A stretch of 32,706 nucleotides of DNA from Opitutaceae bacterium. Lineage in GTDB: Bacteria > Verrucomicrobiota > Verrucomicrobiia > Opitutales > Opitutaceae. The notes beneath the pieces are model-generated. The model was not told the DNA's origin and did not search any database. It saw only the letters and a program-made list of their open reading frames with translations. The position numbers and the translations under genes were made by a program. Shown piece by piece: positions 1-32,706 of this stretch. The stretch is taken from assembly GCA_005792355.1 (NCBI GenBank), contig SXSC01000020.1:1-32706 (forward strand), written 5' to 3'. The first letter of the stretch is position 1; every line of letters starts with the position of its first letter.

Positions 1-36
1 AGCCTGCCGGCCGGCTGAGCATCGACCAGCGCCGGC

Positions 37-56
37 TATACCCGAATTTGGGTATA
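37..56. repeat. Inverted repeat, 7-bp arms
   Basis: Arms TATACCC (37-43) and GGGTATA (50-56) flank a 6-bp AT-rich spacer. The repeat lies downstream of the rhaT stop on the minus strand. It could be a protein-binding dyad or a decayed terminator stem. Nothing else in the first 194 bases looks like a gene. Confidence 0.35.
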
Positions 57-110
57 ACTGGCCTGTCCCTTGTGCTCCCGGCGAGTCCCCGAATAATTGA
101 CCTGTCCCTT
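56..110. repeat. Two direct copies of a CCTGTCCCTT motif
   Basis: The segments 56-71 and 95-110 share the pattern A-A-N-T-G-R-CCTGTCCCTT. A third, reverse-oriented copy (AGGGACAGGTTAAT) is at 8343-8356. From memory, similar GGGACAGG motifs occur near REP-associated transposases in other bacteria, but no such gene is visible here. Confidence 0.4.
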
Positions 111-194
111 CAAGGCCGCCCAAGCGCGGCGGCATATCCGCTTGTCACACGAAGGCGGTCCTCAGCAGGTATGCCTACGAGCGCGAGCAGGTGC

Positions 195-1274
195 TCATCG
201 CACCGCCGGCGCCGTGGCCGCCAGGTAGTTGCCATAACCCACCACCAGCGTGGAGACAATCAGGACGGCGATGCCCGCCGCGATCAGTCCGTGCGTGCGA
301 CGGCTCGTGCCGCGCCACTCCTTCAACGCCACACCCCACAGCGTGCTGAAAATGATGATACTCGCCATGTGCAGCGTCCACGACGAGAAGGCGAAGCGCC
401 CCATCTGCGTTTCGCCCATCGTGTAAAAGAAGAACTGGAAATACCACGTCACACCGGCCAGGGCGCAAAACAGCAGGTTGCGGAACCGCGGCACCGGCTC
501 GCCTTCCGGTGTCCGGGTCGCGAGGTATTCGCCCGCCGTCCGCATGCGCAGGTTCAGCACGACGCACCAGATCGCGTTGCTCGTGAAGCCACCGAGCAGA
601 ATCACCACGAGCTTGGGCAACCCCGTCCACAACTTCGGCGTGCCCGCCGCCTCGGACAGCGCGGCCAACGGCGCCGCCGCCTCGAGCGCGAACGCCATGC
701 ACGCGCTCATCACCCCGCAGAACAGCGCGACGGCGAGTCCCTTCCTGAAATTGAATTCCCGCACCGATTCCCGCTTCGCCGCCTCGGGCAGTTCGCGCTC
801 CTTGCCGAGCCCGGCGAGAGCCGAGGTCGCGATGCCGACGACGCAGATGCCGATGCCCACCAGCGTCACCTGGCCGGCGGGGCTCGCGGCGATGCCCGCC
901 AGCGCACCCTTGAAGATCGGCGGGATCAGCGTGCCGCATGCCGCGCAAATCCCCAGCGCCACGCCATAGCCGAGCGACATCCCGAGATAACGCATCGTGA
1001 GTCCAAACGTCAGCCCGCCCAGCCCCCAGAGCAGGCCGAAGAACCAGGCCCAGAACAACGCGGACGCGGGCGACCGCGCGATCACGCCCGGCAGGTCGTT
1101 CGTCAGCGCCAGCCCGAGCACCCAAGGCGCGAGGAGCCAGCTGAACACCCCGCCAACCAGCCAGTACGTTTCCCACGACCAGCGCTTCACGCCGCGGTAG
1201 GAGACGTAGAAGCTGCCAGCCGCGAGACCGCCGAGCCAGTGGAAGACGACGCCGAGAATGGGATTGGAGTCCAT
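195..1274 (-). CDS. rhaT: L-rhamnose/H+ symporter, RhaT family
   Basis: This 359-residue protein is almost entirely hydrophobic, with about ten membrane segments. It is an inner-membrane permease of the RhaT type (drug/metabolite transporter superfamily), which brings in L-rhamnose with a proton. Family-like stretches include the N-terminal GVVFHWLGGLAAGSFYVSY, the segment FGLTMRYLGMSLGYGVALG and the C-terminal WYFQFFFYTMGETQMG. The ATG at 1274 was chosen because the protein then starts with MDSNPILGVVFHWLGG, a natural membrane start. It begins only 22 bases after the isomerase stop, so the two are probably co-transcribed, and the rhamnosidase at the head of the operon supports rhamnose as substrate. 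Another deoxy-sugar cannot be excluded. Confidence 0.88.
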   Translation of the reverse strand: MDSNPILGVVFHWLGGLAAGSFYVSYRGVKRWSWETYWLVGGVFSWLLAPWVLGLALTNDLPGVIARSPASALFWAWFFGLLWGLGGLTFGLTMRYLGMSLGYGVALGICAACGTLIPPIFKGALAGIAASPAGQVTLVGIGICVVGIATSALAGLGKERELPEAAKRESVREFNFRKGLAVALFCGVMSACMAFALEAAAPLAALSEAAGTPKLWTGLPKLVVILLGGFTSNAIWCVVLNLRMRTAGEYLATRTPEGEPVPRFRNLLFCALAGVTWYFQFFFYTMGETQMGRFAFSSWTLHMASIIIFSTLWGVALKEWRGTSRRTHGLIAAGIAVLIVSTLVVGYGNYLAATAPAVR

Positions 1275-1296
1275 GGGTTGGAGAGTTGAAATCGAT

Positions 1297-2730
1297 TTAC
1301 CCAACCCGGATCGCCTCCAGCCCAAGCAGCGCGGCGAGTTTTTCGATCCGCTCCGCGATGTGCCCGACCCCGACCGCGCAGTGGTGCGCCGGGCCGTGGG
1401 AGTTCCAACGGGTGACGAACTCGCGCGCGCCGCACGGGAAGCGGTACCGGCTGTTAGTGTTGCCAATCTCAAGGATCGGCCCCGCCACCGACTCCGCCTC
1501 GGCGCAGAGGAGCGCGAGCTTGCCGCCCTCCGCCTCGATAACCGAGAGGAGCGTGACCGGACCGTGTTGCACCGCCATCTCGACGGAAACTCCGCGGCCG
1601 ACCTTGCCGTGGTAGACCTTGAGCGGTCGCACCTTCGTCTTGCCCTGCGCGATGGCGATGTGCCCCGGGCCGTCGTGGCCCATCAGCACGACGTCGTCGT
1701 TGAAATCCATCGCGTAGTACTCGGTGAACGACCCCCCGACACCGAACAGATCCATGATCTTCATCGCCTGCACATTCTTGACTTCATATTCGCCGGCGAC
1801 CGGCACGCCGCGTGCGGTGAGCAGCGAGGTGCCGAGGATGATCGAGGCAATCGTCGCTTCGTTTTCGGCGACACCCGTGCCCTTGTAGTAATACGCCATC
1901 GAGCCGAGCCGGTAGTCGGCGACGAGCCGGTCGAGCGCCACGGAAGTGCGCGCCGCTTCGGCCAGATCTTCGGCCGGGCAGTCAGGCTGGACATCGAACA
2001 CTGTCCGAAACTCCGCAAGCCGTCGCGTAAGGTCGGCGGCAGTGACCTCGCGGCGCCGCGCCGAGAGTTCGTCGACCTCAAGGTGCTCGATGTGCGTACC
2101 GAAGGTGACGCACTGCAACGTGACATCAGATTGGATGTCGAGCATGCCGCCGTAAGTATGACCCATCAGCCCGAGACGGTTGCCGTACATCGCGGCGGCG
2201 ACACGGGCCGCCTCGACCCAGGCGTCGACTTCGCGCCAGCACGACGGGTCGTCGTCGAGCACGCCCGTGATCTGGTGGAAACGCACGCCGGCACGCTTGA
2301 AGACGTTGGCGATTTCCGGCACCGGGCACGCATTGCAGTGCGCCAGCCACTCGCCGGTCATCTGCGTGCGATCGCCCATCCGGTTGAACGCCGCATAATC
2401 GATGGCCGGCGCCGGCTGCAAGTTCAGGATGATCACCGGCACCTTTGCGCGCAGCACGACGGGCAGGACCGTCGAGGAAAGCGCGTAGGTGGTGACGTGC
2501 AGGAAAATCACGTCGACATCGGCGCGACGGAATTCGCGCCCGGCCGCGAAGGCGCGGTCCGGCGTGTCGACGAGACCGAGGTTGACGATTTCCACGCCCG
2601 GCCGGGCAAGTTTTTGCGCGACGCGTCCGACGGAGCCTTCGAGGCGTTCCTTGAGTCCGGCGAATTGCGGCCAGTAAGCGTCGAGGCCGATGCCGAAGAG
2701 GCCGATATTGAGGGGAGAGGGAGCGTTCAT
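1297..2730 (-). CDS. L-arabinose-isomerase-family sugar isomerase, candidate rhamnose/deoxy-sugar isomerase
   Basis: This 477-residue protein has the layout of the AraA/FucI ketol-isomerase superfamily. By-eye comparison with E. coli AraA finds counterparts of all four metal ligands (E306, E333, H350, H450): E314 in AGEYEVK, E337 in FTEYYAMDF, H352 in MGHDGP and H449/H450 in PAHHCAVG. Such enzymes interconvert an aldose and a ketose in the cytoplasm using Mn2+. The ATG at 2730 gives the start MNAPSPLNIGLFGIGLDAYWPQF. The open frame continues upstream to 2901, but that part is repeat sequence and was excluded. It sits between the GH106 rhamnosidase and RhaT, so the likely substrate is L-rhamnose or a related 6-deoxy sugar, although the fold is not that of RhaA. 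No kinase or aldolase for ketose phosphate is adjacent. Confidence 0.75.
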   Translation of the reverse strand: MNAPSPLNIGLFGIGLDAYWPQFAGLKERLEGSVGRVAQKLARPGVEIVNLGLVDTPDRAFAAGREFRRADVDVIFLHVTTYALSSTVLPVVLRAKVPVIILNLQPAPAIDYAAFNRMGDRTQMTGEWLAHCNACPVPEIANVFKRAGVRFHQITGVLDDDPSCWREVDAWVEAARVAAAMYGNRLGLMGHTYGGMLDIQSDVTLQCVTFGTHIEHLEVDELSARRREVTAADLTRRLAEFRTVFDVQPDCPAEDLAEAARTSVALDRLVADYRLGSMAYYYKGTGVAENEATIASIILGTSLLTARGVPVAGEYEVKNVQAMKIMDLFGVGGSFTEYYAMDFNDDVVLMGHDGPGHIAIAQGKTKVRPLKVYHGKVGRGVSVEMAVQHGPVTLLSVIEAEGGKLALLCAEAESVAGPILEIGNTNSRYRFPCGAREFVTRWNSHGPAHHCAVGVGHIAERIEKLAALLGLEAIRVG

Positions 2731-2768
2731 GTTAAGCGATGAAAGACCGTGGAAAAACCGTACGCCGA

Positions 2769-2888
2769 TGGAGGCGGGGTGCCCCCACCCCGCGGCTGTC
2801 CTGCAGGGCGTCAGTCTTGCCGACGCCGCGGCGCGTGCCAGACGCGCGCCCGACACCAAACCCGCGGGGTGCGGGCACCCCGCCTCCA
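2769..2888. repeat. REPIN-like element, family A, 120 bp
   Basis: The ends are 27-bp inverted repeats differing at one base. Each end begins TGGAGG followed by a hairpin with stem CGGGGTG/CACCCCG. That is the classic REP arrangement of a GGAG tetranucleotide next to a stem-loop, present here as an inverted pair. The interior carries another hairpin (GGCGTC/GACGCC around 2808-2828) resembling the REP at 31202. It lies between the isomerase start (2730) and the GH106 stop (2914). Confidence 0.7.
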
Positions 2889-2913
2889 CTAGGAAAATCA
2901 CCGTGCGCGAGGT

Positions 2914-5900
2914 TCATTCGCCGCTGCGCACCACCAGCCGCACGGGACCGAGCAGGCCGGATTCGATCAGCGGCGTGTCAGCCTTGAGCTCCAGCACGTT
3001 GGTTTTCGTCAACCGCTTTTCGACGGGCAACGCCGCGTCGCCGATCACCCGGTTGGGCCAGAAATTCACGACCTCGACTTCTAGCGTGTTGCCAGTGGAT
3101 TTTACGGCATCGCTGATATCGACCCGGAACGGCGGCGACCAGACGATGCCACAGGACTTGCCGTTTATTTTGATCTCAGCCAGCTCGCGCACGTTGCCGA
3201 GGTCGAGGAAGCAGCGGGTCGCGCGATCCCGGAGATTCACGGCCGCCGGCAAATCGAACGCCTGCGTGTACACGGCCGTGCCGGAATAGTGCTTGATGCC
3301 CGGCTCGCGCCGAGCCGGCCAGCTCGTGAGCACGGCAAACTCGATCGCGCCCGGCCCACCCCAACGCGGATCGAAGCGCACGCTCCACGGGCCGGTGAGT
3401 TCGGCGAGCGGGGCAAATTGCGGAAAATTGCCCCGGTCCGCTGCGGGATGGGCCGCGGCGGGAGCGCGAAAAACCACGAACAGCGAACCGCACGGATCAA
3501 ACTCGAGCGGCACGATCGTGCGCCCCGCCGTACACTCGTATTTCGGAGCGAACCGACGCTCGCCCGTGACGGCGTTCCACAGCTCCGGAGCCCGGTCAGC
3601 GACGCGGAAGGTGAACGTCGCCTGCTCCGGACGATTGAGGCGGTTGGCGACGAAGTAGATCTCCGCGGCCGCGGTGCGCCGGTGAATGTAGTCCAGGTTG
3701 GCGTCCGGCTTGGTGCCGGCGAACTCCACATCCGGCGGCACGCCCGCGGCGAGCAACACCTCGCGAGCGGTGCGATTCGCGATCACGCGGCCCTTCCCCC
3801 AAAGCTCCGCGGCGAGGCGCTTCACCTCCGCATCGCGGGCCGCGAAGTCATGCAGCCCGCTCGCCTCCGTCGGCGCCGACGGGCCGATCACCGTCGCCCC
3901 GGCGTCCACCAGTTCCCGCAGCTTGCGCAGCACGGGCAACGAGAGGATCGGGCGGTCCGGCAGCACCAACACCCGATAGCTCATGCCGTCGGGCAACACA
4001 AGGCGGCCGTCCTTCACGGCGGCGCGGGTTAGCAGGACCTCCTCGGTGAACACGTCGTAGTCGTAGCCGGGGAGAATTTTCGCCGGGTCGGATTTTTTCA
4101 GCTGCGAGAAATTCGGCACGTGGTCGCCGTAGTAGTAGGCGACATCGGCGACGAACAGGCCCTGCTGCATCAGCGCCTGACACCGGTTCAGGTAGGCGAA
4201 GAACGGCCCGGATTTTTCCCACCACGTCACGTTGGGATTGAGATGCGTGCCGGCAAAATATTGCTGACCGGGCAGGCCCATCTCCGCTGGCGAGCACACG
4301 AACTCGTGCCACACGAGCAGGTTCAGACCTTCGCAGATCGCCTTGTCAAACGATGGCTTCAGGTTGTCCCACAGCGTCTCCTGCCAGTGGGGCCCGATGG
4401 TCGTGAAGCCCTCGGCCAGGACCAGCTGGCGGCCATACGTGTGCGCGGCCGACGCGGGCTGCTTCACGAAAAAACGGTTCTCGTCGCCGAGGCGATGCCG
4501 CCACGACGTTGCCCAAAACTCGCTCATCGGGGCATCGTTGAAGCCGAGGCATTGCTGTGCGTCGATCGGCACCGCGTGCGGACCGCCCGACTCCGGGTGA
4601 ATCAGCAGACCGTGCCGGTGCGCGTTGTCGCGGAAGATCCGGTAGTGATTCGCGATCGCGAGATCGCCCATCGTGCGACGGAAGTCCGCGAGGAAGCGGT
4701 TGCTCTCGCCGCGGCTGTTCACGATCCGCCCGGCGATGACCGGCAGCCACGCGAGCAAGTCGTAGCCACGCCGTGACCGAAACTCCGCGCGCAGCGTCGG
4801 CGTCCAGTTCGCCACCTCCACCTCCCAGCTGTCGGTGTGCAGATATTTCAGCGCCTGGCCCGCCAGCGGTCCGGCATCGGCGATCAGCGGCTCGACCACA
4901 GCGTCCCAGTAACGGCGAAACGCCCCGGCATCGAACGGATCGAGCGCGTAGCCCTCCCAGCCCTGGCTGCAGGTCGACACCTTGCAGTGATCGTTCAGCG
5001 TGCAGCCGAGGCGCAGCACCTGCCAGTCACCGGCGGGGGCGTCCCAGGTCAGCGTGCCCGACGCATCGAGCCGCGCCGTGAGATCCACGACCTCGGCCGC
5101 TTGCAGGTCCTCCTCGCCGGGCGTCGCCGGAACTTCCTGAAACAGCAGCGTGGTTTCGGGCGCGGAGAACGGGCGGAGCGGTTTGAGCAACGCCTTCTCC
5201 ACTTGGTTTTGCAGCGGAGCCCGCTTCGCCGGCAGATCCGGCCGCACGCGATACGCGAGGACGAAGAGGTCGCGGTAATAATTGTCCCTGGCCGTCGGCG
5301 CCTTGAGCTGCGTCGCGACGCGGGCCGGGCCGCTCACGCGGAGCTCGGACCAGGTGAGTTTCTTCGGCGCGTCGTCGGCGGAGACCGGCGGGCCGCCGAG
5401 ATTCCAGCCGCTCTGGATGTTGAGGCTCATCTCCAAGCCGAGCCGGTCGGCCTCACGCAGCGCATGCCGGTAGAGCTCGCGCCAGGCGGGAGAGGCGAAC
5501 ACCGGGCCCCGCGGCACCTGGGCGTTGCCCCGCTGCTCCGCACCACCGGCATCGCAGATCAAAGCGCCGCCAAAGCCCTTCGCTTTCATCTGCTCGAGGT
5601 CGCGCGTGATCGCCGCCTTGGTGACATTGCCGTTGAGCCACCACCAGTACGCCCGCAGCCGCGCGCTCGGCGGCGGATGGGACCACCCGGTGTCGAGCGA
5701 ATCGGCGCACAGGGCCGGACAAACCGAGCCGACCAGCAGCAGCAGGCTGACGAGCCACGTGACTCCGAAGGCGCGGACGGGACGATTCAGTCCTAAATAC
5801 CGGAGTTGAACCACAGAGGCACGGAGAACACAGAGAAGAAAACCACTCAATTGAGAGGAAAGTGCCTCACCCTGGCGATGAGTCGCTCTGGCGGGAACAA

Positions 5901-5973
5901 ACTTCTGCAAGTGGTTTTCTCTGTGCCCTCTGTGTCTCCGTGGTTTAATTTCAACTGCCGAATCAAGGTTCAT
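2914..5973 (-). CDS. Exported alpha-L-rhamnosidase, glycoside hydrolase family 106
   Basis: As drawn, the product is 1019 residues. GH106 enzymes remove terminal alpha-L-rhamnose from plant or algal glycans. A hydrophobic segment at about 73-90 (LVSLLLLVGSVCPALCA) is a signal peptide with cleavage near residue 90. The mature protein opens with WSHPPPSARLRAYWWWLNGNVTK, typical of the family. Other GH106-like stretches are HTDSWEVEVANWTP, HPESGGPHAVPID, LAEGFTTIGPHWQETLWD and LLVWHEFVCSP. The C-terminal beta-sandwich has NVRELAEIKINGKSCGIVWS, PPFRVDISDA and NFWPNRVIGD. The true start is uncertain: the only upstream ATG (5973) reads through an inverted-repeat element before reaching the signal peptide, and a GTG at 5814 lies at the element edge. 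It heads the operon with the isomerase and rhaT and diverges from the AraC gene. Confidence 0.85.
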   Translation of the reverse strand: MNLDSAVEIKPRRHRGHRENHLQKFVPARATHRQGEALSSQLSGFLLCVLRASVVQLRYLGLNRPVRAFGVTWLVSLLLLVGSVCPALCADSLDTGWSHPPPSARLRAYWWWLNGNVTKAAITRDLEQMKAKGFGGALICDAGGAEQRGNAQVPRGPVFASPAWRELYRHALREADRLGLEMSLNIQSGWNLGGPPVSADDAPKKLTWSELRVSGPARVATQLKAPTARDNYYRDLFVLAYRVRPDLPAKRAPLQNQVEKALLKPLRPFSAPETTLLFQEVPATPGEEDLQAAEVVDLTARLDASGTLTWDAPAGDWQVLRLGCTLNDHCKVSTCSQGWEGYALDPFDAGAFRRYWDAVVEPLIADAGPLAGQALKYLHTDSWEVEVANWTPTLRAEFRSRRGYDLLAWLPVIAGRIVNSRGESNRFLADFRRTMGDLAIANHYRIFRDNAHRHGLLIHPESGGPHAVPIDAQQCLGFNDAPMSEFWATSWRHRLGDENRFFVKQPASAAHTYGRQLVLAEGFTTIGPHWQETLWDNLKPSFDKAICEGLNLLVWHEFVCSPAEMGLPGQQYFAGTHLNPNVTWWEKSGPFFAYLNRCQALMQQGLFVADVAYYYGDHVPNFSQLKKSDPAKILPGYDYDVFTEEVLLTRAAVKDGRLVLPDGMSYRVLVLPDRPILSLPVLRKLRELVDAGATVIGPSAPTEASGLHDFAARDAEVKRLAAELWGKGRVIANRTAREVLLAAGVPPDVEFAGTKPDANLDYIHRRTAAAEIYFVANRLNRPEQATFTFRVADRAPELWNAVTGERRFAPKYECTAGRTIVPLEFDPCGSLFVVFRAPAAAHPAADRGNFPQFAPLAELTGPWSVRFDPRWGGPGAIEFAVLTSWPARREPGIKHYSGTAVYTQAFDLPAAVNLRDRATRCFLDLGNVRELAEIKINGKSCGIVWSPPFRVDISDAVKSTGNTLEVEVVNFWPNRVIGDAALPVEKRLTKTNVLELKADTPLIESGLLGPVRLVVRSGE
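5805..5955. repeat. MITE-like inverted-repeat element, 151 bp
   Basis: Both ends start GTTGAA and then carry imperfect copies of an ACCACGGAGACACAGAG-type sequence ending in AAAACCACT, as inverted arms of about 40 bp around a central 60 bp or so. Translations of this repeat (RGTENTEKK on one strand, CVLRASVVQL on the other) are often seen as spurious proteins in environmental genomes. Here it lies between the ATG and the signal peptide of the GH106 gene and keeps that frame open. Confidence 0.75.
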
Positions 5974-6080
5974 GGTCGGGAGGCTGGTTGGCGCGAAAGC
6001 TCAGGGATGAATGCGGCCGTTGGTAAGCCGGTCGCAGGGCGAGCGAGAAGATACGGGATCGACACCGGTGGGCGGAATCC

Positions 6081-6108
6081 GAATAATGATATTTTTCATA
6101 TAGAATAT
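6081..6108. promoter_or_regulatory. AT-rich divergent promoter/operator region
   Basis: A strongly AT-rich block stands out from GC-rich surroundings and directly abuts the AraC gene start at 6107. It includes TATAGAAT just before that start, and on the minus strand TATCAT, which could serve as a -10 element for the rhamnosidase operon. It also has small dyads of the type ATGATATTTTTCATAT. I infer shared control of the two divergent units by the AraC protein; the exact elements are not certain. Confidence 0.4.
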
Positions 6109-7009
6109 GCCCGTCACCGTTAATTACTTTCGGTACTTTCCCGTCTCCCGCGAAGCGGTCGCGTGGGGTCTGGCGGTGTCGGCGGCGGGGTTCACGCGCA
6201 TCCGCCCCCACGCGCCGTATCCGCCCGCACGACACCCCGCCGACCACCAATTTGACTGGAGCCACGGTCGGGTCCTCGAAGCGCTGCAAATCGTCCTCAT
6301 CACCGCGGGCCGCGGCCAGTTCGAGGTCCGCGGGATGAAGCCGCTGACGATCGAGACGGGCGATGCTTTCATGCTGTATCCGGGTGTCTGGCACCGCTAT
6401 CGGCCGAACCCGACGACTGGCTGGGAGGAGAGCTGGGTGGAATTGTCCGGCGAAACCGTGGATCGGCTGCGCAAAAAGAAAATCGTCTCGCCCAAATCCC
6501 CGGTTTTGCGGACCGCCCTGGCGGCCGGCCTCGAGAGCTGTCTCGAGGCGGTGCATGCGCGCGCCCGCCAGCCCGCGTCCGGCTTCGATCCCGAACTCGC
6601 CGCTCGTGGCCTCGCCGTCCTGGCGGCGTGGCAGCAGGCCGGACTGGCCGCGCAGCGCGACACGCGGATGGCGCGCGCCGTCGCGGCCGCGGAGCGTCAT
6701 CTCGCCGAGAATCTCGCGGAGCCGGTGAACGTCGCGCAGCTGGCCCGCCGGCTCGGCGTCGCGTACTCGCATTTTCGCTCGGCGTTCAAACTGCATACGG
6801 GATATGCACCATGGCAATACATGCTGCACCTGCGGCTGGCGCAGGCCCGCCGCTGGCTCGCGGCCAGCGACGCCACGCTCGACGAAGTCGCCGGCCGTTT
6901 GGGTTTCAGCTCGGCCTTCCACCTGTCCGCCGCGTTCAAGCAGGCCTACGGCATTGCCCCGGCCCTCTGGCGTCGGAGATTTGCCCCGGCCCAGGCAATT
7001 TCCCCGTAA
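6107..7009 (+). CDS. AraC-family transcriptional regulator of the rhamnose module
   Basis: The product has 300 residues, the standard AraC length. Residues of roughly 30-125 form a cupin-like sugar-sensing domain with VLITAGRGQFEVRG, an LTIETGDAFMLYPGVWHRY stretch, and GWEESWVELSG. Residues of about 187-292 form the double helix-turn-helix DNA-binding domain, with LAEPVNVAQLARRLGVAYSH followed by FRSAFKLHTGYAPWQY and the second helix pair DEVAGRLGFSSAFHLSAAFK. Family members bind direct half-sites and activate sugar operons when the inducer is present. Its position, divergent from the GH106-isomerase-rhaT operon, makes that operon the natural target. The inducer is presumably L-rhamnose or a rhamno-oligosaccharide, which is inferred from context. 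The A-T rich start region could give a very short or absent leader. Confidence 0.85.
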   Translation: MPVTVNYFRYFPVSREAVAWGLAVSAAGFTRIRPHAPYPPARHPADHQFDWSHGRVLEALQIVLITAGRGQFEVRGMKPLTIETGDAFMLYPGVWHRYRPNPTTGWEESWVELSGETVDRLRKKKIVSPKSPVLRTALAAGLESCLEAVHARARQPASGFDPELAARGLAVLAAWQQAGLAAQRDTRMARAVAAAERHLAENLAEPVNVAQLARRLGVAYSHFRSAFKLHTGYAPWQYMLHLRLAQARRWLAASDATLDEVAGRLGFSSAFHLSAAFKQAYGIAPALWRRRFAPAQAISP

Positions 7010-7383
7010 CCGGACGCCCCCCGTCAGACGCGAACCGCGACCACCGAAAACATGTAACGTATTACGTTACAAGTTGCCAGATTTGGCGTTGGGCCGGCCG
7101 CTACCGCACCACCGAGAAGAACCCCGGCTGGGAAGTTCATCGGGTGACCGAGGGTGTTCGCAACGCCGACGCCGGCGACTTGGCCCCGCTCCTGACCTTC
7201 GCCTGCAGCTGACCAACGCGGGATCTTGCCCGTGCCACAACCCAGGGAAGCTGCGGGCCAACAAGCGCCAGCCCCAATCCAAATGCGAAAAATGCCGGCC
7301 CGGCCAGGAATCGCCGGTTCTCCCCAAGCGTAGTCATTGCCGACGCCACCAATTTCGCGTACGGATTTCCCTTTCCACTCTCC
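7010..7383. other. Intergenic region with one dyad, no gene
   Basis: These 374 bases separate the AraC gene from the aldo/keto reductase. I find no convincing coding sequence. The notable item is the perfect dyad at 7053-7071. The rest is GC-rich sequence without a clear promoter, apart from the expected leader of the reductase gene. Confidence 0.5.
7053..7071. promoter_or_regulatory. Perfect 19-bp dyad, ACGTATTACGT core
   Basis: Arms TGTAACGTA and TACGTTACA surround a single central T. The site shares the core ACGTATTACGT with the two dyads at 28762 and 28805. The single-base centre favours binding by a dimeric protein over an RNA hairpin. It lies 43 bases after the AraC stop and about 310 bases before the reductase start. 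Confidence 0.5.
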
Positions 7384-8316
7384 ATGCAACAACGCCCCCT
7401 CGGCCGCACCGGCCTCCAGATCCCCATCCTCAGCTTCGGCGCTTCGTCGCTCGGCGCGGAGTTTCGCAGCGTCACGCTCGACGAGGCGCTCACGAGCGTG
7501 CGTGTCGCCCTCGACTGCGGGCTGAACTTCATCGACACCTCGCCGTTCTACGGACGGGGCATGAGCGAGGTGCTGCTCGGCGTCGCGCTCAAGGGCGTGC
7601 CGCGCGAGAGCTACACCTTGTGCACGAAGCTCGGCCGCTACGATCTCGGACACTTCGATTTCTCCGCGCGCCGCGTCGCCGAGAGCATCGACGTGAGCCT
7701 GCACCGGCTCGGCACGGATCACCTCGATCTCGCGCTCTGCCACGACATCGAGTTCGTGCCGATGCGGCAAATCGTCGACGAAACGCTCCCCGCCCTCCGC
7801 CGTGCCCGCGACGCCGGGAAGGTCCGTTTCATCGGCTTCAGCGGCTACCCGATGAAGATCTTCAAGTACATCCTCGATCAGACCGACGTCGACTGCGTGC
7901 TCAGTTACAACCAGTACACGCTGCAAAACACGCGCTTCGCCGACGAGATCGTGCCGTACCTCAAGGCGAAGGGTGTGGGTGTGATGAACGCCGGGCCGTT
8001 CTCCGCGCGCCTGCTTACGAGCGCGCCCCTCCCGGTGTGGCTGGAGGAACCTGAGGCGGTGAAGGCCGCCGCGCGGCGCGCGGTGGAGCTGTGCGCCGGG
8101 CGGGGAATCGATCTCGCCAAACTCGCGCTGCAGTTCTCCTGCGCGCACCCCGACCTCGCCACCACGGTCGCCGGCAGCGCGAATCCCGCCAACATCCGCA
8201 AATGGGCGCAATGGCTGGCGGAGCCGATCGACGAAACCCTCCTGCGCGAGGTGCAGGCGGTCTTCGCCCCGGTGAAGAACATCGGCCACACCGAAGGGCT
8301 GAAGGAGAACAATTAG
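7384..8316 (+). CDS. Aldo/keto reductase
   Basis: This 310-residue soluble NAD(P)H-dependent oxidoreductase has the (beta/alpha)8 aldo/keto reductase fold. The family start MQQRPLGRTGLQIPILSFGA is clear. The catalytic tetrad is readable as D51 (FIDTSPFYG), Y56, K82 (CTKLGR) and H120 (LCHDIE). The C-terminal cofactor-binding part is LALQFSCAHPDLATTVAGSA. Similarity in style is closest to sugar dehydrogenases such as L-fucose or L-galactose dehydrogenase, which oxidise an aldose at C1. Given the rhamnose genes nearby, a deoxy-sugar substrate is possible but unproven. It stands alone, 374 bases after the regulator and 154 bases before the sulfatase. Confidence 0.85.
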   Translation: MQQRPLGRTGLQIPILSFGASSLGAEFRSVTLDEALTSVRVALDCGLNFIDTSPFYGRGMSEVLLGVALKGVPRESYTLCTKLGRYDLGHFDFSARRVAESIDVSLHRLGTDHLDLALCHDIEFVPMRQIVDETLPALRRARDAGKVRFIGFSGYPMKIFKYILDQTDVDCVLSYNQYTLQNTRFADEIVPYLKAKGVGVMNAGPFSARLLTSAPLPVWLEEPEAVKAAARRAVELCAGRGIDLAKLALQFSCAHPDLATTVAGSANPANIRKWAQWLAEPIDETLLREVQAVFAPVKNIGHTEGLKENN

Positions 8317-8342
8317 GCGGCCGGCGCAAGAGGGTTGATTAT

Positions 8343-8356
8343 AGGGACAGGTTAAT
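8343..8356. repeat. AGGGACAGGTTAAT motif
   Basis: This is the reverse-oriented third copy of the motif seen twice at 56-110, in the 154-base gap between the reductase and the sulfatase. Nothing else is evident in that gap. Confidence 0.35.
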
Positions 8357-8470
8357 GAAAATGCAGTTCGAGGGAGCCGCCAGTTGTGAAATCTCAACGT
8401 TGCGATTGCGTTGGCTTTGCTCGAACCAGCTTCCAGCAGACTGACCGAGTTGTCCGCCCCCCCTTGCCCT

Positions 8471-10015
8471 ATGACTTCCCGTTCGATTCCCGCCGCACTG
8501 GTTCTCCTGGCATTCGGGCCGACGGTCGCCTCCGCCGCCGGCGCCACCGGGAAACCCAACATCGTCTTCCTGTTCTCCGACGATCAGACCGCCCGCGCCG
8601 TCGGCTGCTATGGAAACAAGGAGGTCATCACGCCCCACCTCGATCGACTCGCCGCCGAGGGTGTGCGCTTCACCAATCACTACAATACCACCTCCATCTG
8701 CATGGCCAGCAGGTGCAGCGTGCTGACCGGCCTCTACGAATACCGCCACGGCTGCAATTTCGAGCACGGCGATTTGGAGCGGCGTTTCATCGAGCAGTCC
8801 TACCCGGTGCGGCTGCGTCAGGCCGGTTACTTCACCGGCTTCGCCGGAAAGATCGGCTTCGTGCTCCAAGGGGAAAGATTCGAGGCGCTCGCGTCTTTGT
8901 TTGATCAATGGGCCGGCGGACCGGGCCAGACATTCTACGAAACGGAAAAAAACGAGGGCATCGCAAAGTACGCCGCGCAGTTCCCCCATTGCTCCCGTGC
9001 GTACGGCGCCTGGGCCCAGGACTTCATCAAGGCGGCGAAGCAGAGCGGCAAACCCTTCTGCCTGAGCGTCAGCTTCAAGGCGCCGCACTTGCCGTTCTCC
9101 CCCGACCCGATCGATCTCAAGCTCTATTCCGGGAAGAAATTCACCCGTCCGCCCAACTACGGCGTCGAGCACGCGAAACACCTCTCGCCGCAATCCCAGA
9201 CCAGCCGCGCCGCGACCGCCTATCGGGAGTGGGTCAACGACTACGACAATTCCGCCGCCCACTACTACGCCCTCATCACGGGCGTGGACGCGGCGGTGGG
9301 CATGATCCGTGAAGGCCTCGCCCGGGAGGGGCTCGCGGACAACACCGTGATCATCTTCACCTCGGACAACGGCTACAGTGCAGGTGCGCACGGCTTCGGC
9401 GACAAGGTACTGCCCTACGAGGAAGCGTCGAAGTCGCCGCTCATCATCTACGATCCACGGCTGCCCCGGTCGCAGGCCGGTACGGTGAGCGACGCCGTCA
9501 CCGCCGGCGTGGACATGGCCGCGACGATCTTCGCGCTGTCAGGCGTGCCGGCTCCGGCGGACCGCGACGGCCAAAACCTGCTGCCCCTCTTGACCAAACC
9601 CCAGGGCCGGGTGCGCGACTACCTGCCGCTGTTTAATTTCTGGGGGATCAAGTCCGCGCAGTCCATGGCCGTGGTCACACCGGAGTGGAAATATGTCTAC
9701 TGGTACTACGGTGACGGCGGCATGACGCCCGTCGAGGAGTTGTTCCACATCGGAGCAGATCGTTTCGAACTGGCCAACCTCGCCGCGGACCCGCGTTCCG
9801 CCGCGCCGCTGGCGGCGATGCGGAAGCATTACGATGCCCAACTCGCGCACCTCACCCGCGACGTTGTGCGGGGCCACGGCTACGAACCGTATCCGGTTCT
9901 CTTTGACCGCATGATCGCCTGGACGCAAAAGAGCCCGTTGCTCAAGCCGGATGCAGCCCCAAACCCGCCGGCGGCCAAAGGCGCCAGGAACAAGAAGAAA
10001 GCCTCCACCCCGTGA
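8471..10015 (+). CDS. Exported sulfatase with CMASR active-site motif
   Basis: This is a 514-residue member of the formylglycine-dependent sulfatase (alkaline phosphatase) superfamily, probably cutting sulfate esters from polysaccharide. The start at 8471 gives a signal peptide, MTSRSIPAALVLLAFGPTVASAAG. The metal-site motif KPNIVFLFSDDQTARAVGCYGN follows it in two pieces (NIVFLFSDDQ and the CYGN turn). The residue converted to formylglycine is C77 in C-M-A-S-R, with A rather than the usual P. C-terminal support is TVIIFTSDNGYSAGAHG and EELFHIGADRFELANLA. The C-terminus ends in an Ala/Pro/Lys-rich tail. An open frame extends upstream to 8411, but that piece has no signal-like character. No maturation enzyme is encoded in this window. 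Confidence 0.88.
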   Translation: MTSRSIPAALVLLAFGPTVASAAGATGKPNIVFLFSDDQTARAVGCYGNKEVITPHLDRLAAEGVRFTNHYNTTSICMASRCSVLTGLYEYRHGCNFEHGDLERRFIEQSYPVRLRQAGYFTGFAGKIGFVLQGERFEALASLFDQWAGGPGQTFYETEKNEGIAKYAAQFPHCSRAYGAWAQDFIKAAKQSGKPFCLSVSFKAPHLPFSPDPIDLKLYSGKKFTRPPNYGVEHAKHLSPQSQTSRAATAYREWVNDYDNSAAHYYALITGVDAAVGMIREGLAREGLADNTVIIFTSDNGYSAGAHGFGDKVLPYEEASKSPLIIYDPRLPRSQAGTVSDAVTAGVDMAATIFALSGVPAPADRDGQNLLPLLTKPQGRVRDYLPLFNFWGIKSAQSMAVVTPEWKYVYWYYGDGGMTPVEELFHIGADRFELANLAADPRSAAPLAAMRKHYDAQLAHLTRDVVRGHGYEPYPVLFDRMIAWTQKSPLLKPDAAPNPPAAKGARNKKKASTP

Positions 10016-10056
10016 TCAAACGAATCACCCCGCCCCGTGTTTTCCGCCGCGAGCCC

Positions 10057-10098
10057 GGAAATTTCCCGGAGAATCCTCTTCCTGGCTTGGAAATTTCC
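10057..10098. repeat. Two GGAAATTTCC palindromes 32 bp apart
   Basis: Identical 10-bp palindromes occupy 10057-10066 and 10089-10098. Their spacing is close to three helical turns. They lie in the 194-base gap before the histidine kinase gene and could be a paired operator; no regulator is known. Confidence 0.3.
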
Positions 10099-10209
10099 GC
10101 GTTGGGTTGCAGACACCATGCACGCTGCGCCGGCGGAACCGGAGGCGGAGCAATTTGAGGGATCTCCCCTCTTTACGCCAAAACTTGGCCCGGCTTATCA
10201 TCCGCCCCA

Positions 10210-11307
10210 ATGTCGGCTTCAGACAACTCCCTTGGTTCGCTGCTCGGCGGTTCGCTGCGCTTGCCGGGCAACACGGGACGCACGCGGCGGTTCAGCCCGG
10301 GCGAAGTGCTATTTTCGGCGGGGGAGCCGGGTGACGGCTTCTACCTCATTGAAAGCGGCCGCGTGCAGATCTTCGCGGCGGTCGGGACTGGTGATCCGCG
10401 CCTCCTCGCCACGCTCGGGCCGGGTGACACGGTGGGCGAGATGGCCGTGCTCGATGACGCGCCGCGTTCGGCGACCGCGCGCGCCGAGACCGCGACCGAG
10501 ACCCGGCACATGGGCCGCGATGAACTCCTGCAACTGCTCGAACAGCAGCCGGGCCTCGCGCTCATCCTCATCCGCGAGTTCAGCAACCGGATGCGAGTGT
10601 TGAACGCCAAGTACGTCGACGAAGTGGTGCAGGCGGAACGCCTCGCGGTAGTCGGGCGTTTTGCCGGTTCGATTGTGCATGACTTCAAGAATCCGCTCGC
10701 CGTGATCGGTCTCGCCGCCGAGCTGGCGTGCAGCGATCACACGAGCGTGCCGATGCGACACAAGGCGCAGAACCGGATCGCGCAGCAGGTGGATCGCATG
10801 ACCAACATGCTGCAGGAGCTCATCGAGTTCACCAAGCCGAGCGGACAGCGCCCCAATCTCCGCCCCGTCGATTTTTCGCGCTATATGGTTCCGCTCGCCG
10901 AGGAAATCCGGCAGGAGCTGGCCGAACGCCGGGTGATCGTGATGCTCGAAAACGCGCCGCCCGCGGTCGACGTGCGGGTTGATCCGAAGCGACTTTCCCG
11001 GCTGTTTCACAATCTGCTCAACAACGCCGTCGATGAGATGTCGGCTGGGGGAAAGATTTTGCTGCGCTTCCAGCAGACGGCGGCCGAACTGCGGGTCGAC
11101 ATCGAGGACACGGGGCGCGGGATTGCGCCCGAGATCGCGGCCGCGCTCTTCACGCCGTTCGCCACGCACGGCAAGGCGCACGGCACCGGCCTTGGACTGA
11201 CAATCTGCAAGAAGATCATCGAAGACCACGGCGGAAAAATCTGGGCCGCCCCGGGCGAGCCCGGCAAGGGCGCGACGTTTTCGTTTACGCTCCCGGTGGG
11301 AACGTGA
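10210..11307 (+). CDS. Soluble histidine kinase with N-terminal cyclic-nucleotide-binding domain
   Basis: The 365-residue protein has no membrane segment. Residues of about 25-125 form a CRP-type nucleotide-binding domain. The phosphate-binding cassette is GEMAVLDDAPRSATARA, with E77 and R86 in the positions that contact cAMP or cGMP in related proteins. A short linker leads to a HisKA dimerisation helix with H157 in VHDFKNPL, the likely phosphorylated residue. The ATPase domain shows N (HNLLNNAVDEM), G1 (DTGRGIAP) and G2 (HGTGLGLTICKKII) boxes. The inferred role is converting a cyclic-nucleotide signal into phosphotransfer. No response regulator is adjacent; the sulfatases on either side may or may not be its targets. 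Confidence 0.88.
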   Translation: MSASDNSLGSLLGGSLRLPGNTGRTRRFSPGEVLFSAGEPGDGFYLIESGRVQIFAAVGTGDPRLLATLGPGDTVGEMAVLDDAPRSATARAETATETRHMGRDELLQLLEQQPGLALILIREFSNRMRVLNAKYVDEVVQAERLAVVGRFAGSIVHDFKNPLAVIGLAAELACSDHTSVPMRHKAQNRIAQQVDRMTNMLQELIEFTKPSGQRPNLRPVDFSRYMVPLAEEIRQELAERRVIVMLENAPPAVDVRVDPKRLSRLFHNLLNNAVDEMSAGGKILLRFQQTAAELRVDIEDTGRGIAPEIAAALFTPFATHGKAHGTGLGLTICKKIIEDHGGKIWAAPGEPGKGATFSFTLPVGT

Positions 11308-11320
11308 GCGAGGCGTCCCG

Positions 11321-11386
11321 GCAGATTCAACCAGACCGCGGCTGGTCGACTTTCTGACTCAACATCTGTGGCCTTTCTGAATCTGC
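11321..11386. terminator. Nested inverted repeat between convergent genes
   Basis: Outer arms GCAGATTCA (11321-11329) and TGAATCTGC (11378-11386) enclose a small hairpin ACCAG/CTGGT (11330-11346). The location, just after the kinase stop and before the convergent sulfatase stop, suits a bidirectional terminator. There is no long T run, so the call is tentative. Confidence 0.3.
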
Positions 11387-11452
11387 GGGAGGTCCTTCAT
11401 TTCGCTCGGAGGCGGGGATGCTTGGGCGATCGTCGCCGAGGGCCGGTCGCGT

Positions 11453-12883
11453 TCACTTGGCCGCCGCCGGCGGGGCCGCGAGCTTCCAGTGCTCGTTGTC
11501 GAAGCGCACCGTCTTCATCAGGCCGGCCGCGCGCGTCACGATTTCAGCGTGCTTTGCCGCCACGTCGGTTTTCTCTGCGATGTCATTCGCCAGATCATAC
11601 AACGCGATTGGCTGCGTCGGTGACTTCAAGCGAATCGCCTTCCAACGTCCGTCGAGCAACACCGCCTGGCTCACCCCCTGTTCGTAGAATTCCCAATAGA
11701 GATGCTCGTGCTTCGGCTGCGCGCCGCGGCCGAGCAGCGTCGGCACCACGCTGACGCTGTCGAGTTTCGCCGGTGGCTTGCCGCCCGCGATCTCGCTCCA
11801 CGTGGCCATCAAATCGCCGAAATAACCGACGTGTCCCGAAACGGCGCCCGGCTTGATCCGGCCCGGCCAGCGCGCGAGGAACGGCACCCGGATGCCACCA
11901 TCGGTCAGGCTGCGTTTCAACCCGGTCAGCGGCCCGCTCGGAGTGAAAAACGCGGGATCATAATTGGGGCCGCCTTCCTTGTGTGGACCGTTGTCACTCG
12001 AGAACATCACGAGGGTACTCTCGTCCAGGCCGAGTTTTTTCAGCTGGGCGAATAACGCGCCGACATCGCGGTCCATCCGGCTGACCATGGCGGCGTGGTT
12101 CCGGGCGGACTCATGCCAGGGTCGGTCGGCGTAGATGCCTTGCTCGGGCACCTCGTTGCCTTCGCCGAGTTCGCGCGAGCGCTCGTTGTTCGCGTGCGGC
12201 GTGACCATCGAATAGAACAGGAAGAACGATTTGCTCCGGTGGCGTTCGATGAAAGCAAGGGCGTCGGTCGCCAGCAGATCGTCACCACACACAATGCGGT
12301 TGGTCGAATATCCCGCCCCGGGCACCGGGCCGATCTGGACAAGATCATTGGGCAGGGAGACCTTCTCGCCGTTGCGCCAGAGAAAACTGGGAAAGTGGTT
12401 GTGGGCGTGCGTCTGGCTCAGGAAACCGAAGTAATAGTCGAAGCCCTGCTTGAGCGGTTCGCCAGGCTGATCCTGCTCCCCGAGCCCCCACTTCCCCACC
12501 AGGCCAGTCGCATAGCCCGCCTGCTGCAGCACGCGCGCGATGGTCACGTCGCCAGCCTGCAAGGACTGCGCGTCCATGTTGCGACCGCCGGCGTTGCCGC
12601 GCACCCGCGTGTGCCCGAGGTGCTGGCCCGTCATCAGCACGCTGCGCGACGGCGCGCACACCGTGCTGCCCGCGTAGAACTGGGTGAAGCGCATGCCCTC
12701 CGCCGCCATGCGGTCGAGGTGGGGCGTCTTGATTAATTCTTGCCCGTAGGACCCGAGTTCACCGTAGCCGAGGTCGTCGGCGAGAATGAAGATGATGTTG
12801 GGCCTGGGCGCCTGCGCGCCTGCGGCGACGGAAACCAAGGCGAGCAGGGCGAAGCAACCGGAGAAAATACGACGAATTTTCAT
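11453..12883 (-). CDS. Exported sulfatase with canonical CAPSR motif
   Basis: This 476-residue type I sulfatase starts at 12883 with a signal peptide, MKIRRIFSGCFALLALVSVAAGA. It continues with NIIFILADDLGYGELGSYG, the metal-binding N-terminus of the superfamily. The formylglycine residue is C76 in C-A-P-S-R-S followed by VLMTG. Further family stretches are ATGLVGKWGLGEQ, STLVMFSSDNGPH and LTDGGIRVPFLARWPG. It resembles arylsulfatase A/B-like enzymes used for marine or plant sulfated glycans. The upstream open frame to 13072 overlaps a repeat and was excluded. It diverges from the beta-helix gene and converges on the kinase gene. Confidence 0.9.
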   Translation of the reverse strand: MKIRRIFSGCFALLALVSVAAGAQAPRPNIIFILADDLGYGELGSYGQELIKTPHLDRMAAEGMRFTQFYAGSTVCAPSRSVLMTGQHLGHTRVRGNAGGRNMDAQSLQAGDVTIARVLQQAGYATGLVGKWGLGEQDQPGEPLKQGFDYYFGFLSQTHAHNHFPSFLWRNGEKVSLPNDLVQIGPVPGAGYSTNRIVCGDDLLATDALAFIERHRSKSFFLFYSMVTPHANNERSRELGEGNEVPEQGIYADRPWHESARNHAAMVSRMDRDVGALFAQLKKLGLDESTLVMFSSDNGPHKEGGPNYDPAFFTPSGPLTGLKRSLTDGGIRVPFLARWPGRIKPGAVSGHVGYFGDLMATWSEIAGGKPPAKLDSVSVVPTLLGRGAQPKHEHLYWEFYEQGVSQAVLLDGRWKAIRLKSPTQPIALYDLANDIAEKTDVAAKHAEIVTRAAGLMKTVRFDNEHWKLAAPPAAAK

Positions 12884-12992
12884 GGTGAGCAGGTGCCAGA
12901 AAGGACGGACGGGGCCTCCGAAGCGACCTTTTCCGCGCGGATGCAAAGTGGGCGCGGCTCCGAGTTTACGCGGCGAGACAAAGTGCAAGTGG

Positions 12993-13062
12993 AAGGAGGG
13001 GTGCTTGCCAAAGCGCCCATCGCGACAGCTGCTCGTCGGCGGCTGGGCAGCCGCCGCTCCTT
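12993..13062. repeat. REPIN-like double hairpin, family B variant
   Basis: The element runs from AAGGAGGGG, through a hairpin around GTGCTTGCCAAAGCGCC, to a second hairpin GGCGGC/GCCGCC, and closes with GCTCCTT. This GGAG-hairpin-spacer-hairpin-CTCC layout matches the elements at 15033, 17881 and 21592, although the stem sequences differ. It lies in the divergent gap between the sulfatase and beta-helix genes. Confidence 0.6.
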
Positions 13063-13159
13063 GAGCCCGCAACCGGTGGCGTCAACTCAGGGAATGGACC
13101 CGCCTGCGATTCATCCCAGAAAGGTACGGTTGATTCTTTTCTTCTTCGGCGCACTTTCC

Positions 13160-14896
13160 ATGGCCGGAATGAGTTTCCCCTTCTCGCGTCTGCCACCGTC
13201 CCGGCCGGTACTTCCCGCAATCCTCGCGCCTGCGATCGCTCGAAGCTTCGTCCTGTTTCTGGCTTGCACACTTTCCCTGTCCTCACTCCCGGCCGCTCTT
13301 CCCTCCGACGTCGGCCCGCAGTCTCTCGCGGTCGATCTCGCGCGCTATGCCCTCGTGCGTCACGTCGACGCTCAGCGCGGCAACGACGTGTCCGGCGACG
13401 GTTCGCGCGAAAAACCCTGGGCCTCCCTGCCGCATGCGCTCGAACACGTCGGCGCGCCCACCGCCGGCTCGCGCGCGGCCCTGCTCGTCGCGGCCGGCCG
13501 CTATCTTCAACCCACCCTCTTGCTGAAATCGCACGTCGATCTCTACGGCGGCTTTGCCCCGGAAGCCGGTTTTGGCGGGCCGCGTGATGTCCACGCCCAC
13601 GCGACCATGCTCGACGGCGCCGAGGCGCAACGCATCGCGTTCGGGGCCGACGACACCCGGGTTGATGGTTTTCATTTTGTGCGCGGGCGCGTCCGCGGCA
13701 AGGGCGCCGCGCTGTTGTGCGACGGGGTCTCGCCAACGATTGCGAACTGCCTCTTCACGCAGAACCGCACGCTGATCCCGCAGCCATGGGCACCGGCCCA
13801 GTTGCACGAGACCGCCCACGATGGCGGCGCCATGTTTGTCACCAACGGCGCCGCGCCGCGGATCGAACACTGTTATTTCTACGACAACACCACCGAATGC
13901 GGCCGCGGCGCGGCGATCGCGGCCGACCGCCGCGCGGCCCCCCGGATCATCGCGAGCGTCTTCGCCCACAACCGCAGCGGTCTCGACGACCCCTTGCGCT
14001 CCAGCGATGGCGGCGCCATTTCCTTCTTCGATTGGTGCGGCGGCGAAGTGCGCGGGTGCGTCATCTCGGCGAATGTGTCCTTGGCCCGCAACGACGCCGG
14101 GGGACTCTTCCTCGCGCTGTGGTCCGCGCCGGTCATCGCCGACAACGTTTTCACGGCGAACAACGGCGGTGACGACGCCGGGGCGCTCTTCATCGGAGGG
14201 CAGGAGCATCGCTATGACGCGCCCCTCGACGCCTACCCGCCGACGGAAAAATTCCACGTGCTCGTCGAACGCAACGTCTTTGTCGGCAACACCAACACGG
14301 CGAAAAACTCCGGCGCGATGCGGGTGACGATGGAGTCGCGCGCCACGTTTCGCGACAACGTGATCACCGAGAACCAGGGCGGTTTTTACCTGCAACGATC
14401 GGAGATTGTCGCTGAGCGCAACACGGTGTGGCAGGACTGGCGTTTCGTGGAAGACAAGCCGTCGCTCGGCCCGAGCCGGCTCAGCGGCAATATCCTCAAG
14501 GGCCCGCTCGGCGGAAAAATCGAGGCGCGGGCGACGCTCGCCCGCAACATGGCGGAACCGGTCGCCGGCGGGAGCGACACCGTGACGGTGGCGAATGTGT
14601 TCGAGAACGATGGCGCGACCGGTGCGATCACCGGTCTGCGTTTCGACCCCACGACGTTGACGACCGTTGTTACGGCCGCCGCCGACCTACCGCAACCGGC
14701 GCTGGCCGGCCGGCTGATCGGCTTGAGTCAGGGGAAAAATGCGCAATGGCGCGTGATTCAGCGGACGACCGCTCGCGACATTGTCGTATGGGGCCGGCTT
14801 GAACCGGAGACGAATGCGGCCACAGAGTTCACCGTGCTCCGCACCTTTACCCTGAAACCGGGCGCCCCCGCCGGGATCGGCGCACGGGTGCGGTAA
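13160..14896 (+). CDS. Secreted right-handed parallel beta-helix protein
   Basis: The 578-residue product carries a signal peptide with hydrophobic core SFVLFLACTLSLSSLPAA and cleavage near residue 46. The mature part opens with VRHVDAQRGNDVSGDGSREKPWASLPHALE, split as HVDAQRGNDVSGDGS then KPWASLPHAL, the DUF1565-like entry to a beta-helix. Repeated rungs follow, for example GAALLCDGVSPTIANCLFTQ, GGAMFVTNGAAPRIEHCYFY, GGLFLALWSAPVIADNVFTA and SGAMRVTMESRATFRDNVIT. Such folds bind or cleave polysaccharides (pectate lyase-like) but no catalytic set is recognised here, so the activity is open. Start choice is weak: ATGs at 13094, 13160 and 13169 are all in frame. The frame extends further upstream to 12740, but that crosses a repeat and the divergent gene. 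Confidence 0.78.
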   Translation: MAGMSFPFSRLPPSRPVLPAILAPAIARSFVLFLACTLSLSSLPAALPSDVGPQSLAVDLARYALVRHVDAQRGNDVSGDGSREKPWASLPHALEHVGAPTAGSRAALLVAAGRYLQPTLLLKSHVDLYGGFAPEAGFGGPRDVHAHATMLDGAEAQRIAFGADDTRVDGFHFVRGRVRGKGAALLCDGVSPTIANCLFTQNRTLIPQPWAPAQLHETAHDGGAMFVTNGAAPRIEHCYFYDNTTECGRGAAIAADRRAAPRIIASVFAHNRSGLDDPLRSSDGGAISFFDWCGGEVRGCVISANVSLARNDAGGLFLALWSAPVIADNVFTANNGGDDAGALFIGGQEHRYDAPLDAYPPTEKFHVLVERNVFVGNTNTAKNSGAMRVTMESRATFRDNVITENQGGFYLQRSEIVAERNTVWQDWRFVEDKPSLGPSRLSGNILKGPLGGKIEARATLARNMAEPVAGGSDTVTVANVFENDGATGAITGLRFDPTTLTTVVTAAADLPQPALAGRLIGLSQGKNAQWRVIQRTTARDIVVWGRLEPETNAATEFTVLRTFTLKPGAPAGIGARVR

Positions 14897-14908
14897 ACAA
14901 ACTTTCCC

Positions 14909-16075
14909 ATGAAAAACCTATTCTCGCCGAAAGCTGATCCTTGGAGGCGGGGTGCCCCCACCCCGCGGTCTGCCGCTGCACTTCGCCCACAAATCCAATC
15001 GGACAAATGCAGTTCAGGGAGTGCGGATCGAAGGAGGGGCGGTTTCCAACCGCCCAAGACCGGGTCGTCGACCGAAATTCGGCGGTTGGGAAACCGCCGC
15101 TCCCGCGAGGTGCGGGCACCCCGCCTCCAGCAAATCTTAACCCTCCTGCTCCTCGGTGCCGTCTCACTCTCCGCCGCCGATTTCAAGCCCAAGCACGTCA
15201 ACAAGGCCATCGAGCTCCTCGCGGCCGGCCAGCCCGTGTATTATGACTACGGCCGCGGCGGAGCCGAGGAAGGCCGGGAGGCGGCAAAAACCTGGGCGGA
15301 CGTCCTGATGTACGACCTGGAGGGCGCGGCGCTCGATTTCACGCGCCTCCGTGCGTTCATGAAAGCGCTCGCCGACGCCGGCCCCACCGCGAGCGGGCAC
15401 CGCACCCCGGCGGTGATCGTGACCCTCCCGCTCTACGGGCTCGATGCCGACACCGTGCGCGCCAACCACTGGATGATCCAGCAGGCGCTGGCGTGCGGCA
15501 TTCACGGGCTGCACATCTGTCACGCGCGCAATCCCGAGGCGGTTGCGATGTTCATCCGCGCGGCGCGGTATGAGATTCACCGGCAGGCGGTCGGCCAGGG
15601 CCTGGCGGATGGGTTGCGGATGTTCGGCGCCCACGAGTTCGCCTCCGGCATCTGGGGCGTGACGCCAAAAAATTACTACGGTCTCGCCGACGTCTGGCCG
15701 CTCAATCCAAAGGGTGAACTCATCATCGGGGTGAAGATTGAGGACCAGGTGGGGCTGCCACACACGGAGAAAATCGTGCGGGTGCCCGGGGTGATTTTTG
15801 CCGAGTGGGGACCGCGGGACACGAGCTATGCGAACGGGTTCCTCGACGTCGCCTTCGACTACGGCCGCAAGCCCGGCGTGGTCGAGCCGCCGCCGCTCAA
15901 GGCCGCCGCGGATCGCGTGATCGCCGCGAGCAAGGCGGCGAAGGTTTTCGTCCTCGACAACGCGCGCACGGAGTCGGTCGTGCCGCAAATTGACGCCGGG
16001 ATCATGATCATCGCCGGCGGCCTCAAGGAGGTCGCGGACCTCGGCCGGAAACACACCGGGCGGAAGATGCCGTGA
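14909..16075 (+). CDS. Exported HpcH/HpaI aldolase-fold protein with repeat inserted in its leader
   Basis: This 388-residue protein belongs to the HpcH/HpaI (2-keto-3-deoxy acid aldolase) superfamily. Putative metal ligands are E278 (VKIEDQVGL) and D304 (AEWGPRDTS). They are 26 residues apart, as in HpcH (E149/D175) and the rhamnonate-pathway enzyme RhmA (E153/D179). The region matching the catalytic D-x-x-H (D42/H45 in HpcH) reads D136-L-E-G139, so the His is absent, and a counterpart of HpcH R70 is not obvious. The signal-peptide core ILTLLLLGAVSLSAA lies at about residues 76-90, preceded by some 60 residues translated from a REPIN-like element (14942-15129). Without the element the start would read MKNLFSPKAD joined to QQILTLLLLG. 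It may be a non-aldolase relative or a periplasmic lyase. It starts 12 bases after the beta-helix stop. Confidence 0.75.
   Translation: MKNLFSPKADPWRRGAPTPRSAAALRPQIQSDKCSSGSADRRRGGFQPPKTGSSTEIRRLGNRRSREVRAPRLQQILTLLLLGAVSLSAADFKPKHVNKAIELLAAGQPVYYDYGRGGAEEGREAAKTWADVLMYDLEGAALDFTRLRAFMKALADAGPTASGHRTPAVIVTLPLYGLDADTVRANHWMIQQALACGIHGLHICHARNPEAVAMFIRAARYEIHRQAVGQGLADGLRMFGAHEFASGIWGVTPKNYYGLADVWPLNPKGELIIGVKIEDQVGLPHTEKIVRVPGVIFAEWGPRDTSYANGFLDVAFDYGRKPGVVEPPPLKAAADRVIAASKAAKVFVLDNARTESVVPQIDAGIMIIAGGLKEVADLGRKHTGRKMP
14942..15129. repeat. REPIN-like element, family A, 188 bp, containing a family B unit
   Basis: The outer ends are inverted repeats (TGGAGGCGGGGTGCCC followed by CACC, one internal mismatch), the same as the element at 2769-2888. 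Nested inside at 15033-15103 is a family B double hairpin with stems GGCGGTT/AACCGCC. The whole unit is open in the frame of the aldolase-like gene. I see no target-site duplication. Confidence 0.7.
15033..15103. repeat. REPIN-like double hairpin, family B
   Basis: Layout: GGAGGGGCGGTTTCCAACCGCC-like first hairpin (stem GCGGTT/AACCGC), a 26-base spacer, and a second hairpin GGCGGTTGGGAAACCGCC closing with GCTCC. The spacer is alignable with that of the copy at 17881-17953. Confidence 0.65.
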
Positions 16076-16190
16076 GCAAACCAGCGATCGGACGCCCGCA
16101 GCCAGAGGCCGGCAAACACCGTGGGCCGGCATTGTACCGCCGTTCCGAGGTGCGAATTCTCCCTTCCAAATTCCAGTCGCCGCCTGCTGC

Positions 16191-16246
16191 CTTCTGATAT
16201 CTGTCTTCCGGCCTCCGACCTCTGACCTCCGGCTTCCGGCCTCCCC
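16191..16246. repeat. Degenerate tandem CTTCCGGCCTCCGACCTCTGA-type repeat
   Basis: The sequence cycles through short CTTCCGGCCTCC, GACCTCTGACCTCC and GGCTTCCGGCCTCC units immediately before the symporter start. It is a pyrimidine-rich microsatellite-like tract. Its reverse translation (EVRGRRPEDR-like) is a familiar spurious peptide of environmental genomes. The remainder of the 177-base gap (16076-16252) shows nothing further. Confidence 0.5.
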
Positions 16247-16252
16247 TCAACC

Positions 16253-17815
16253 ATGTCCCTCCATTTCATCGACCTCGTCGTCATCGCCATCTACTTCGCA
16301 GTGATCGCCGGCATCGGCTTCTGGGCCACGCGCGGCAAGAAAACCTCCGAACAGTACTTCGTGGCCGGACGCAGCATCCCGATGTGGGCCGTCGCGTTCA
16401 CCATCATGGCGACGATTATCAGCACGGGAACCTTTGTCGGCCATCCGGGTACCGCCTACCAAAAGGGCCTGATCCTCCTCGTCCCCCACCTGCTGGTGCC
16501 TTTCGTGCTGCTGGCCGTCGCCAAGGTCGTGGTGCCGTTTTACCGGCGCGTCGTGCGGATGAGCGCCTACGAATACATCGGCCAGCGCTTCGGCCTCGGC
16601 GGGCGCTTCTACACGTCCTTCGGCTTTCTCGCGGATCGGATCTTCGATCTCGGCGTCACGCTGGTCACCACCGCGCTGGCGATCAACGTGCTCACCGGCT
16701 GGGATCTCCGCGTCGTGATTCTCGGCGTGGGCCTGTTTACCATTTTCTACACGATGGTGGGAGGCATGGAGGCGGTGGTCTGGACCGATGTGGTACAGGG
16801 CGTGATCCTGATGGTCGGCGGAGTGTTTGTGCTCGGCCGCCTGATGTTCGCCCCGGAGGCCGGCGCGCCATTCGCCGTCGTGGCCGAGACTTGGCGCGCG
16901 GGCAAACTCACCCTGGGTTCATGGGATCTCTCGCTTGCCACGTTCACCGATCCAAAACTGACCACCACGTGGCTGTTTTGCCTCGCGTACGCCGTGCAAT
17001 GGACGCGCCGCTACGCCACCGATCAGCACATCGTGCAGCGGTACCTGGTCGCAAAATCCGACGAGGCGGCGAGCAAGGCCGCGTTTTGGAGCGCGCTCCT
17101 GTGTGTGCCGGTCTTTGTCGTGTTCATGTTCGCGGGCGCCTGCCTCGCCGGGTTTTTTGCGCTCGCGCCGGTGCCGCCTCCGCCGGTGCCCGACAGCGCC
17201 ATGCCGTATTTTCTCGCCCACTTCATGCCGGCGGGGCTGCTCGGCCTGGTGGTCGCCGCGATTCTGGCCGCCGCGATGTCCACCGTCAGTGCGGACCTGA
17301 GCAGCGTGGGCACGGTGCTGACGACGGACTATTTTCTGCATTTCTACCCCAACGCCTCGGATCGCGCGCGGCTCCTCTGCGGCCGCAGCATGATCGCCAT
17401 CGGCGGCGTGCTCACGGTCGTCGCCGCCTGGCTGCTCCTGCCCGAAAAAGATTCCACGCCCCTGATGGAACGCGTCATCATGATCGCGTCGATCCTCTCC
17501 GGCGGCACGCTCGGGCTTTTTTGCCTCGGCTTTCTCACCCGCAGCGCAACGCGCGAGGGCTGCTACATCGGAATCGCGTGCTGCGCCGCGTTCACCGCGT
17601 GGGCCATCCTCACCGAGCCACGCAATCGCGCGCTCGATCTGGGGTTCAATTTTCCGCTCAACCCGATCCTCATCGGGATCTGCAGTCACGCGGTGCTGTT
17701 CGGCACCGGCTGGATCGCGAGTCGCATCATGGGCGGCTTCCGGCCCGACGACGTCGACCGGCTGACTTACTTCGGACTGAAAAAGTACGCCAACACGACC
17801 GCGCCGCGGGTATGA
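16253..17815 (+). CDS. Sodium:solute symporter (SSS family)
   Basis: The 520-residue polytopic protein has about 13 membrane segments and the SSS signature features. These are an N-terminal FIDLVVIAIYFAVIAGIGFW helix, then TSEQYFVAGRSIPMWAVAFT and MATIISTGTFVGHPGTAY, which contribute to the substrate and sodium sites. YTMVGGMEAVVWTDVVQGVI and LAAAMSTVSADLSSVGTVLT are strongly typical. It imports a sugar or organic acid with Na+ across the inner membrane; the substrate cannot be read from sequence. It follows the exported aldolase-like and beta-helix genes on the same strand, so it may take up the small product they release. The start ATG at 16253 immediately precedes the first helix. Confidence 0.88.
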   Translation: MSLHFIDLVVIAIYFAVIAGIGFWATRGKKTSEQYFVAGRSIPMWAVAFTIMATIISTGTFVGHPGTAYQKGLILLVPHLLVPFVLLAVAKVVVPFYRRVVRMSAYEYIGQRFGLGGRFYTSFGFLADRIFDLGVTLVTTALAINVLTGWDLRVVILGVGLFTIFYTMVGGMEAVVWTDVVQGVILMVGGVFVLGRLMFAPEAGAPFAVVAETWRAGKLTLGSWDLSLATFTDPKLTTTWLFCLAYAVQWTRRYATDQHIVQRYLVAKSDEAASKAAFWSALLCVPVFVVFMFAGACLAGFFALAPVPPPPVPDSAMPYFLAHFMPAGLLGLVVAAILAAAMSTVSADLSSVGTVLTTDYFLHFYPNASDRARLLCGRSMIAIGGVLTVVAAWLLLPEKDSTPLMERVIMIASILSGGTLGLFCLGFLTRSATREGCYIGIACCAAFTAWAILTEPRNRALDLGFNFPLNPILIGICSHAVLFGTGWIASRIMGGFRPDDVDRLTYFGLKKYANTTAPRV

Positions 17816-17880
17816 GCCGCCACCGTATGCTGCGATCGATCCATTTCGATCACGTTCGCGACGATTTTGATCGTTCTTCC

Positions 17881-17953
17881 CGGAACGGCGGTTTCCCAAC
17901 CGCCGAAGAACCGTCGGCCGACCGCATTTGGGCGGTTGGGAAACCGCCCCTCC
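17881..17953. repeat. REPIN-like double hairpin, family B
   Basis: A first hairpin GGCGGTTTCCCAACCGCC and a second GGCGGTTGGGAAACCGCC flank a 26-base spacer. The right edge closes with CCCCTCC. It occupies the gap between the symporter and the sulfatase and could also act as a transcription or mRNA-stability barrier. Confidence 0.65.
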
Positions 17954-18043
17954 TTTGGTTGCCCTGCGACTCCGCTCAGGGCTTTGAGCCCGCCGAAACG
18001 GCGGCCCCCGTGCCGCGTTAGGAAATTGTCGGGCTAAAACACC

Positions 18044-19399
18044 ATGGCTTCCGCCGCGCCCAACATCCTGCTCGTCATCGCCGACGATTTTGGCGCGTAC
18101 CAACTGGGCTGCACCAGTCCCGGCGGCGCGGGGTTTTTCCGGACGCCGTGCCTCGATCGTTTCGCGGCCGAAGGCGTCCGTTTCGCCCGGGCGTACGCGA
18201 CGGCACCCGTCTGTTCGCCCGCCCGCGCGAGTCTCTACACCGGCCTGCACCCGGCCCGCCTGCACCTGACCGACTTCATCCCCGGGAGTGGCGTCACCAA
18301 TCCGGCCCTGCTCACGCCACCGTGGCAGTGCGGCCTGCCGGTCGCCGCCGTCACCCTCGGCGACGCCCTGAAGGCGCTCGGTTACGCGACGGCTCATTTT
18401 GGGAAATGGCATCTCGCGCCCGACTATCACTACACCCCCGGCCGGCCGATGGATCCGGAGTCGCAGGGGTTCGACGAGGTCTTCGTCACGCGCAAGCCGT
18501 CAGCGGACGCGGATCCGGAGGGTGATCCGCACCACATTGATCGGCTCACGGACCGCACCATCGAGTTTTGCACGCGCGCCCGGCCCACGGCCCAGCCCTT
18601 TTTTTGCGTGCTGGCGCACAACGCGGTGCATCGCCCCGAACTCGCTCCCGCCGCCCTCGCCGCGAAATACGCCACCCATCCCGCCGCCGATCCCGAGGTC
18701 AACCGGCCCGTATTTGCCGCGATGGTCGAGCTGCTGGACGCCGCCATGGGCCGGCTCCTCGACGCTTTGCACCGCGCCGGGCGCGATCGGGACACCCTCG
18801 TGGTGTTTACCGCCGACCACGGCGCCATGGGCGCGAGCGAACGCCGGAAGCCGCTGCGCGGCGCCAAGGCCGATCTCTACGAAGGCGGCCTGCGGGTGCC
18901 GCTGCTTCTGCGTTGGCCCGGACGCATCGCGCCGGGGCAGGTCCGCGACGCGCTGGTCAGTGGTGCGGATCTTTTTCCCACATTGCTCACCGCCGCTGGA
19001 GCGACGCCCGCGACGGCACTCGACGGCGTGAATCTCTGGCCGGTGATTGGCGACGTCTCCGCCCCGGCGCCGCACGACGCGCTGCACTGGCACTATCCCC
19101 ATTATCACCACCTCGGAGTTGGACCCTCCGGGTCGATCCGCGTGGGTGAGCACAAGCTGATCGAATGGTTTGGCCCGACTCCCCGGCTGGAGCTGTTCGA
19201 TCTCGGCGCCGATCCCGGTGAAGCACGCAACCTCGCCGCCATCGAGCCGGGCCGGCGCGACGCGTTGCGCCGACGCCTGCACGCCTGGCAAGTCGAAGTC
19301 GGCGCGCAAGCGATGACTCCCAATCCCGGGTACGATTCCGCCGCACCGACTCGCTTGCACCCGCCGGCGGGTGACGCCATTCCGGGCAAAGATTCATGA
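18044..19399 (+). CDS. Sulfatase without signal peptide
   Basis: This 451-residue formylglycine-type sulfatase has its catalytic C57 in C-S-P-A-R-A-S-L-Y-T-G. The protein begins MASAAPNILLVIADDFGAYQ, so the metal-site strand starts at residue 6 and there is no room for a signal peptide; it is probably cytoplasmic. FGKWHLAPDYHY, TLVVFTADHGAMGASE and YEGGLRVPLLLRWPG are family stretches. It is the first gene of a long plus-strand operon and overlaps the alcohol dehydrogenase by four bases (ATGA). Working inside the cell, it would act on a small imported sulfated sugar or acid rather than on polymer. The three sulfatases in this window have different C-x-[PA]-x-R motifs. Confidence 0.88.
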   Translation: MASAAPNILLVIADDFGAYQLGCTSPGGAGFFRTPCLDRFAAEGVRFARAYATAPVCSPARASLYTGLHPARLHLTDFIPGSGVTNPALLTPPWQCGLPVAAVTLGDALKALGYATAHFGKWHLAPDYHYTPGRPMDPESQGFDEVFVTRKPSADADPEGDPHHIDRLTDRTIEFCTRARPTAQPFFCVLAHNAVHRPELAPAALAAKYATHPAADPEVNRPVFAAMVELLDAAMGRLLDALHRAGRDRDTLVVFTADHGAMGASERRKPLRGAKADLYEGGLRVPLLLRWPGRIAPGQVRDALVSGADLFPTLLTAAGATPATALDGVNLWPVIGDVSAPAPHDALHWHYPHYHHLGVGPSGSIRVGEHKLIEWFGPTPRLELFDLGADPGEARNLAAIEPGRRDALRRRLHAWQVEVGAQAMTPNPGYDSAAPTRLHPPAGDAIPGKDS

Positions 19400-20541
19400 A
19401 CACCGTCGTCCTTCAACAACCACGCCGCCTGCTCTTCGGCACCGATTGTCTGCAACGCAGCGCCGAGGAATTCGCGCTGGCGGGCCGCCACCGGCTCTTC
19501 GTTGTCACCAGTCCGCAGGTCGCCGCCGCGCTGCCCGGTGTCTTCGTGCCATGGCGCGCGGCGGGGCTGGCGGTTGAGGTCTGCGAACTCGTCGACCGCG
19601 AGCCGGAAATTGCGCTGTTCGAAAAAGTCCTCGCCGCCGCGCGCACCTTCGCGCCCGATTGCATCGTCGGCCTGGGCGGGGGCAGTCCGCTCGATGTCGC
19701 CAAGCTCGTCGCCGCCCTGCTCGATGGCCGGCAGCAGGTCCGCGAGGTGTTTGGCATCGGTCTCCTGCGCGGGCGCAGCACCCATCTCGTTTGCATTCCG
19801 ACGACCGCCGGCACGGGCGCCGACGTCTCCCCCAACGCCATTCTCCTCGACGAAGCCGAGCGTCTGAAAAAGGGCGTGGTCAGCCCGCACCTCGTACCCG
19901 ATCTCGCCATCTGCGATCCGGCGTTGACCGTCACGATGCCGCCGGCCGTGACCGCCGCCACCGGCATCGATGCGCTCGTGCATTGCATGGAGGCCTACGC
20001 CAACAAATTCGCGCACCCGACCGTCGACGTTTATGCGCTCGAAGGTGTACGCCGCATCGGCCGCTCAATTTTCGCTGCAGTGAAGAACGGTGCCGACCGA
20101 TCCGCCCGCGCCGACGTGATGCTGGGCGCCCTCTACGGCGGGCTCTGCCTCGGACCGGTCAACACTGCCGCCGTGCACGCCCTCTCGTATCCCCTCGGCG
20201 GCGAGTACCGCGTGCCTCACGGTGTCGCCAACTCGCTCCTGATGCCACACGTGTTCCGCTTCAACCTCCCCGCGATGCCCGAGCGTTACGCCGAGATTGC
20301 CCTCGCCCTCGGTGTCGCCCCCGCGGCCACACCGCTCGCCACCGCAGAGGCGGGCCTGGGGCGGTTGACCGGGCTCTCGCTCGCGTGCGGCATTCCGCAG
20401 CGCCTGCGCGATGTGAAGATTCCGGAGGCCGATCTCCCGCGCCTCGCGCAGGAGTCGATGAAAGTCACCCGGCTGCTGAAAAACAATCCGCGCGAAGTCA
20501 CCGCCGCGGACGCGCTGGCGATTTACCGGGCGGCGTACTAA
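19396..20541 (+). CDS. Iron-dependent alcohol dehydrogenase
   Basis: This 381-residue group III (Fe2+) dehydrogenase has the N-terminal NAD(P) domain motif GLGGGSPLDVAKLVAALL and the phosphate-binding PTTAGTGADVSPNAIL. The metal ligands are D192 and H196 (GIDALVHCMEAY), H261 (AVHALSYPLGG) and H275 (YRVPHGVAN). These enzymes interconvert alcohols and aldehydes or ketones, as FucO does for lactaldehyde, and some act on hydroxy acids. Translation is coupled to the sulfatase (4-base overlap), and one base separates its stop from the pdxA2 start. This suggests a step between desulfation and the four-carbon acid steps, but the substrate is unknown. Confidence 0.88.
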   Translation: MNTVVLQQPRRLLFGTDCLQRSAEEFALAGRHRLFVVTSPQVAAALPGVFVPWRAAGLAVEVCELVDREPEIALFEKVLAAARTFAPDCIVGLGGGSPLDVAKLVAALLDGRQQVREVFGIGLLRGRSTHLVCIPTTAGTGADVSPNAILLDEAERLKKGVVSPHLVPDLAICDPALTVTMPPAVTAATGIDALVHCMEAYANKFAHPTVDVYALEGVRRIGRSIFAAVKNGADRSARADVMLGALYGGLCLGPVNTAAVHALSYPLGGEYRVPHGVANSLLMPHVFRFNLPAMPERYAEIALALGVAPAATPLATAEAGLGRLTGLSLACGIPQRLRDVKIPEADLPRLAQESMKVTRLLKNNPREVTAADALAIYRAAY

Positions 20542-20542
20542 G

Positions 20543-21559
20543 ATGACATCCCCCATCAAACCGATCCTCGCCGTCACCCTCGGTGACGCCACCGGCACCG
20601 GGCCGGAGTTGATCACGAAGGCGTTGGTCGACGCGGAGGTGCGGGCGGTCTGCCGACCCGTCGTCGTCGGTGACGCGGCGGTGGTCCGGGCCGCCCTCGC
20701 GATCACGCGAGTGCCGGCGACCGTCCGTGCGATCCAAGACATGAGCGGAATCGCCGGCGATCCCGCCGTCATCGACGTGATCGATCTCGCCAACGTCGAT
20801 CTCGCCCGGCTCGAACGCGGCAAGATCAGCGCGGCGACGGGCCGCGCGGCCTACGAGGCGATCAAGCGGGCGGTCGAGCTCACCCTCGCCGGAGACGCGC
20901 ACGCGGTCGTCACGTCCGCAATCAACAAGGCGGCGTTGCACGCGGCGGGTTTTCTCTACGACGGCCACACCGAGTTGCTCGCCGAGCTCTGCGGCAAACC
21001 GAAGGTGACGATGATGCTGGTCGCGGGAAAACTCCGCATCTGCCACGTGAGCACGCATGTGTCGCTGGCGCAGGCGATCGCGCGCGTGCGCCCGGAGCGA
21101 ATTTTGCAGGTGGTGCAGCTCGCGCACGACGGGGTGCGGCAACTCGGGGTCGAGCGGCCGCATCTCGCGCTGGCCGGACTGAATCCGCACGCCGGCGAGG
21201 GCGGGCTCTTTGGCACCGAGGAGATCGAGTTCATCGCCCCCGCGGTGGAGGAGGCGAAGCGCCGCGGCTTCCGGGTGAGCGGGCCCTACGCCGGCGACAC
21301 GGTTTTTTTCCGCACGCTGTCGGGCGAGTTCGACTGCGCGATCGCGATGTATCACGATCAAGGACACGTCGCCGCCAAGATGCTCGGCATCTGGCAGGGC
21401 GTGAACGTGACCCTCGGCCTGCCCATCATCCGCACCTCCGTCGAGCACGGCACGGATTTCGCCAACGCCGGCCAAGGCACCGGCGATCCGCGCAGCCTGG
21501 TGCAGGCGCTGAAGCTGGCGGCGGCCATGGCGGGGAACCGGGGGAACCCCAAACTATGA
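20543..21559 (+). CDS. pdxA2: PdxA2-type 4-phosphate dehydrogenase (D-threonate/D-erythronate 4-phosphate)
   Basis: The 338-residue protein is of the PdxA family. The divalent-metal histidines are H172 (HVSTHVSL), H216 (GLNPHAGEGG) and H271 (MYHDQGHVAAK), matching H166, H211 and H266 of E. coli PdxA. YDGHTELLAELC and TSVEHGTDFANAGQGT are also typical. True PdxA serves vitamin B6 synthesis; the PdxA2 branch oxidises D-threonate or D-erythronate 4-phosphate to a keto acid that loses CO2 to give dihydroxyacetone phosphate. I favour PdxA2 because a DUF1537 kinase, its usual partner, ends the same operon (27587-28705). Its stop overlaps the start of the next gene as ATGA. Confidence 0.85.
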   Translation: MTSPIKPILAVTLGDATGTGPELITKALVDAEVRAVCRPVVVGDAAVVRAALAITRVPATVRAIQDMSGIAGDPAVIDVIDLANVDLARLERGKISAATGRAAYEAIKRAVELTLAGDAHAVVTSAINKAALHAAGFLYDGHTELLAELCGKPKVTMMLVAGKLRICHVSTHVSLAQAIARVRPERILQVVQLAHDGVRQLGVERPHLALAGLNPHAGEGGLFGTEEIEFIAPAVEEAKRRGFRVSGPYAGDTVFFRTLSGEFDCAIAMYHDQGHVAAKMLGIWQGVNVTLGLPIIRTSVEHGTDFANAGQGTGDPRSLVQALKLAAAMAGNRGNPKL

Positions 21560-24261
21560 TGGGCACAAAAAGGGCATCGAAAAGAATCATTCGGAGAGCG
21601 CCGCTTCATCGGCGCCGCGAATGGAAAAATGGCTGCGACGAAGCGCAGCCCTCCGAAACATATGCGTCGCCCAGACCTTTTTCGACGCTCTCTCAAGGAA
21701 ACCCTGTCGGCAAATCCCACCGCGGCCACTGGATACGTCCTCTTCTCGGCGTCTTGATGTGGCCGTTCCTAGGTTCCGCCCGCGCCGACACCGTCGCCCT
21801 CTGGCTCTTCGACGAGCAGGCCGGCATCTACCCGAGCTCCGTCCTCAACGACGCCGGGCCCGCCAGCCATTTCCTCATCCTCGGGCGCGGCGCGGAAATC
21901 GTGCCCGGAAAATTCGGCAACGCGCTGCGCGTCATCACGCCCCCGCCGCTGGCGATCACCGCCCGCAGCGCGGGCTCCGATGCGGACAGCGGGGCCAGCG
22001 CCGTGCGCTTCGGTCTGCGGGCGCCCGCGCCCATCGCCGGCCGCACCCAGCCGCCCCTGCTCTGGGCCAACGCCCATTTCGCCGCACTCACCACCCGCGG
22101 AGACGTGCACCTCCGCCGCGCACCGTTCGCCAACGTCACTGACTCAAAACTCAATCTTGGCGCCGGCGACTGGACGCTCGAAGGCTGGTTCCAGTTTGCG
22201 CGCGATGCGCAAACAGAAGGGGTGGTTTTTGAAATTGGAGCGGGGCCGCGCGGCGAAAACGAACTCGTGACGCGGTTCAGCGTCCTGCCGACGGAAAATG
22301 CGTTTGCGCTGACGCACCTTTCGGCGGCGGCGTCCGGAGCGGTGGCCAAGCGCGTGGAATTCCCGAATCCCGCGGGCCCGCCGCCAGGGAGCGCGAGCAT
22401 CGAGACCGCGACGTTGCCCGTGGGTGACGGCCAGCTGCCGCGCGAATCGTGGTGCCATGTTGCGCTGGTGCATTCGGCGGCGGCGGGCGAGTTGCGTCTT
22501 TTCGTCGATGGAAAAAACCGGGCCGTGGCGCGGCTGAAGATGGTCGCGCTGCCCCGCGGCGACGAAGCCTATGTCTCGGTGGGCCGCGACGGCCGCTGGG
22601 GGCGCGCGTTGCCCGGGGCGATCGATGAGCTGCGCGTGAGCGACGTGGCGGTCTACCGGGCCGATTTTACGCCGCCCGCGAGTTTTTCCCGGCTGCACAA
22701 CGGCAGCCGCCCCAGCGCGCCGCCCGTGGCGGGCCCGCCCCTGCTGTTTGGCCAGGAAACACCGCGCGCCGCACTCGTCGATCTCGGTTCGCGCCGGCAT
22801 CTTTTCCTCGACGCCGCGTTGCTGGCCACCAGCGAGAAACTCGTCTTCACGGCGCATCCGGCCCGCGTGGCCGAACCGGTGATCGAGGGCGGCGGTTGGA
22901 TTTCGGTGGTCGACGCCGGACCGGAGGACATCCGGATCTACGCCAACGGGCCCGACAACAGCCTCGCCGTTTTCGTTTCGAAAGATGGCGTGCATTTCAC
23001 CGCGCCGGATCTCGGCCGCGGGGAATTTCGCGGATGGAAGAATATCGTCGTCACCGATTCCGCCTCCGTCGGCACGGTGTTCCTCGATCCGAACGGCCCG
23101 CCGGACGAGCGCTGGAAAATTGTCAGCGGGCTGCGCAGCCGCGGCGGGATCTTTGTCTACACCTCGGCCGACGGCTGGGCGTGGCGGCGCCATGAGCATG
23201 CCTCGCTGCCCTTCTGGGCCGGTTCGGCGGTGAACGTGTTCTACGACGACCAGCGGCGGCGCTACGTGATTCACAATCGCACCGATTACTACCGCACCGA
23301 GGGCGGCAGCACCAACCGCAAGTCGCTGCTGACCGAGGTGCCCGACCTGCTGCAGCCGTGGCCGTTCGCCCCGGTGACGGCGGAGCTGACCCGCGCCGCC
23401 ACCGCTCGCGGTGTCCGCACGCATGCGGATCAACTCGATCCGTGGTGGCTCGACAACGGCCCGCTCGCCCCGGGTGGCTTTGGGCTCGAGTACCCGGTGG
23501 CGTTCGAGCCGGACCCACGCCTCGATCCCCTGGCGACCGACATCTATAACACCCGGGCGCAGAAATACCCGTGGGCCGCGGATGCCTACGTGGCGTTTCC
23601 GCTGTTCTATTTTCACTACCACCGCGACGGTCCGCCCCAGCGGCAGGTCCTCGGGCACCCGGAGGAAGAGCGCGGCAGCGGCCTGGTGGAAACGCAGCTC
23701 GCGGTCAGCCGGGATGGGCTGGCGTGGCAACGCCACCCGCGCCCGACGTATCTGGGTATTGGTGACGAAAACGGTTACCCGATCCGGCGCTCCTACATCG
23801 GCAGCGGGCTGGTGCGCCGCGGCCGCCAGCTCTGGCAGTATTCCTACACGCGCTCGTCGTATCACGATGCCTGGACCAGGCCGGCGCCGGCGCCGGATGT
23901 GATTCACCGGCTCGTGCAGCGCGTGGATGGCTTCGTGAGCCTCGATGCGCCCTACACGGGCGGCACGTTCACCACCAAAGCCCTGCGCTTCGCCGGCAAC
24001 CGGCTCGTGCTCAACGTCGACACCGACGCCGCCGGCTATGCGCAATTCGGTTTTGTCGATGAGCGCGGGGCGCCGGTCCCGGGTTTCTCGATCGACGAGT
24101 GCGTCTATGTGAACGGCGACGAGATCGACTACGAGGTCGAGTGGCTGGCCAAGGATGGCCGGCCGACCAAGGATGTGTCCGCGTTGGCGGGCAAGCCCGT
24201 GCAAGTGGTGGCGCGGCTGCGCGGGACGAGTTTGTACGCGCTGCAGTTTACGTCGCGATGA
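21556..24261 (+). CDS. Secreted LamG plus beta-propeller-like protein, copy 1
   Basis: This protein of 901 residues has no family name I recognise. The signal-peptide core LLGVLMWPFLGSARA has cleavage near residue 77. Residues of about 80-370 form a LamG/concanavalin-like domain: TVALWLFDEQAGIYPSS, LNLGAGDWTLEGWFQF, ELRLFVDGKNRAVARLK and GAIDELRVSDVAVYRADFTP. After RRHLFLDAALLA the middle (about 400-800) resembles GH32/GH43-like five-bladed propellers, with VFVSKDGVHF, FLDPNGPPDERWKIVSG and VNVFYDDQRRRYVIHNRTDY. A C-terminal beta-sandwich ends in DECVYVNGDEIDYEVEW and SLYALQF. Glycan binding or hydrolysis is inferred only from these folds. The ATG overlaps the pdxA2 stop; the resulting long leader includes a REPIN-like element. 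A paralogue lies at 25092-27590. Confidence 0.78.
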   Translation: MMGTKRASKRIIRRAPLHRRREWKNGCDEAQPSETYASPRPFSTLSQGNPVGKSHRGHWIRPLLGVLMWPFLGSARADTVALWLFDEQAGIYPSSVLNDAGPASHFLILGRGAEIVPGKFGNALRVITPPPLAITARSAGSDADSGASAVRFGLRAPAPIAGRTQPPLLWANAHFAALTTRGDVHLRRAPFANVTDSKLNLGAGDWTLEGWFQFARDAQTEGVVFEIGAGPRGENELVTRFSVLPTENAFALTHLSAAASGAVAKRVEFPNPAGPPPGSASIETATLPVGDGQLPRESWCHVALVHSAAAGELRLFVDGKNRAVARLKMVALPRGDEAYVSVGRDGRWGRALPGAIDELRVSDVAVYRADFTPPASFSRLHNGSRPSAPPVAGPPLLFGQETPRAALVDLGSRRHLFLDAALLATSEKLVFTAHPARVAEPVIEGGGWISVVDAGPEDIRIYANGPDNSLAVFVSKDGVHFTAPDLGRGEFRGWKNIVVTDSASVGTVFLDPNGPPDERWKIVSGLRSRGGIFVYTSADGWAWRRHEHASLPFWAGSAVNVFYDDQRRRYVIHNRTDYYRTEGGSTNRKSLLTEVPDLLQPWPFAPVTAELTRAATARGVRTHADQLDPWWLDNGPLAPGGFGLEYPVAFEPDPRLDPLATDIYNTRAQKYPWAADAYVAFPLFYFHYHRDGPPQRQVLGHPEEERGSGLVETQLAVSRDGLAWQRHPRPTYLGIGDENGYPIRRSYIGSGLVRRGRQLWQYSYTRSSYHDAWTRPAPAPDVIHRLVQRVDGFVSLDAPYTGGTFTTKALRFAGNRLVLNVDTDAAGYAQFGFVDERGAPVPGFSIDECVYVNGDEIDYEVEWLAKDGRPTKDVSALAGKPVQVVARLRGTSLYALQFTSR
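21592..21655. repeat. REPIN-like double hairpin inside a leader sequence
   Basis: CGGAG leads into hairpin GCGCCG-CTTCAT-CGGCGC, then an AT-richer spacer, then hairpin GGCTGCG-ACGAAG-CGCAGCC, closing with CTCCG. The stems differ from other copies in the window but the layout is the same. It lies within the first 35 codons of the copy 1 gene. Confidence 0.6.
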
Positions 24262-24360
24262 AAACCGGCCGTGGCGCCGTCACCCGTCCGATCAAACCGG
24301 GCGCACGGCCGCGGTCGTTCAACCCAATTCCCTGATCCCGGGTGACAATCTACGGCGCAA

Positions 24361-24389
24361 TTGACAAAATTATCATGGGAAAGTAGAAA
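24361..24389 (+). promoter_or_regulatory. Possible vapBC promoter
   Basis: TTGACA at 24361-24366, a 17-base spacer and TAGAAA at 24384-24389 form a weak sigma-70-like promoter in an AT-rich patch just before the antitoxin start (24395). The start would be nearly leaderless if this is correct, so it is tentative. Confidence 0.35.
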
Positions 24390-24394
24390 AAACC

Positions 24395-24637
24395 ATGAAA
24401 GTGACTGTCGATATTCCGGATTCTGACCTCGAAGAAGTATGCGCATACACTGGCGAACCCAAGAAAGGCCCGGCCATCCTCAAGCTCGTGTCCGAGGTGC
24501 TCCAGTTAAAGCGACGCGAGACGCTCGCGAACAAATTCATCACCGGAGAATGGGGGACGAAATTATCCGGCATTGATTCCGCTCGAACCGCCGATCGCAA
24601 ATCGGCCCGACTCCGCGCCCAGGCCTGGCAAACCTGA
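24395..24637 (+). CDS. vapB: VapB-type antitoxin
   Basis: This 80-residue protein opens MKVTVDIPDSDLEEVCAYTG, the short beta-strand plus helix of VapB/DUF2191-like antitoxins, which bind DNA as dimers and cover the toxin active site with their C-terminus. The C-terminal half is basic and alanine-rich (ARTADRKSARLRAQAWQ), consistent with a toxin-wrapping tail. Its stop overlaps the toxin ATG by one base, the usual antitoxin-first coupling. It lies 133 bases after the large copy 1 gene. Confidence 0.75.
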   Translation: MKVTVDIPDSDLEEVCAYTGEPKKGPAILKLVSEVLQLKRRETLANKFITGEWGTKLSGIDSARTADRKSARLRAQAWQT

Positions 24638-25041
24638 TGTCCACGCTGCTCGACACCAGCCTCTGGATTGACTTCACGCGGGCGCGCTCCCCGCAGAAGC
24701 TGAAACGATTCATCGCGCCGTATCTCCTCGATCCCGAAGCCCGCCTGGCCGAGCCAGTCACCTTCGAGGTGTTGCGGCACGCCACACCCGAGGAGTGCCG
24801 ACAACTTGCGCAGCAGTTTCAGACGTTTCCCCTGCTCGAGACGCCGGCCGATCTTTGGACCAGCGCGGCCGCGCTGGGGCAAGTCTGCCGGAAATCAGGC
24901 ATTGCAGCTGGTTCGATTGATCTGCTGATCGCCAGCCTGGTCATGCACCATCAAGCCACGCTCGTCACCTTTGACCGCGATTTTCAGGCGATCTCCGCCG
25001 TGTCTGACCTCAAGCTGAAACTCCTGGAGCGGCCAGTCTGA
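24637..25041 (+). CDS. vapC: VapC-type PIN-domain ribonuclease toxin
   Basis: This 134-residue PIN-domain protein carries the four acidic metal-binding positions: D6 (LLDTSLWIDF), E44 (VTFEVLRH), D95 (GSIDLLIASL) and D113 (LVTFDRDFQ). VapC toxins are Mg2+-dependent endoribonucleases that cut tRNA or rRNA when released from VapB. The pair sits inside a catabolic operon, between two paralogous secreted-protein genes, with about 50 bases to the next start. That placement suggests insertion or retention as a small selfish cassette. Confidence 0.88.
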   Translation: MSTLLDTSLWIDFTRARSPQKLKRFIAPYLLDPEARLAEPVTFEVLRHATPEECRQLAQQFQTFPLLETPADLWTSAAALGQVCRKSGIAAGSIDLLIASLVMHHQATLVTFDRDFQAISAVSDLKLKLLERPV

Positions 25042-25091
25042 GCAGCCGCTCCAGATTTCTCCAGCCTGACCATGGCCGCGCGCCAAATTCG

Positions 25092-27590
25092 GTGATTGTT
25101 CCCGCAGCGGAATGTGAAGTGAAAACCTTTTCCTCCCTCAAACCAACCATCCGGCGGTTTCTTCGGCGCATGCTGGTGCCAGCGTTGGGCACAGTTTGCA
25201 TCTGGTCCTCAGCGGCGCAGCCCGCGACCGAAGCGATCACCATCGCGCAGTGGACGTTTGATGAGCCGTCGTGGCTCTATCCCAGTCACGTCATGGATAC
25301 GACGGCGGGAATCGATGCTCCCCTGGTGTTGGGGCTCGGTGGCCGGCTGGTGGCCGGTCGTCACGGCAACGCCCTGTCGGCCGAGCCGTATCCCGCCATC
25401 GTCATGCCGACCGAGGGCCAGCGCACGGCGTTCCTTGGCCGACTGCCGGTGCCGCCGGGTCGCACGCAGGAACCGTTGACCTGGCCCAACGCGCAGTTTT
25501 GCGCGCTGATGACCGGAGGTGAACGGCACCTGCGGAAAGAAGTGTCGTTCGCCAATCCGACCGCCGGCGACCTCAACCTCGGCGACTTCGACTGGACCGT
25601 GGAGTTCTGGTTGCAGCTCGCGCCAGCGGCAGCGCCAACCGGCGTCATCTTTGAAATCGGCACCGGACCGCGGGGTGAAAACGACGTGGTGACCCGACTC
25701 GCGCTGGACACAACGGCGGGAGAATTCGTTTTCCTCAACCAGCCATCGGGCACGACGCGGCGACTGCCCATCCCGCGGGCCGCTCTCGCGGGCAGCGGGT
25801 GGCACCACCATGCCGTGGTTTACGATTCCGTCGCGGCGGAGCTCCGGCTTTTCGTCGACGGGCAGCCGCAGGCGCCGATCAAGTCGGTGCGCTTGCAACG
25901 GTTGCCGCCGGGCGAGGAGGCCTACCTCTCCCTCGGCCGCGATGGCGGGTGGCGCCACCCGATGCCCGGCGCGATCGATGAGCTCCGGTTTTCCCGCGGA
26001 TGCCGCTATCGCGGCGGGTTCAGCCCGCCCGCGAGCTTCGTGCCACCGTCGCCGCCGATCAAACTGGCCCGGAGCGAATCCCTGCGCTTTCCGTCGGACG
26101 CCCCGCGAACCGGAGTGGTGGCGCTTGGCTCGGAGAAGCACGTCTTCATTGACGCCGCGTTGCTGGAGCGCAGCGACGGCCTGACCTTTCAAGTGCATCC
26201 GCCACGGGAAGTGGAGCGCGTCATGGAAGACATCGACGGGCAGTTTCGCAAACATCTCACGGTGATCGAAGACGAGCACGGGTTGATCCGACTCTACAAT
26301 CCGGGGCCGAGCGACTACCTGATGGTCCATGTGTCGCGTGACGGCGTGCATTTCGAGGCCCCCGACACCGGCCTCCACCACCAGAACCGACGCAACATCG
26401 TCATTGCCGAGGATGCCCCGATGGGCCGGCCGATCATCGATCCCAACGGCCCGCCGGAAACGCGCTGGAAGTTGGTGAGTGGCCACGAAGGTCGCGGCAT
26501 CTATCTCTACACCTCACCGGATGGCTGGAAATGGACGCGCCAGCGGACGGCGGTCCTCTCCTTGCGCCTGGGGTCGCAATCGAGTTTTTTCTATGACGAC
26601 CAGCGCGGAGTGTATGTCGGGTATCATCGGACGGGCTTCCCGCGGCTGCCGAGCGGCGGCACGCAGCGCGAGTTCGTGATGTCGGAGACCTCGGACCTCC
26701 ACCGACCGTGGCCGATTACGCCGCTGACGCAGGCCCAGTTGCTGGAGATTGCAAAGACGCGCCCACTGCGCGCGCCGCAACCGTGGTGGTTGGACAACGG
26801 CCCGCTGACGCCCGGCGACGTCGGGATCGAGATGCCGACCGCCTTCGCCCCCGATTTTTCCACGGATCCCCCGGGCAGCGGCGTCTACATCCCGAAGGCC
26901 ACCAAGTATCCGTGGGCGCCGGACACGTATGTGGCGTTTCCCGGGATGTATTTCGGCTACGAGGATCCGGAGCCGCGCACGCGGGCGACATTGTATGATC
27001 GCGCCCGCGGTCTCGGCTCTGGAACGATGGAAGCGCACCTCGCCGTCAGCCGCGACGGGAAGAAGTGGACCCGTTTTCCCCGACCGGCGTACGTGCCGAT
27101 GGGCCGGTACCGCGGCCGCGATTTGCATCAGATTTATCCCGCCGAGGGCCTCATTCGACGCGGCGACGAAATCTGGCAGTATTTTTATGGCCAGGAGGAA
27201 TATCATTCGCCGCTCCGCCGCATCCCCGCGGGCAACGGCGTTTACCGGATGGTGCAGCGGCTCGACGGATTCGTGTCGGCCGACGCGCCCTACGAACGCG
27301 AAATCGAGATCGTCACGCGACCGCTGACCTTCACGGGATCGCGCCTGACGCTGAACATCGACACCGGGGCGCTCGGTTTTGCGCAGATCGGGTTGCGCGA
27401 CCGCCAGGGCAAGGCCATCCCCGGCTTTGCGGTGGACGAGTGTGTCTACGTGAACGTCAACACCGTGGCGCATCCGGTGGAGTGGATCGGGCGGGGCGGG
27501 GATGTCTCCGCCCTGGCCGGTCAAACCGTGCAGATCGTGCTGCGCCTGCGCGGCGCCTCCCTGTATGCGCTGCAGTTCACGGAGCGATGA
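25092..27590 (+). CDS. Secreted LamG plus beta-propeller-like protein, copy 2
   Basis: The longest reading gives 832 residues from a GTG at 25092. A GTG at 25119 or ATG at 25170 is also possible, and the signal core MLVPALGTVCIWSSAA follows the latter. The order matches copy 1: a LamG-like domain (TIAQWTFDEPSWLYPSH, LNLGDFDWTVEFWLQL, ELRLFVDGQPQAPIKSVR, GAIDELRFSRGCRYRGGF), a propeller-like middle (EKHVFIDAALLERSDGLTF, VHVSRDGVHFEAPDTG, IIDPNGPPETRWKLVSG, SSFFYDDQRGVYVGYH) and a C-terminal sandwich (DECVYVNVNT, SLYALQFTER). Shared words such as KYPWA-D-YVAFP and VQR-DGFVS-DAPY show common descent. The catalytic residues are unknown. Its stop overlaps the kinase start as ATGA. Confidence 0.78.
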   Translation: MIVPAAECEVKTFSSLKPTIRRFLRRMLVPALGTVCIWSSAAQPATEAITIAQWTFDEPSWLYPSHVMDTTAGIDAPLVLGLGGRLVAGRHGNALSAEPYPAIVMPTEGQRTAFLGRLPVPPGRTQEPLTWPNAQFCALMTGGERHLRKEVSFANPTAGDLNLGDFDWTVEFWLQLAPAAAPTGVIFEIGTGPRGENDVVTRLALDTTAGEFVFLNQPSGTTRRLPIPRAALAGSGWHHHAVVYDSVAAELRLFVDGQPQAPIKSVRLQRLPPGEEAYLSLGRDGGWRHPMPGAIDELRFSRGCRYRGGFSPPASFVPPSPPIKLARSESLRFPSDAPRTGVVALGSEKHVFIDAALLERSDGLTFQVHPPREVERVMEDIDGQFRKHLTVIEDEHGLIRLYNPGPSDYLMVHVSRDGVHFEAPDTGLHHQNRRNIVIAEDAPMGRPIIDPNGPPETRWKLVSGHEGRGIYLYTSPDGWKWTRQRTAVLSLRLGSQSSFFYDDQRGVYVGYHRTGFPRLPSGGTQREFVMSETSDLHRPWPITPLTQAQLLEIAKTRPLRAPQPWWLDNGPLTPGDVGIEMPTAFAPDFSTDPPGSGVYIPKATKYPWAPDTYVAFPGMYFGYEDPEPRTRATLYDRARGLGSGTMEAHLAVSRDGKKWTRFPRPAYVPMGRYRGRDLHQIYPAEGLIRRGDEIWQYFYGQEEYHSPLRRIPAGNGVYRMVQRLDGFVSADAPYEREIEIVTRPLTFTGSRLTLNIDTGALGFAQIGLRDRQGKAIPGFAVDECVYVNVNTVAHPVEWIGRGGDVSALAGQTVQIVLRLRGASLYALQFTER

Positions 27591-28705
27591 GCGATTTTTT
27601 TATCGCCGATGATCTGAGCGGAGCGCTCGATGCGGCGGCGGCGTTCCATCACGCCGGGCAACGGGCAAGGATCGTGCTCACCGCCGGCAGTTGGACCGCC
27701 TCCGCGGGGGAAGTCGTGGGTGTCACCACTGAAACGCGCAATGCGCCGCCGGCGGTCGCCGCGGCGGCGGTCGAACGGGCCATCGCGCATGGCCGGGCGC
27801 AGGGCGCGCGGCTGGTCTACAAGAAAATCGACTCGACCCTGCGCGGCCCGGTGGCGGCCGAGCTGGCCGCGCTCGCCCGCCAGCTGCCGGGCGCCCGCAT
27901 CCTGTTCACGCCCGCGAATCCCGGCGTGGGGCGAACCGTGCGCGCCGGCGTGCTGCTGGTGCGCGGCGTGCCGGTGAGCGAGACGGAGTTTGCCCGCGAC
28001 CCGGTGAGCCCGGTGACCGAGAGCAATCTGTATCGACTCCTCGGTGACGCGGGGGGCGCGGGGCTGGTGGTGGCGGATGCCGCCAGCGAGTCGGATCTGG
28101 CGGCCGCCGTCGCGCGCATGGTGGGCGAAGGCGGCGCGTGGGTCGCGGTGGGATCCGGCGCGCTGGCCCGGCCGGTGGCGGCACTCGGCGGGCCCGGCCA
28201 GCCGTCCGCCACGCACGCGGAAAATCCGTCACTTCCCGCCGGTCCGATCTTGATGCTCTGTGGCAGTGCGCACGCGTGCAACCGCGGGCAAGCGGCCGTA
28301 CTGGCCCGCGAGCGTGGCATTCCCGTGCATGAGTTTCGAATCACGGATCCGGCTCCGGCGGTGGCGGCGGTCATCGCCAGCCTGCGGGCGGGCGGCGGCG
28401 CGAGCCTGTTGGTCGAGGCAACGCGGAGCGCCAGCACGACCGTCCTGCGAACGCTGACGGCCGCGGCGACCGAGATCATCGCAGCGGCCGGAACCGCGCG
28501 CATTTTTGCGACGGGCGGAGAAACGGCCTTCGCCCTGTGCGGCGCGCTCGGGATTCAAACCCTGCAGTTCGGCGCTGAAATCGAGTCCGGGCTGAGTCTC
28601 TCGCAGGCCACGACGGATCGCGGCCCGCTGCGGCTCGCGATCAAAAACGGAGGCTTCGGCAACGCCGACACCTGGGTGCGCGCGTGGGACGGCTTGAACG
28701 CGTAG
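27587..28705 (+). CDS. Four-carbon acid-sugar kinase, DUF1537 family
   Basis: The 372-residue protein begins MSDFFIADDLSGALDAAAAF; D8-D9-L-S-G-A is the family's substrate-site signature (usually DDLTGA). KKIDSTLRGPVAAEL and FTPANPGVGRTVRAGVLLV follow, and the C-terminal nucleotide-binding part holds ATGGETAFALCGALG and LAIKNGGFGNAD. DUF1537 kinases phosphorylate D-threonate, D-erythronate or L-threonate; the product is passed to a PdxA2-type dehydrogenase, encoded in the same operon. It is somewhat shorter than most members, which run over 400 residues. Which acid it prefers cannot be read. It is the last gene of the operon, facing a convergent SDR gene. Confidence 0.85.
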   Translation: MSDFFIADDLSGALDAAAAFHHAGQRARIVLTAGSWTASAGEVVGVTTETRNAPPAVAAAAVERAIAHGRAQGARLVYKKIDSTLRGPVAAELAALARQLPGARILFTPANPGVGRTVRAGVLLVRGVPVSETEFARDPVSPVTESNLYRLLGDAGGAGLVVADAASESDLAAAVARMVGEGGAWVAVGSGALARPVAALGGPGQPSATHAENPSLPAGPILMLCGSAHACNRGQAAVLARERGIPVHEFRITDPAPAVAAVIASLRAGGGASLLVEATRSASTTVLRTLTAAATEIIAAAGTARIFATGGETAFALCGALGIQTLQFGAEIESGLSLSQATTDRGPLRLAIKNGGFGNADTWVRAWDGLNA

Positions 28706-28761
28706 CGCCCACCCGAACGGCGCCGCAACGCCCCGCCCACCCACCCCGTCTCCCCAAAAGT

Positions 28762-28784
28762 TTTGTCACGTATTACGTGACAAA
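28762..28784. repeat. Perfect 23-bp dyad
   Basis: Arms TTTGTCACGTA and TACGTGACAAA surround a central T. The core matches the dyads at 7053 and 28805. Confidence 0.65.
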
Positions 28785-28804
28785 GGCAAAACCAGCAGAG
28801 CTTT

Positions 28805-28827
28805 CTTGTCACGTATTACGTGACAAG
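28805..28827. repeat. Perfect 23-bp dyad
   Basis: Arms CTTGTCACGTA and TACGTGACAAG surround a central T. Its centre is 43 bases from that of the preceding dyad. Confidence 0.65.
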
Positions 28828-28928
28828 AGGTTTCTCGACCAAGGTAAGCGCGGGAAGGTCCGCGCGGCTCACAGCCATCACGCCAGCGCTGCGGGTGTTT
28901 TGGCGCCCTGACTTCAGCACCGGTTCGC

Positions 28929-28949
28929 TTGTCATCCATTAGATGACAA
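28929..28949. repeat. 21-bp dyad with diverged core
   Basis: Arms TTGTCATC and GATGACAA flank CATTA. The outer TTGTCA/TGACAA and the total span match the other dyads, while the inner bases changed in a compensating way (CG to TC on one side, CG to GA on the other). Confidence 0.55.
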
Positions 28950-29041
28950 ACCCGCTTGAAACGCGGTGAATTTTCGCCGGGATATCTGCCAAAACAAGCG
29001 TGGGCGACGTCCGTCCCGCCCACCGCGGGCCCGGCCGCACT

Positions 29042-29830
29042 TCACCGCGCGCTCCAGCCCCCATCGATCGCCAGCGCCGCGCCGGTGATCGAGCGCGCCT
29101 GATCGCCGCACAAATACACCGCAAGCGCGGCGACCTCCTCCACCTCGATGAAGCGTTTCGTCGGTTGCGCCGCCAGCAACACGTCGCGGATCACAGTTTC
29201 GCGCGACAGCCCGTGCACGCGGGCCTGGGCGTCGATCTGCGCCTCCACCAAAGGCGTGCGCACGTAGCCGGGACAGATCGCGTTGCACGTGATGCCGAGC
29301 TCCGCGACCTCGAGCGCGACCGCCTTGGTCAGCCCGACCTGCGCGTGCTTCGCCGCGACATACGCACTCTTGAACGGCGACGCGACGAGGCCGTGCACCG
29401 AGGCGAGGTTGATGATCCGCCCCCACGCGCGCCGCTTCATTCCGGGCAACGCGGCGCGGATGGCCTGAAAGCTCGCGTTGACCATGAGGTCCTGCAGGGC
29501 GGACCAGCGCTCCGGGGGAAAATCCTCGATGGCGGACACAAACTGCACCCCGGCGTTGTTGACGAGAATGTCCACCGCGCCAAACGCCGTCTCCGTGTCG
29601 GCGACCAACCGCGCGGCCGAAGCGGGGTCGCCGAGATCCGCCGCATGCCCGCGCACCTCCACGCCGTGGACGCGCGCGAGGCCGGCCCGCAGCTCCTCGA
29701 TCGCGGCGTGATCGCCGAGGCCGTGCAGCATGAGACTGGCACCCTCCCCGGCCAGCGCGCGCGCGAGCGCGCGGCCGATGCCGCTGGTGGAGCCGGTGAC
29801 CCGGGCGGTTTTTCCACGGAGCGTTTTCAT
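29042..29830 (-). CDS. bdhA: (R)-3-hydroxybutyrate dehydrogenase, SDR family
   Basis: This 262-residue classical short-chain dehydrogenase has the dinucleotide-binding TGSTSGIG (G13, G17, G19), NNAG at 91-94, and a catalytic set of N118, S144, Y157 and K161. The stretch ASVHGLVASPFKSAYVAAKH, with CNAICPGYVRTPLVEAQID and LAIDGGWSAR, is characteristic of D-3-hydroxybutyrate dehydrogenases, which make acetoacetate with NAD+. The start ATG overlaps the permease stop as ATGA, so the two are translationally coupled. Its product could derive from stored polyhydroxybutyrate or from imported 3-hydroxybutyrate. Confidence 0.85.
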   Translation of the reverse strand: MKTLRGKTARVTGSTSGIGRALARALAGEGASLMLHGLGDHAAIEELRAGLARVHGVEVRGHAADLGDPASAARLVADTETAFGAVDILVNNAGVQFVSAIEDFPPERWSALQDLMVNASFQAIRAALPGMKRRAWGRIINLASVHGLVASPFKSAYVAAKHAQVGLTKAVALEVAELGITCNAICPGYVRTPLVEAQIDAQARVHGLSRETVIRDVLLAAQPTKRFIEVEEVAALAVYLCGDQARSITGAALAIDGGWSAR

Positions 29831-31143
29831 AGTCCGAGACTGAACAGCACGATGGCCAGCGCGGTGCCGAACAGCGGGACGAGCACCGTTGTGACACCCA
29901 CGGCGCCGTAGGCGTCGCGATGGGTTTCGCCGCAGATCGCACGGATGGTGGTGACGACGTAGCCGTTGTGCGGGAGCGAATCGAGCGAGCCGGAGGAAAT
30001 CGCCACCACGCGGTGCAGCGCCTCGGGATCAACGCCCTGCGCGAGGTAGAGTGGCGCCAGGAGCGGCAACGCGATCCCCTGCCCGCCCGAAGCGGAGCCG
30101 GTGATGCCAGCGATGACGCCGACCGCCACGGCGGCACCGAGCAGCGGGCTGCCCGGCAGGCTGGTCATGAAACTCACGGCGGACTGAAACGCCGGAGTCA
30201 TCCTGGCCACTCCGCCAAATCCCACGACGGCGCAGGTGTTACCGATGGCGATCAACGCACCGATGGCGCCGCCAGCCACCGCACCGGAAAAATCGGCGAA
30301 GTGCGCGCGATTGAGCACGGCGCACACCAGCACGCCGGCCGTGAGCGCGAAGAGCAACGCGGATTGTTGCAGCGTGTCGTGCAGGAGGAACGAAACCACG
30401 AGCACGGTGGCGAGCGGCAGCAGCGCCGCCGCCGCGCCAGGCAGGGTGCGCGCCGCAGCCAAGGGATCACCCGCGCGCGGCGTGAATTTTTCGCCCGTCG
30501 CCACGGCGGAGCGGACCATCCGGCGCAGCAGCCAGAATCCGAGCGCCGCCATCACCACGGCCACCACCGCGCTGACCCGCCAGCCGGCGTACGCCGTGGT
30601 TTTGAGAAATTCGATCGGGATCCAGTTCTGGATCTCCGGGGAGCCGGCCGAGGTCATGGTGAACGTCACCGAGCCGAACGCCAGCGCGCCCGGGATGAAG
30701 CGGCGCGGCAGGTTGGCCTCGCGAAACAAGTTCACCGCGAGCGGCTGCACCGAGAAGGCCACGACGAACAGGTTCACGCCGCCATAGGTCAGCACGGCGC
30801 ACGCGCACACCACGGCGCCCACCGCCGCCCCGGGACCAAACCGGTTGACCGCCCACCGCGCGACACTCGCGGCCGCCCCGCTGTCCTCCATCACCTTGCC
30901 AAAAATCGCGCCCATCAGAAACACGAGGTAGTAGGATTTCAGGAAGCCCGCGAAGCCGCCCATGTAACTTGAGACAAAGTCCGCGCCTCCCGGTGTGGCG
31001 GCGAGCTGCGGCACGAGGGGAATTCCGCTGAGCGCCGCGATGACGAGCGCACACAGCGGCGCCGCCACCAGCAGGTTCATGCCGCGCATCGTGAGCGCGA
31101 TGAGCAGGCCCAGACCACCGAGCAATCCGATCGCGCTCAACAT
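29827..31143 (-). CDS. GntP-family permease, probable 3-hydroxybutyrate transporter
   Basis: This 438-residue integral membrane protein has 12 or more hydrophobic segments. GntP-type stretches include YLVFLMGAIFGKVMEDSGAA, LTYGGVNLFVVAFSVQPLAV, GIAGITGSASGGQGIALPLL-like (read as VIAGITGSASGGQG) and SSGSLDSLPHNGYVVTTI. The family carries gluconate and related acids by H+ symport; a subgroup next to bdhA is annotated as D-beta-hydroxybutyrate permease. The ATG at 31143 gives a start, MLSAIGLLGGLGLLIALTMRG, directly at the first helix. The longer frame to 31329 covers REP-like hairpins and was excluded. It is the first gene of a two-gene operon with bdhA. Confidence 0.82.
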   Translation of the reverse strand: MLSAIGLLGGLGLLIALTMRGMNLLVAAPLCALVIAALSGIPLVPQLAATPGGADFVSSYMGGFAGFLKSYYLVFLMGAIFGKVMEDSGAAASVARWAVNRFGPGAAVGAVVCACAVLTYGGVNLFVVAFSVQPLAVNLFREANLPRRFIPGALAFGSVTFTMTSAGSPEIQNWIPIEFLKTTAYAGWRVSAVVAVVMAALGFWLLRRMVRSAVATGEKFTPRAGDPLAAARTLPGAAAALLPLATVLVVSFLLHDTLQQSALLFALTAGVLVCAVLNRAHFADFSGAVAGGAIGALIAIGNTCAVVGFGGVARMTPAFQSAVSFMTSLPGSPLLGAAVAVGVIAGITGSASGGQGIALPLLAPLYLAQGVDPEALHRVVAISSGSLDSLPHNGYVVTTIRAICGETHRDAYGAVGVTTVLVPLFGTALAIVLFSLGL

Positions 31144-31173
31144 GGGGAAAGCCGGATTGAAACAACCATGGGT

Positions 31174-31226
31174 GGAGCCCGATGTCCCCATCGGGCTGGT
31201 CGTAGGGCGTCTTTCTTGCAGACGCC
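31174..31226. repeat. Two adjacent REP-like hairpins (GGAG and GTAG types)
   Basis: GGAG at 31174 leads into stem AGCCCGATG/CATCGGGCT (31176-31197). GTAG at 31202 leads into stem GGCGTC/GACGCC (31206-31226). Both follow the tetranucleotide-plus-hairpin pattern of REPs in tandem orientation, just upstream of the permease start. Confidence 0.55.
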
Positions 31227-31626
31227 GCAGCAACTGCCCGCCGACTGTCGCCACCTTCCGGTGCGCCCGATGCCCGGCGAATACCGCAGATCGTTCGAAC
31301 CGATACGCCCCGGTACGGGTGTCGCGCAATCGCGGCGGAGAACTCGGCTCGAAAAATCAGCCATGGGGTGCGCGGCCAGCGTGCGCAAGCCGGAGCCGAC
31401 GTCGATTCGTTTCGTCGCGCGGCGGCGGCAGGCCTGGTTCTCAACCTGCCTCGTGCTCGGTCGGGCCAAGCCGTGTCCATGCGTGGTTCCCGACTGAATT
31501 GATTTGGCTTGGAGGTGTGAAATCTTCGCCCCGCCGGGCCTCAGTGACCAGCGGTTCAATTCTTCCGTTGCGGTTGCCGCGGTGCGGAATTTTCGCGCTG
31601 GAACGCGCGCGGAACTCGACGCCCAA

Positions 31627-31659
31627 GGTTTGGCGGTTCCGCAGCGGAACCGCCAAACC
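31627..31659. terminator. Perfect 33-bp palindrome at a gene end
   Basis: Arms of 16 bases, GGTTTGGCGGTTCCGC and GCGGAACCGCCAAACC, flank one base. It touches the stop codon (31660-31662) of the DUF1552 gene. An RNA hairpin here would be very stable and may end transcription, although no T run follows; it may equally be a mobile repeat. Confidence 0.5.
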
Positions 31660-32544
31660 TCACCCCAGCACCAGCGGCCCGGCGCTGCAGAAGTCGGCTT
31701 TGCCAAAGGTCGCGATCCGATGACCCACCGCCTGCGCCAGCGCAAGGTGCAGGCGGTTGTGCGGCTCCCGGTCGAACTTCAGCGCCCGGCCCATCTCAAA
31801 GCCAAATCCGCCGCCGAGCAGCACGAACGGGATGTTGTCCAACGTGTGGCTGTTCCCCTTGCCCAGCTCGTTGGTCCACACGATCACGGTGTGATCGAGC
31901 ATCGACCCGTCGCCACCGGGCTCCGGCGTCGCCGCCAGCCGCTCCGCGAGATAACGGATTTCGCCCGCGAACCACGTGTTGATTTTGATCAATTTTTTCT
32001 GCGCCGCCTCGTCCGTGTCGGGCTCGTGCGACAACCCGTGGTGGCCGTCCGTGATGTCGAGCCAGTTCATCCGCGCCCCGCCGACCGACTTGGTGTACTG
32101 CAGCGTCGCCACGCGCGCCATGTCGTTGACGAAACAATTCACCATCAGGTCCACCTGCATGCGGCTCAGGCGCGGCACATTGTCATTCTGATCCGCGACC
32201 CCGACCGCCAGCGTCGGCGGGCTCACACGCAACGAATAACTCGCGGCCTCCCCAACCTCCCGCTCGAGCTGCCGCACCAGCGCTTCGTGCTCCTCCAGCA
32301 CGCGGCGGTCCTCGGCGCTGATCATCGTGCGCACCTTGGCCAGCTCGGCCTTCAACGGCTCGAGCACGCTGCGCAGGTTTTCGCGGTCCTTCATCTGCCC
32401 GTAGAGTTTCTCGTACATCTGGTACGGATCGGAGATCGGCGCAACCGGCCGGCCGGGACCCGCGTACGACATCCGCGTCCAGGGATCCGCCCGGTCTTGC
32501 ACCCCGACGCCGAACTCCAGCGAACCGAAGCGCGTGTGCGTCAA
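31660..32544 (-). pseudogene. 5'-truncated DUF1552 protein gene
   Basis: The readable part is 294 residues from a TTG at 32544 and matches the C-terminal two-thirds of DUF1552 proteins, which are usually about 430-460 residues, exported, and common in Planctomycetota and Verrucomicrobiota. Family stretches are HTRFGSLEFGV, DPYQMYEKLYG, RRVLEEHEALVRQLEREV, MQVDLMVNCFVNDMARVATL, DGHHGLSHEP and HTVIVWTNELGKGNSHT. An in-frame stop at 32575-32577 lies 11 codons upstream, and the beginning of the protein, including any signal, is missing. The upstream sequence turns AT-rich at this point, so the gene was probably cut by a rearrangement or insertion. The function of DUF1552 is unknown. Confidence 0.75.
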
Positions 32545-32706
32545 CGTCTGGCTTTGAAAGAAATTCTTGCTTGGTCAGCAGAATTCATGGGCGCATTCCG
32601 GTTCGGGCAAATGGCCAAGGTTATGATATAGGGCCACCTCCATTGCCCTATAGGTTCGGAAACCATATGAGCGTCTGGTCACCACTCGGACTTTATTGTT
32701 CAAGCC
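32545..32706. other. AT-richer junction segment at window end
   Basis: Base composition changes from the GC-rich background to a more balanced one. An inverted repeat TATAGGGC/GCCCTATA (32627-32634 and 32645-32652) is present. No gene is recognised; this may be the edge of a mobile element continuing outside the window. Confidence 0.45.

Follow-up and report, generated by a model that had tools for sequence, protein, structure and literature searches.

3-Deoxy-D-lyxo-hept-2-ulosaric acid (Dha) is a seven-carbon acidic sugar. A diacid one carbon shorter, 2-keto-3-deoxyglucarate, is degraded through a pyruvate aldolase, a semialdehyde reductase and a kinase (GarL, GarR and GarK), and the tetronate pathway that Zhang and colleagues are said to have described in 2016 reportedly uses a DUF1537 kinase and a PdxA2-type dehydrogenase to reach dihydroxyacetone phosphate (DHAP). 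In the accessible parts of the relevant papers, GH143 is given as the Dha hydrolase acting on the pectin rhamnogalacturonan-II (RG-II) (PMC6811678), and Bacteroides thetaiotaomicron releases Dha by GH143 and GH142 during RG-II breakdown (PMC6811678, PMC7263609). No description of the bacterial fate of freed Dha was found in the literature searched, a search that did not reach most subscription papers.

We analyzed a stretch of 32,706 nucleotides from an Opitutaceae bacterium (contig SXSC01000020.1), here called the window, whose gene set recalls all three systems. As in the tetronate pathway, a kinase and a predicted PdxA2-type dehydrogenase would lead toward DHAP, but here an iron-containing alcohol dehydrogenase (Fe-ADH) precedes them, a predicted pyruvate aldolase joins them in relatives, and the set is associated with a sulfatase and with secreted proteins predicted to act on glycans. 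The aldolase, reductase and kinase logic is that of the Gar route, whereas the reductase and kinase come from other families and a decarboxylating dehydrogenase follows. The resemblance to the B. thetaiotaomicron system lies in ten Verrucomicrobiota stretches where the four-enzyme module has GH143-like genes as neighbors; in contrast, the window carries LamG-propeller proteins and no GH143, the GH143-like gene of its genome being on another contig. We consider it probable, with considerable reservation, that the gene set frees Dha, or a close and possibly sulfated relative, and converts it through D-threuronate and D-threonate to DHAP.

Gene content of the locus

An earlier note on this DNA had described an operon at 18044..28705. 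Its gene set is real, but these limits are rejected as too short: the set comprises nine genes (~13.2-28.7 kb) and extends upstream to the beta-helix, HpcH-like and SSS genes (Table 1). A start of LamG1 at 21556 was rejected because this stretch is a genome-wide repeat. A repeat at 14942-15129 likewise forms the first ~220 bases of the HpcH-like ORF, which places the true start of that gene further downstream. The longest ORF of the kinase overlaps LamG2, and the 80-residue partner in the VapBC-like pair has no Pfam match. The window also contains a GH106 gene (2914-5973). An Rfam search at gathering scores returned 0 matches, and a tRNA search gave no lead for the locus.

Table 1. Features of the locus with coordinates in the window.
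Feature	Coordinates	Strand	Evidence and remarks
Beta-helix protein, right-handed, probably secreted	13163..14896	+	Start picked by eye; ORF open from 12740
HpcH/HpaI-like protein, hydrophobic leader	14909..16075	+	True start ~15130
SSS-family sodium:solute symporter	16253..17815	+	PF00474, 166 bits
Sulfatase (SulfC), predicted cytosolic	18044..19399	+	PF00884, 181 bits; no signal peptide visible by eye
Fe-ADH, predicted D-threuronate reductase	19396..20541	+	PF00465/PF25137; adjacency to DapA, kinase and PdxA2
PdxA2-type, predicted 4-phospho-D-threonate dehydrogenase	20543..21559	+	PF04166
Genome-wide repeat between PdxA2 and LamG1	21556..21756	+	Right limit approximate
LamG1, LamG-propeller, secreted	21757..24261	+	PF13385, 51 bits; start uncertain
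VapBC-like pair between LamG genes, outside pathway	24395..25041	+	PIN domain PF01850, 40 bits, 24637-25041
LamG2, secreted LamG-propeller, predicted glycosidase	25092..27590	+	PF13385; AF2 model; start probably at or after 25143
DUF1537 kinase, predicted D-threonate kinase	27587..28705	+	PF07005 (137 bits) and PF17042 (49 bits), both above cut-off

The pathway proteins of the window are recognized at the level of family, and the NCBIfam cut-offs that would assign specific functions are missed. The best NCBIfam model of the kinase is D-threonate kinase (NF047819), but its score of 132.9 bits falls below the cut-off of 450, so we treat the kinase as a relative and not an assigned member of that family. 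PdxA2 passes only the general PdxA cut-off (TIGR00557). As to whether it is a PdxA2 or a biosynthetic PdxA, it scores higher with the PDB entry 6e85 (266 bits) than with 1ps7 (194 bits), but higher still with 4jqp (297 bits), which is labelled 4-hydroxythreonine-4-phosphate dehydrogenase. Fe-ADH reaches no NCBIfam cut-off. The sulfatase carries both marks of a type I enzyme, the PF00884 domain and a C-x-P-x-R motif (CSPAR at residue 57). Matches of the HpcH-like protein are weak (NCBIfam HpaI, 19.9 bits; PDB 4mf4, E = 0.14), and its relative in locus L058 passes PF03328. HpcH-like genes occur in 35 of the 71 LamG loci described below, many with a hydrophobic leader, and these leaders led us to set aside an ordinary cytosolic aldolase. 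A second DUF1537 gene of the genome (contig C172) lies amid other genes.

LamG1 and LamG2 are 48% identical, have PF13385 as their only Pfam match and belong to a family of at least 566 relatives. The propeller in the AF2 model of LamG2 aligns with five-bladed glycoside hydrolase folds in structure comparison; a GH143 enzyme would be expected to combine a five-bladed propeller with a Tyr/Glu pair. The two structure alignments comprised 23 and 14 sequences picked for spread. When the LamG profile was searched against PDB sequences, two weak rows came up over the LamG part, the best being 5hon. The top Foldseek rows for the LamG model are the LamG-bearing sialidases NanB and NanC (GH33), which also join a LamG-like domain to a propeller and act on a 2-keto-3-deoxy sugar; unlike them, the LamG-propellers align with five-bladed families, and whole-chain superposition is poor (TM ~0.2). 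Membership in GH143 was rejected on the result of hhalign against 16 of the available GH143-like proteins (probability 7.5%, no detectable sequence kinship) together with the absence of a BT_1020-like propeller match. BT_1020 entries are also absent among the 50 matches listed by the structure search, which in itself excludes nothing. We propose that the LamG-propellers fill the slot that GH143 holds in other operons.

Co-location across LamG loci

A LamG-centered scan gave 71 loci, with partners recurring in Verrucomicrobiota, Acidobacteriota, Ignavibacteriota, KSB1, Balneolota and Pseudomonadota. PdxA2 was found in 24 and the kinase in 22 of these; 46 loci had neither. The two occur together in 21 loci, always on the same strand, and 17 of these 21 also contain Fe-ADH and 12 a DapA-family aldolase. 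Against these 21 loci, a simple random-placement model predicts ~1.2 PdxA neighbors by chance. The earlier note had named a lack of co-conservation in related genomes as one of its refuters, and since kinase and PdxA2 recur together beside LamG genes far above this expectation, its outline survives this test.

Other members vary. Sulfatase matches were found in 36 loci at 1e-10 (25 at ≥250 bits), DapA matches in 15 at 1e-10 (12 by clustering) and matches to a D-tartrate dehydratase-like (TarD-like) gene in 8 at 1e-10 (5 at ≥300 bits), some of the 1e-10 counts including paralogues. In L032, L044 and L080 an aldehyde dehydrogenase lies beside the TarD-like gene, a pair that fits oxidation of the proposed C4 intermediate D-threuronate. 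Seven loci, two of them overlapping, contain GH143-like genes (six independent).

GH143-type operons and a proposed link to Dha

A clue to Dha that is independent of LamG comes from PF24067, the propeller half of BT_1020 (5mqr). Among 387 Verrucomicrobiota genomes drawn from a larger group, 16 places scored >140 bits, of which 10 adjoin Fe-ADH, DapA, kinase and PdxA2 on one strand; these ten modules span 7 genera and 3 families. The remaining six lack the module, and the window's own genome is among them: its only PF24067 match lies on contig C318, outside the locus, which thus lacks this mark of an RG-II locus. The kinase is present in 12 of 13 genomes with a GH143-like gene compared with 11 of 374 others, a count that ignores kinship, and the 11 best matches to the module's DapA in the 387 genomes are the ten GH143-type operons and genome G295. 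In 8 of these 10 operons the symporter is 40-66% identical to that of the window. In a tree of PdxA2 matches of at least 250 residues (38 rows; L177, whose genes are in pieces in the assembly, was left out), the proteins of LamG-type and GH143-type operons intermix. Working out the stereochemistry, we find that Dha would yield D-threonate and D-tartrate, which match the best model of the kinase and the TarD-like gene, respectively, and we count this match in favor of Dha.

Proposed pathway

The family-level gene identities, the co-location across phyla and the repeated adjacency of the four-enzyme module to GH143-type genes are the observations on which conversion of Dha to DHAP is proposed. 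Judging by fold, leader and operon position, the beta-helix protein and LamG-propellers would act outside the cytoplasm, opening the glycan and releasing the acid. Import would fall to the SSS symporter, and any sulfate may then be stripped by the predicted cytosolic sulfatase. A pyruvate aldolase, for which the DapA-family gene of 12 of the 21 loci is the candidate, would cut Dha at C3-C4 into pyruvate and D-threuronate, and Fe-ADH would reduce the latter to D-threonate. From what is known of their families, the DUF1537 kinase would phosphorylate D-threonate and PdxA2 would oxidize and decarboxylate the product to DHAP. The earlier proposal of a glycan component feeding a C4 acid into DHAP thus stands in part, its outline backed by co-location, with the component now proposed to be a C7 ulosaric acid. 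The substrate of the window's operon may be sulfated; a sulfated Dha glycan was absent from the portions of the literature examined, and the accessible part of an RG-II review contains no word starting with "sulfat".

Neither the window nor the genome it belongs to has an orthologue of the module's DapA (33% identity at best), and the cluster of near relatives (L019, L073, L074, L078 and L079) has none either. This absence counts against the proposal, as do the lack of kinship between LamG-propellers and GH143, the 46 LamG loci with neither PdxA2 nor kinase, the missed specific cut-offs, a sulfatase whose substrate the Dha reading does not explain, the six GH143-like places that lack the module and the kinase of genome G010 (see below). 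The aldolase step in the window would therefore have to be carried out by the HpcH-like protein or by a different DapA paralogue. In a second cluster of the genome (contig C415, locus L216), LamG-like matches occur together with a beta-helix gene, a gene like galactonate dehydratase and a member of the DapA family (25% identical). This DapA-family gene may supply the aldolase that the locus lacks.

Alternative explanations

The glycan might instead supply a sulfated hexose or deoxyhexose, broken down by an aldonate dehydratase together with a 2-keto-3-deoxy-aldonate aldolase, with a different acid from that glycan left to kinase and PdxA2. A galactonate-dehydratase-like enolase in 24 of the 71 LamG loci and an FAH-family hydrolase in five are consistent with this, as are L042-type loci that combine the enolase with symporter, sulfatase and beta-helix genes in the absence of PdxA2 and kinase. 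We nevertheless regard it as unlikely, because neither the window nor any of the ten GH143-type modules, as read, contains the enolase, and many enolase copies bear a twin-arginine-like leader, unlike the cytosolic module. Somewhat less likely still is that the cytosolic genes use imported free D-threonate or D-erythronate, with Fe-ADH serving elsewhere and the glycan proteins being neighbors for other reasons. The many LamG loci without the module would fit, and so would L176, which has kinase and PdxA2 but no glycosidase match, and genome G010 of the same genus, where a 51% identical kinase stands alone amid unrelated genes; the joint presence of kinase and PdxA2 in 21 LamG loci argues against it, as does the aldolase in the module at 10 of 16 GH143-like places, since free threonate would need none.

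A variant of the Dha route, in which Dha is cut outside the inner membrane by the HpcH-like protein acting as a periplasmic aldolase and the symporter imports the C4 product, draws on the frequency and leaders of HpcH-like genes, the L058 copy and the presence of this gene in a window that lacks DapA. Its weak relation to characterized aldolases and its co-occurrence with DapA in eight loci (L024, L025, L032, L033, L041, L058, L065 and L071) make this improbable. That no common pathway exists, and that these genes meet only because sugar clusters are gene-dense, seems very improbable: the data come from metagenome-assembled genomes, several of them related, and the repeats and toxin-antitoxin-like insert indicate a disturbed locus, but the same partners recur in six phyla, far above the simple chance model.

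Significance

In the accessible parts of the sources, Dha is described as a rare sugar of RG-II, in a domain present across all plants (PMC12168206), and as a component of the scales of prasinophytes and the walls of Tetraselmis (PMC10762512, PMC7693365). More tentatively, and with less confidence than in conversion to DHAP itself, we suggest that the loci encode a complete undescribed Dha route in which the LamG-propellers form a new glycoside hydrolase family freeing Dha, perhaps sulfated, from algal or plant walls, and D-threuronate has both a reductive exit (Fe-ADH, kinase and PdxA2 to DHAP) and an oxidative exit (aldehyde dehydrogenase and D-tartrate dehydratase to oxaloacetate). The analysis flags at least 566 LamG-propeller proteins as candidate glycosidases. 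An enzyme that frees Dha is already known; if the proposal is true, the module would supply candidates for the later steps, with pyruvate and DHAP as products.

Gene content of the window

The window is an entire 32.7-kb contig within an 8.4-Mb draft genome. The sulfatase (SulfC), iron-containing alcohol dehydrogenase (Fe-ADH), PdxA, two secreted LamG-propeller proteins (LamG1, LamG2) and DUF1537 kinase described in the earlier note are all present on the + strand, with SulfC/Fe-ADH/PdxA2 and LamG2/kinase joined by four-base overlaps or a 1-base gap. This gene list stands but its limits do not: upstream, the cluster starts with a beta-helix protein, an HpcH/HpaI-like (HpcH-like) protein and an SSS symporter. 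Repeat elements and a VapBC-like pair disturb the locus; one of the repeats recurs at many places in the genome and falsely lengthens the LamG1 and HpcH-like ORFs. The related locus L019 has the same genes in a row with no VapBC-like pair, and then a TonB-dependent receptor that is absent from the window. Besides the window with its GntP-like permease gene, L037, L041 and L080 carry strong GntP matches. Upstream of the DUF1552 gene and in its frame are residues that by eye resemble the end of an IS transposase.

Features of the window and of other loci
Feature	Position	Strand	Remark
Short repeat element	14942-15129		in gap between operon genes
Short repeat element	17882-17953		in gap between operon genes
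Short repeat element	21556-21756		in gap between operon genes, at LamG1 ORF start
VapBC-like pair	24395-25041		inserted between LamG1 and LamG2
SDR gene (3-hydroxybutyrate-dehydrogenase type), overlapping GntP-like permease gene	29042-31329	-	beside the kinase
DUF1552 (PF07586) gene	31660-32706	-	5' end cut by contig end
Second cluster of the window's genome (L216)	G000:C415:10000-29900		beta-helix, LamG-like, DapA-family and galactonate-dehydratase-like genes
GH143-like locus of the window's genome (L160)	G000:C318:6500-25224		four sulfatase matches, no module
PhoD-like phosphatase gene (PF09423)	L050:2714-4603		recurs in 18 further LamG loci (19 in all)

Partners of LamG-propeller genes

One scan of GTDB genomes, using an alignment of 23 LamG-propeller proteins as query, yielded 71 loci that are partly non-independent (L031 overlaps L086 on a single contig, and certain genomes contribute more than one locus). 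Partners counted by tblastn at 1e-10 were beta-helix (n = 36), sulfatase (n = 36; 25 at ≥250 bits), HpcH-like (n = 35), SSS symporter (n = 27), PdxA2 (n = 24), galactonate-dehydratase-like enolase (n = 24), kinase (n = 22), Fe-ADH (n = 19), DapA (n = 15), TarD-like (n = 8; 5 at ≥300 bits), GH143-like (n = 7) and aldehyde dehydrogenase (n = 4). The gene set is real and recurring, and the outline proposed earlier, from a sulfated glycan component through a C4 acid to dihydroxyacetone phosphate (DHAP), is to this extent right in part: 21 of the 71 loci carry PdxA2 as well as the kinase, always on the same strand and 28 to 5,047 bases apart, accompanied by Fe-ADH in 17 and by DapA in 12. Among the 46 loci of at least 17 kb, PdxA2 is found in 19, kinase in 17 and Fe-ADH in 15. 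The C4 module is a common, not a constant, partner, since 46/71 loci carry neither PdxA2 nor kinase, including Acidobacteriota loci that retain the symporter, sulfatase and beta-helix genes. In G010, a genome of the same genus, a kinase 51% identical lies among unrelated genes.

In several loci without PdxA2 and kinase (L042, L045, L048, L051 and others), LamG and beta-helix genes are accompanied by the enolase, here bearing a twin-arginine-like leader; this may be another route for sugar acids, located in the periplasm.

A DapA-family gene suggests a possible seven-carbon substrate

A DapA-family gene belongs to the cluster in 12 loci (Verrucomicrobiota, Ignavibacteriota, KSB1, Balneolota, Pseudomonadota; the L033 copy matches PF00701), lying between Fe-ADH and PdxA2 in nine. 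Enzymes of this family cleave 2-keto-3-deoxy sugar acids, yielding pyruvate plus an aldehyde, which suggests that the aldolase acts first, then the reductase, the kinase and PdxA2. Such a route calls for a 2-keto-3-deoxy diacid of seven carbons, from which a C4 acid would remain. The natural candidate known to us is Dha (3-deoxy-D-lyxo-hept-2-ulosaric acid), an acidic sugar of RG-II.

By Fischer bookkeeping, cutting Dha between C3 and C4 leaves D-threuronate, whose aldehyde yields D-threonate when reduced and D-tartrate when oxidised. Among curated models the kinase fits D-threonate kinase best, at 132.9 bits, short of the cut-off of 450. PdxA2 reaches 266 bits with 6e85 (D-threonate 4-phosphate dehydrogenase) and 297 bits with 4jqp, which carries the label PdxA. 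An aldehyde dehydrogenase adjoins the TarD-like gene in L032, L044 and L080 (PF00171 in L032, by cluster membership in the others). The L032 TarD-like copy matches over its length structures of Bll6730, which we take to be a D-tartrate dehydratase, at ≥490 bits. Both exits, reductive and oxidative, fit one D-threo intermediate.

No DapA of the module's kind is present in the window, nor does its genome hold an orthologue (best 33%). Its place might be taken by the C415 DapA paralogue or by the HpcH-like protein; the latter has weak kinship to aldolases and seems to be exported, as predicted from its leader (hydropathy and eye).

GH143-type operons suggest a link of the module to Dha

A neighbour cluster in seven LamG loci has a member (L059) similar both to PF24067 ("BT_1020-like, N-terminal beta propeller") and, over residues 29-576 of 1108, to PDB 5mqr. 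The latter is BT_1020, with a GH142 domain as its other half (PMC7263609). GH143 of B. thetaiotaomicron is described as a bi-modular enzyme that carries a beta-L-arabinofuranosidase site and, on a five-bladed propeller, a site for Dha hydrolysis (PMC6811678). We infer that these are one protein. Ndeh 2017 reportedly agrees.

We searched 387 Verrucomicrobiota genomes separately with PF24067 (matched in 39, 32 above cut-off) and the window's kinase (matched in 23), and read by tblastn the surroundings of all 16 PF24067 places above 140 bits, in 13 genomes. Ten (L161-L165, L167-L171) have GH143-like, PdxA2, kinase, DapA and Fe-ADH genes adjoining on the same strand, in one order except for L170, and in eight an SSS symporter shares 40-66% identity with that of the window. 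The module is missing from L158, L159 (contig end), L160, L166, L172 and L173 (short contig); L172 combines GH143-like, SulfC-like (44%) and LamG (47%) genes with a weak 43-bit kinase match. A kinase occurs somewhere in 12 of the 13 genomes versus 11 of the remaining 374. Across the 387 genomes, the L164 DapA has its 11 best matches in the ten modules and in G295, whose module is without a GH143 or LamG match. The ten modules span 7 genera and 3 families; because three share one genus and two another, p-values for these co-locations are too small.

In a PdxA2 tree (38 rows), the window's protein groups with Opitutaceae and other Verrucomicrobiota rows, and 16 LamG-type and nine GH143-type verrucomicrobial proteins are joined at 100/99. 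LamG-type L076 is nested within the nine GH143-type rows (97/96), LamG-type L033 and L039 stand beside them (84/73, weak), and GH143-type L170 groups with LamG-type rows from other phyla (97/83). As the GH143 label needs three changes on this tree, the module has been combined more than once with both kinds of secreted propeller. Profiles show no kinship between LamG-propellers and GH143, so this repeated combination, rather than sequence, is the main ground for assigning LamG-propellers a candidate GH143-like role.

Possible source and proposed fate of Dha

Judged by hydropathy and eye, the sulfatases of the window, L019, L071, L073 and L078 are leaderless, and those of L041, L058, L063 and L076 have a leader or lipoprotein-like start. 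The GH143-like gene among sulfatases in L160 is a hint that Dha glycans may be sulfated. According to PMC7693365 and PMC10762512, Dha is a component of prasinophyte scales and of the walls of Tetraselmis (Kdo 54%, Dha 17%, GalA 21%, as cited in the former). These structures might be the sulfated source; no sulfated Dha turned up in the literature consulted.

In literature coverage mostly outside subscription papers, titles and abstract openings revealed no Dha catabolism by an aldolase, and nothing brought rhamnogalacturonan together with threonate, a kinase and a sulfatase; a Dha route may already be in print elsewhere. The most likely mechanism, to which we give somewhat better than even chances, is that Dha or a close ulosaric acid would be catabolised via D-threuronate and D-threonate to DHAP.
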